A stretch of 64,000 nucleotides of DNA from Vishniacozyma victoriae (taxonomy: Eukaryota > Basidiomycota > Tremellomycetes > Tremellales > Bulleribasidiaceae). The DNA is taken from assembly GCA_017654735.1 (NCBI GenBank), contig JADPYG010000088.1, positions 3,596,001-3,660,000 on the forward strand, written 5' to 3'. The notes beneath the pieces were generated by a model, which was not told the origin of the DNA, searched no databases, and saw only the letters and a program-made list of their open reading frames with translations. The translations under genes and the position numbers were made by a program. Shown in pieces: positions 1-64,000 of this stretch (position 1 is the stretch's first letter; each line of letters opens with the position of its first letter).

Positions 1-259
1 TATGTAGGAGAATATATAGTCAGATCAGAGTGAATCAAAGATCCTCGGATAAGATCGGCAAGTTGATTTTGTATTCAGGCACGGATATGACCACATTTCT
101 AGAACACCGTTTCATCAAGTGGAGTAAGTTAAGGTATCACTCACTCTGGCTATCAAAGCATTTAGTAACCCATACACAACGATCAGTCCAATTAGATCAA
201 TAGTCAGAGGCTTCCAGCTTTTTCATCTAAGACCAATATCAAATCCCGCATATATCAAC

Positions 260-1950
260 ATGTCATCTCCAGCGAGACCAAAACGAGCTGCCGCTTCTCG
301 ATCAACCATTAAAGCCGAATCGCCAGGAAGCGAATCATCAGCTCTATCAGAGGAAGACGTCAAACCGGTCAAGAAGACTCCTCGGACTTCAAAAGTCAAG
401 AAAGAGCTTGCAGAGAGAGCCGAGGAGGTGGACATCGAAGCCCCCGTCAAGGGTAAAGGCAAAGCTGCTCCCAAACGTGCAAAAGCACCCAAAGCCGAAG
501 ATGAAGACGGCGATAAACCCGCCAAAAAGCCAAGAGTTGCCAAAGCTTCGATATTCCCTCCCACAGACCTTTTGCCATCATTGCATCCCCCACGAAAAGG
601 TTATCCAGCATTCAAATTCCCAAAATTAGATGGAGTCAGGAATGGAGGTATTCAATCAACGGAAAGAGGGGATATGCCAATGTTGATTGGAGCGCACACT
701 TCTATTGCTGGTGGGCCTGCAACTGCTTTGCTGAAAGCTGGAATGTTGGGAGCGAATGGATTGGCTATGTTTGTCAAGAGTCAGAGACAATGGAAAGCTA
801 AGGATTATGAGCCTGAAGCTGTGGAGAGGTTCAGGGATTTGATGAAGAGTAAAGATGAGGGTGGTGGGTCACAGCAATCTTAATGCCTGATGATTACTGA
901 TACGACAGGTCTTGGATATCCTGCGGAATCGATCTTGGTTCATGGAAGCTACTTGATCAATCTTGGGTGCGCGATGCCGTTCAGACATGTATCCTCAAGC
1001 TGACAAATAGCAATCCAGATACTGCTAAATGGCAAACATCGTATGAGTGCTTTGTCGATGATTTGAAACGCTGTCACCAACTCGGCGTCAAGCTATACAA
1101 CTGGCAGTGAGTGATTATCAGCTCTCGGTAGTATCAATTGGCTGACACGCAGTCCCGGATCAACAGTCGGAGCATGTACCAAAGAAGAGAGCTTTGCTTC
1201 TATTGCCAAAGCGATCAATCAAGCACATAAAGAAGTACCAGAGGTCATCACTGTCATTGAGAACATGGTGAATCAACCTCGTATTCATACTTCGTGAGCT
1301 GATGATAAGGCAAACGCAGGCTCCAACATCGTCGGAACGGCATTCACAGATCTAAAATCAATGATTGATCTCGTAGAAGATAAATCGAGGGTTAGGGTTT
1401 GCATCGATACATGCCACACTTTTGCTGCTGGGTATGATATTCGTACTCCCGAAACCTTCAAGGAGACGATGAAGAAGTTTGAGGAAGAAGTTGGATGGGA
1501 GTATCTGGCTGGGGTCCATTTGAATGATTCCAAGAAAGGTTTAGGATCATCAAAAGATCTGCATGAAAATATCGGACTGTAAGTCACCTTGATATTGATC
1601 TGTACGATGACTAATTTGCTAGGGGAGAAATAGGCTTAACAGCCTTCCGTTTACTAGTCCGCGACCCCCATTTTGCGGGAATACCCCTAATCCTCGAAAC
1701 CCCTTTACCCGAACCAGTAAAAGGAACTCCAAATGCCGAACTGAGCATATGCGACAAAGAAATCGAAATGCTATACCGGATACAGGGGATTGAGGATGAT
1801 GAATGGGATGGCCAGAAGGATGGGATAGTAGCTGAATTTAGGGGGCTGAGGGATAAATTGAATCCCCCTAAAGAAAAGAAACCGGCAGGAAAGAAGGGCA
1901 AGAAAGGGAAGAAGGATGATGAAGATGAGGACGATGAGGACGATGATTAG
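260..1950 (+). CDS. APN1: AP endonuclease, endonuclease IV family
   Basis: Base-excision repair enzyme that cuts DNA at abasic sites, acting in nucleus and probably mitochondria. Six exons join into about 480 residues. A basic, Lys/Pro/Ala-rich N-terminal region of roughly 130 residues precedes the TIM barrel, which opens with GAHTSIAGG. All metal ligands known for E. coli Nfo are visible: the His of LVHGSYLINL, His of NWHPGS, Glu of VIEN, Asp and His of CIDTCH, His of VHLND, Asp and His of KDLHEN, and Glu of LILET. The protein ends in a Lys-rich then Asp/Glu-rich tail, a likely nuclear localisation region. Start chosen at the first ATG of the long open exon. Exon 1 probably ends at 860, which joins in frame to LGYPAES. 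A divergent paralogue lies at 44119-46029. Confidence 0.95.
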
Positions 1951-2337
1951 ATGAAACAAATTATAGGAAGGAAGCAGCATATGCACCGATCAGTGGTATG
2001 CGACATACTGATCTCGAATAACATTTACTCGACTAAGCTCTGTTTCGTGGATCAGCGGTATATACACCCTGCAAGCAGTTACCGTGATCACCATACGGCG
2101 ATCGATACATCATTATCCCCTTGACAAGCCTTTCATAGTGTTGATCAGCAGATCACAACCATCCTGTAAAATGCAGCACTTTCCCCTTGGAAGACCTTTG
2201 ATAGATAGTGTATGATCCCCTTTGTCCCTTTGACCTGCTCTTACTGATACTGACTCCTATTCTTGTTTCTCTCCTATAAACATCAAGAAAGACAAGCACT
2301 GGTCACACTCAACGCATCAAACCAATTGAGACCAACC
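1951..2337. other. intergenic, APN1 3' end and promoter of secreted-protein gene
   Basis: Both neighbours are on the + strand. No coding exon or RNA gene was recognised here. The pyrimidine-rich stretch from about 2220 to 2290 is probably the leader of the next gene. Confidence 0.4.
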
Positions 2338-2916
2338 ATGATCACCAATATGATACAATCGATTCTCTGCCTATTGCTCCTCGCAGCCCCTCTCCTTGCC
2401 CAGCCTGAGGGCTTCAACTCCCTCACCAAACGGTATGACACTCTCTTGCTCAAATTATACATGAAAGAGCATGAATTCCCAAATGACACAGACCTCAAAG
2501 TCATCAATTTCACCACCGCTTATCCCGTGGGCGCCAAGCCTGTCACATTGCAGCCAACATATGATCCTTATGGGCAAACGTTTGGCGACGGCCTTGACAT
2601 GAGTACATGGACCAACACCATGTATGCTCGTCCCCTGGCAAGTATACCTTTGCGGGCAGATGAGGGCACTAGGACCTTTCACACTGAGGGCCTAGGTAAG
2701 GGGAAAGACTTGAATGTGAGTCATGGCTTGCTATCCCAGGTAGACTGTGATTCTGATACCTGGTAGTGTGAGATCATCCTGAAACAGGAAACAGAATATG
2801 GAATCATAGCCTGGATATATGATAGGGGTCTTGAAATATTCTTTGAAGCCAATGGGAAGCGGGACTGGGCACCGGGTGCTGATGTACTGAACATCACTTG
2901 TACTGTAGTCAACTGA
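2338..2916 (+). CDS. small secreted protein of unknown function
   Basis: Two exons, 2338-2715 and 2767-2916, with a 51 nt GT..AG intron, give 175 residues. The N-terminus is a clear signal peptide: a short polar start, then a hydrophobic core ILCLLLLAAPLL ending AQP. The mature part has several N-glycosylation sequons (NDT, NFT, NIT) and only two cysteines. I see no known domain. The composition suggests a compact beta-rich extracellular protein. The ATG at 2338 is preferred because it places the hydrophobic core correctly; an ATG further upstream would bury it. Confidence 0.7.
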
Positions 2917-3153
2917 GGTCACCAGTCTGTGAACTAGCCCCGACAGTACACAAGGGAGGATGCAGGAGTATGTTGGATGAGCTTTTACTTGCATTTGTAA
3001 CAGGCCCATGCAAGAGGACATCCAAACTTGCCCCCACTTTAACGATCGTCGCGTCGCGCCGGTTTTTGAATCGTATCATCGACTTTTCGGTTTCTGCTCT
3101 TTGGCGTCACCTTCTACACCACTTCAACCAGGCCAGCTATTGATCAGGGGAGA

Positions 3154-4740
3154 ATGCGCAGCTCGCAGGTCATTCCTTGGTATTATTACTACTTCTTCGG
3201 TGGTCTCGAGCCGGTACGTCAAGGCATCAAATCCAGAGCTCGAGTTGTATATTGCCGAAGACTAATGAATATAGATCCTAGAAGTAGTAGGCGCCTACCT
3301 ATGTATCTTCACACCCCAGAATTACGTCAAGGGTCTCCTACCGCCCAAGGTGGAACGTGCGACTCTAGCTCTAGGAGGAACATTAAGAGGGAAGATAGCA
3401 TGTGGGATCTTGGGATCTTGTACGTCCACCTACATTCATATGCCTATGTCAAGGATATACTGATACTGATGATTAGACTTCTTTACTTTCTCGCTTATCG
3501 CCTTTGCTTTCTTCCCCCTCGTCACAAGGCAGCTGGGAGATTCCCCAAAAGCAGTAGAGAGGTTGACTAGGGGTTACCTTGCTATTCTTGCTATTTGTGA
3601 TGTAAGCCCTCCCCATCTCCCGTAGTGGTCATGCTAATGTCCAGATCCAGCAGTGAGCTTATTATTGCGGAGTGCGGAGTCGCACAAGGAGCTAATGACC
3701 AGTATCGTTGTTACTCTCCTACCCATGCCTGCTGCTCTATTGAGATCGCCGAGTCAATGGACAGTAGAAATCCACGGGAATATCAGTATCACCATTGGAT
3801 TATTCATCGTTCGGTACGTTCCACTAACATTTCATGGGATTGTGCTGATCATTTCAGATCACTCTGGTTCCTCGGCGTAGGAAGAGTCAAGCCAGCAACT
3901 CCCGACAAGGTTGAGAAAGTTGAACAGGGCCCGTCCTTACCCGCAGGTATCGCAACGGGGTGGTACTACATTTTCGCCGTCATTGAGCCTGTACATCTCC
4001 CTCAATTACTCAGAATCACGTCACTAACGAACAGTTGGTCATGATCACAGCGGCCCTTGGTATCTTGTTCGTACCCGGCGAATATGGAAGAGGTCTCCTT
4101 CCAGAACGATATGAACGCCCAACATCCGGTATGGGAGGTACAGTAAGAGGTCAAATCGTCCTAGGCGGTCTTGCTTCCTGTATGCTCCTTCCCTCCTCTC
4201 CCCCAGATCGGATACTGATGCGTAGGTCTGATCTTAACTTCGCTTGTACAGCTTACGATGTTCCCCCTTATCAGAAGTACTCTGAGAGATCAGCCAGATG
4301 TAGCTAGAAGGATGGTCAACGGTCTGCTTGGGCCTCTTGCTATTTGTGATGTAAGTCCAGTCCCTTGTAGCTGATCACCGCTGATGGAATAGGCTTTATG
4401 GTGAGCTGAACTGACCCCCGGGGACACAGAGCTGACACACAGCGCTTTTGTCGCATTCAGACCCCTTCCATCTTCTTTGAGTGACTCACCTGCGAAATGG
4501 ACCTGGATCATGTATATCAACATAGTCGGGCGTATGGTCTTACTAGCTCTCAGGCTAGTCATTTCCACCAGTACCGGGATTCAGCTGACGAGTAGGGTCC
4601 TCTACTTTGCAGGTGGTGAAGCAGAACTACCAACCATCCCAGAACCCAAGAAGATCAAACGGAAAGTCGAAACCACTTCGGAATCTATCAAAGACAAAGC
4701 AGAAGGAGCTAGACGACGAACAAAGAAGGTCGTAGAGTAA
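3154..4740 (+). CDS. multi-pass membrane protein made of two tandem homologous units
   Basis: Several exons stay in one reading frame across two copies of the same module. Unit 1 opens WYYYYFFGGLEP and continues GLLPPKVERATLALGGTLRG then LAILAICD. Unit 2 opens GWYYIFAVIEP and continues GLLPERYERPTSGMGGTVRG then LGPLAICD. Each unit has about four hydrophobic segments. Introns fall at matching places in both units: after the EP, inside the second hydrophobic segment, and after the ICD. There is no stop codon and no suitable ATG between the units, so one fused protein is the simplest reading. The layout resembles the fungal DUF7704-type membrane proteins, which normally have a single unit; that assignment is from memory of the family and tentative. 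The C-terminus is Lys-rich and cytosolic. The last intron (near 4560-4600) is uncertain. Confidence 0.7.
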
Positions 4741-4780
4741 GTAAAGGAGTACAGAAAGCATGCATCTACAATATAAATTC

Positions 4781-6179
4781 TTACTGAGGAGGAGAATAAG
4801 GTTCCACCAACATCTTACTAAACTCTTTAATCTTTTCCACGCCTCTTACCTCCTCTGTAAGCAGTGGGAGTTGGACAATATGGAATCCATCTTCGTATAG
4901 GTCGAAGGCTTCTTTCAAGTATTTCTGCTGCATCTTGTGACGGACTGTACATTGCTCGCAGTTGTTTGCTGATTGTCAGTCCGGGCCCCTCCCGTGAAAT
5001 ATACATGGACATACTGGCTTTGGGGAATAGGAGCTGGTTGACAACGATATTATGAGTATCAATCTCATAAGTCGTCAATTCCTGGATTAATCGTTCAGTC
5101 TCGTAAAGCGACAAGAACTCTGAAATGCAGACACAAACGAATGTTGTCTTTTCCTATCTTGTCAGCGTCTCCGATCAAGTGCTACTGGAAAGAGGACATA
5201 CGGGATCTTTGAACTGGGTGTTGACCTCTGTAATGATTTCCCTCATTTGATCCAATTTCGCAAACATGTCCTCTTGGGGCGCTCCACCTCCAAACATCGA
5301 TTGCATCTGATACATCAGCTTGTTTCTCATGTCCATCATCGTCATGGAAGGGGAGAAGTGAAGGGAAGAAGGACGTACTTGTGAAAGCATAGGACCGAAT
5401 TTACCACCTAGCGTAGATAATTTACCTAGAGCTTTCTCTAATACTGAGGGGAAAGAGAGGAATCGAAGTGTATGCCCAGTTGGGGCTGTGTCGAATACGA
5501 TAACTGAGAATTCCATTGATTTGACATGTCTACCATCAGTCCTTCCTCTGAGATGTCGGGAAACCAGATGAGAGAAACGCACTTCATGATTTCTGCGAAA
5601 CCCATTGCTTCGTCTACACCTGGAATAGCAAATGCTAGATCCTGCATCATACCTCCCATACCACCAGATTGATCCGCTATCTCATCAGCCCCAATTCATG
5701 TCCACTCGTAATGTGGATAAAGAGAAGGCACGTACAAGACTCAATCATCTCTTGTAAACTCCCATTAGGATCGATCTCCATAGCAAACAGATTATCGAAT
5801 CCATTGACTTTCGTAGCATCTTTCCCGAATTTCTGGGAGAATGCATCTGATAGATTGTGTGCTGGGTCGGTTGACTATTTGTCAGCTTTGCCAGATGCCA
5901 AGCAATGGCTAGAACTTACAATGAGGAGTACTGATTCTCGGCATGCTGCTAGTTGGACTGCAAGGGAGCATGAGGTTGTTGTTTTACCTATCTCATCAGT
6001 CTTAATATACTGGACCAAGAGGGCTGGACATACCAACACCACCCTTTCCACCTGAACATCAGCTCTATTGTACACAAGAAAGGTATGACGGCAATTGACT
6101 TACCGCAAAAGATCCACTTTAAGCTCTTCTGGTCGAGCACATTCTGTAGAGTTGGGGGTAATGCTTCGAATTCGTCCAT
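4781..6179 (-). CDS. GET3: GET pathway ATPase Get3
   Basis: Cytosolic ATPase that carries tail-anchored proteins to the ER receptor. The spliced product starts [16 protein letters not shown] and then carries the deviant Walker A loop GGKGGVGKTTT, split by an intron inside the glycine run. Next come the switch motif [15 protein letters not shown], the Met-rich client-binding segment near [11 protein letters not shown], the NQLLFP strand and the zinc-binding CxxC region. It ends [20 protein letters not shown]. Length and motif order match fungal Get3 (about 330 residues). Same strand as the polyubiquitin gene, whose stop lies 330 bases upstream of this start. Confidence 0.95.
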
Positions 6180-6508
6180 AATGCTCAATTCTTCTCTGAA
6201 GTTGATTGAATGAGCTGGGTTGAGGATGAGGCCTAAGTATGATATCAACAACTACAAGCCAGAGTGTTCCAGCAGGACGACGATCATTGATGCTATTTGA
6301 TCCCGCTATCTCTAGATGGGGTACATCCACCCACCCTCTGTAGGTGACTGACTCAATGCAATGCAGAGCGTGTAGCCTCGTAGACAGCCAAGAGAGGTTC
6401 CAAAAAAGGAGAAGAGAGAGTGAGATGCAGCTCAATGATACAGCGACAGACTACTTCATTCATTCGTTTCTACCAAGTACTGCCTTTCACTACCTAGTCC
6501 TTCCATCC
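6180..6508. other. intergenic between polyubiquitin and GET3
   Basis: Holds the polyubiquitin 3' end and the GET3 promoter, both for minus-strand genes. No further gene was recognised. Confidence 0.35.
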
Positions 6509-7979
<1,471 letters not shown>

Positions 7980-8814
7980 ATTGCTTGTTGTCTAGATGGT
8001 AGGTTGCGTGCGGGTGTCTGTTGGATTGAATGGTAGTTGTGAAATGAGGAAGGCAAAGTGGATGTGTGATTGATGGGGGAAAGGAAGACTGAGTCAGCGT
8101 TGATTCCTTCGCGAGATCATCCGGTCCGGCAACGTGAAAGGGGGTGCATGGATAGGAAGCTTCGTCATCGTCCGGCCGTCGGTACGGGCAGCGGAAAGTG
8201 CCAGAAGATGGAAGAAGGGATGTATGGATGCATGGATGAATCCATATGAATATCGACCAACGATCGTCCCATCGTGGGTGGCAAGATAAGCCTTTCCCAC
8301 GTTGATAAGGGGTATATGTGTGTTGTATTTCATCTCCATATGCACCATCCATGCTCATCTCCAAGTTGTGAGACACTAGAATGACTTACAAGTTGAGATA
8401 TCTCTTTATAAATTGATGAAAGGTGTAAAGTATAACAAAGAGTGATGGATGGTGTATAGGATATAGGTAGGTGGGGGGATGTTACTGCGTGGGTGATTAC
8501 ACTGTGATAGTGACGTGACTGGGCTGGACCCCCACAGGGTAACATCGGTAATACGGTATTATAGCAATTGTGGCAATCCGGGGAAGACCGAGATAGGATA
8601 AGCTACTCTACGCGACTGAGATGGGCGTGAATGGTCTACAGACCTATATCATCATCTCATCGCATACACCTACACTCATTCCTTATATCACCTGTACCCC
8701 ACTAGTCCCTGTCACTACATCATACAGTCCCTTGTCAAGACTCAATACACATCGCTCTACAAGCAATCACACATAAACCGCATCAGGCAAATCACGCAGC
8801 AATAACGAATAGCA
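7980..8814. promoter_or_regulatory. bidirectional promoter region, polyubiquitin / RRM-like gene
   Basis: This 835-base gap between two divergent starts has no supported gene. A palindromic GAAGCTTC at 8157-8164 fits a two-unit heat-shock element (GAAnnTTC), and more loose GAA/TTC units lie nearby. UBI4 is heat-shock inducible in yeast, so the match makes sense, but two units are weak evidence. Confidence 0.35.
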
Positions 8815-9656
8815 ATGTCCATCTCGCTCCCTAACGGTACTATCCTCTCCACACCCTCCGCCGCCCCAGTCTCAGCAGCCGTCACCCGGATTCTCCACAT
8901 CTCCAACTTCTCCGCCGAGTATGTATATTCCTCAGAGCCATCGACCAGAGACTAATGATCAGGCTCAAAACCCGAGATATCCAGACCATCTTCAGTCAAT
9001 GGGAGCACGAGAAGGGAGGATTCAGGATCAAATGGGTAGATGACGTTAACGCCCTCATTGTATTTCAAGATGCCACTGTCGGTGAGTCGGAGGCCTCCCA
9101 AAGAAGTAAAGGCTGACAGGTAGCCAAACGAGCATACCTCGGTACCCTCCTTCGAGCACCTACGCTCATCCCCGCTCCCGCTCAGATAAAACCCTACGAT
9201 CGACCAGATGCAGCGTCCATCATCGCCCAACTCACAGCACGAGCAATGGGCCATCGATCTTCAGCATCAGGAATGAACTCGATTTCTTCCCTCCACCCTT
9301 CTGCTCATTCACGAGCACCCTCGCATGCCGAAAATGCAAATGGCCACGGAAATGGTGCAGGATCAATGAGCGGATTCGTCATGCCTACTAAACCTGTTCG
9401 ACATGCTCGAACTGGTTCAGCATCTCAATCGTGGGCCAGAACATCGATGGGTTCAATGGGTTCTGCGAGTGTACTTAAATTCCCATCATCGAATTCGGGC
9501 AAGATGCCAACTCATTCCGAATCTTTGGATCCTAGTAGGGTTTCTTCCGGTAGTGAAGATGGACCACCCCCTATCAAGGCTGGAAGGAGGGACAGCTTGA
9601 GTGCGGAAAAGGCATTGAGGGAGGTTCAGAAAGCAATGTCGGGAGTCGAAATCTAG
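8815..9656 (+). CDS. RRM-like domain protein, R3HCC1-type
   Basis: Three exons give about 250 residues. An N-terminal RRM-like fold reads TRILHISNFSAELKTRDI, then FRIKWVDDVNALIVFQD, then AKRAYLGTLL. That pattern is typical of the degenerate RRM in R3HCC1/R3HCC1L-like proteins. The rest is Ser/Pro/Gly-rich and disordered, ending with a short charged helix EKALREVQKAM. Probably an RNA-associated regulator; exact role unknown. Start set by the ATG that gives MSISLPNGT, just before the domain. Confidence 0.7.
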
Positions 9657-9866
9657 AGGGAGAGAGGAGGGTGCCCGGCGCACTGCTCATTCAATCTGTA
9701 TATATAGTCATAGCCAACATACGTCTGTCTTTACCCGATCTCAATAACCATCAAACGTAGACATGTCATTATGTACCATTATCGTATTTTACATCTACGG
9801 TCGTGACTATAATCGAATACGTTTTTAAACTATATCTTTCAAACCGCCAGTCCAGTGTCTTCGCGC

Positions 9867-12800
9867 CTACTCCACAGACTCCTTTTTCACAGGCATATCC
9901 AGGACAGACCCTGTAGTTCCCGTAGTCCCACTACTTCCACTCAACCGATGTCCGCCAGTCAACTGCGGACTAATGACCGAACCACCAGTAGTTTGAGCAG
10001 TCAAGAAACTCATTCCAGTATTCTGAGAACTCAACATACTAGCCCCAGTCAACTGAGGCGACAAAACCCCCTCAGTATCACCCGTCAACATCTTTTTCAA
10101 TGTCTTTTCAGATTTCTTAGCCCTGACCCTTTCCACTTCCTCATGTCCACCTGTTTTCTTCAATTTCCTCCCTTGGACGAAATTTCCTAATTCCGATTGA
10201 AACTCGTCTCCACCTCGTTCTGCTAGTTCTTTTTCCCTCACTTTACGTTGTGCTTCAATAGCTCGTAATCGTTGGTTTGGATCTGCTTCTTTGGTTCGGA
10301 TCTCCATCAATAGATTCGGCATACCACCAGTATCGGTACTTGGACTAGGTGGTCTGAACCCTTTTGATCCAATCCTCTGACCGGTTCCTCGTTGACTGAC
10401 GAATCCTTGGACAGCACCAAACATCTCGGCAGCATCCTTGATATCATTCTTGAGATCCGCAGCGAGTTTCCTCTGATGTGACAATAGACCTTGTTCCTCT
10501 TGGACTCTCTTTAATTCAGAAGCCCAGGTACTTCTCCAAGAAGGATCGGCTAAAGCGACATCTCGAGCGAATTGATCTACGAAATTTGTAGCCTTTTCAA
10601 GAGTGGCCTTGATGGAATTGATCTGTTTGGCGGAAGGGGTGACGAATCGTTTATAAGCGTCTTCACGGGCATTATCGATCGTATCGGATATTTCCTCGAC
10701 TGCTTGGATAGCTTCTTGGCACTGAGTCTCCATCTTCGCTTTGGAGTTATCTAGAAGTGCCCGACTACCTCCCATTTTCGTTTTCACCACTTCCCGCATC
10801 GCCGAATTCTGAGTACGGAGTTTGGCAAATGATTCTTTCGTTTCAGCGAGGAAATCAACATGGACTTGACGCATGACTGCTAGGTCGCGACGGAGGGAAG
10901 TGACTTCATCGTATTGCGCTTGTAGCTCGACCTTTTTCTCGGATGACAGAGGTGCGGTACTGAGTTCCGAGATAGAGTTGGAAGGTGATAGGCGAAGTGG
11001 TTCGGGTTTAGGTAATCGAGCCATGGATGTCGCCATGCTCAGTGAAGGCGAGACGGTAAGGTGGGACGGGGGAGCCATGGACATCCGGCGAGTATGGTCG
11101 AGGGAAGACTTCATTTCCTTGATCTCCTGCATCAGACCGCCGACAGTCAGGTCAAAGTGCTGTTTGACCTGATCAAGAGCTACTCATCAGCCACTGTCAC
11201 TATGTGCAAAGGATAAACTCACGCTCGATATTGAGACTCAATACAGTCCCCTCTGTCAAATCATCAATATCCTCCAGCTCGAACTGAACCCCAGTCCTGG
11301 GATCTCGAATATAAACCTCTGGAAAATCTTCTTTTCCAGGATCATACTCGAATCGCTCCATGAAACTAAGTTTGATATTCGATAAACTCGTGGGCAGCTC
11401 TATTGTAGACTTCTTGACCTGTCTACCAATCTGCAGGAATACCGAGAGAGAAGTAGGTGGAGCAGGAGCGGCGGGTGTGGGTGTAGCATCGGGAGTAGCA
11501 ATGACTCGCATGGAGGAATCATGATCAGGTTGAGGGGACGGTGTGCGTACCGACGAGGGAGAAGCTGATCGACCGGAAGATGAACCATTTGCACCGAGAT
11601 GTGATCGGGATGATTCCCCCTCGATTACCCTGCTCAAGTTCATTTCGGGTAAAGGAGGCATTGGTGGGATATTCGCACGTCGCATAGGTCGTTGTGGTGA
11701 ACTGAGTTTTTTAGAAGATGGCGAACCAGGTAACATTTTACTGAAATTGTAACTAGAGAATCGTCTTGAAGCTCTTCGTTCTAATGGATCCTGTCGAGAT
11801 AGCGCAGCGAGCGTTGATCTTGTTTCGGCCGGTACTTCTGCCGGTTCGACAGAAGAGAGTGGAGGAGTAACAACATCGCTTGTATCGATCATAATCGATT
11901 CGGAAGGTAGATTGAGGATGGGTAACAAGGGGGCTGATCGTGGTGGAGTTTCTGTTCCGCGATCCTGTTCATCTTCCGCTAGTGTCGATATTCGCCTTGG
12001 CGGTGTGTGTCCACCAGGAGATCGAATAGGTGAATTACCCGTGGTGATATCCGAATCAATCGAGAACCGTGAAATAGGTCTTGGATTTCCGAAACTATCT
12101 CGACTGAATCGATCAGGTCGTGGTGGAGTAGGTTTAACAGCTGCCGCAGGTGCCAGGGTGGTGGGTACCGAATTCGATGTGACTGGAACAGGTGGATCTG
12201 TCAATTGATGTCGAACCACTCCCTCGGGTAATGAAATCGTACTACTAGTCGACATTGGTGGTGTCGCCGTTCCCACAGATCCATCTCTATTGGACGTAGC
12301 ACTAGCCCTCCTTTCCCTAGGTCCTTCAGGTGGTCTCATCCTAGCTGGTCGGAATGCGTCGGGCGGAGCAGGCCTGGATGGGCCGTTACCACTAATGTTC
12401 CTTTGAGCTAGCATTGAACTACTAGGCATCCGAGGCAGACCGGCGGGTGGAGCATTTGGGCTAACGCTACGTCCTGTTAATTTGGCATTGGCTTCCTCGA
12501 CTGGATCTAGTCTTCGCTGAGGTATCGGAATTTGTATTTGTGGTATCGATTGCGATTGTGACTGAGATTGTGATTGTTGCTGTTGTTGATGTTCCTGTTC
12601 TTGTTCCTGCCTCTCTGCAATCATTCGTTTATAAGCCGCCTGCTTCTGTTTCAGGCCGTTTAGGAGCGAAAAGATGATAGTTCGGATATTGGGTAGGTAG
12701 ATATTGAGTGTTTCCTGCGATGGATCCTCTGCTAAAGCTTGCTCCAGACAGACACGCAGGTCTCTCGGTATAGAGTCTAGTTCCCTATCATCTCAGCTTG

Positions 12801-13203
12801 TTCTTTGGTACCGCGGGAAGGGCTCACTTGGTACTCAATCCAACTTTCCTAAACGATTCCACGCAGATCTCGAATCCGTTTCCCAATTTCACATAAATAT
12901 CAGAGACCTGCCATCAGCCCCCTTTCTCTTAGTCTCACAACAGTGGGATAGACGTACATCCTCCTCTCCAATCTGCCCTTGTGACCACTGTTCCATCGCC
13001 TGTAACATCTGTTTCGTCAAAACTAGTAATCTCGTAATTGATGAATCTATTATCGTAGGCTATATGTCAGCTGTGTCCGACATAGGGAGGAGGGACCAGC
13101 TTACGCCAGCTCTAGAGGATGAGGAAGATACAGTTCGAGGAGCGGTACTTGTATACTCCTGCGGCCTAACCGGAATAGCGGTGGGGACTGGCGGGCGGGA
13201 CAT
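9867..13203 (-). CDS. BUD6: Bud6/Aip3 actin-interacting polarity factor
   Basis: Stimulates formin-driven actin nucleation at sites of polarised growth. The N-terminal exons hold the conserved helical block (RLLVLTKQMLQAMEQWS..., later DSIPRDLRVCLEQAL and YLPNIRTIIFSLLNGLKQKQ). A long disordered centre of about 300 residues follows, with a Gln/Ser repeat and many Ser/Pro stretches. Then comes the AIP3 C-terminal region: a ubiquitin-like segment starting SLSVFLQIGRQVKKSTIELP with FMERFEYDPGKEDFP, and a long coiled coil. The last 70 residues repeat a Thr-Gly motif (LTGASMLSSQNTGMSFLTAQTTGG). Start MSRPPVPT at 13203 is the first ATG of the open N-terminal exon. Confidence 0.9.
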
Positions 13204-13488
13204 CGTGCTTGTTACTCTTCCACTTGTATTCTATTGAATAGAGTTGAGTTCACAGCAAGTTTGACACCCTCTCTGGAGCCCTCTAATGCGTTACTGAGAA
13301 CTTGATCGAGCCGGAAAGTGTTGTACAAGGTGATTGAATGACTTTAGACGTTGTCCTTCACCTTCAAGACGCGACTTTTGGCCCCGCAACCTTCTGAATC
13401 AACTTTCATTCAAAAATCTAATATTTGTCCATTGTATATCCTATTGTCAAGCCATATAGACTACTTAATCAGCAGGGGAGCAGGGAAA
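13204..13488. other. short divergent promoter, BUD6 / POP4
   Basis: 285 bases between opposite-facing start codons. No specific regulatory motif was recognised. Confidence 0.4.
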
Positions 13489-14706
13489 ATGCAGGCTGGA
13501 TCTACTTCGAACTCGAGAGGCAGTTCAGTCGCTTCCGGGGCTAAAGGAACGGCGACACCGGTCCAGAATATCGATATTTACAGACCACTCGCTAATCAGG
13601 TTACGGTAGGTCATATCATGTAGGTTGATAGCATGGCTGACGGAAAGAAAACCCTGCAATCCCTCTTACCAACCACAAAACCACCAACAATCACATCCCT
13701 CCTATCCCTTCGTCAATCAGCCTACACCCAGCGAATACAGAATAAAGCCTTAAATTTCAACTCATCCATCCAAACCAACTCAGACGAGGCGAAAGCGGTC
13801 AAGGGTCGGAAACGGAATCAAGGTGATTCCGGGGCTTTGGAGGTAGCTAGAAAGGCAGCGAATGATAAAGAGCAGGAAAGGCGGAATTTGGAAATACCAA
13901 GTCGGAGGAAGAGGCAGAGAGCAGTTTTAGATGCTGGGCAGGAGATTGAGTACGTCCCTTGCCTCTTCACTTGGGATGAACTGATGAGAAGGTATGAGAG
14001 GGTGAAACCATTACATCACCTCCATACTATCTATATTGCCAATCTCCTCAAACTACCTCCATTACCCCCGATAGGACAACAGCAGCCTTCGATCTCATCT
14101 TCGACCGACAGTCTTCACTCCAAGTTATCGAAAGCGGATTTCACAGGTGCGGAACTCACCATCACGACCGCCAAGAATCCCTCCTTGAATTGTATAAGTG
14201 GCTTGGTGATTGAAGAGACAGCATCTACCTTCCGCCTAGTCACGCCAAAATCACTGGTTAAAGTGATACCTAAAAATGGAACTCAATTCGAAATTTCTTT
14301 CCCCGCTTATGCTCCTCCGTCCCCCTCTCCACCCGGAGACGAGGAGGGATATCAATCAACAATCATCCCAATCCCTCCGACTATCATGGAACAGCACTTG
14401 AATACAACACCTCGAATATCAATACCACTCTTAGGGACGAATTTCGGGTTCCGATCTGGAGATAGAGCTGGACGTAAATTCCGACCAACACAGGGCGGGG
14501 GAGGAGGGAGTGGATGGGGTGAAGAATGGGTCAAAGGGGAGTGGAGTGAGGTGATGGATTTACTTGGAGAGGGCTCGATGGGGGAAGATAACAAAGGGAA
14601 GAAGTATCAAGGTTGGAAAGAGAGGAATGGGGAACCGATCAAGAAGAGAAGAGGGAAATCCAGGAGGAAAGATCCACCTGCTTTCGGCTCTCTGGAGATT
14701 CAATGA
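13489..14706 (+). CDS. POP4: RNase P/MRP subunit Pop4 (Rpp29)
   Basis: Protein subunit shared by RNase P and RNase MRP, for tRNA 5' and rRNA processing. Exon 1 (13489-13605) joins exon 2 at 13648 across a 42 nt intron with a GCTGAC branch site. The Rpp29 Sm-like barrel spans about residues 190-260: LHSKLSKADFTGAELTI, then GLVIEETASTFRLVTPK, then KVIPKNGTQFEI, the usual strand pattern. A basic linker precedes it. The C-terminal extension, Gly-rich then Lys/Arg-rich, is longer than in yeast Pop4 and includes the block KKRRGKSRRK, probably for RNA contact or nuclear import. Confidence 0.9.
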
Positions 14707-14825
14707 GCACAGGACATTGATATCCCCTGTAGTTCTATATCAGATGGTATATACATATCATCCTTTGTACAATAATGCGATGCTACTTTGAATGAAATGA
14801 TGAGACTATACAACCTTTCTGAGAA

Positions 14826-17800
14826 TCAGACCTCGTACTTCCCAATACACTCCCTGATAACATTCAATTGCTGTCCCAGACTAGCCTTTACACCCACTTT
14901 CCCATCCACCTCCTCTTTACCCACTTTACCAAGTGCAACGTTTATGAGGTAAACGAAATCAGCATGAGCTTGTACCGGTAAAGATGATCTGCGTCGGGCA
15001 TCGAGTTTATCTTTGAATGTCTTGAAGAATTCCGCCGAGACTTCTTGTGCTCGGGAGACGACTGATGCTGGGACACCTGCCATATGTGCCACGTCTACTT
15101 GTCAGCTTCTGCGGCAATATCTTGAGACGAATGACTTACGAGTACCATGAGACGATTCTGCTACTCCCGCAATCAACTTGTAGAGGAATACAACCTATTC
15201 ATCAGCTTTGCCTTCGACGTGAAAAGAGGAGCTCACAGCCATCTTCTCATCATCAACATGAGTCTGCATATGCATTCTCCTGATATTTGGGTGATATGCG
15301 AAATCATCCGTAAGTGATCCGTAGTGCGTCTACCTGTCAGCTTTGGCCGGCCATCGGGCCAATTGGGCTTACGGCAAAGAATCCAAGGGGTAGGGTGTGG
15401 GTAGCAACGTGATGTAGGACAGCTCCTGCTATTGCCATTCCGTCGTAGGTTGATGTTCCTCTTCCGAGTTCTAAAAATCAGCTGCGATTAAGAGATTTGG
15501 TGAATGTAGCTTACCATCGAGGATGATCAATGATCGAGGTCCGGCCTCTTTTAAGATCTTTGATGTCTGCCCGTCAGCTCCACCCAGTCTCAAAAGCAGT
15601 TGCTAGCTCACCTCATCAAGTTCAACCTTGAATGTACTAGCATTCGAGAACATATCTACCATCAGCCACTGTCATTCGCTCGAGGTGAAAGAGGACCCAC
15701 TGTCATAAGCCCCCATCCTAGTTTGGATCCTATCGATAGGGCTCAGCCTCGCCGATTCCGCAGGCACATAACATCCCAACTGAGCCAGAATGACCCCCGC
15801 AGCCGTCATCCTCAACAGCGTAGATTTACCAGCCATATTCGGTCCAGTCAACAATACCTGCCTAGCAGCATTGCCACCCAGCTGGACATTATTCGAAATA
15901 AACGATGATCTCAAACACATGGATGGATGTCTCAATTCAGTGAAATCGATAAATGCTTCGGGGGTGTCGATGAATGTAGGTCGACATTTCGGCTCGTCCA
16001 TCCCTGTTGATGCTTTTGCTAGTGATACCAGACAATCGAGCTCGGCAATGACTCGAACAGCTTTCAACCACTCTGTGCGATCTTTATCGAATTCAGCGAG
16101 GAGGTTACTGAAGAATGCCCTCTTGGCGACGTAATGGCGTTCTCGAGCTTCTTGAAGTGCTCGGATCTTGGGCGCTGTTTCCGGTGTGATCCACCTTGCG
16201 ATTTTCTGTCCAATGTCAGCGTGTCTTCTACTTCACATAGAGGTAAGGTGGACGTACGCCAGTAGCAGACTGCTTGGACCAATTACTCGGGACCTTGGTC
16301 TTGACAGGAACTTCAATATTGTAGATATCCTTCCCACCCTGAGCGGAATGCCAGAACTTGGCTTCGGGGCAACTGCTATTAGCTAGGTCTACAGTCTGAG
16401 CTCAGACGTACTTGATATCCTTCCTGGCTTTTCTCAGTAAAGAGTCTAGCGCAGCCTCAAGCTCTTGAACCTCAGCAGATCGTCTATCGCATTCCGCATC
16501 AGCCCCATCGTTGGGTAGGATTTCGATTGTCTTTTCTACCCTGTCAGCTTCAAGCGCATCAAGCGAAGGCGTGGCTTACCAGACTCGGGCGAATGATACA
16601 TAGAGTCGATATGTTGGACCAAAGGCTCGAGGTCCGGCGCAGACCTTAGGAGACCAGCTACAGAGGGCGATGCGAATCCCTCAGCAGCATCAAGGAGCTC
16701 AGTGATCATATGGCTCATCCGCTTGAAACTCTGGCCAAGTCAGCCTTCACTTTTATGTAAGAGATTGTGACCTACATCCATGACTTTGAGGAAGTCACTC
16801 TGCTTGACCGAGCCAGCGTGTATACGCGATACGAGACGCTTGAACATCAGCTTAGGCTCATAACAAGAATCCGGTAGCTTACCTCGAGATCTGGAACTTT
16901 GCTTGCCCAGTTGTTGAATGCCCCGCCAAAAGTTGGGTTGGCCATGATGTCGTCTACGGCATCGAGACTTTCATCAGCTCACATTACTCCCAAACATGAC
17001 ATGAAGCGCACCGATCGTTGATAGCTTTTGCTTCTCGCAGTGGACATTCCAGCCAGATCCTGAATAATCGCTTCCCTATGTTGTCAGCTCTACCCAGGCA
17101 TCGAGGTTTCGCCAGCTTACCGAAAGGCGTAGCGCAGTTCTGCAGCAACTCCAGAAGAGTTCCCTCAGTCCCACCCTCATTATTCACAAGCACCTCCATA
17201 TGTCCAAGAGTCAGACCATCAAGTATCAACCGATTACCCTCTCTGATGGGATCGTAAATATTAAAGTTTCGCTGAGTCAGGAGATCCTGTCGTAAATTGA
17301 GGGCTTGGAGATACGACATTAATCCACCCAAAGCTTCCATCGCAGTTGGTTGATCTTGTAATGATACTATCTCGGCGGGTATGTCGGAGCCGAATGTAGT
17401 TGATAATTCTGATGTCGTTCGTTCGGAGTCCCAGAATTCTTTACCATCTTTGAACGTTTGGCGGATACAGGAGATTGGTAGGACACGACGGAGCATTCGT
17501 TCAGTTGCTATCGTGAGATTACCCTGACTGTCAGTTGATACTTCGCATAGGGGCGTGCAACTCACCTTGGCACAAATAAGCTCTTTTGGTCGGATTTGGC
17601 TAAACAAAGTCTCAAGTCGACTCCGGATGATATCATCCTGGAAATACGACAACTGGAATTCTCCAGTTGAGGCATCAACAATACAAACTCCAAATGTAGA
17701 TGGTTCATTCGGACCAGGCGAAAGCTCCTTGATAGAAACACAGTGGTTGGCGTCGTGAGTTGAGAGGTAATGTCCATCGACGATCGTACCATTCGTAAAG

Positions 17801-19372
17801 ACCCGACCGAGTTCTCGACGAACGATCTCTCTGCCTTTGTTTCCGGCATCTTTTTGTCGGATCTCCATTCTGTTGATCAGCTTATGAGTACTCTAAGATT
17901 CAGGAAGCTTACCCGATGGCTGTTTCTGCTTGTTCGACTTTGCCGACTTTGTACCCGCTGGCCAGGAACTTGGAAGCCCATAGATCAAAGCTTTGTTCGG
18001 GGACGCCCACCTGCACGTCAGCTGTCACATCACCGAAAGAGAATGGAAGCTCACCATCTTCATCTTGACACGATCAGTCAATTTGAGATCAAATTCCTGA
18101 TGTCCAATCAAAGCATCATCCTCATACAACTCGTAAAACTTTCCTTTCTGGAAGAACAAGACGGTATCGAAATGATCCTGTTTAATCTCCCAGAACTGTG
18201 TTTCGAATGGCGTAAAAGAGGCCCAAGCGCTCTTGGGAACGAGGATTGTTCTCTTGTCATAATCGACTTGATCGGGTCGATTTCCATCTTTATCCCTGAC
18301 ATTTTCCGGTTTGAGGAAATCGAAACATTGTTCATTCTCCCTCTTTGTTTCTTCCGTCAAGATTCTCTGCCTTTCTGCAGCTGTGAGGAGGAAATTGTCG
18401 GATGCTGACGCAGAGCGGGCACTGTGTGATTTATCCGTCAGCGGTCGGGGAGGTGGGCGGGACAGTCCACTCGATGAGCTTGCTGTTGACGGTTTGGGTT
18501 TAGGCGCTTGGAATCCTTTAGTGGATTTCTTCTTGGGTACTGGAGCGGGTGATGATCCCGACACGGAAGAAGGAGTAGCTACGGACGCCTCGTATTCTTC
18601 AGCAACGGCCACTGCTGGTCAGCGGCACAAGACTATGCGATGATATGGGAGACTTACACATTGCAGCGTCGTCGAAATCACCATCATCCATGATAAAATC
18701 GTCTGAATCGGAATCTTCTTTAAGGCTCTTGCGAGGTTTACGGCCTACACGTCAGCCCTATTCATCGGCCCTTGTAAGCATTACCTTTTGAGCCTCTTTG
18801 AAGAGGGACATCATCGTCCGAATCCGATCCTCCTGACTCGGCATAGACGACCTTCCGCTTTGCCCTTCTCCCTTCCCCTACAACTTCCATAGACTCCTGT
18901 TCCACCTGCTCTACTTCCTCCTTCATCTCCACATCCACAGGAGGAGGGCTCAGACTCGCCTCATCCTCAATAGTAAAACTCTGCTTGAGTGGACTTCCTG
19001 CTCTTTTCCTTTCCTTCTCCTTTTGAGCTTGTGGACTCTCGACTAAAGACGAAGGTGTTTTGAGCGCACTGGTAGAAGCTGGAGATTGAGAGTTTGGGCC
19101 ATTCTGGCTAATTGACGCTCGGGAGGGGGGTGGTTGCGAGACTGGAGTAGGTGGTATCTTTGATGAAGCGGATGCGGGTCGAGGGGGTGCAGCTCCCGCT
19201 TTGGGTTTACCGAAGAATCCAGCGAGAGTGGTTTGCTTAGTCCTATCCTGCATCAGTATGGTGTCGCTAGTAGTACAGAGGAGAATAGGAAGGTAAAGAA
19301 GAGAATGATGCCCGAGCTCAGAGGGGAGGAAGGGAAATGAACATACTTGTCTTTTGGGATTTCCTTCGCCAT
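14826..19372 (-). CDS. MSH6: mismatch repair protein Msh6
   Basis: Mismatch-recognition half of MutS-alpha with Msh2. A tiny first exon MAKEIPKD joins, via an acceptor at ACTAG, to a second exon with the PCNA-binding box QTTLAGFF. This beats starting at the internal MQDRTK because the join keeps the frame. A disordered, charged N-terminal region follows. The MutS mismatch-binding domain shows the Phe-x-Glu wedge in [11 protein letters not shown]. Later come the connector, core and clamp, the Walker [10 protein letters not shown] and the ABC ATPase, and the gene ends with the helix around [17 protein letters not shown]. More than fifteen short exons. Head-to-head with the RNR2 gene. Confidence 0.95.
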
Positions 19373-19944
19373 TTTGCTGGTAGTACTTGGCTCAGCTTCG
19401 ATGTGACAGGCTACTCAGCGTCGTTGGCTAGCGTAGGGATGTTGCTCGTCGGCCGACAGGTTACTTGGCTTCTACGTCAGGCTGATCTAGCTACTCTACT
19501 ACTCGTACTTACTTCGGTTGACTTTCCTTGACCTCCACTTGCGCGGGTCGCGACATGAGATCAGAGGGTCGCGTAAGATGACACGTCATTCTCTGTTAAA
19601 TCTGTTAAATGTTTACAAAGATGAGATGACGGTAGTTGACGCGACTTTCCTTTCCTGAACGCCCCTCCCTGTATCCTCAATTTTGGTCACGGGACCGTCA
19701 CGTCTATTCAAAGGGGGAAGAGGGTAAAGAACGCGTCGTTAGTGATGTATACAATATGTGTTTTGCTCATGTTTAATGTCCTGACGCGTCCCATAGTCAT
19801 GTAGTCGCGTCAACTAAGGGTCCGAAACTCCCGAACTCAAAGGGATATATAGTCCAACCCATGTTCATCATTTCTCTTCTTCACTTGTCATTCTTACATC
19901 TTCGACTTCTTCTCTTCCCTTCACACTACCTTTCATCCACTATC
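19373..19944. promoter_or_regulatory. shared MSH6/RNR2 promoter with MCB-like boxes
   Basis: Perfect MluI cell-cycle boxes (ACGCGT) lie at 19731-19736 and 19784-19789. Half-sites CGCGT or ACGCG lie near 19570-19574, 19639-19643 and 19806-19810. In yeasts the MBF factor binds this sequence and drives G1/S transcription of RNR and MSH genes, the two genes flanking this 572-base gap. Confidence 0.75.
19846..19851 (+). promoter_or_regulatory. TATA box of RNR2
   Basis: TATATA lies 94 bases before the RNR2 start codon, downstream of the ACGCGT boxes. Confidence 0.5.
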
Positions 19945-21332
19945 ATGTCTATCGTAGAGACCCCTTCCAAGGCTACGGCCAATGCTCTATCCACCATGGA
20001 TCTAAACACACCCCGAAAGGAGTCTGCTCAGCCAACCCTACTTGAAAAGTTAAAGGCTTCTGCCGATGTTGCCAAGCCCGTTGTCGTTGAGGAGACCAAC
20101 AAGGAGCAAGAGCTTGAAGAGTACCGAAAGCGATTCGTTGGTGATCTAGATTGTGAAGAGAAGGATGAGCCTCTATTACAAGAGAGCAACTCTCGATTCG
20201 TCCTCTTCCCCATCAAGTACAGAGAGGTATGTCTATTTGTTCATCGTATCGTACATGACTGACATACCAGATCTGGCAGATGTACAAGCAGGCTCAGGCT
20301 TCGTGAGTTTTCGTACTACCTTCAAGCTTGGACGCGTACTGATCATCAGATTCTGGACTTCTGAGGAGATCAATCTCGCACCCGATCTTCACGATTGGGA
20401 CAACAAGCTCAATGACAATGAGCGATACTTTATCGAGCACGTCCTCGCTTTCTTCGCTGCTGTAAGTAACTTTTGCGCATCGTCTCGGTCGAGCTAATAT
20501 CAGTCTGATGGTATCGTCAACGAGAACCTTGTCGAGCGATTCTCTTCCGAGGTCCAGGCCGCCGAGGCCAAGTGTTTCTACGGTTTCCAGATCATGATGT
20601 AAGCCATCTTCCTCACTGTGCAAGACTGCGCTGACCGACAGGGAGAACATCCATTCTGAGACCTACTCTCTCCTCATCGACACCTACATCAAGGACCCCG
20701 CACGTCGTACATACCTTTTCGAGGCCATGGACACTATCCCCGCCATCCAAAAGAAGGCCAACTGGGCACTCAAGTGGATCTCTGACGACAAGTCTACATT
20801 CGCCGAACGACTCATCGCCTTTGCCGCCGTCGAGGGTATCTTCTTCTCTGGTTCTTTCGCATCGATCTTCTGGCTCAAGAAGCGAGGACTCATGCCCGGA
20901 TTAACATTCTCCAACGAGCTCATTTCTCGAGACGAAGGTCTACACACCGATTTCGCATGTCTCCTCTTTACCCACCTCCGACGACGACCCAGCCCGGACA
21001 CTGTCGAGCGAATCATTCGAGAAGCAGTCAAGATCGAGCAAGAGTTCCTTACGGATGCTCTACCATGCTCTTTAATCGGAATGAACGCCAAACTCATGTG
21101 TCAATACATTGAATTCGTTGCCGACCGTCTACTCGTCGCACTAGGAAACGACAAGGTTTGGAACGTATCCAACCCATTCGATTTCATGGAAATGATCTCG
21201 CTACAGGGTAAAGCCAACTTCTTCGAGTCTCGAGTTTCCGCCTACTCGAAATCCGGTGTCAACCAGTCTGTCGGTGCCGAGACGGATCACAATGCCGTCA
21301 AGAAGGGTTTCTCCCTAGACGAGGACTTCTAG
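19945..21332 (+). CDS. RNR2: ribonucleotide reductase small subunit
   Basis: R2 subunit that supplies the tyrosyl radical for dNTP synthesis. Five exons give about 400 residues. The di-iron and radical regions are readable: PDLHDW, the Glu of NENLVERF, the radical Tyr in KCFYGFQ, the Glu and His of [14 protein letters not shown], and [10 protein letters not shown]. The C-terminal heptapeptide FSLDEDF matches the tail that docks on the large subunit. The N-terminal 60 residues are polar and probably regulatory. Codon choice is strongly biased, as in highly expressed genes. Confidence 0.97.
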
Positions 21333-21667
21333 TGGTTGTACACCACAGATTCGACAGAAAATGGCTCAAGGAGTAGTAGTAGTAATAACATTTGTAGTTT
21401 TAGTTTTCTCATCCGGTTCTTGTTAGATTTCCTTCCTTTTCCTTTTTACCCTTCCTTCCTCTTGTGTTGCTATCGCTTTCTTTTCATGCGTTTCTCGTAC
21501 TTGACGTAGCTAGATTTCATGTCCTTACGATGCATCATTATCTCAGCCCTCGCAAGCGCTCGCACCATCAGGTGGATTATTTATAGATTCAGATCCATCT
21601 CCAGATCTGTTCGCCACGATCACCGTATACAGCGGCTGGTACAAGACAAAGATGCATGCTACAAGAT
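21333..21667. other. convergent 3' ends, RNR2 and PHO80-like
   Basis: 335 bases between two stop codons. They contain the pyrimidine-rich RNR2 3' UTR; no gene seen. Confidence 0.4.
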
Positions 21668-23154
21668 CTAACATCCGTTCGTCTCTTCCCGATTCCTCAC
21701 TCTGGGCGTAACAGCAGCAGCCATACCGGGCACTTCACCCTGCGGAAAAGAAGTCATCAAAGGCGACTTGACCCTCCGCCCAGGAGACTGATGCGGTGGG
21801 ATAAGTCGATTACTATTCTGAGGTGGAGCAGGTGGAGGAGGTGGATCGGAATGATGTGCCGAGTCGCGCCTCTTGAAAATTCCTCCTACTATCGACTTTA
21901 ACAATTTTCCTCCTGCCCCATGATGTCCTCCTTTCCCCTCTTGGTCCTGAGATATTGATTCTGATTTTGGGGACTCGTCGTCGTCTACTTGCATGACTAC
22001 TCTTCCTGATGCTGTCGTCATGTCGATACGGGGTGATGCGGCAGTTACTCCAGAACTAGGATCGAGTTGTGTCATCGAAACGTTCCGTGTACGTAGCGAA
22101 GATCGGGATGAAGATGGTATAGAGGAAGAAGCTGGGGATACAGGGTCATCGGGATCATCTATTTCCATCCTACCCGAGTCGGGGGCCGAGTGGGTACCAT
22201 CGCCCAGACCAGCTGGGCGGGGGATGTTGTATGTTTCAGGTGCGCTGCCTGTATTGATATTGGAAACGACATTTTTGGGAGATATTGGAATATCGATTGG
22301 TCGACTTGTTGTCTGTTGACTCTGGCTTGATGATCCCTCGCCTTGGGTATCTGCCCCACGTTGGTCCGGGATTGGGTCGTTGGAGGTGGATGCAATTGGC
22401 GGTTTTGGATTAGGTAAAGATTTCAACGGACTTTCGGCAGGTTCAGGAGCCTGCGTGAACCCTCCATGTGATTTGATCAAGCTAGTATAATACCGTTGTA
22501 ATAGCTCAGCTTTGCACTATCCATCAGCCCATCCCGACATGCCGCTTGAGTGGACTTACGCAAAGATCCCATTGAGTAACTTTCAAAAACTCCATTTCCA
22601 AAGCATTCAATTCTTTAATATTGATTCCTCCTACTTTTGCATAGTGGCTGTTTGTGCAGAAAACATCACATTGGGCTTTTGATCCGGCGCATACTCCTGC
22701 TATTAGGAATCGATGGACTGTTAGGGATGATAGAGTGAATGTTGGGTTGTTGGTACATGTGATGTCGATGTACGCTAGGAGTGAGAGGAGTGGGATTTTC
22801 TGCTCGTCAGCTCGGTCTCCAAGTCCCACATCTCCCAGTCAGATAGACTGCTGACTATGAAAATAGCCCCCCCTTCTCCCGTCAAACCCGGAATAGACTT
22901 ACCTCCATGTTCGTGTATTTAACAATACGATTCAAATAATCCAAAACCTTGATATCAGGAGCCGACTTGGAATGGAATCTCGTCAAAGAATCAGGCGTAA
23001 GGATAACCTGATCATTATGTTGAATGAGGAGATTTAACATGTGCGAAATAAGGATGACAAGGGTTTCGATTGGACATTCGTGGAATGCCCATGGGATCTC
23101 GGGTTTCGAAGAGGAAGCCCCTGGAGTTGGAGATGGTGATGATGAAGATGGCAT
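21668..23154 (-). CDS. PHO80: PHO80-type cyclin
   Basis: Regulatory partner of a Pho85-type kinase, best known from phosphate signalling. Three main exons. The cyclin core follows Pho80 closely: IETLVILISHMLNLLI, LTRFHSKSAPDIKVLDYL, LLSLLAYIDI, then FTLSSLTVHRFLIAGV, CDVFCTNSHYAKVGGI and LNALEMEFLKVTQWDL. The following 270 residues are disordered and Ser/Pro/Asp-rich with many potential phosphosites, much longer than yeast Pho80. Assignment to Pho80 rather than another PCL cyclin rests on the HYAKVGGI and RFHSK motifs. Confidence 0.85.
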
Positions 23155-23661
23155 TGTGGTACTACAGGCGGAGGTGGATATGGTGGTTGGGCATTCTGTT
23201 CCGGAAGAAGGTTGAGGTGGGGGTTGAGTTTATTATTGCCGAGTACAGTGAATTTCTTCGCTCTATCGTTCTTGTTTATCGCTATTGTCCTGGATCGGAC
23301 CTAATGCTTTCTGCAATGACAAGTCGTGGTGGTTGTCGTATCTAATCTAAGCTACAAGTGGAGTATCAAGTTGAAAAGGTAAAGTGAAAGATGAAAGATG
23401 AGAAAGGAGGGTCTTCGGTCTAAGAGCAGAGGATATTCCGGCACGTGCGAACCTTAATTTAACTTATCTCTTCGGTCATTGTCATGCATGACTTGCTGAC
23501 ACTGGAATCATAACCTGCATACTCTAGTCTAGGCCTGACATGCCCTAGAGGTGTTTCGATGCATGATAGTAAACGTGCATCAATATAGAATTATAGTGTT
23601 ATCCGCTCTAAGACCGATCCACAGATCAGATCACCTCGGTTCCTAGAGATCTGGGTCTCGT
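23155..23661. other. intergenic, cyclin promoter and COQ11 3' end
   Basis: About 500 bases between the cyclin start and the COQ11 stop. No exon, RNA gene or repeat was recognised. Confidence 0.35.
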
Positions 23662-24742
23662 TTACTCTGCGGCTGGTAGGGATCCCTTCTGCCCAAATCC
23701 AGCCCATCTGCGCATGGTATCTACATCCACTACTCCCTCTCTCTCCTCTGTGATGACTTTTATGATTGCCTCTCCTACGTGATCGACGTGCAGTGGGTGG
23801 GTACGCAGTGCATCTGCCGCTCCGCCTAGTAATGACTTGGAAGCGAATATGTTGGGTATACGGAGTGTATCGTGTATTCCTGCCGATAAGGACAAGGCGA
23901 AAGCAGGTAGAGTAGAGATAGGGCGGATATGGGGATGATACATCAGACCTGTATATCAGCTTGAGTGTCACATGACTAGGAAGGGAGACGTACCTGGCCT
24001 AATGAAAGCAGGGATTATACGTGACTCGGGGTTCTCGTCCACTTTTCTCATGATTCCAAATTCTGCCTGACGCTTAGTCTCGATATACCTTGAAGGTATT
24101 AACGGTCGGAAGCAATCTGCTGCTGAGATATAGACAAATGACCTCGACCCAGTCGAAGTGCTCGGTGTCGACATCATCGTGTCCAGCACCTTCAAAGCTG
24201 AGCATCAGCACCCAGAACATATTCGATAGTAGAACTGACCAGAATCACGGTTCATACCCTCGTAACCCGTCTTCTTGGCTTCCGTCCCCTTCAACGGATT
24301 CCCCTGACTCCCTGTCAATCCACCAAGAACCGCTTTCCCAAGTCCAAAGATACCCCCACCCCTGACTGACGACTTATACCCTTGATCCTCGAGTAGAATA
24401 CCTATTGTATGAACTACCGCCGATGAAGAAGCGATGAGTGATTGGTATGTTGATGGATCAAATGCTGAGCCAGCGTGCCAGTTCACTTTCGTTGACCAGG
24501 AGGGTGTGTGGCCGGCAGGAGTCTTGTATGGTGTTCCAGATTGACTGAATGTCAGCTACATTAATGATCAACGAGCCGACTTACCTGATACTAGATACTT
24601 CCCACCCCTTGGCGACGGCAGCTTTACATACCGCCGATCCTGGTCGTTAGCTCTTCTTGTCATAAAGGATACCAATGAGCTTACCCAAGAATCCATTCCC
24701 TCCTACTACTAGTAATTTTGGTACTGCCGTCTTTGCTGCCAT
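23662..24742 (-). CDS. COQ11: NAD(P)-binding epimerase-like protein Coq11
   Basis: Atypical short-chain dehydrogenase, related to NDUFA9, that associates with the coenzyme Q synthesis complex in mitochondria. Starts MAAKTAVPKLLVVGGNGFLG, a Rossmann GGxGFLG loop right at the N-terminus. Continues with AVVHTIGILLED, VYISAADCFRPLIPSRYIETKRQAE (motif split by an intron) and IIPAFIRPG, the typical order of the yeast YLR290C family. Five short introns. Ends EGVVDVDTMRRWAGFGQKG. Divergent from PRE4 with 286 bases between starts. Confidence 0.85.
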
Positions 24743-25028
24743 TATATACGTTCTAGTGAGCAAGTGAGATCGATTAGAGTAGATTAATCGGTAGATAGCA
24801 TTTGGGTGGACGTTGAAGTGGAGGTGACTCACAGATAATGCCACGTCATACACCTCCGCCTCCGCGTCGTCCACTCTACACTATAACGCTCAACTTGATC
24901 CACCTTCAGCATCACAGACTACCCCTTCCCTATCATACATTGTCCTGGAAGTCACGGCAGGAGACATACTGGATAGATACACTTAGAATTACGGAACAAA
25001 GCGTACAAATAGCCAAGAGCTCTTCATC

Positions 25029-26152
25029 ATGAATCAGGTATGTCATTGTCAACCACAGTCTTCCTCCGTAGTCCCTTTCGCCAAATGCTATAGAGACAAG
25101 GGGGCCTGACCATGGACTCCACAACCCTTCTTGAATCTCGCTAATACTGTAGCATCCCGCATTCTGGGGACAGCCCATGTCTGCCGAGCAGTCATTCAAC
25201 ATCCACAACACCTTCCCACTGCCAATTGGTGCCAGTCGAGCAGAACCAGTGTCCCATACACAGTACGTTCAGCTGCCAGATCCTGGTTGAGCATCTGGAT
25301 AGAGCTGATAGATAGGCAACCCCTCGTCACGGGTACCTCAGTATTGGGTATCAAATACAAAGATGGTGTCATGCTAGCTGCTGATAACCTTGGTAAGCTA
25401 CCTAAGTCACTGGTCACGGATCAAGCTGATGACAGCCTCGTACGGATCCCTTGCTCGATTCAAGGATATTCAGAGATTGCATCCTCTCGGTAGTCACACT
25501 GTGCTCGCTGCCGCTGGGGATATGAGTGATTTCCAGTACCTCCAGAAGAAGCTCAATGCCTTGGTGTAAGCTCTCGTCTCTCGATGACCGAGCATGAGCT
25601 GACATGATTAGACGAGAAGAAGAGGCCCTCTCTTTGACCGATAGTCACCCCGCCCTCTCGCCCCAGAACGTCTACGACTACCTTGCGAACGTATTCTACG
25701 CCCGTCGATCAAAGATCAACCCCCTCTGGAACTCTATCCTAGTCGGTGGTTGGGACCACAACAAAAGCGAGCCATTCCTCGGATACGTCGACTTGCTCGG
25801 TACTACATATTCATCACCGACCCTAGCTACCGGTTTCGGTGCCCATATCGCTCAACCCCTACTTCGAGAGGCTTTCGAAGCCAAGGCTGGAGAAGATGGA
25901 ACCGGAGAGAAATTGACGGCAGAGGAGGCAGAGGCTTTGATTGATGAGTGCATGAAGGTTCTCTTCTACCGAGATGCTAGAAGTATCAACAAGGTGAGTC
26001 ACGCTGCAGATACAGGGTGGTTGGACGCTGATAAGTAGTACCAAATCGCTACCATTACCGATAAAGGAATCAACATTTCGGATTCCAAGACGTCAAAGAC
26101 AGAGTGGAGCTTTGCCGAGGGATTGAGAGGTTACGGAGCGCAAGATCAATAG
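25029..26152 (+). CDS. PRE4: 20S proteasome beta7 subunit
   Basis: Structural, non-catalytic beta7 of the 20S core. The first exon is only MNQ. The best join is to an acceptor after CTAATACTGTAG, giving MNQHPAFWGQP, like the start of yeast Pre4. A second intron then joins SHTQ to QPLVTGTSVLG, again matching the family. Later motifs are GVMLAADNL, SHTVLAAAGDMSDFQYLQK, NPLWNSILVGGWD, FLGYVDLLGTTY, and TGFGAHIAQPLLRE. Ends GYGAQDQ. A simple one-exon reading through the N-terminus is also open but resembles the family less. Confidence 0.92.
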
Positions 26153-26221
26153 AACAAAGAGTGTATGTATGACATGATGACTGATGCGAATTTGACTATA
26201 CAAACTGATGTTACAACGAGT

Positions 26222-29200
26222 CTAGTAATTTACAGCAGATTTAGCCTGCGACTGCAAGAAACTATAGCTTCCACTATCGGTATCGTCGCCCTCGCCTACA
26301 CCGCTTCCCCTCAGATGACAGTTCTTTCCATATCCGATCCCGAGCCATGGTCGAAGCGGGTGCATGACGGTATAGGGCTGCCATCCCTGATTCAATACAT
26401 GTCGAGGAGGTGGATCGAATACTATATCCTCGATCGTTACTGGCGCAAGGACATTTGTGGCGCGGTACATGCCAAAAGTGACTCGTGGTTTCAGAGAGGC
26501 GAATGCGGTTCCGCCCCGTCGAGATGGTGGATTGAGGTATGAACAAGTCGACATGAGACCTGAATGGGCTTGGAACGAGGCTGAGGCGATACCGCCTGGC
26601 TGTGCCAGGACGGAAACGATGGGTTCTTTCAAGTTTCGTAAATCGTGTATGTTGATCATACCATTTGCCCTTACTTCTCAGCTGATGCCTTTAGTGCTCG
26701 GGGAACTTACGCAGCGGAGGAGATATGACTCGATTGTCCTAGTGCCATGCCGACTTTTCGGATGTTTCTCGAGGTCACCGTCACTCCTGGTAGAGGTTCG
26801 CATCCATTCCATTGCAGCAATGAAGTAGATCGGTTCTGGCGTAGATCAAATAATTTGACTTCACCATTCTCATACCCTGTCAGAATGATGTTTCCGGAAA
26901 CAGGTTCATGAATCACTCGAGTAATCATGTAATCTGATTGAGTCTTCATTTTCTGCTCATCAGTGTATCTCACATCGAATCAAATGTACCTTGACACATC
27001 TTTCCGCGGGGCAGTCCCAGACATTGATATCTTCACTCGCGCCCCCGACTACCAATCTACCAGTCTGTCGCCACCAACTACTACTCAATAAACCTCTTTC
27101 ACGATCTGTAGGTGGTTGAACGAGATTCGAGCGAGTCACGTCCAGCGCTAGGAATGAAGAGATTGATCTCATTGTTGGTGGATCATATGTCGAGCCGGAA
27201 AGTACGTGCATCACCCCATTACCTATCATTAGCAGACATTCTGACAAGTAGGAGTGACGTACTGATTTCGGCAATAACGATATTATTGGGATGAAGCTCG
27301 TTGACGAATCTAGCTGAAGTCATTCGATGTCCAGGAGCTAAATTCAATTTGATTGATCCAGTCTTCCTTGCTAATCCCCAATCCCAGAACCTGAGGGTTA
27401 GGATATGTCACTGATCAAAAAGTAGGTGGTACTAACGTGACATTATGTGAATCATCGCCTGCTAGGAGGATATTATCGAAACTGTGACAAGCGATGAATG
27501 TCCATGGTTCGGTCGCTAGGATATCTTTCATTTTCCATTTCCAAGGTAAGCCCACTATTTTCGTCAGTTGGCTATAGCTGAGTATTAGGATAGACGTGCC
27601 CTGCTGTTCGGCTACTACCATTGCATCCTCCAATGCCCTGTGGCGGAGGATGAAGGTCTTTTCACTTGGTCCAGGCTGGGCTTTATCTTTCGCTACAGCA
27701 GTCGGTCTCTTGTCTTCATGCCGCTATTCGTAAGTTCTCTCCGTGGATGGGTGCTTACAGATAGATGATCCTGTAGAGACATTTTAGACGTCTCGAATAA
27801 ATCATTATTAACAGCACATTCAAACAGATCGTTCTTTTTTCCAAGCGTCGAGTCCCAATTAGCAATCAGCTCCTTGCCCGCTCTCTTGAGGGTGTTGATC
27901 ATCTCGACCGTCCAATTTGGTTTATGGGAAAAAGCGGGGAAAGTATTTTCGAAAATGGGACCGAATTCCGCTTCGGTCATATATGGTTTAAGTTGGCCTA
28001 CCATCTTTGAAATAAGGGCGTAGGAGACTTTGACAACTCGCATATCTGGATCATGTTGTAGGATGGTGAGTCTTTTCAAAATATCGCTAAGTCCAAAGAG
28101 GAGTTGTTTTTGATCTTGCCGAATGTGAATGTCGTCCCCTAAATCGCCCATCAATTCTTCACATACGCTCACATATTCTGGGAGCTGGGTTACCGCTAGT
28201 TGAAGGGCGTAGATCAACAGGATCAGGGTGGTCCAACTACAGGCGTTCGTCAAGAGTCGGCGGGAAATACCGACAATCTCCTTTCTGACGATTGGCGAGC
28301 CGTCCGTCTGAGCCAGCGGCAAGAGTAGAGCCGTGAGGGAAACAGCTTCGGCAAGTTCGGTGATGTCTCTTGCTGGTTTGATAGGTATCCGGCGAGCCAA
28401 AGCGTATATCGCCGTAGCCCTCGTATCGACCGATTCATTTTCGACCAAACCAAGCAACTGTTTCTTCAAATTCTTATTCTCCTCATCATCGATTGCTCCT
28501 TCCAAAGAACCGGTGATCTCGGCAATCAATAATGAACCCCATTGCTGGACTAGTCCATTTGAATAATCGAGCATCAAACCCGCAAGTCGGAGGGTTTGGA
28601 CGACAAAGAATGGAGCGGAACGACCTCCGACGTGGTTGGCGACTGTCGCTAGGATTGCAGCTGTTTGAACGATTATTTGACGATCTTCTTCCCCCCCGGG
28701 AGCAGTCAAGTTCTTGTCGAGATGGTCGAGGAAGAATTTGACGCTTTTCAGGTCCGATACTTTCTTGATCGTCCTGGCCTCGGTGGAGAGTAGGGTGATG
28801 GACGTCGGATCTCGGACCAGGCTGGCCCAGATACTGATTAATTGAGGCGCTGAACCGAAATCTTCTTCAGAGTTGAGGAGCTGTAGAGCGATATCCAGAG
28901 CACCTCCCCGAACAGCTTTGGCGAGATCCCGAATACTCAATGAGGGGAGACAAGTCGCTAATGCCTCGCATGCTTTTTGGCGATGTTCGGGAAAAAGAGC
29001 AGCCGAACACATGATTGGCATCCTCGACATTCCCATTACTGCGATCGGGTCGGAATTTGTCGCAGCATCAATATCGGGTGTAAACACACCTTCAAGTTGA
29101 TCACCGATGAAGGATACTAATCGAAGATCGTCCTCCCATGAGTGGTCCGCTACGTCTTCATCAAAGTATGGTGGAAGCTGCTCAAAGAAGCTGTCGAGCA

Positions 29201-30566
29201 TCAAATCCCAAGTTGTCCATAATGAATGAGCGGTCGACCAAGGTATATGTGGGATCGACTCAGGAGTAGCGTGGTACGTCGACATGACCCTTTGAGCGAG
29301 TAGGAAACCACATGCCAAATTCGAGATCAGATCCCCGTTATGGCCAAAGAGGAATTGATATCGTTCAGCCTCGAGGACGTGCCATGCGATGGTACTCAGT
29401 AAAGCCTGCATTTCCTTCCATAACCTCCCCTTGAGCCCTTTTGACATACTGTAATATAGTGCTTCCATGTATGGTGCCGCCCTTTGTGAGAATGCTCGAT
29501 CATGTCGAGTTGCCATGATGGGGAAGGTCTGGAAGTTGTGGAAGAGTAAAGCGACTCGAAGTGGTGTTTGGAGGCAGCTGGTGAATAGATCATCTGGGAA
29601 TCCTGGGACTTTGGGAAGTGTCTCTTCTGGACCACAAGCTGCAAAATGGATCTGGGTCTTGGAGTAGACTGGAGGGTGCAATCGAGCGATTTGAGGATCA
29701 TTCTCACCGGCTTTTTGGAGTTGAGAGTCTATCTCGGCCGCTTCTCGGATAGCGGCAGGGAGGAATCGACCGGCTTTTTGACAATCCCATACGAAACACG
29801 TCGAACTACCCGACCAGGAAAAGTAGTCAAATAGCAGGAGCGGTATGTATCTACTTGTTAAGGTGAGTTGTGATCAGGAATAAGGCATCACTCACTCGGA
29901 AGGTCCTTGACCAGTTTCGATGAATTGCTCAAAAGATCGGTCGTAACACCATAATTCCCCTGCTTCGGTGGGGGCTTCTTGGATCCCATGACCGCAATAG
30001 AAAGCTACCACGTACCCGTCTGATCCTGCTGCGCCTCTTGCTTTGAGGAGTTGATGCTGGATCACTTCTCGAGTTGGATCTGGGGCTTTTCGAACATCAA
30101 TCTTTTGAGCTCTTGCTATTGCTGCGATATGCTCGGCGTAGTCTATCATCAGCCGGGGTTCTGGTCGTATGAGGTAGACTTACGCCTCATGATCCTCAAT
30201 GTACTCTCTGCAGGCTCTTTAGCATTCGGTTGAGTCCAAGCAAATCGACCAAGAGGTTGCGCAGCCTCAAGTCCAAGGTGCAGACAACTAATCATGACTA
30301 CCTGAGTACACTGTCCAATAGCTTTCATCAGCTCTCTCCCGACTCTGAGACCCACTATGTCTAGGTTCGATCCCTTCCATGGAAGCTTCATCCTCTTCCA
30401 TCCGATGTCTGATCCCAGCAAAAGCCAGGGGTTCCCTCCGGATAGGTACAGGAGCAGAAGGAGGATCCCGACTGGAGGAAGTGAGGGTAGAGTAATCTGC
30501 TGAATAGTCTGGACGGCTGAATGCGTCATTGTATGGCGTAGGGGATTGGGGGGCTGATGATGGCAT
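26222..30566 (-). CDS. KOG1: TORC1 subunit Raptor/Kog1
   Basis: Scaffold of TOR complex 1 that recruits substrates. The order fits the family. A disordered start is followed by the raptor N-terminal caspase-like domain, with ECxxQ-type helices (AEHIAAIARAQKIDVRKAPD), VVAFYCGHGIQEAPTEAGEL and FDYFSWSGSSTCFVWDC. The single long exon at 27693-29681 holds the HEAT-repeat array. Several short exons then encode WD40 blades, for example GNIILTGYENGEVKLFDLR, SGRLVVGG-type strands and MINIHDLRN. It ends with the final blade HPLRPWLGIGYG and a short polar tail. Only 70 bases separate its stop from the PRE4 stop. Confidence 0.9.
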
Positions 30567-30709
30567 TATTGGGAACGATGATGGAGTGAGTCAGTGGGGA
30601 AACTTGACTTGAGACTGGAGCTGTGAGGACGGCCCGAAGGCGGATCCTTTGTCCAGCTGGGACAAAGGAGGGTTGACTACCTGTGGAGCAGGTGGAGGGC
30701 CGTGGCTTG

Positions 30710-31153
30710 TCATCCTTTGAGCAACCTTGTTTGAATTGACATAGCCCAGAGCAGTATCAGTACATGATCTCGATGCGGACAGGGTGATTGTTGGTGATTT
30801 GCTGAAATTTCTTCATTCGCGGGATTGGGATCCGCTCCGGCCCAGTCCGGATAGTTGTACTCTACATCTCGCCCAGTATCGTAGCTGATGCTCACGGATA
30901 CTCGGCCCATCTCATATACCGAGTAGCATGCATGTCGCGATCCATCTGGAAGAGCATGCGATAAGTGACAAACCCCAAACCCACCGCGGACGCATACACG
31001 GCGATCGCTGATGATGGTGGTCTTGGCATTCAATTTCAGATCTTTAATCACGCAATCTGTACGACTACTCAACACCATCGTATCTAGACATTGACAATCT
31101 ACATCACGGCTATCGTACCTTACATCAAGAGCCAAGCATTGGTATTCTGACAC
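30710..31153 (-). pseudogene. Cys-rich open frame without a clear start
   Basis: The frame is open on the minus strand from about 31238 to 30710 and reads like a real protein (for example RRVCVRGGFGVCHLSHAL and GRDVEYNYPDW), with about eight cysteines. It has no ATG near its beginning and no convincing upstream exon, because the MFS gene starts just beyond on the other strand. It could be a gene remnant, an exon of an unrecognised gene, or chance. I do not recognise a family. Confidence 0.3.
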
Positions 31154-31347
31154 CTCTACCAGACTTCCCCCTTCGAGCTGAAGTACAACGGCGGGTCCAC
31201 TGATTCTGCCAAGCGTATGGCGTGCAGAGTGATGATTTACTCATATTTGCGTGATCGACCTGCTTATGGAGGCATTTGGACACTTATAGGAAGAGATTGA
31301 CGATTTGGAATATTACTTATCCCCTCTGGAATACCGTTGTGCTGAAG

Positions 31348-33549
31348 ATGCCGAATACGATCGATCGACAAGTATCTAATCTCAGCGCAGAGGGCCGAGA
31401 GAGGGCGGAAGAGAAGCGTCGAGATTCCCAAATCACCGCTGAATCGCTCGACGAGAAGAATAGCGAATCGTCCACTCCCCCGTATGAGGGTGAAGAACGA
31501 GAAGCTGCTCGGAAGGATAAGATCCTACTAGAGCTGGAGGCGGCGAAGAAGGAAGAACAAGAAGTCCATAGTTCCAAATCACTGTGGCAACAGTTGAAGA
31601 GAACTAAGCATGATCCAGAGGAGATCGCGACGCAACCTTCCGTATTCGATGATCCGGGATTGGCCAAGTACTTTGCGCCTACACCCAAATGGGAGAACAT
31701 CCATCGATTCGATCCGACTTTCAAGTGGACTTGGGGTGAGGAGAATGCGGTGGTCAGGAAGGTGGATTGGCAGATTACGATCTGGGCTATGGTAGCTTTC
31801 TTCGCCCTTGACATGTACGTCCACCGATCGATGTAAAGATGTAGCTGACGATATAGTGGTCGAGGTAATTTGAGTCAAGCCAATACCGACAACTTTCTGC
31901 CCGATCTTGGAATGAGTGAGTCACATGAATAAAGTACAGCTCAATACTGATCATCAGCGACCAATGATTACAATATGGGAAACACGATCTACCAAATCGC
32001 CTTCCTGTGTGCCGAGCTACCAAGTCAGATGATATCCAAGGTATGATCCCACCTCTTCAGTTGAGGTCCTGGCTGACTTGACAGCGGATCGGTCCTCATA
32101 TCTGGATCCCGACCATCTCAGTGGGGTGGTCAATCGTTTCTGGCTCTCAATTCTGGTGAGCCCTACCTCAGACAATCGAATTCAGCTGATAGATCAGGCT
32201 CACTGGTAAACAATCGTTCTTTGCAACTCGAGCTCTTCTTGGTCTGTTGCAAGGTGGATTCATCCCCGATCTGGTCCTCTACTTGGTAAGCCTTATTCTC
32301 CCAGTCTTGTTTGATCCCACTGATGGATAGTCGTACTTCTTCAAGACCGAGGAGCTGCCATTGAGGTTATGCCTGTTCTGGATTACTCGACGTCTCGTCG
32401 ATATCGTCGCTCCCTTGATCGCCTTTGGTGTTCTCAGGATGCGAGGTGTAGCAGGCCGAGAAGGCTGGCGATGGCTCTTCCTCATTGAGGGTGTGTTTAT
32501 GCTCAGTGTAGCTATCTGGTATGTCCCCGCTCGACTTCGAGAACGAGACTTACGATTTAGGTCTTTCTTCCAAATGGCTCCCGCTCCTACACGTACCAAG
32601 CGATGGTTCCGGAAGAATGGCTGGTTCACTGAACGAGAGGAGTATATTCTTTGTAACCGGGCTATCCGAGATGATCCGTCCAAAGGTGATATGACCAATC
32701 GAGATCCTATTACTCTTCCTCTGCTTTGGAAATCACTTTGCGACTTTGACATGTGGCCTATCTATGTCTATGGACTCACTTGGGAGGTTTCGAGTGATGC
32801 TGTTGATCGAGTAAGTGTCATTGTGCTACGCAGGAGTTAGCTGAATATCAGTACTTTACCCTCAATCTCCGGAACTACGGATTCAACACTTTCGATACTA
32901 ATCTCCTTACCATCCCTACCCATGTTGGAGGTGTCTTTACCATGGCGGCCATCACCTACGCATCCGTGAAATGGCGACAGCGAGCTTTCCTGGCTCTGAC
33001 TACTCAAGTTTGGGTTCTACCGTGTCTTATCGCTCTTGTGGCTTTGCCCGACAATGCCTCTGCTTGGTCAAAGTACGCCGCGGTCACTGCCCTTCTGGCT
33101 TATCCGTCACCTCATCCACTACATGTCGGATGGGCTAGCGCCAATAGTAATTCAGTCAGGACCAGAGCTGTTTCTGCCGCCTTGTACAACTCCCTCGTCC
33201 AGGTATGTCATTCAATCTCCTCTTCCTGGGACGTACTAATGATGACATAGCTTTCCCGTATCATCTCGTCAAACATCTACCGAGAAGACGATAAACCATT
33301 GTACCGAAGGGGTAATCGAGTATTGCTCGGTGTTGCTTGTATGAACATCTGTCTCTACCTCCTTGGGAAGTTGTACTACATGAGAAGGAACAAGGCGAAG
33401 ACAGCGAAATGGGAGAGCTTGACAGATCAGGTTCGTCTTCGAATTCGGGTCGACAGTGCGGTAGCTGACTGTTACAGGAAAAGATCGAATATCTCGAGAC
33501 TACCAATGACTCGGGTAACAAGCTTCTCAACTTCAGATTCGTTCATTAG
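31348..33549 (+). CDS. MFS permease, allantoate/Dal5 family
   Basis: Plasma-membrane anion:cation symporter-type transporter with about 12 membrane spans over nine exons. Family signs are the long cytosolic N-terminus with a charged helix, then [22 protein letters not shown], the [15 protein letters not shown] loop, [24 protein letters not shown], the [19 protein letters not shown] stretch, and RLFLIEG-like WRWLFLIEG. The region TREE-type [13 protein letters not shown] with RDDPSKG is typical of Dal5/Tna1-like carriers of allantoate, nicotinate or similar acids. The N-terminal 130 residues are longer than usual. Substrate cannot be named. Confidence 0.88.
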
Positions 33550-34376
33550 ATATCAGAGCTTTATATGCAATCAGTACAAAGAATGACCTTCCTTCCAAGG
33601 ACGGACGGAAAGGCAGAATCTCGACGCGAAGAAAATAGGCGACAAAGGCGTCGGTGTACCGGCGTCCCTGGGTGTGTATATTTTTTGTCCTTTGCACAGC
33701 CTCATGTGTCTGTATTCACTCCACGAAAGTGTGTGCTCCTCAGCGGGGTGTATGCATACGGGCGCTGAGGTGAGGCCCGTCTGGTGCGAGTTGAGGACCC
33801 AATGCATGCCCTTGACCATAGAGTAGCGGTGTACAATGTAGAAGTATAAAACCCAAAGCAGTAAGATGGCGCGTCCCGTTTTACCGTGTCGACCCTTTAA
33901 CCCATACTTTACTCGGCTCTTGTGTTCTTGGATACATCCTGTCACTTGACAACCGTACTTGTTTGTAGCTCCATTTCTTACAGTCTGCCCTCCTCATTAC
34001 ACCGTCACCAGCATCGTTCGGGCGTAGACAAGATCCACTCTCAGACACCGAAAAGCCAGCCGAATTCGATCTGGATCCGACGGAGGTAGTCACGAGTGCC
34101 GGGGCAACATTAGCGCCCAGTCGCCAAGGCTTGGATCCGAACAACTACCTTTTACCATTCATACTTCCATACCCCACCGCCCTTTACATCCAAATCACTA
34201 TTCATATCAACGACATCCGGAAAGCATTGAGAATATTCTGGTCCACTTATTCATAGGGTCAACTGAGACATCGCGGGGCGCAGACAGGATTTCGCCGCCC
34301 AAACCCAGACATCACCATTCAATACCACACTATCAGGAAACCTCTAAAAATCCTATGAACTCGATACACCATACAC
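33550..34376. other. gene-poor gap
   Basis: About 830 bases hold the transporter 3' UTR and the promoter of the protease-like gene. Small open frames here have no coding character. Nothing else was recognised. Confidence 0.35.
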
Positions 34377-37245
34377 ATGACGCGACACTTCCATGATGGA
34401 CCAGTCGCTGGTCCCAGCTCGCGACCATGGGTTTCCGACCCTCGACAAGTACCGGAGGACGCGCAAGGAGGAACAGGTCGGGTTTCGCTGGAACAAATGG
34501 AGAAACACACGGATGGTCTAAGGAGGAGGAAGGCACGTCCAGTTCGTCGACAGGAAGGAGCTTCGTCGCCTGTACCTGAACCCGTACCGGAAAGTAGTCT
34601 CACGCCAACGCCTTCTGCGACAATACCGCTCGATCAACCAGCACCAGCCGAATCTCCAATCACCTCGTCATATCAAACTGCATCCGAAGGCGTTCCGTCA
34701 TCAGATATCTCAGCGTCCTCATCATCTCTGCAATCCGCTTCAGAATCGTCAACGCGCCCTCCGCTCTTCTCGGGGACACGCAGTGAAACTTTTGCCAGTC
34801 AATCTCCATCGCCGACTTGGTCAGAGCCTGCGTCGAGTTATTCAGCATCATCACTGCCTTGGTCGACACGTGAACGACACTCGTCTGCGGCTGCTGCACC
34901 GACTTTCGTTCCAGGAGTGGAGCTCAACATGACACTCGGGGGAGACTCGGATACGGAGTCTGTATATGCGATAGCGGTCGAACTGGGACACTCGGCCTCG
35001 TCCAGTCGGAAAAGGGCACCTGGAGATGGATCTTCGCAGACTATGAACATCCAGATAGATCTTGGCTCATCAGATATGGTATGTCAGCATGATCAACCGC
35101 CATTAGAGAAGCTGACCTTCAGTGGCTTGCATCCGGATCTTGCACTTCCGATTCGTGCTCGAAATCAAACATGCTGTTTGATGATTCGCAGTCACTCGAT
35201 TCGGGAGAGGAAGTCAGCATCAAGTACCAATCTGGCTCAGTCTCGGGAGACATATTTTGGGAGCAGCTGACGCTCGACACTTTTCAGATCGGATATCAAG
35301 CTTTCAGTGAGTCTTCAACCTGTGATGCAAGCTGACAATAGTCTCGGCGGACACTGTGACGAACCAGGATCTTGAGAATGGTGATTTTTCTGGTGTGCTT
35401 GGTCTAGCTTGTGAGCTTGTCTTGCTATATCCGCGTTCCGCCGCTGATGACCCAGTCCCTGCTGCTTCAGAAATCCAAAAGACCATACCCGGAACAACAA
35501 GTTCGAATCCCGATGGCGCAACCTTCCTCGACAATCTTTTCGGATCGGGAGCATACGCTCCCACGAATCGTCTCTTCTCTATGGCACTCGCTCGTCGGGA
35601 GGATGTCAGAACAGGATCACTATTCACAATAGGTCAAACCAACGACAGACTGTGTCCAGTACCCTGTTCACCAAATTACATACCTATCATTCCCCAATCT
35701 CGCCTTGGCTCGACCGGGTTTGTGCACTGGCGGATCGAATTGACGGGTGTCTCGGCAACAGCGTGGAGCGACCCAGAGAATGGAGCGGGACCGACGACAA
35801 CCAATATCCCTCTTGGACCTAGTTTCGCAGAGTCGAGCAGCTCATCGCCTCTGGCGGTACTTGATTCTGGAGGTGTGCAAATCTTGGTCAGCCGACGGGG
35901 TTATGCCGACTCGATATACTCTGCTTTTGGAGTTACTGCCAGCTCGGATGGATTATGTAAGTCCCTCTCTCCGTCCGGTCTCAGCAATAGTCACTGATGT
36001 CCAGATCGTATGCCTTGCAAGACTCAATTGGCTCTCACGTTCGAGTTTAGCGGATCAAAGGTCCCACTCCACCCACTCGACATGTCGTATCCCGACCCAT
36101 CAGATCCAAGCCAATCGACTTGCATCGGCATGATCCAGTACGCCGACAATCTGGGATCTGATGTCGGAGATTTCATCCTCGGCAGTTCATTCCTCAAGAA
36201 CGTCTATTCGATCTATCAGTACCCCGATCAAGTCCGCTCGACCCGTTGGCAACCTACAATCGGCTTGATACCGCTCACAAACGCCTCTGTCGCCAGTAGT
36301 GATTTCTACGCTGTCCGCACGAACCGTCAATCGCTTCGTTCAGTCTCTTCGGACGAGGCCAATACCTCTGGACCTGGCCCTTGGAACCCAACAACCTCTC
36401 CTGCAACTGACGGCGGCAGCAGTGGAGGCAAAAAGGTCGCTTCTACCGCTGTCATCATTGGTTGCTCGGTTGTCGGCTTTTTCGTCCTGGCGGCGGCTGC
36501 ATTTGCGGCATGGTGGTTCTGGCTCCGACGACGACACGGAACAGCAGGCGTTGTGGATTACGACCGCAAATCTCGGTCCGATGTCCATAGCACTCTCGAT
36601 TCCGACTATTCAGGCTCGACATCTCGAGCGAGGAAACACCAAGGTGCAGCACGACAAAAGAGTCTTATCGAGGGCTATTCAGACTTTGAAGGGGACTCTT
36701 CATGGGTCAGCGAGGGTGGTGATTCCATCAGGCTTGGGCATATTCCTGAAGTGGCCGAGGATGACGAGGACGAGGGCAAAGCCAGGCCATCGGCCGATAC
36801 TGGTCCATCATCGAGTGCTCGAGCTCTAAACAATCCTTCGCTAATTGACGAGCCTATCGCGCTAGCCCCTGCTATCGATGAGCGAGATCGATCCCCACCT
36901 CCCTCGGGACGGCGCGAGTCTGCACCCTATACCCGACTATCCTTGGCACATAGAAGCCGCCCTTCATACGGTCAATCCGGTCCTTACCCATCATTACCCA
37001 AATCAGCAACGGCTCGCAGTCTTGGCGTCTCCATGTCTGGTCCGTTCCCATCCAACAACAACCCCGCAGGTCAGGCAAATCGTCGTCCGGACGTTTCACC
37101 AATGTACGATATCAATACGAGCGATTATTTCAACGTTCCTAATCGAGGGCGAAGCTCGCAGAGAGGGGGCTCGCAGGAGGACAGAGACCGTACGCCAAGT
37201 GGACCGGGGGCTCTTAACCAGGTTAATCCGTTCGATACCCCATAA
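34377..37245 (+). CDS. membrane-anchored pepsin-like protein, probably inactive
   Basis: Four exons, about 900 residues. Residues 1-170 are disordered and Ser/Pro-rich, with no signal peptide visible; a missed upstream exon is possible. A pepsin-like (A1) fold follows. The first active-site loop reads IDLGSSDMWLAS, where DTG is the rule, so Thr is replaced by Leu. Further on are GDFSGVLGLA and LARRED, and the second loop is VLDSGGVQILV, where the usual Thr/Ser after DSG is Gly. The flap and cysteine pattern look family-like. A single span, VIIGCSVVGFFVLAAAAFAAWWFW, precedes a 240-residue disordered cytosolic tail. The fold is clear; activity is doubtful. Confidence 0.8.
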
Positions 37246-37371
37246 CGTCGCGTCCAAACTCTACTATTCATCGTTTCCGTACGACTTTTATTGTAGCGTA
37301 TCATATGTACTTTGCTACGCTCTCGAAACGAGACTGACTCGCTCATCAATACTGATCACATTGACCTATTT

Positions 37372-38692
37372 CTAATTATCTACGGCATACTTTGGCTGGT
37401 AGTGTAGCATTGGCCAAGCTCTGAACTTGCTATCCTCCTTTTTCTCGATCTTCAATGCCTTTTTCAGAGGACCGCAGAACGCCGTCCAGAAACTACCTGT
37501 ACCTCCCGCCTTTTTCCACCTCCAGTACATGAACGCCAAGAAAAGGAGTAACTGGCATCAGGTCTGTCCATTTAGAGCAAGGGAAGGTGGGCAGGACATA
37601 CGAACGCCAATAGCCCGCCAAGCAAGCCTCCGACCAAGACACCCGACGAATCATCACCTTGCACAGCTTGTTCGCCTGGCCATATGCCATTAGGCTGTGC
37701 TGCGGAACCAGCATTGACCGCTACGAAGTAGTCAAGAGCCAAAGTCGATCCTTCCGCTTGATTCGTGACGACGATTTGGTGTTTTGCACTGGGGTCAAGT
37801 TGGGTAATAAAGAATAATAGGGTATCGTAAGTCGGTACAGTGGTCGAAGCGTTGTATGTCCCAAGGACTTTCGAGTCGATACTGACCTGAAAAACCCCGA
37901 AAGAGGGGCCTGTAGGTCCGAAAATGTAAATTGCGGATCCTGTTCGTCAGCCTAGAGAAGTCCATGGCAACGCACCTGAGAAAGTGAGTGAGGCGGAAGC
38001 TTGGGCGGATGATGTGTAGCTGATGGTGTTCTGATAGAATGCTCCACTTTGGATGGCTGGGATCTGGCTTTGATTGGCTGGGGTGGAAGTGAATCCTGTA
38101 TAAATGACTTCCGGATCGGCGTCGTCGATGGTGGTATTGGTGCCAGCTCTGAACGGTCAGCACAATCTATACCCAGACGGGGACGTACCCAGATGGGGTG
38201 ACGGCTGAGTTGAGCTTGACGCCTAGGAATTGGAAGGTGCTTGCTGATTGTATAGTGGGTGCTGTCCCTATCGAGGCTGAGGTATTCGAAGGAGATGCTT
38301 CCAGCCTGACGGCGTGTGCTCCGGCTTGGGCGTTGAGGGTCACACCGCCCGAGGACGCTGGGCCGGATTGAAGTTGTCCATCAATACCAACCGAGATGGC
38401 GTAATCTGGGCTCGCGGTCCAGATGAACGTCACTTCCGTGACTGATCATCAGTCACTAGCAAGACTGCAATGGGTGTGACTCACAGTACACCCCATCGAT
38501 GCCGACTGCATATGGTCCTCCTCCAGAACAGGTACTACCACCACTTGCATCCTGGTTCCAACCAGCGGGGTCATTTCGTTGTGGCTCATATGCAAACAAA
38601 GGGGATGCAGCAGAGATATCAATCCATGTCCCAGGCGACTCCAAGGTTTTGCCTGGCGTAGCCGCCGCCGTGGATGGATTGGGATTTGCCAT
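37372..38692 (-). CDS. single-span surface protein with two beta-rich domains
   Basis: Five or so exons give about 385 residues. Two extracellular beta-sandwich-like modules are visible. The first has WIDISAASPLF and VTFIWTASPDYAISVGIDG. The second is the common basidiomycete pattern DPEVIYTG, then FYQNTISYTSSAQASASLTF, SGSAIYIFGPTGP and VSIDSKVLGTYNAS. A transmembrane helix around GVLVGGLLGGLLAF continues into LLLFLAFMYW, and a short Lys-rich tail ends KYAVDN. No obvious signal peptide at the chosen start. The family is frequent in mushrooms and relatives and has no known function. Confidence 0.75.
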
Positions 38693-38988
38693 TCTTCTAA
38701 TTCGATCACTTTGTGGAGCTGTATCCTGTCATTTCACCCAATCTCTTCACAATACCAAACACCTTCCTTACAACGCCCCCCCCATTCTAGGGGATTGAAA
38801 CGTTTATAAGATGAATGGACCGGTTATTGCCATCTATACGAGGACCGGGCATGAATGGGTGACCGGGAGAAAGATCACCGGGTCGGACAAAGGATCGGCA
38901 AGTGATCGACATCAATCATGTCTTTAGAAAGGTTTTCTACGTCAAAGGACGAGTGAGGGGCTCTGACAAATAAGTGGATCTGCTAAGA

Positions 38989-38997
38989 TATATAAGG
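38989..38997 (+). promoter_or_regulatory. TATA box for the small Gly/Tyr/Met-rich gene
   Basis: ATATATAAGG-type sequence about 180 bases before the ATG at 39173. The transcript would include the 5' UTR intron 39118-39170. Confidence 0.5.
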
Positions 38998-39117
38998 TCG
39001 ATAATCTGGTCGCTTCCTCTTCAATCAGAACAACTATCTTTCAACACTTGAAGTGCTTTGAACCAAACTACTTACCAATAATTTACTACTTTCAATAATA
39101 TTAACAACCAAATAACA

Positions 39118-39170
39118 GTGAGTCCACTCCACCCCCCTTTACTACCGAACGACTAGCAGCTAACGACTAG
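39118..39170 (+). other. 5' UTR intron
   Basis: Begins GTGAGT, has a GCTAAC branch site and ends CTAG two bases before the ATG of the next entry. 53 nt, the typical intron size here. Confidence 0.65.
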
Positions 39171-39172
39171 CA

Positions 39173-39373
39173 ATGTACCCAATTGTAAACCCAATGATGA
39201 TGACCAATGCGGGTCCAATCATGTCGACTTACCCCGCATACGGCTATGGGATGATGGGAGGAATGTACAACCGATGGGGAGGAGGTGGAAGGTGGGGTTA
39301 CGGTCCAGGTTACGGTGTCGCAGGGTCATTCTACACCAACCCATACTCCTACATGACTGGTACCTACTGGTGA
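39173..39373 (+). CDS. 66-residue Gly/Tyr/Met-rich protein
   Basis: One uninterrupted coding exon. The sequence is almost only Met, Tyr, Gly, Pro, Asn and Thr: an N-terminal MYPIVNPMMMTNAGP, a centre with GYGMMGGMYNRWGGGG and an end with YSYMTGTYW. A strong TATA box and a 5' UTR intron suggest it is a real, well-expressed gene. No signal peptide, no cysteines. Such compositions occur in small low-complexity proteins that coat surfaces or form condensates, but no function can be assigned. Confidence 0.65.
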   Translation: MYPIVNPMMMTNAGPIMSTYPAYGYGMMGGMYNRWGGGGRWGYGPGYGVAGSFYTNPYSYMTGTYW

Positions 39374-39799
39374 GGGGTTCTTCAATATAATGTAAGACAA
39401 GATAAATAGCTGTAAGATAGCGCTTTGCCGTGATTCGTAAGAATGTTGTTGTACTATCATAAATGTATTTGATCAAACTACCATTGAATCGCTCTGGAGA
39501 CCTCGATGGTCAGCCCGGGCTATTTGTTCAGCACATGGTCATCAGTGGCAAGTTCAAGTGCGACAATGATTGCCCCACTCGAGTGGGGCTCGGCGATCAT
39601 TTGGATTGACGGGATACTCAAAGGAGGATAAGGAGGGGAATGAAGGGAAGTCCGCCACGATACCCATGGAAAGAGAGAATCATAGCGAAGATCATGAGGT
39701 GATCCGTCTTGGAGGGAATGGCAGTAGGTTACATGAGCAGGTTTATCCTTTGTCTCCTCTCATACCACACATACTGAACTCACAACATAATCAGCCAGG
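39374..39799. other. intergenic or unassigned 5' exons
   Basis: 426 bases. A 77-residue open frame at 39570-39803 might supply an upstream exon for the next gene, but I found no frame-keeping junction. Confidence 0.3.
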
Positions 39800-40408
39800 A
39801 TGAGGATCTCAGAGCGCCAAGTGAGGATCCAATCGCCACCTAGTACCGCTACCCCCGTATCCAAAACCACTTCTACCAGCCACTGCTCCAAATGTTCCCA
39901 TTGTCACCAGCGGAGTGACTACCCCATTTCCTCCTCTACCTCGAGAATCACCGCTAAACAGAAAGACCGACTTCCGAAGTCGATCTTGCGATCGTCTGGC
40001 CATGTACCTCCGGACCAACTCGTACTCCCGTCGATGCCACACCCACATCCGCATCCACTCCATCTCCCTCAGCAACAGTCCATGCCATTCCATCAGAATC
40101 ACATGCAGATGCCCATGCCCATGATGCCAATGGCAATGCACGAACCCCGACTACACCCCTTCGCCCCTGCCCCAGTCCTCCACAATCTCGGCCGAGGCCC
40201 AGAACCTCTCTTTGGCTGGGAATCAGTAATGCCCCTCAACCACGCTTATGGTCAACCAAAGTACATCAAGCGTATCAAGCCGGATTATAGGAGGTTCTGC
40301 TTTAGTGTAGGGAAAGCAGATGTTCCATTTGCTGCTATGCCCGGTGGACCACTTTGGGGGATGGACGTGACGATGGCGCCTCAGATGGTTGGTGGACATC
40401 GGTGGTGA
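39800..40408 (+). CDS. His/Pro/Met-rich hypothetical protein
   Basis: 202 residues in one exon. A polar N-terminus with four cysteines (HCSKCSHC, then a His-Gln) could bind metal. A His/Pro/Met-rich middle (HPHPHPLHL, then MQMPMPMMPM) and a better ordered C-terminal third with FGWESVMPLNHAYGQPKY and RRFCFSVGKADVPFAAMPGG follow. No family recognised. The composition resembles that of the small gene just upstream (Met/Pro/Tyr), and both are on the same strand. Confidence 0.5.
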   Translation: MRISERQVRIQSPPSTATPVSKTTSTSHCSKCSHCHQRSDYPISSSTSRITAKQKDRLPKSILRSSGHVPPDQLVLPSMPHPHPHPLHLPQQQSMPFHQNHMQMPMPMMPMAMHEPRLHPFAPAPVLHNLGRGPEPLFGWESVMPLNHAYGQPKYIKRIKPDYRRFCFSVGKADVPFAAMPGGPLWGMDVTMAPQMVGGHRW

Positions 40409-40590
40409 TCGGCATCAGGAGGAGAAAGGATATGTAGCCCCTGACGTATGACGTTGTGGTGGGGTAGGTACCTTTGATATTCCCCTTGATACTGTTGTTA
40501 GTGTGCATCGGAATTGTAGACTTGAAGTATGTAAGAGATGAGGTATGGATATACAAACTCACTTTCCCCACCCCATTACTTACCAAAACA

Positions 40591-42167
40591 ATGAGCGCTC
40601 AACCTAACACCATGCTTGGCGGATTTCCTGGATCATCGTAAGTCGTTATCTGATATCATCGTGTAAGCTGACAAGCACAGATCACCATCTTTCGAAGACC
40701 CAGAAGATCAACATACTCCCGACACACCCGACGAACGACATGTCCACTTTGATGACGATTCCGAGCAGTTGAACGCACCACCCAGGGACATCTCGCAAGA
40801 CAAAGAGGAGGTGATCTTCTTTCCAGATCCCGATGTGCCTCAGCCTGGAGAGGCCAACATCCATCCCCCAGAGTCGGCTCAGCCTCAGCACAACGAGCCT
40901 CCCGCTCTTCCTCAGGGTGGTATCAGTGATCAAGTCAGGGATGCCCCCCAAGAACCGCTTACCCCTCCCAGAGACCATCACCATCATCATCAATACCGTC
41001 AACATCAAGCCCCACATCCACAGCAGCCCCAACAGCGGGCTCCTCCGCATCAGCAGCCGCAACAACATCAGTCGACTCCTCCACCTCCCGCCAGAGCCGA
41101 ATACCCAATCGCCAGACCTCTCGAACCAACTTACATACCCCCTGGGGCGTATGGCTTCGGCCAGCCTCCCGTGTCATATGATCAGCCCCCATTCGATCCC
41201 TATGGTCAGTCAGGTCCTCCTGCAGGACCATGGCTCCAAGATCCCGGTACACATCAAGTTCTTCCGTTTGGCGGACCTCCTCCTTGGATGCCTCCTCCTC
41301 GACAGGCTGAATTTCATCACTCTCACCAACAGATCCGACGTCGAGTGCCTCGTCGAGCTCCTCCCCCATTTCCTGTGCGACTGAGACCTCCGATGTAAGT
41401 GACGTCAATCATTTGACTAGTAAGGCTAATCAGTAGTCCGCAACAACCAGTCCAGATCCAGGTCCAGGAACAGCAAGTCCCCCAGATCCAAGTCCAACAT
41501 ATCCCCGCACCTCAGAACAATAACGGCAACGGTAATGGTAACATGATGAGCGACGCGATGCAGATGATGATGATGAACCAGATGATGTCCCAGCAAATGA
41601 ATGCTCAGCAAATGCAAGCTGCCCAATTCGGAGCCATGATAGGTGGTGTAAATGGCAGGGGAGGTGGTAGTGAGGGAACGGCTCAAGCGTCTTGTGGTGG
41701 ATCTGGGGGCGGGAATATACAAAGTAAGTCTCGATGTTATATGTGCTCACCGATAGATTGCCAGAATCAAGCCATGGGCAATGGGGGAAATAGTAATCCG
41801 AGGAGGCAGAGGCGGAGGAGGGTTAGGAAGAGGGTACCGAAAGCGAGACCGAAGCCTAAAGGAGGGCTAAAGATCCAAGTCGGTCAACCGAGACCTGATG
41901 GTGTACCACCTCCACCATTCCCACCACCACCAAGACTCAATGGTAAGTCATCCTGCACCATGAGTGAGCCTGTCTGACGATACAGCTCCTCTTCCCCCTC
42001 CTCCGGTCGAATCGCTCGTAGCCGACAATTGGCAAGAAGCGACAATCATCCTCTGCCTGGCTGTCGTAGCTTTGATATACCTGATGGCATCTCGAGCAGG
42101 AGGTTCGTCAAGTAGTAGCAAGAAAGACCCTACTGGTTCTTCCAACATGTCTAGACCTGCGAGATGA
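40591..42167 (+). CDS. Pro/Gln/His-rich tail-anchored membrane protein
   Basis: Five exons, about 460 residues. The short first exon MSAQPNTMLGGFPGSS leads into an acidic segment, then long Pro/Gln/His repeats with a run of five His. Next come a Met/Gln-rich stretch (MMMMNQMMSQQMNAQQMQ), a basic patch RRQRRRRVRKRVPK and poly-Pro. The only membrane span, ATIILCLAVVALIYLMA, is about 30 residues from the C-terminus, followed by Ser/Lys. That is the layout of a tail-anchored protein inserted by the GET pathway. No enzyme domain. Confidence 0.7.
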
Positions 42168-42419
42168 GATAGATGACCCATGTATACACGGCATGACCCA
42201 TCGGCCTCCTCGGGGATGATCTTCCCGAAATAGTATTCTGCCGAGTCGGCCGAGCTTGTTCTTGTTCCTGAAAGGTGTTTTGTTGCTAAGCTCCTTGAAC
42301 CTCGGGACCGATGCTTGATCATCAATTCAATCACTAGCTTTGTCTCGAGCTCGGTGATGCATGTATAAAGGAGTCGCCCATTCGGATCTCTGTTCATAAT
42401 TGTTCATACTCTTGTCAAA

Positions 42420-43996
42420 ATGTCGACCAAAGAGGCGGAACGACTTGCTCACCCGGCGACTCCAGAGCCGCACTCTTCTACACCAACCCTCACACCACAA
42501 CCCGAAACGTCTAATGTCACTACCATCGATGAGGAGAAGCAACAACCTAGCCCACCGACTATACCGGGTGCACCATTTCCCGATGGAGGTCTGAGGGCTT
42601 GGGCAGCCGTTACCGGAGCTTGGCTTTTCGGTAAGTCCGCCCATAATTTCTGATCTACCGCTGACTTTGCTCAGTATTTGCTACGTTTGGTTATGCGAAC
42701 ACCTTCGGAGCATACCAGGGGTACTATCAATTGACTGGATACCCTACTCAGCCAGCTTCCAACATCTCTTGGATTGGCTCGGTTCAGCTATTCTTCCAGT
42801 TCTCGCTTGGAGCTGTATCAGGGGCATTGTACGACAAGGGCTACTTCCACCACTTGGTTATCACAGGTAGTATCATCTACATCGTCTGGTATGTTTACTC
42901 TACTTCAAGCTATGTGGTCAATAGCTAACTGAGCAGTCTCTTCATGACCTCCCTCGCGAAGGAGTTTTGGCAGACGATGCTCGCTCAGGGCATCGGAATC
43001 GGAATCGGTACTGGATTGATCTTCCTGCCTGCTCTCTCTGTGATCTCTCAGTACTTCCTAAAACGTCGAAGTCTGGCTCTCGGTATCGTGACCACCGGAT
43101 CATCTGTTGGAGGTGAGGCTATTGTTCATTGTTGCGAAATGTGCTGACGTCCAGGAATCTGCTTGCCAATCATGCTCAACAACCTGATCGCATCGCATGG
43201 ATTCCCAAAAGCAGTACAATACAGCGGGTACCTGCTACTCGGTGTATTGATCCTCGCATGCGCTCTTGTTCACCCACGATTCGTCCCCGCCAGCCTCCGA
43301 ACCGGACCAATGAAGAAACCGACTCCTGCCGAGCTCTTTAAATCAAAGCCATACACCCTTCTCGTTGCTGGATTATTCTTTGTCGCATGGGGTCTATTCT
43401 TTCCCATTTTCTACATCCGTGAGTCTTCCTGCCTCGGGTAGGGCGTAGCTGATAATTAGAGGTATATGCCCAAGACAAGGGTATCTCCCCAAACATCACT
43501 TTCTACCTACTCGCAATCCTCAATGCCGCATCCGTCTTTGGTCGTATCTCACCCAACTTTGTTGCCGATTATCTGGGTAATCTGAACCTCATGATCTTCA
43601 TGTGTACCGGCGCTGGAATTCTTGCCTTCTCCGTGTTTGGCGCTGGGACAGCTGCGGGGTCAATAATCGTTTCCCTCATATACGGGTTCTTTTCGGGAGG
43701 ATACGTCTCGCTCATTGGTCCCGCTCTCATTTCGATGGCTACTCATCCTTCCGAAATTGGAATCAGGATGGGAATGGGTAAGTAATACTATGTAAGGAGG
43801 ATTAAGCTGATGAGCAGGATTCTTGGCTACTTCCTTCGCTGCCCTGACTGGAACACCTATCACGGGAGCACTACTCGATAAATATGGATTCTATGCCCCT
43901 ATAGTCTGGAGCGGAGTGACCATCCTAGCTGGGAGTGCGTGTTTTGTAGCTGCGGCAATGTGCCAGAAAAAAGCCAAGGGGACTTGGAGAGTATAA
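42420..43996 (+). CDS. MFS transporter, monocarboxylate-porter type
   Basis: Seven exons, about 440 residues, 12 predicted spans. After a polar N-terminus comes FPDGGLRAWAAVTGAWL, the signature DGGxxAW of fungal Mch-type monocarboxylate-porter homologues. TFGYANTFGAYQGYY, SWIGSVQLFFQF and LGIVTTGSSVGGICLPIML follow. The second half has FLLAIL-like YLLAILNAASVFGRISPNF and GYVSLIGPALISMATHPSEIGIRMG. Substrate unknown; yeast Mch proteins do not carry lactate, so the name reflects family only. Confidence 0.9.
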
Positions 43997-44118
43997 TCCA
44001 TGAAAAACAGTATAATGTATGTGTGTGCCCGGTCGTGTGTGTGCCCTTGTACTTCTAGTTCCTGAACCCCTTTCTATCAAATGATCACTCAACCTTTCAC
44101 TTACTATTCGATGTAGTA

Positions 44119-46029
44119 ATGCAGGACCAGTCAGACTTTTGGAATACCAGACCAAAGTCGTCATCGGGATGCAGCGTCTCGCGCAAAAGCAACATTCCCT
44201 TCAGAGCATCATCACTTCCCCTTTTCGCCAGGTCCCGAATCAGGTCTCCACCTCCTTCAACCCCGCCTAGGAAGCCAAGAGCGACAATCACGCCCCGTTC
44301 TATCCCTCTCACCCCAACGCCAAGGGAGGAGACCACTCCCGTCCTACAAGTGCAGCTCCTCACGCCACCACCTACCCCTATCCCATTTTCGACCTTTTCA
44401 GAACCGCCTACTACCCCCGGCCTCACCTTATCGAGTTCATTCAGCACCCCCAGGTCAAGCAGGACACGACTGATCACTCCTATCACACCCACGCATATTC
44501 GATATGATGAGCGAGGTATCGCTCGCGACGATTTGGATTATGGGTGGTCCCCTGTCACTGCTGCACCGTATGATCTATATCCAATCTACGGAGGGTTGGA
44601 AGATCAAGAAGCCTTACTGCGAAGAATGCAGAGTCCTATCGCCAAGGCGCAGTACGTTCCATGGTACGACCTGCCAGTACAGACTCGGCATGTAGAGGAA
44701 GTAATCCTCGAGATCCCCCGAGGAAGACCAAAGATGTTACATCACGTATCCTCGGATGGAGGTCCTATAGCCGCTTTGAAGCGATACACATCCCCCACGA
44801 ATGATGAGGATCTAGGTGGAATGTCTTTATTCCTCCATTGTCCCAAGAAGAGGGTCCCACTTCATTCAATAGAGAGGATAAGGAAGGAGAGGAAGATCGC
44901 TTTAGAGTGGAATCAAATATTGAGGATCTCTAGTGAGTTTCCACTAGGCTTGATGGGGTGAGCTGATGATAGAGAGATTAAAGGGGATGGGGTGATGGGG
45001 TGAAGATTGTTCATGCGGTTCATACTATGAATCTGGGCTCGGCGGATCCGTAAGTCCCCGCTTGGAATACCGATGTTGAGACTGATATGTAGTGGGATCC
45101 GACTCCGCTCTTTCCTAAGTTTGAAAGCCGAGATGAGATTCGCCAGAGCATTAGGAATTGATATCCTAGTCTTTCAGTATGTCCCACCTAGTACCTGAGC
45201 TGATGATAGTCCCGGATCGACTGGGGTCGATGCGGAAGATCAGCATTTTCTAGCTCTGGAAAGGCTCGGTGGCGATATTGAACTTCTACTTGAACAAGTC
45301 CCGAATGTCGTACTTGCCATTGAGAATTCCGTATGTCCCCTCCCCGTGTCAAGCTGACAATAGACTCACCGCTGTAGAGGTCAATTAGGTCGTTCACTCT
45401 TCGACCTCCGATACCTCATCTCCCGATGTGGGCCGCGACTCAAGATTTGCCTAGATCTGTGTCATATCCACGTTGATCAGTTTGACCTTTCCTCTCCTTC
45501 CGGCAGAGAAGCTTTATTCGCAGATCTGGAGATGGTGGGATGGGACAATATAGCTGCTGTTCATGTTAGTGATAGTCGTGAGGAACACGGTGGGAAGAGG
45601 GATCTGCATGCTGGGTAAGTCCAGGTCAGAGATTAGCTAATGAAAGGTTAGGACGGTTAGTGACTCGCAGGAATGATGGACAATGAGCTCACTATCAGTG
45701 GCAAGATCGGATTGGACGGAATGAGAGAGATACTCCAGCATCCAAAGCTCCTGAGTAGAGTCCCTTACTTACTCGAAACGCCCAAACATCTCCCTCAGTA
45801 TCGCGCACTAAGGCGCCGGAGCAATTCCATGCAAGCTTCAGATGAGGAGTTATCTCGGCTCGAACGTGATACTTTGAAGGAGCTACTTGCTTTCAACGAT
45901 CGGGATTGGGCAGACCAGAGGCTGAGAGCAGAATGGTGGGATAGAACAGAAAAGCAAAGCAGGGTGATCAAGCGGCAGATAGGCAAGTTGATCAGATCCA
46001 AGATACGTTCCAAGCATGTATGGAGTTGA
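44119..46029 (+). CDS. second, divergent endonuclease IV-like protein
   Basis: About 530 residues over six exons. The first 200 are disordered and Ser/Pro/Thr-rich. The barrel start LHHVSSDGGPIAALKRYTS aligns with GAHTSIAGGPATALLKAG of APN1. All nine metal-ligand positions appear kept: the His of KIVHAVHTMNL, His of LVFHPGS, Glu of LAIEN, Asp and His of CLDLCH, His of AAVHVSD, Asp and His of KRDLHAG, and Glu of YLLETP. The C-terminal extension is Arg/Lys-rich. Exon joins were checked by frame, for example HAG to GKIGLDGMREIL across 45615-45698. The junction near 44935-45005 is uncertain. Probably an abasic-site or related nuclease. Confidence 0.8.
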
Positions 46030-46142
46030 AATATACCACGTCATCACCGCGTTGCATCCAGGCACGTCGTCAGAAAAATCAACTTTGCAACTCCTCCAGC
46101 CGCAAATCACTTGATATTTGTACACTCATACTTAATACAACG

Positions 46143-47804
46143 ATGGGGAAGCAAGGCAAATCCAAGGTCAACGGCGCTAAAGCCCGAACCGCACCATACA
46201 ACAAGAAAGCTACCGTCGACGTTCGATTCGAAGGTGATGCTCCCGCCCCTGCACCAGTTGCAGCTCCTGTAAAATCTGCTCCTAAACCAAAACCCGCTCC
46301 TGCGCCTCAGTCCGAAAAGGCAAAAGGCAAACAGAAGGCTCTTCAACCGACGACACTACCTGGATCCTTCATCTTGATTGCTGGATCATACGAGAAACTA
46401 TTATATGGGATTGAAGGAGCTTACCCACCCCACGATGTGGATAGTGGAGATGGATTGGTTAATAGGGTTGTTAAACCTGATTTAACACCTATCTTTATCT
46501 TTCCGGCACATTTGGCCTTTGTCAAATGTGTTGCTGCTAGTCCCGGTGGGAAATGGCTTGCAACGGGGAGTGAGGATGAGTTTATCAAGGTCTGGGATTT
46601 GAGGAGAAGGAAGGAAGTTGGTAGTTTGAGTCAACATACCGGTATGTCTCTTTTCCCTTCTATCTTATGTCGCGGAGAATATGCTGATGGTCAGGATCCA
46701 TCACCTCATTGCATTTCCCTACAAGCTCGCATCTATTGTCCACCTCTGTGGATGGAACTATCTCGCTCTTCAGGACATCCGACTGGTCCCTCCTCAAGAG
46801 TCTGAAAGGACATTCCGGCCGAGTAAACTATGTCGATGTACACCCCACCGGCAGAGTCGCTTTGAGTGTAGGAAAGGATTTGACTTTGAAAATGTGGGAT
46901 CTAATGAGGGGACGAGGTGCCGCTAGTCTACCTCTTGGTATTGGTACGTCATCTCACTATAACATGAGCTTGGCTGACGAGATAGAAGCTGAGCAGGTCA
47001 AATTTTCACCTCTTGGTACACATTTCGCCGTCTTGTTCCCAAAGAAGATTGAGATCTACTCGTTGTCGCTTGTTCTACTCAACACCCTCGAGACAAAATC
47101 TCGATACAACTCCCTCCTATTCGCTGAGGTTGATCTAGATGGATTACCCGTTGAGGTCTTGTGTGTGGGGACTGAGAAGGGAGTAGTGGAGGTTTACGAT
47201 GTTGATATTGTTGATGTCGATATCGAGGATTCTGATGAGGAGAAGGAGAAGACCGAGGATGACGATGAAGAAGATGATGAAGAGAAGGTCACTCAGGTAG
47301 CTGAGGTTGAGAGGATAGGTACCCTTGTCGGACATGCCAATCGGTCAGTCGATTAGAATTCACAATGGGCAATGGCTGATAAATAGAATCAAATCCATCT
47401 CGGCAATCTCACATACAATCCCCGCCGATCCTCCTCTCGCTACTACCCTCCTCACCACAGCTTCCTCCGACGGGTTCATCAACCTCTACGATCTTTCTCA
47501 AGTATTCGGTGCCACTGAGAAGGCAGAGGAGAACACAATAGAAGCTGTTGGTCGATATGATACGAAAGGAAGTCGATTGACTTGTTGTTTCCTTGCAGAT
47601 GGACGGAGGGAGAGGGTGGTTGAGGGTCAGGTTAGTAATGGTACCGGAGCTGTCAATGCGGAGGAAGCTGCAGATGTGGAGGATGCTGCGGATGAGGATG
47701 ATGATGAGGATATGTACGATTCCGCCCAAGAAGAGGCGGAGGAAGAGGAGGAAGAAGAAGAGGAGGAGGAGGAGGAAGTAGAAGAGGAAGGGGAATACGA
47801 GTAG
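46143..47804 (+). CDS. MAK11: WD40 protein Mak11 (PAK1IP1)
   Basis: Nucleolar WD40 factor for 60S ribosomal subunit assembly. A Lys/Ala/Pro-rich N-terminus is followed by FILIAGSYEKLLYGIEG, the Mak11 first blade. Further blades read FPAHLAFVKCVAASPGGKWL, ATGSEDEFIKVWDLR, HLLSTSVDGTISLFRTSDW, LKGHSGRVNYVDVHPTGRVA and LSVGKDLTLKMWDLMRG. An acidic insert (DSDEEKEKTEDDDEEDDEE) sits within a blade, and the protein ends in a run of more than 20 Glu. Four introns. Length about 500 residues, larger than yeast Mak11 because of the acidic parts. Confidence 0.9.
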
Positions 47805-48573
47805 ATTCATGGCATTACATAGTACAGAGAGTCATCCGTAGCTTGAGGCATGACTATCGTAGCTTTAAGTGCCACTGTGCCTTAACTGCACGGCTCTTTC
47901 CGGCGTTTCTAACCTTCCTTTGACCCTTTTGACTTGTTGACGCGTCTAAGGGGGAAAGGTCCTAGCGTAAAAAGGCTGCGTAGACCCTGAATTTCTACCC
48001 TGAATTTTCCACCTTGCCACTGTCCCCGAACTACTTAAACTCGAAACGACTGAACGCGGCTAAACAACTTCTTCCCCCGGCTTACCCACTTTTGTTAACT
48101 TTCAAAAAGTGGAGGTCGTCCACCAATTACTCGTCATTTAATTACAAGGTTGACTGGTCGTATACATCAACCTTAGTCTACTTCACACTACCTTCTCTTC
48201 ACCTCCCTCTCCTACACACTCCTATAGATAGATATTCCGGGTTTCACATACGTATATAATTAAGAAAAACGGTACATCACCGCCAAAGAGGAAGGAAGGG
48301 AAACGAATCCGGGTCATCGTCATCAACCTTAGTCCTTTGGTGAGTACTTTTCACTCCTGCATCCGGTCATCACCACCTTCCTTTCCTTTCCTTTCCTTGT
48401 CATGCATATACTACACGACGTCGGAGATACATCAGAGGCGAAATCATCTGCTTTCAAAATACGAAGGAAAGGAAATGAATGCTGACGCTATTCTTCCTTC
48501 TCCTTAATACACGATATCACCTCCACTTCATATATTACAATCTGCAGATTCCAACCTACCCCCACTCTTCATC
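47805..48573. promoter_or_regulatory. BDF1 promoter and 5' UTR with intron and one ACGCGT
   Basis: 770 bases without a gene. An ACGCGT box lies at 47940-47945. A likely 5' UTR intron runs from GTGAGT near 48339 to the CTGCAG just before the leader at about 48547. The leader also has runs of TTTCC. Confidence 0.45.
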
Positions 48574-51286
48574 ATGTCGAACGAAGACAATGGTGTCCCA
48601 CCTGCCGAGCCTTCAGCTCTCAAGTCACTCTTAAACCCCATCGCATCAGAAGGAGCAACCCCCTCATCGACCGTGCCCGAAGCACCCAAAAGTCCTCAAC
48701 AGGATCCAGCAACCGTTACGGAAAGCGCACCGGTCGAGAACCAATCCGTCCCTCCTTCTGCGAATGGCGATAACTCTCTCCCTCCACTTCCTACCAATGC
48801 GCCAGTCCCGCCTAGTCCAAAAGCTGCGGATGAACCTCCTCCAGTCCTTCCCGAAGGAGCTATTCCACCTGCCGTCTCGACTCCATCAGTGATCACGGTC
48901 GAGACTCCAGCTCAGGAAGCCGCCCCAGCGGTGGCCGAACCGACTCCTGCTCCACCTCCAGCACCCGAGGCCGCTCCCCCAGTCGAGGCTGCACCGGCGC
49001 CACCCGTCGAATCCGCCCCTGCTCCCCCTGCCGAGCCCGCTCCTGGACCACCTCCCGCTGCTCTGTTAGAGACTGCTCCGGCCCCTAACGAGCCCCCAGC
49101 ACCAGCTGGCGTTATCGAGCCTGCCCCTACTCCTGCCGAACCTGCTGCTCAACCTTTCACCATTCCTACCACGGACGCTATGGATGTGGATCAACCTGAA
49201 CCTTCGCCTGCTGGGAGTTTGAAGAGGTCTGGGGATGATTTGGAAGGACGAGAGGAAAAGAGGACTAGGGATGATGAGGTTGAGGCATCCCAAGCGCCAG
49301 TACAGGCATCGGCGCCAGCACCGGCACCAGCCCCTCTGGCAGAAACACCCGCTCCTCAAGCTCAAGCACCACCCGTTGCCGAAGCCAGCGCTCCAGCTGC
49401 ACCCGCACAAGCACCAGCCCCCGCACCTGCTCCAGTCTCCCAATCACACATCATCGTACCTGGTGTCGGTACCGTTCCCGTCGTTATCCCTCCCCCACCT
49501 GTCGCTTCTGGCCCAACCACCCCCCTCACCCTCACCCAGCACAAGCATATGCTCACCTGCATCCGATCTCTCAAGAAGAATAAGGACGCAGCCTTGTTCT
49601 TGGAACCCGTCAACCCTGTTCTATTCGGTATCCCCCATTATCCCGACATCATCAAGAACCCTATGGATCTTGGTACTGTCGAGACTAAATTGATCGTCAG
49701 TGATCCCAGGGGACCACCTAAGGATAAGAGCAAGATGGGGAAATGGGATCAGTCCAAAGGGAAATACAACAGTGTTGCTGATGTCTCGCTTGATGTGAGG
49801 CAGATCTTCTGGAATACCGCTAGATTCAATGGTATGGATCATGTGGTTACTCAAGCTGCTACGAGGCTGGATGCTGTTTTTGCCAAAATGATTGCCAATA
49901 TCCCCGCGGAGGTAAGATTTATTCTGAGGTTTGGACAGGACTGATCAATAGCCCGTCATTGCTCCTCCCCCACCTCCTGCTGCAGCTGGTCCGTCTTCGC
50001 ATGCTCGACGCGCTTCTGTATCCCAACCCCCTGTCATTCGCAGGACCTCGGACGTCACCGACCGACCCAAGCGAGAAATCCACCCTCCCCCATCAAAAGA
50101 TTTGGCTTATGCCGATGCCCCTCGAAAACCTAAAAGACGAAACGACCCCCAACTCCAATGGGCTCTCAAGACTCTCAAAGTACTCGAATCTACCAACAAG
50201 ACATATGACATGGTCTTGCCATTCCTTTACCCTGTCGATCAGCTCATGACGATGTTTCCCGATTACGGATCCGTCATTAAGCGACCTATTGACTTGCTTG
50301 TCATCAAGCAAAGGTTGATGGATGGGGAATATGACGATATCAGTCAAGTCGATTCGGATATGAAGTTGATGTTTTCGAATGCTTTGAAATACAATGCCGC
50401 TCAGGATCCTGTTGCTATTGCTGCAACTCAGTTCCAGCAATTGTGGGCAGAGAAGCTGAGGTCGGTTCCTGCCAAGTACGTCTCGAGGGATTCCAGTGAG
50501 GATCCTATTGGTGGTACGCCCGACTATGATTCCGAGGACGAGCACGGTATGTATATTGAATCAGGCTATTGTAAAATGCTAATGATTAGATGAAAAGAGA
50601 CTCGCTGGTTACCGAGAGCAAATCGCCGAGATCGAAGGCAAGATTGAAAAGCTCAAGAGTCGACAAGCTCAACGACACGCCAGTCGACCTCGAAAACCAA
50701 TCAAGAAAGCTGCTCCTGCTCCTACTCGAAAAGCGTCTGGTGGTCCCGCATATGGCAATGGGAACGCTAAAAAGGCGAGAAAGATCAAAGAGTACAGGGA
50801 TGATGAGGATGACGAGATTACCGAGCTTACGCCATCTCAGAAGGAGGATCTGGCAAACAAGATCCAGGCTGCGGATGCTACTATCCTCAACAAGGCTTTG
50901 GAGATTATTGCCAGGAGTCAGGATGTCGCCTCTGTAAGCTTCCTCGAGTTGTTCAACCAACACAAGCTAATAATCAGGATGGAGAGATTGAGCTCGATAT
51001 CGAAGCTCTCCCCCGAGATGCTCTTCTCGAGCTTTACGCCCTTGTAGTCGGTCCACTTAAAAAGGGTCGAAAATCAAACTATGTTCCGAATGGTAGGAAA
51101 CCCGGACGAAAACCTGGTGGACCACGAAAGAGTATGAATGAAGAGGAAGAAGTACTCAGGATCGCCAGGATGGAAGAGCAGTTGCAGAGTTTCAATAGGG
51201 ATCCTGGAGCTAGTGCACAGGCTGCTACTGGGTATGAGGATAATGATAGTGAGAGTAGTGAGGATGAGGATAGTGATTTGGATTAG
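48574..51286 (+). CDS. BDF1: BET family double-bromodomain protein
   Basis: Chromatin reader of acetylated histone tails that works with TFIID. The first 300 residues are disordered, Pro/Ala/Glu-rich. Bromodomain 1 starts HKHMLTCIRSLKKNKDAALFL, has PHYPDIIKNPMDLGTVETKL, a 22-residue insertion, and the acetyl-lysine Asn in NTARFNG. Bromodomain 2 starts QWALKTLKVLESTNK, with FPDYGSVIKRPIDLLVIKQRL and the Asn in NALKYNA. The NET (ET) domain follows after a basic linker: ELTPSQKEDLANKI and DGEIELDIEALPRDALLELYALV. It ends in a Ser/Asp/Glu tail. Full BET layout, about 860 residues. Confidence 0.95.
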
Positions 51287-51736
51287 AGTGGTTGTGTGAA
51301 GAAGTGTCGGAAGAAGTGTCGGAAGTAGTATGATAGTATAGTTAGATGTCGAGTACGGGACTACAGTTCCAGAAGGACAGGAGTGAATACATGATGCATG
51401 TGTATAGCCCCAATCACTACCTACAGATGCCTAATTCCTAGGTGTGCCACTATCGGCAGTACTGACCGGGTAAAGGGAGTGTTCGGTGAGATTGCGGGAT
51501 ATTAACCCATATTGGATTTCAGGGTAAAGCGGTTAAGAGCGTCACTGAACTTGTATGCCTGTACTTCCGGAGAGAGAGAGAGAGCATGACCCAATCCCCC
51601 ATCTAAAAGGTATATATACCATCATATTCTCTGATCTTCTCTCTCTCTTCTACCATACATTTATAGTATATATATATTCACAATACTATCTTCCATTACT
51701 CGTCAAATTAGATCATTCTCTAGTACTCAATCAAAG
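51287..51736. promoter_or_regulatory. aldo-keto reductase promoter
   Basis: 450 bases. An (AG)7 run lies at 51571-51584 and a TATATATA box at 51611-51618, about 120 bases before the ATG. A second AT-rich stretch at 51664-51678 precedes the leader. Confidence 0.5.
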
Positions 51737-53168
51737 ATGGTCGCTTCTCACTTTACTCTATCCAACGGATCAAAGATCCCATCCATCGGTCTCGGTACCG
51801 TGAGTCCTTCTCTGATTATGTGATGAAAGAGAAGCCATCGCTGACTTACTTCTCTTCCTTCTTGCAATCTCTCACTCTACCCACCATGCTTTGCTACATC
51901 CTACCGCATCATTACATTCACTCCGATTTATCGGCTCCACTCGGTTCTCACGCCCTTTTCTCCCCATCTGCCTACCGATGAACCTCCGATCGGACTCCGA
52001 TTAAAACAAATAGTGGCAATCCCAACCCGGAGAGGTCGCCAAGGCTGTCGAGCACGCCATCAAGTCTGGTTACCGACACATTGAGTAAGTTACCCCTCGA
52101 AATCGAGTTTAGAGAGTAATCGCTGACTGTCAGCTGCGCCTGGGCTTACGGAAACGAGGCCGAGGTTGGACAGGGAATCAAGGCTTCCGGTGTCCCCCGA
52201 GAGGAGCTTTGGATCACCTCCAAGCTTTTCGAGCTCCACCATCACCCCGAACACGTCGAGTTGGCCGTCAAGGACACCTTGAAGAACTTGGGTCTCGAGT
52301 ACCTTGACCTTTACCTCATGCACTGGAACGTAGGTCTTTTCTTGCGTCTTTACAAAAGGAAATCAACTAATTCATAGATCAACTTGAAGGTCGATGCTCC
52401 CGAAGGTGTTCTCCCCACTCAGGAACACACCATCAAGGGCAAGTCCGGAAAGAAGCTCCTCGATGTCGAGCTTTCCAACGATGTCTCCCCCACCTGGGCC
52501 GAGATGGAGAAGCTCGTTAACAAGGGCCTCGTCAAGAACATTGGTATCTCCAACTTCAACATCCGACGAACTAGGGAGCTCCTCAAGTTCGCCAAGATCA
52601 AGCCTGTCGCTAGTACGTTGACCCATCTCCTTGCGCAGCTACAAAGCTAACTTTGTAGACCAGGTCGAGCTATCCATCCAGTGCCCTCAGCCCGAGCTAG
52701 TCGCTTACCTCGAGAAGAACGACATCCTTCCCCAGGCATACTCTCCCCTTGGAGGTACCGACGGACAGAAGCTCCGAGAGGACCCCACCATCGTCAAGAT
52801 TGCCGAGAAGCACGGTGTTCACGGAGCTACCATCCTCATCTCTTGGTTGATCAAGCGAGGTATCTGTGTCTTGCCCAAGTCTGTTACCCCATCTCGAATC
52901 GAGGCCAACGCCAAGAGTATGTCCCTCCCATTATTTCAAGAATGTCGTACTGACCACCAGCCGTTGACCTTTCCGAGGAGGAGTTCCAGTCTATTGAGGA
53001 TTTGGCCAAGTCCATCCCCGCCAACCGAGTTTGTGACCAGTCTGACAGTGCGTTCCTTTTCATTTGTATAGTGTTCAACACTGACAATCAGGCTTCGAGC
53101 CCGACTACGATATCTACGAGGATTCGCATCCGGAAAACAACAATGCTGCTCAGCTCAACAAGGATTAG
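51737..53168 (+). CDS. aldo-keto reductase, Gcy1-like
   Basis: NADP-dependent carbonyl reductase of the AKR superfamily, probably reducing glyceraldehyde-type or xylose-type substrates. Seven exons, about 330 residues. Starts [21 protein letters not shown]; the catalytic tetrad is seen in DCAWAYGNE (Asp, Tyr), ITSKL (Lys) and YLMHWN (His). Further motifs are [37 protein letters not shown] and [14 protein letters not shown], the cofactor loop. The first intron is unusually long (about 215 nt). Strong codon bias and a clear TATA box suggest high expression. Confidence 0.93.
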
Positions 53169-53638
53169 ACATTGTAGTCGTATGTAGAGAAGAACACTGT
53201 GCATAGGTAAAAGCTGGAACAGATTGTAACATGAATCTTAGCTGCAAACATAAGTTTGTTGCGACGCAGTCCGGCTGCTCATTACCCTGGATATAGTAGC
53301 TGTGATGCTCGTGAGGTTCCTCTTGGTCATCAGCTGGTCCAAATGACCAGAGGCCTTGAAACAAGGACTTGGGAACTCAAGATGAGCAGCACGGACGTCA
53401 GTGGATGATGGTCCGAGCGTTGAACGATCCTCGACGCCCTTTCTGTGAGACACCCCCACCTTTATCTTTTACTCTCCTTTCATACCTCGTCGACAATTCT
53501 TTTGTCCTCAGCTCCCCCAACAAGAACAAGCACCGGCATCACTCAACCAGTTCCGAATCACACGCCATCGTTCTTCAGTCCAGGACTTGTAGTCACGATC
53601 CAGGTATTCCCATTCTTCGATATTTCCTCCGCTTCAGC
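53169..53638. other. boundary region between core genes and the recombinase/histone segment
   Basis: 470 bases between the reductase stop and the first recombinase-like start. A long open frame runs upstream of that start from 53369 but has no coding character. I could not see terminal repeats. Confidence 0.35.
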
Positions 53639-55690
53639 ATGCCGCCTCGTCGACCAGCTGTTTATCAGCCAATCAGAGCCATTCAAGTACCCCCCGATGC
53701 GGGTCTTCTCGCCAATACCCAGCGGATTCGAGTTCCTCTATCACTCAATGATCCCAGCTTGAGTGAACAGGCCAAGCGAGCGCTCAGGCAAGTTGATGAG
53801 TGCCTGGAGACCATAGATGGATTCATGATGGGCGGTATAGTGAGGCACAATGTCACAGAAACGATAGGGATAGACGTTCCAGCTTGGGATTGTGACTTTA
53901 TGGAGGAGGTTCTCAGGTACCTGGCCGAAAGGCCTTTACAACATCGACCAGGGAAATTAATGGCACAGGACACACTCCGCAACTATGGAAACGAGATACT
54001 TGCCGCCAACAGCAAGGTCGCCCACAACATAATCCCTCGATCTGAACGCTTACGCATTCATGCACTCATCGAGAACCTGATCAAAGAATACTCTCTAGAG
54101 ATTTTCGGCTATGATCGCGCCCAGATATCACATGGAACACTCAATGCCCTGGTGACGGCACTACCAATGTCGGGACTGGGGTGGGATCGATGCATGTCAC
54201 AGCTGTTATTTCAAAGCATCGCTTGTTCAACAGGGGTCAGGCCCAGCAGTCTCACTCGCTCTCGTGCTATAAGCATCCTCGATCGACCCTCATACAACAA
54301 TCTGAAGCTTGGGGGCGATGGCGCTCGACTTCGGGATTTCCATCTATGGTACGAACGATCTTCCGAGTCCGAGACGCCTCAGATATTCGGTTGGTTTCTC
54401 CCCAGAGGCGGCAAAACCCGTCAATCGCGGGGGCTCTCCTACTCCTTAGCCCCAGTGCCGATGTTGGGTCTCAGTCCCGCCGCGCTGATCTTGGTCTTCG
54501 CAGGACATCAGGGAGTTTTCGGTACCGAGGGTATTTCGCATTTGTTCTCGGGCCTTAAAGGTGACATAATCTTCCCTTCTGAACAGTGAGTGACGACCCC
54601 CGTACCCAGGTTTGACGTTAGTCTGGACCTCCCTCTCTTCCGATCTGCCCACAATCCTACCCACAATGTCAGCTCAACCAGTATCACTCGTACGATCCAT
54701 CGATTATGCGACATTCAAGGTATCGATGGTCTAGTCGATTGTCGATGCTACCGCAGTCTAGTAGCTGCATATGTTTATGCTAAACGTGAGTGCTGGGGAG
54801 TCTTCGAGACTGACGGGCGCAGATGGGCCGGAAAGTACCACCCTCGTCTTGGGACATGGGGATCAAGCTGCCGCGGTGACGCGACGCTACATCGGTAAAT
54901 CTACGTGAGTCAAAAGTCCCCTTCTTTGCTGACTCCAGACCGATCGACATCCAAAAAGCCATCTTCCAAGATCAGGGTAGCGATATCCAATCCCTAGAGG
55001 TCAATCGTCGTAATGCTCGGCCAAGGCTTGGTGCTCCACGTAAAATAGCGCCAGAAACCCTTCAGACCATCATAGAGGGTGAATATCGTAAGTTGGTAGA
55101 GCAAATACAGAGCTGAGCGGCACGTAGTTCAGAGCCTTTTGAAGGAACAAGAATCAATCAAGCGAGTACTAGCGTCACAGAAGTCGAACCCGGACCCGCA
55201 GCTACTCAAGAAAAGAAAAGCGTTGTCGAACAAGTGGTTCGATGCCCTTACAAAATCCATCCGAGACAAGTTGAGGCAAGAAAAGGCTCAACATCTAGAA
55301 GATTTGGCGACTGGACAGATACCGACCGATAATGCTGGGGAAGAAGATATCATCACTCTTGAACGGGTGGGTATAGTAATTCAAGCAACACAAGCTCGTT
55401 TGTTGACGGCATAGATCTTCATGGAAGAATCAGACTCGCAATCCCGCCCATCTTTCACAGTTGTGGACGCAACTTCGATCGAAATACCGACAGACGAAGA
55501 CGAGAAGGCGATCATCAGAGTACTGTTCGGGGATACAGACGGGCTGTTTCAAGCCTACCACCTTCTAAGCAAGACTGGGGCTCTTTCAAAGCGAAAAGAA
55601 CCTATCAGTGGGACTATGGTTAAGAGATTCCTTCTCGCTGCAGCAGAGGCGGACAAGGCGGCGGTAAGTGGTGAAGAGGCTGATGCTTGA
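53639..55690 (+). CDS. tyrosine-recombinase-like protein (recombinase A)
   Basis: About 590 residues over six to seven exons, starting MPPRRPAVYQPIRAIQV. An alpha-helical N-terminal part resembles a core-binding domain. The catalytic part shows box I Arg in SIACSTGVRPSSLT and a later block TIHRLCDIQ. At the box II position it has DCRCYRS, where His is expected before the Arg. The end motif LGHGDQAAAVTRRYIG carries a His and a candidate nucleophilic Tyr. A basic coiled-coil tail follows, with an acidic end. Similar in motif order to Crypton-type and other fungal recombinases, but no exact family. The intron after 54585 and the last exon are unsure; the C-terminus may extend to about 55810. Confidence 0.6.
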
Positions 55691-55920
55691 TATTGGGAGA
55701 ATGAGAAAAGGTCATGGAATTATGTGCATCACACCTCATGACAGGAAAAGGAGAGAGCAACAACAGACGCCAGCAGGATCCATCTAAACATCAGCTCTGC
55801 GTGAGCGACGTATCATCGCAACGACTGACTCATGAACTACCGATACTATCCCTAAGGAATGGTATCCTCGTCAGAGTTGGTCGGAACCCCCACTGATGGC
55901 TCAGCTCTCAGACCATCACA

Positions 55921-56472
55921 TCAATTGACTAACTCACAGATAGACTTGATCCTTCGGACGAGGTCGAAATCGGCAGGCTTGATAGTTGATCGGTGGTGAG
56001 AGACGGCACTAACAATCGCGCATTCCATCTGAACATTACCAAGGTGCTCCAACATCAAAGATACGGATCTGGCAACTCACTGTCTTGGTGATCATATCTT
56101 CCGCGGCCTCTTGCATTGCGAGCAAAGCAGACTTTTGCCACCTATATTGACCAAGCTGCGCAGAGAGTTCTCTTACTACCCTCTCAAAGGTCTTTGCTCG
56201 GATACAGAGCTTCTTACTGACCTGCATCAGCTTACGCTCAAGACGATTGAATAGGTTGCTGACCTCTGCTTCTGCTGCTTCCTTACTTCACTATACCAGC
56301 CCTTGCTCTTAGCCTTCTTCTTGGGCTTCGATGACCTCCTTCCCTTGTACCTCATGCCGGATTTCCTGCCTACTGATCCGGTTCGTTTGGTATTTTTGGA
56401 CGAGCCGATGGTGGGTTTGATATCTGGTTTGACGTCCGCAGCGGGAAAAGTAGAGAGTCCGGTTCTGACCAT
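55921..56472 (-). CDS. divergent histone H3-family protein, CENP-A-like
   Basis: Three exons give 144 residues. After MVRTGLS, a Lys/Arg/Ser-rich tail of 58 residues has no canonical H3 lysine motifs. The histone fold aligns along its length: KKLCIRAKTFERVVREL matches the alpha1 region, QYRWQKSALLAMQEAAEDM matches alpha2 with the Trp of CENP-A (RWQ) where H3 has RFQ, and STIKPADFDLVRRIKSI matches alpha3. Loop 1 is slightly shorter than in H3. Exon joins keep frame: WYSE to VSKKL via GTAAGG, and ITKT to MECAIV. It could be a centromeric H3, a derived nucleosome variant or a non-nucleosomal H3-fold protein. It lies between two recombinase-like genes. Confidence 0.7.
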
Positions 56473-56989
56473 GATAAATGAGCTGATGAGAAAACTGAGA
56501 TATAAGAAGGAGAAGTACAAGAAGAGGGAAAGACGACGCGCATTCTCATTATATATATCTTCGGGTGAGAGCGTTACAGCTGCGAGCGTTACATTACCTC
56601 ATTACCTAGAAAAGAGAAATGATGTATATCAAAGGAGCTTGCCATATGTAGTAAGATTGCAGCGTTAGCGTGTGTCGAGATCCAGGTCCAAGGATACCTT
56701 TTGGAAACACACATGTGTGTTGCCACACAATCGTGACATTATGAATCTTAAAAGGCGTTACTCAAGGGCAAATCCCGTTGATCACGGGTTGCAGTGCTCC
56801 AGACAGTCCAGAGCTTAGAAGTCAAATACCCATGCACTTGAGATGTTCCTGTTGAACTGTGGACGTGTCCAACACTGGTCACGACCTCTGGGATATTTGA
56901 ACACGGCGCATACTGTTGTGTGGCATGCATGGGGTGATTTCGCGCCTCCTCTTGAAATCGATGAATGAAAACCTCATCCTTGCATACCA
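56473..56989. other. intergenic inside the recombinase/histone segment
   Basis: About 500 bases from the CENP-A-like start to the next minus-strand stop. No gene, box or repeat was recognised. Confidence 0.35.
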
Positions 56990-57811
56990 CTACACAGGCT
57001 TTCTACTCCAGCAGGGAATTTCCTTCAAGCCAAATGACTCCAACATTTCTACATTAAACCCATTGGCGTGGTTCACCATCCCTACAAAGCCTTCTACAAA
57101 TCCAGCGGTTGATTCGAGACACATCTGGCCCATTCCTCGATATGGTTTTCCACCATAGTATAGATATTTGATGTTGTAGTGTTTGTCCTTGAGCTTCTGG
57201 AGCATCGATCGTTGACTTCGCATGAGAGACAGTGGAGTCAATATGGTGTCTTTCACGCGCGCCTCCTCCAATCCCGCAGATCCAGCGTCGTCGAAGATAA
57301 ATACCAGAACTCCTCCATTAACATCCTTACTGCCGACCAACCCCAAAGCCCATATGTGGCCCAAATCCGAGTTCCTTACCCCAGATCGGGAGGAGAATAT
57401 CCCTACCCTTATCCTTCGCTCGTCCAATGGCCAACTGAGAAAAGCGGACGCAGAAGTCGCGTATCGTTGGTCCCCTTCCCTGATGCGGTGATTTCGCTTC
57501 ACCTCTCGCCCTTTCTTTGTGTTGGTCATGGTGTCAATGATCCATGGATATACAGCAACATCGCTCCCGGTCTTGAGAGATCGCATCAAGCGTTGATGTA
57601 CTAGCAGATTCGAGGTTTCGACGCTGAAAGGGATCGAATTATCATCTAGTTCGTCGAAGGATATGTTATCTTGGTGAACTGGCGCTACTGGTTTAGATTG
57701 GTGGGGCAAATATATCGATTTGGATGGTTTTGGTTGATTGGGTTGTCGAGCGGGGATCTCGATAGCGGGAGGATCTGAGGTTGGATTGCGGAGACTTGTC
57801 CCCCTTGACAT
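56990..57811 (-). CDS. unknown protein with a possible Ulp1-like peptidase layout
   Basis: One exon of 273 residues from MSRGTSLRNP; a 5' UTR intron ending just before 57853 is likely. The first 60 residues are disordered, Pro-rich. The ordered rest has RIRVGIFSSRSG, then LGHIWALGLVG, GGVLVFIFDDAG and MGQMCLESTAGFVEGFVGMV. A His (152), Asp (174) and Cys (231) in that order, with the Cys heading a helix, recall C48 (Ulp1-like) cysteine peptidases. The spacing is not exact and no family is certain. Ulp1-like genes are common cargo of eukaryotic transposons. An upstream hydrophobic exon (57895-58000) could extend the N-terminus but has no ATG. Confidence 0.5.
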   Translation of the reverse strand: MSRGTSLRNPTSDPPAIEIPARQPNQPKPSKSIYLPHQSKPVAPVHQDNISFDELDDNSIPFSVETSNLLVHQRLMRSLKTGSDVAVYPWIIDTMTNTKKGREVKRNHRIREGDQRYATSASAFLSWPLDERRIRVGIFSSRSGVRNSDLGHIWALGLVGSKDVNGGVLVFIFDDAGSAGLEEARVKDTILTPLSLMRSQRSMLQKLKDKHYNIKYLYYGGKPYRGMGQMCLESTAGFVEGFVGMVNHANGFNVEMLESFGLKEIPCWSRKPV

Positions 57812-58291
57812 GATGTAGGGGCGGAGGAGCGCCGGTCTAACTCGATCCTTCAAACTACACTCAGCTAGTCTATAGTATTGATCGTGATCTAGTCTTACGG
57901 CAGGAATAAGAGAAAGAACAACACCACCAAAAGGGGATACTCGGTGGCAAACGCTCCGATCAGAGCTTTTCGTTGTCGTGAATAGTGCTGAGAGAGTCGA
58001 GATTTATGGAGCTGAGTTTCAAGTGGATGCTGTATTGGGCTGGGGCGTAGGTGATCTGACTGATAGAGGTAGACTGAAGGAAGGGAAGGATGTTTGCTTT
58101 CAGCCTTCCTCGACGCGTCGTGCACGGACACACACACACACGCACACACACATTCTTCCTTCATTCCTCGACGCGTTCTGTTTTCCCTTCCTTCCTTCTC
58201 TCACTTTCTTTCTTTACTTCCTCACTCATAAATAAAGATTGTATAAGAGACAGTCCTGTTGAACAAAGTCAAATAATCACATATTACAAGA
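57812..58291. promoter_or_regulatory. bidirectional gap with two ACGCGT boxes
   Basis: 480 bases between divergent starts. ACGCGT lies at 58113-58118 and 58171-58176, on either side of a CA repeat. The same box lies ahead of the H3 variant gene and the RNR2/MSH6 pair. Confidence 0.5.
58128..58152. repeat. (CA)n microsatellite
   Basis: About 25 bases of CA dinucleotide with one G interruption. Confidence 0.9.
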
Positions 58292-58997
58292 ATGCCGCCT
58301 TCTCAACGACAAATCGACACCTTGTTCGCCAAAATGTCACCACTCCTAATACTGTGCCCTTACGAGGGTGACGTTGACCTTGCCATGAAAGATCAGAAGT
58401 CAATCTCAGGTGATTAGGACCAGTGAGATATATGATGGAGCTGACTTCAATAGAGCAAATGATGTATTGGGTGCAGAGGGTTCAGGAGCTGAGACAGCAA
58501 CCTGGCGGGCAAGAAGCGTATGAGCTGTATCACACACTATCGGGTGACATGGAGGAAGAAATAAGGCTTCAAGGTGAGTACTACATAAGGCGAGGAACAC
58601 CAATCGCTGACCCTATAGCGAGTCTAAATAAAGGTCAAAAGGGGATTGAGCAAGTACGCAATGGTAAGACGAATTCAAGAAAAGGGACTGAGATGTCAGA
58701 ATCGGAGAACCAGGTACCACCCGAGCGAGATGAGCAAGACATCGATCGTTTGTTGGAGGTGGAAGTAGACGGAGAAGTGCAGTCTCCAGTAGTGAGGCGA
58801 GGGAAGACCACGCCAGGTACCAAGGAAAAGACAGCTGCGGCTGGAAAAAGTAAGCGAGGGTAATGAGCTCTGCTAAGACGACAGAAAACAAGGCCAAGCC
58901 TGGAGCAAGAGCTCCTATCAATATATCGGACAGGCAAAAGGAGATAGGTCAGAGATTCAAGACACAAATGAAGGAGAGTAAAGCAAGGGAATGGTGA
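58292..58997 (+). CDS. charged protein of unknown function
   Basis: Four exons give about 190 residues: MPPSQRQIDTLFAKMSP, then a helical YWVQRVQELRQQPGG with EAYELYHTLSGDMEEEIRLQ, a Glu/Lys-rich linker, and a basic C-terminus with a final helix DRQKEIGQRFKTQMKES. All junctions (at about 58398, 58573 and 58849) are GT..AG and keep the frame. No domain recognised. Its place between two H3-family genes makes a chromatin or DNA-linked role worth testing, but this is inference from position only. Confidence 0.5.
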
Positions 58998-59414
58998 GCG
59001 TGTAGATGTGATTTAGTAGAAGAACATGAATAGATGAATCGTCGCTGCATCAACAACTTCTGCTCACTTGCTGCGATTGTCCATCAATCTTGTAGCGGTC
59101 ATGATGGGTTACCAGAGTCCCATGATGATCAGAATCGAGTGCCGCGGATCAAGAGGCTGTAGAGAAGGGGGGAGGTCCAGCTGGGAGAGGTTCCCAGCTG
59201 GCTCACGGTAGAAGTGAGGTGATTGCACGACATGTTATGTGACATACGGGATTCTACAATCTTTAATCATACAGTTTACAGCGTCTCTCTCGATGATTAT
59301 ACAACCTCTCAGTCCTTTCGATCTACAGCCACATCTGATCCCTCCTCTCAGCTTGTCCTCTGAGCTCATCAGCGACATGCCATTACTATCTAAAATGGAC
59401 TGACCTTTGACCTC
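58998..59414. other. convergent 3' gap
   Basis: About 420 bases between two stop codons. Contains short imperfect inverted stretches (for example CCAGCTGGGAGAGGTTCCCAGCTGG near 59178), possibly a terminator-like hairpin. No gene seen. Confidence 0.35.
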
Positions 59415-60036
59415 CTACTTCTTCGTCACGGAATCGATCTTTCCCCCGATATAGTCAAGGTTTAGGACATGTTGAATATCCCTCTGCTGGATCGTGATGC
59501 GCTTGGCATGGACAGCTGACGCTTGTACTTTTTGGAACTGGTCTGTCAACACAATTCAATTTCGATTCACCTACAAAGATAACTAGATGGGCCTCTGCCG
59601 CCTCCTGGAGTGCCCCAATAGCAGCCGCCTGAAATCTGATGTTTGTAGTATGTCCATGCTGGTCGGACTGTTTTGAGAACTCCTGGGCGATCTCTCGAAC
59701 TAGGCGCTGAAACGGGAGCTTTCGGATTAACAACTCGGTACTAACCGTCAGCCCAACCCAGAGAAATGAGGGAAAGGAAGTGGAGAGCAGAGAAGAACAG
59801 CAGACTCACGACTTTTGATATCTAACTATTTCTCTCATAGCCAAAGTTCCAGCCTTGAGTTTCCTCGGTCTCTTGACCCCACCTACTGTTCCTCTGGCTG
59901 CTTTGGTAGCGACTACTGGTTAGCAGATTACAGTTCAACTAGATCTTCTCTACTCACGATGCTTTCGAGGGGCTTTGCCACCAGTGTTGAACCTAGCCTT
60001 GCTTTTTGTTGAGGGTCCAATTCTAGTGCGAGCCAT
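59415..60036 (-). CDS. histone H3 variant with altered tail and long loop 1
   Basis: Four exons, 160 residues (H3 has 136). The tail starts [20 protein letters not shown], so the residue at K4 is Arg and the K9/S10 pair is Phe/Asn. K14, K18 and K23 equivalents are kept (GGKAPRK, ATKAAR), K27/S28 is Gly/Thr (ARGT), and K36 is kept (GGVKRP). The core is strongly H3: [20 protein letters not shown] then [10 protein letters not shown]. Loop 1 is nine residues longer than H3 ([13 protein letters not shown] before RFQ), as in CENP-A proteins. Alpha2 is [13 protein letters not shown]. Alpha3 is [19 protein letters not shown], and the final ARRIRGERA is replaced by an unrelated tail. Joins keep frame, for example IFV to DQFQK. 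Confidence 0.82.
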
Positions 60037-60628
60037 TGTGGATGTTGACAATGATGTGATGTAGGTTGTGGTCTCGCGAAAGACAATGAATGACAACTAA
60101 TGACAAAGGTTGTGGAAGAAGACAATGTACAACAGAGAGAAGAGAAATGAAATTGTCGACGCGTCAAGCGCGACTGACGCACGGACATTTACCCGGTTCT
60201 ACAATGTTAGCCCGTTCTAGCATTTGGCACTCTCGGACCATGCATGAATATAGTCGTGTTGCGATATGGAGGATCATGATAATGCCATAGAGCACTTTAT
60301 GTGAGCTTCCGAGAAGATTTCGATACTTGAAAATGTGACTTCTAATGCCGCAGAAGCGATGAGATCGATTTTTGTTCCATCCACTTATATCCGGCGCGTC
60401 GCTTCTCTTCCCTAGTCAGTGAGGTGAGTTACCGTCTGACGATTTTGACATTAGAGCTTTCAGCAAGACCGAGCCAGATGAAAAAGGTCCTCTCGATACG
60501 AGTCTGTTACATGCTACCAGATTCAGTCGTCTTAGATATAGGTAGAGAGAGAAAAGAGAGAGTAAGAGAAAGAAAGAGGGACAGGTCCACCAAATCGTCC
60601 GCAAAATGACATTCCCTTCCCAACATGA
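60037..60628. promoter_or_regulatory. H3 variant promoter and recombinase C 3' end
   Basis: An ACGCGT box lies at 60159-60164, about 120 bases before the H3 variant start, next to further CGCG/GCGC steps. An S-phase control box is what a histone gene would need. No gene was found in the rest. Confidence 0.5.
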
Positions 60629-63600
60629 TTATTGTTCTTTGCCGGTCTTCTTTTTGGGCTTGGGCTTCGCCTTCTTCCTAACCGGCTCGACAGCCTTAAC
60701 AGAATCGCTCAGATCGTCTGCTGTAGGGGATATATGCGGTTCGTTACCGGCAGCCCGTTTCTGCAATAGGTATCAGCCAAGTATAGAGATGGTGAAAGAG
60801 CAAAGCTCACTTTTCCTTTTCCAACGACAGCTTTCGCCTTGTTCCTCGCAGCGAGCACTCCCTCGGGTACAAAGAACTCGCCTGTCTTGGCATCGGCAAT
60901 CTTGTCTATGTCGGAATTCTTCAATGGAACCAAGGTGTCGAGAGGTTTCAGCAAGCCGACCATCAAGTAGCTACCAGCGAAGGGGCTGAAGTGGTGCACC
61001 AGTATCAGGTGTTGAACCAGATCCAGTAGCGATGATATGTGTAGCTTCGCCCTGCGGCATGCTGGATCAGGACAAGAGAGAATCCCATCATGTAGACAAG
61101 GAGAGTTCTCTGTGTCGGTCAGCAAGCGTAAGGATATAACAAAAGGGTGAAATACTTACTGACGGCTTCCCTTTGTCTGTTGGTTCTGAGGTCTTTTGCG
61201 GCTAATGAGCCTTGACCTTTGGCAATGATGGGGGCTACTTTATCAGTCACCAATCTCTTCGCCGATGAACTCACCACCGAGGTACTTGCGCAGTAAATTC
61301 AAATGAGTCTTTAAGCAAGACAATGAGTGGTTGCGGAGTGATTCGGAATCATCATAAGGTCTCATCGCTTCGGTGTAGCTTTCCCCCTTGTTGTGAACGC
61401 AGAGTATGCAGTGACCCAATTGAGAAACTCGTCCATAGTCGTGCAACAAGCAGTATTTTCGATCGGACGGCTCTGATCTCGGCGTTCCAGGAAGGATGTG
61501 AAGGGGTATGTCGGCGTCGTCTCGTGTGCCATAGCCATTGACCATTTTGTCCGATAGCGCCAAAAATTGATGATGTTCAGCGAATCCTGCTCTTTCAAGC
61601 TGCTTCGGCATCGTCAAGTATGTCGCTTCATTTTGGTCCCACCTAGCGTACGATGGCAAGAAGTCTCGATTTGTCCATTTCTCAGAGGTGTCAAGTCTGG
61701 TCGTCGTAGGTAGAACGACATCGTGTTCGAGCAAGAGATGACTCGATGCCTGCCCGTAGTCGAAGAACGTATAGCTTGGCTGGCAGAGATTGCATTCGAG
61801 TTCGAAGGATTGTCCATGGCAGGTTGTGTAGATGTATCTTGCTTGATATGCCAGAGAGAGGTCCTTCTTCATCCTCCTAGTATCTCCTTTTCGTGCTCGT
61901 GCAATGGCAAGAGTAGTAGTCCTCGGGAGCTGCTTGGCGAGCAACTGTCCAGTAACCGTCATTGCTTTCAGCTCCATTGCCTTGTGGATGTGGTTTCGTA
62001 AAGCTGTCGAGTCCCGCTTATCGACGCAGTCCGTAATGGGCTGATCGTGCGCGGGGCAGATCCCTTCGACCGGAAAGTGGCCTGCGCGGTAGCCTCGCCA
62101 TTCCAAGGTAAGGGGGGGTAACGACAGAGCCAGATCAATTAATTGCAAGCGAGTTTCTGGAACAGACGGTTGATCGCCCGAGAATAGCACAAGGCGCATT
62201 TCCGCTAGATGGTCCATAGCTTTCGTCTGTATAGATTCCTCCGAGTCGGAGGACGCAGCGGGTGATGGAGTGGCGTTGACGGTGCTTGGATTATCGATTG
62301 CTTCGGTCGTTCTCACTCTTGTCGCATTCGTGTGATCCTGATTCTCGGTTGCTGTATTCGGAGCAGGGTCTAGCAAGGTATCGACGACGAGAATAGAGCT
62401 GTCTGAGCTGTCCGCAGTTGAGGTCGCGTTGGCAGCTAATTGAATCGAGCCTTCGAGCTGGGTAGGTGACTTGAGTGACGGTGAAGACAAGTTCTCGGTC
62501 AACTGATGACGGTCAAAGTAATCACAGACCGCCCCTAGCGTATCCAGCCCTTGTGATATGAGAATCGTCTCCAAATGGTCGGCTTTGTATCCATAAGACT
62601 CTCCGTCTTGTACTACGGTATAAAGATTACGAGCACCATCGTCGGTTTGTATGGCATGGTTGATTGCTTCATCAAGCTCTTCTTCATTAAAAGTGGACTG
62701 ATCTTTGTCGGTTTCGCCAGAGTATACGTCGACGTATCCCAGATCCTCGTCATCATCATCGTGATCGCAATCGAGTTGGTCGGTCTTTGAATTTGATGAC
62801 ATGGAGGTGTCCGGGGACTTAGATTCTTCGTACAAGTCGCAATCGTCATGGTATTTGGTCCACTTGACCAGAAATTGCGAATACCGATGCCACGCCCGGT
62901 TGATGGTCTTCTTGTCTTCTGCTGGGATCTCCTGCATGGATCCATACTGATCAACCAAGTCGGCAACCAGATCCAGTGCTCGTGTTTTAGAATCAAGGAC
63001 TTTGATCAGCAATGGCCAGACTAGGATTACGTACCCTCAGATTCAGCAGCTGCCCGACGGATTGCTGTCACCGGGGGAAGCACTGGAAGGCCGACTGCGG
63101 TCACGGGGCGGATCACACCAGGATGATTAGAAATGAGAGTAGGAGTGTCGGCATCAAGACCGAATACTGCGTCTCCTGCAGAGATGGGCCTATTCAATCA
63201 GTCTCCAACCGCAACAACGGACGTACAAGACTCCTTGCAGATATCGACGGGTCATGCCGGTCATACTATGGCCCAGTGTATAGGCTATCTCTTGTAGAGA
63301 GTGACCTATGAAGTCAGCTTGACCTGCCATGCTTTTTCTGACTCACCAGCTGCCAGCAGCATCACGGCGCCGGTCCTTCGGTAATCATGAGTTCTAATCC
63401 TGGTCGGAATTCGAGCGATCCTACATGCATTTCCTAGTGTTTCCCAAAAAGACCTAACAGTCCAGTAGTTGGGTGAATCCGGTTTACTCTGTGAAGACCG
63501 ACATACTGGATGAGAAGCGTGAGATGGAAGAATCTTGAAATTACGAGTCGCTTCTCGACCAAGTATCGCCGGATCATATAGCTCCTTGACGGTGTAGGGT

Positions 63601-64000
63601 AAAGCGCCATCGAGGGAAGCAAGAAGGAGGAACCAGACAACAGGACATCTCCAAAGCTTCTCTTGAGGAAGTAGAGTATGTTCACCTCTCTGCGTCGTTC
63701 TAGTCTTGTGTCTTGCGGCTTTGTAGGTGAGGGCGATGTGGTTGAGAGGGCCATTCTGGTTTCGGCTCACGTTGATTACAAAGTCACAGTACTGAACCGT
63801 CCTCGCGGTTTCGACGCTTTCCTTGTCGCTCGGTAGATGAGACGAAAGCCGGGTAGCAGTCGATAGTTCCACGGCTTGTAGAAAGAGGAATTGCCATCGC
63901 TGAAAGGTGTATTTGCCTTTCCACCTCAAGTCGAAAGCAGATTTAGCTACCGCCTCGAATGCCTCTGTGCTGATGATCGTTGCTTCTACCGGATAATCGA
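60629..64000 (-). CDS. tyrosine recombinase with zinc-finger-like region (recombinase C), 5' end outside window
   Basis: At least 980 residues, open at the right edge. The recombinase part has box I Arg in VELSTATRLSSHLP, box II THDYRRTG (His-x-x-Arg) and the end motif LGHSMTGMTRRYLQG with His and the candidate Tyr. Frame-keeping joins link it to GVLPISAGDAVFG, then the 590-residue exon at 61243-63012. That exon holds an acidic region and several Cys/His clusters that look like C2H2 fingers: CHGQSFELECNLC..HLLLEH, CLLHDYGRVSQLGHCILC..HSLSCLKTH, and in the next exon CPDPACRRAKLHISSLLDLVQHLILVHH. The C-terminus is Lys-rich (RKKAKPKPKKKTGKEQ). It faces recombinase A. Likely transposon-encoded or domesticated. 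Confidence 0.7.

Follow-up and report, generated by a model that had tools for sequence, protein, structure and literature searches.

We identified in the basidiomycete Vishniacozyma victoriae a gene cluster which is probably an integrated tyrosine recombinase (YR) element of 11,757 bp. The element would have entered an aldo/keto reductase (AKR) gene in its last exon and brought a substitute 3' end for that gene. Its cargo would comprise two orphan genes and two histone H3 genes, the histones being putatively of an unsilencing (H3v2) and a CENP-A-like (H3v1) kind. The gene content, the repeats around the cluster, their polarity and the residue changes in the histones were read directly from the DNA, and from them we infer integration and mobility.

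The analysis covered a window of 64,000 nucleotides (C11:3596001-3660000), the sequence adjoining it on the right, and 11.58 Mb of genome sequence in 17 contigs. The chaperonin profile PF00118 matched six loci in this sequence (one on C1, one on C12 and four on C11; counts are lower bounds), compared with the nine expected per genome, and the sequence searched may therefore amount to about two thirds of the genome. A preliminary description of the window had reported convergent YR genes around two H3-family genes, and this arrangement was borne out: YR_A and YR_C face each other across 4.9 kb, and the two H3 genes between them, on the same strand, have intact models which score above the Pfam Histone cut-off of 26.4 bits (64.6 bits for H3v1 and 96.8 bits for H3v2). 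It had also proposed one mobile or accessory locus with histone cargo. This idea is now partly supported by structure, in that the cluster resembles a bounded, element-like unit, with a 127-bp direct repeat at its ends and a counterpart of the same layout on contig C13; one supposed member, a Ulp1-like protein, found no support. Neither of the two patterns named there as contradicting the idea was encountered in this one genome sequence.

Table 1. Features of the cluster (positions are those of the window; L010 is a segment past its right-hand end)
Feature	Position	Strand	Remarks
AKR (aldo/keto reductase) gene	52000..53168 (start approximate)	+	3' end duplicated
Left copy of direct repeat, attL-like	53112..53236	+	last 18 codons, stop codon and 3' UTR of intact AKR gene
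YR_A, DUF3435-like putative tyrosine recombinase	53639..55690	+	6 exons, 618 aa
H3v1, diverged H3-family histone, CENP-A-like features	55921..56472	-	3 exons, 150 aa
273-aa orphan	56990..57811	-	single copy, no family match
Two ACGCGT sites	58113..58176		divergent promoter of the two orphans
Charged orphan	about 58292..58997	+	about 193 aa, exons joined manually
H3v2, H3 paralogue	59415..60036	-	4 exons
ACGCGT site	60159..60164		123 bp before H3v2 ATG
YR_C, DUF3435-like putative recombinase	64439 (start, past window end, L010) down to about 60.63 kb (60629)	-	at least 1138 aa, C-terminal zinc-finger-like stretches
Right copy of direct repeat, attR-like	64869-64994, past window end (L010:869-994)	+	bare AKR 3'-end fragment

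Terminal repeats had been suggested as a feature to look for, and the one that was found is made of the end of the left-hand AKR gene (joined exon pieces against PF00248, E 1.8e-36). Its two copies are identical at 91 of 127 positions (72%, E 9e-12; E 4.4e-9 in a self-comparison of 94 kb) and lie 11,757 bp apart from start to start (unit 53112 to 64868). One copy ends the intact gene, and the other is a bare fragment situated 430 bp upstream of YR_C. The similarity begins sharply inside the last AKR exon, the sequences that precede the two copies being unrelated to the eye; when five pieces of the AKR gene were compared with the right-hand side, the last one matched (E 2e-7) and the other four reached E 0.08 at best. 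Joining the left flank to the right copy in silico restored an in-frame AKR end (25 residues read). The 19 codons compared differ at six synonymous and three non-synonymous sites, and this mainly synonymous divergence suggests that both copies evolved as working gene ends during most of the time since they parted, that of the element presumably in other hosts.

We propose that site-specific recombination in the last AKR exon would have brought the element in. It would have supplied a replacement for the 3' end of the gene, the original end being displaced beyond the element, where it persists as a fragment, and owing to the substitute end the host AKR gene would have stayed whole. YR_C, whose 5' end lies beside the fragment, is the likely integrase in this scheme, and YR_A, at the opposite end, would be a second, more diverged recombinase.

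A second locus of this kind was found on contig C13. A search of the genome sequence with the DUF3435 profile gave a single locus (near C13:192865-194057, with exons of 20.8 and 20.1 bits, under the cut-off of 25.8), the Cys/His-rich reading frame of which extends to 196510. This locus lies between direct copies (C13:190596-190925 and 200300-200608; 330 bp, 68%) of the terminal part (last 63 codons, stop codon and 3' UTR) of a gene for a zinc-binding dehydrogenase (PF00107). Three upstream pieces of the dehydrogenase gene were tested and matched beside the right copy only. Of 64 codons, 35 differ synonymously and nine non-synonymously. The polarity is common to both loci: the bare fragment is at the 5' side of the YR gene, which on C11 is YR_C, and the opposite end is occupied by the intact gene, in convergent orientation. 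Duplicated gene ends, sharply delimited within an exon, were found twice and each time around a recombinase gene, a pattern which we read as the signature of integration into gene 3' ends with a replacement end. Both YR loci found are bracketed in this way, a proportion that refers to those found and not to all; the DUF3435 search missed YR_A and YR_C themselves, and there may therefore be further YR loci which lack such repeats. The C13 unit (C13:190596-200608; positions 5596-15608 of segments L039 and L040) holds one other large frame (L040:2266-3732), which has no Pfam match. It gave no histone match, which indicates that histones are not a fixed cargo.

The mainly synonymous differences between the AKR copies would also fit two working paralogues, and it is possible, if somewhat unlikely, that the right-hand fragment is the relic of a second AKR gene produced by tandem duplication, the YR and histone genes between being old, fast-evolving chromosomal genes. 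The composition of the cluster, the inside of which resembles the flanks, is native, YR_A has homologues in several other protein clusters, and solo DUF3435 genes are reported as common (PMC12134995), all of which would agree with such a history. Against it, no more than the terminal 18 codons are left, with no significant trace of an earlier exon and with a sharp in-exon border, and the pattern recurs at the C13 YR locus with an unrelated gene.

DUF3435 (PF11917) is the family of the Starship “captain” recombinases. In Pfam profile searches YR_A matched it over residues 178-502 (E 3.7e-4, 20 bits) and the catalytic exon of YR_C matched it with E 0.0019 (17.7 bits), both under the curated cut-off of 25.8 bits. 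The YR label of the two genes, which rests on this weak similarity below the cut-off, is thus a putative one. For full-length YR_C the Pfam matches did not include DUF3435 and consisted of Phage_integrase (E 0.083) and one family at chance level. By eye, the motifs R, HDYR, GH and RRY were recognised in YR_C, and R, RCYR (at box II) and RRY in YR_A; the catalytic set given for DUF3435 is Arg, (His/Tyr)xxArg and Tyr (PMC12506042). The introns of YR_A measure 34-48 nt. The last intron of the YR_C model loses the frame, which makes the final stretch of the protein and its last exon join uncertain. A Cys/His-containing stretch of YR_C is identical at 11 of 30 positions to that of the C13 DUF3435 gene (E 2e-4).

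The first exon of YR_A has relatives in five other metagenomic protein clusters (77, 64, 57, 46 and 32% identity), and the first catalytic Arg is retained in five of the six aligned sequences, that of the window included. When its predicted fold (of low confidence, pLDDT 49.5) was compared with PDB structures, Ndc80 came first and Cre or its derivative Tre occupied ranks 2-14 (best E 0.046), with nothing reaching E 0.001. For YR_C no homologue was obtained at E<=0.01 among 7990 candidates scored, a null result which is uninformative because the length of the query (1138 aa) barred exon-sized proteins. Scans of viral and prokaryotic contigs found no relative. Within the genome sequence YR_A matched only itself, as did YR_C apart from one match at E 0.51; with the cluster in single copy there is no sign of recent transposition. 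Since YR_A and YR_C look unlike by eye beyond the superfamily motifs, and an outer pair of 12-mers exists at 53172/65518, two adjacent insertions might be envisaged, one with YR_A and the other with YR_C, the histones belonging to one or to neither. We consider this rather improbable: a single repeat pair brackets both YR genes, and no pair ends between them.

To judge from its sequence, H3v2 is derived from canonical H3. Its tail retains K14, K18, K23 and K36 and has lost two lysines (K9 to F, K27 to G), S10 is replaced by N, L126 and R129 are altered, and loop 1 is nine residues longer than in H3. A tandem acceptor allows the tail to read KHLATK or KHLVATK. Six residues taken as DNA contacts of H3 are all retained (6/6, P 0.06). 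Three ordinary H3 loci occur elsewhere in the genome sequence, and in a small tree H3v2 was placed with the H3 gene of C14 (support 83). By eye, the first intron of H3v2 is at the canonical H3 site and the second is one codon off. In the best models, H3v1 and H3v2 share two intron sites that have no counterpart in the canonical genes, one within codon 57 and the other between residues 103 and 104. The common introns favour reading H3v1 and H3v2 as sister copies; the tree, which splits H3v2 from H3v1, speaks against it.

H3v1 is most likely a CENP-A-like or otherwise specialised H3. Like the three CENP-As compared, it has Trp at H3 position 84, and in the same tree it groups with them (support 92). 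Its first 11 matches in PDB were CENP-A or H3/CENP-A chimaeras (53.5-48.1 bits; best H3, 46.8). Loop 1 of CENP-A is at least two residues longer than that of H3; in H3v1 it is one residue shorter, so that H3v1 shows the tryptophan and not the long loop. In the fold its identity is 37% with canonical H3 and 34-39% with the three CENP-As, whereas the latter share 60-67% among themselves. The six presumed DNA-contact residues are retained here as well (6/6, P 0.0018). One metagenomic relative (P0001) covers 46% of the query with 87% identity; a comparison with it for constraint on the tail gave differences in 9 of 70 codon-reads for coding and in 3 of 42 for untranslated sequence (Fisher P 0.53). 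The first intron of H3v1 has a weak donor (GTCAGC).

With Trp84, the tree grouping, the PDB matches and the fact that no other CENP-A candidate occurs in the genome sequence searched, one could take H3v1 for the ordinary, fast-evolving CENP-A of the species and the cluster for its normal locus. This we regard as quite improbable, considering the shortened loop 1 and an identity of 34-39% where CENP-As share 60-67% with each other; moreover, the search for a rival candidate covered what looks like about two thirds of the genome.

Under the reading of an integrated element, we also infer expression of the cluster and a function in chromatin. The interior of the cluster is enriched in ACGCGT, which we take to be the yeast MluI cell-cycle box (3 sites, 0.39 expected, P 0.007, a post hoc value); if so, S-phase expression is likely. 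In the window as a whole the motif is at chance level (7 sites, 6.6 expected). The ten sites in 94 kb comprise three at a ribonucleotide reductase (RNR) gene, one at 47.9 kb, three in the cluster and three further right. Those at the RNR gene (19731-20337) lie upstream of its small-subunit coding sequence (PF00268). At other histone loci, three sites were found on C12, and none at the H3 genes of C11 and C14. No ACGCG was found within 500 bases upstream of YR_A or YR_C.

H3v1 and H3v2 would thus most likely be made in S phase and incorporated into nucleosomes, and H3v2, being without K9 and K27, would render chromatin refractory to heterochromatic silencing. A Pre-SET (Clr4-type) match on C6 makes K9 methylation plausible in the host. 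A bolder reading, which we hold to be unlikely, is that of a selfish element supplied with nucleosomes of its own. One H3, insensitive to methylation at K9 and K27, would keep it unsilenced, and a CENP-A-like H3 could serve its segregation or seed kinetochore chromatin. Were it true, the element would be a living analogue of recombinase elements which may have yielded centromere parts, as the Crypton origin of yeast Cbf2/Ndc10 suggests.

The two orphan genes gave few clues. The 273-aa protein had been described as possibly Ulp1-like, a label that found no support: the protein has no Pfam match at E<=10 and no Cys at the position where the catalytic motif of Ulp1/C48 peptidases requires one. 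Further database searches returned one unrelated PDB sequence match (E 1.4) and one NCBIfam match at chance level (E 0.14), and the fold predicted from the single sequence was useless (pLDDT 34.7). The second orphan had been noted as an unknown charged protein; it has no Pfam family match and one weak similarity in the genome (C12:1043834, E 0.096).

We think it fairly probable that the locus works like an integrative element which replaces gene ends. The closest parallel is e14 at icd of E. coli, where a metabolic gene is split near its 3' end, a substitute end is supplied and the old end is left as a fragment (163 bp; PMC6379469). The cluster likewise has an intact AKR gene and a fragment beyond the unit (127 bp), and the arrangement is met again on C13. 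However, e14 is a bacterial prophage, whereas the present locus is fungal, with DUF3435-like YR genes, histone genes and much diverged copies of the repeat.

Starships end in short direct repeats and sometimes in inverted repeats. As in these elements, YR_C reads inward from near a border, 430 bp from the repeat, and it is the first gene if the repeat is the border; in the Starship Sanctuary the captain is about 350 bp from the edge (PMC12506042). Starships have been reported in the tremellomycete Tremella fuciformis (PMC13066641), and their length is given as 15 kb and up (PMC12134995). In contrast, the present unit measures 11.8 kb, has YR genes at both ends, a gene 3'-end duplication as borders and histone cargo, and by its length and its scores below the DUF3435 cut-off it falls outside the Starships. 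Cryptons are also fungal YR elements with direct-repeat ends; yeast Cbf2/Ndc10 derived from one, and some CryptonS encode a C48 peptidase (PMC3212892). The cluster differs from them in its two YR genes and its histones, and neither YR_A nor YR_C matched the GCR1_C domain at E<=5. A fungal H3 paralogue which enters nucleosomes is known in Candida, where H3V-CTG acts through residues 31 and 32 (PMC6703697). H3v2 differs from it in the loss of K9 and K27 and the gain of nine residues in loop 1, and H3v1 is far more diverged.

Histone H3 genes are a very unexpected cargo for a mobile element. No title on a histone-carrying mobile element was found in the literature searched on Starships, Cryptons and tyrosine recombinases, which is not proof of absence in print. 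If the proposed integration is correct, DUF3435-type recombinases in a fungus can use the 3' ends of protein genes as attachment sites, replacing the end, and gene-end duplication provides a simple signature for locating element borders. It would also mean that histone variants can travel as cargo of a mobile element, one of them without both silencing lysines. The influence of mobile DNA on the chromatin it occupies, and the ways in which CENP-A-like histones and recombinases come together, would then be open to direct test.

The repeat itself was discovered through the contexts of 12-mers common to the two outer intergenic stretches. These stretches share two; 12 nt or more were shared in 2 of 200 shuffles, but in 93 cases when 2000 pairs of real segments were drawn at random. 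The 12-mer TGTGCATAGGTA was rejected as a stand-alone target-site duplication, as it has four copies in the genome sequence, the other two in unrelated-looking contexts; it is meaningful only as part of the 127-bp repeat, which contains an exact 12-mer and an exact 11-mer. The longest exact blocks between copies are 12 nt (C11) and 10 nt (C13), and with copies 72% and 68% identical no clear recombination core is apparent. Inverted terminal repeats were likewise rejected, the longest inverted match (10 nt) being equalled in 76 of 200 shuffles.

A survey of 132 kb for repeat pairs (non-self, more than 500 bp apart, E<=1e-3) gave six, of which four were direct and two inverted. The two direct pairs besides those around the YR loci lie in and beside a stretch coding for ubiquitin, and their spacing is in neither case 5-20 kb. 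Window positions 6516-7887 hold direct repeats in and adjoining what appears to be ubiquitin coding sequence. One inverted pair (77459-77555 and 82798-82895, past the window end in segments L011-L012) consists of related coding stretches, 86% identical over 98 bp. By eye, the frames at 69.3-69.7 kb and 82.2-82.6 kb, also past the window end, look like members of one unknown protein family.
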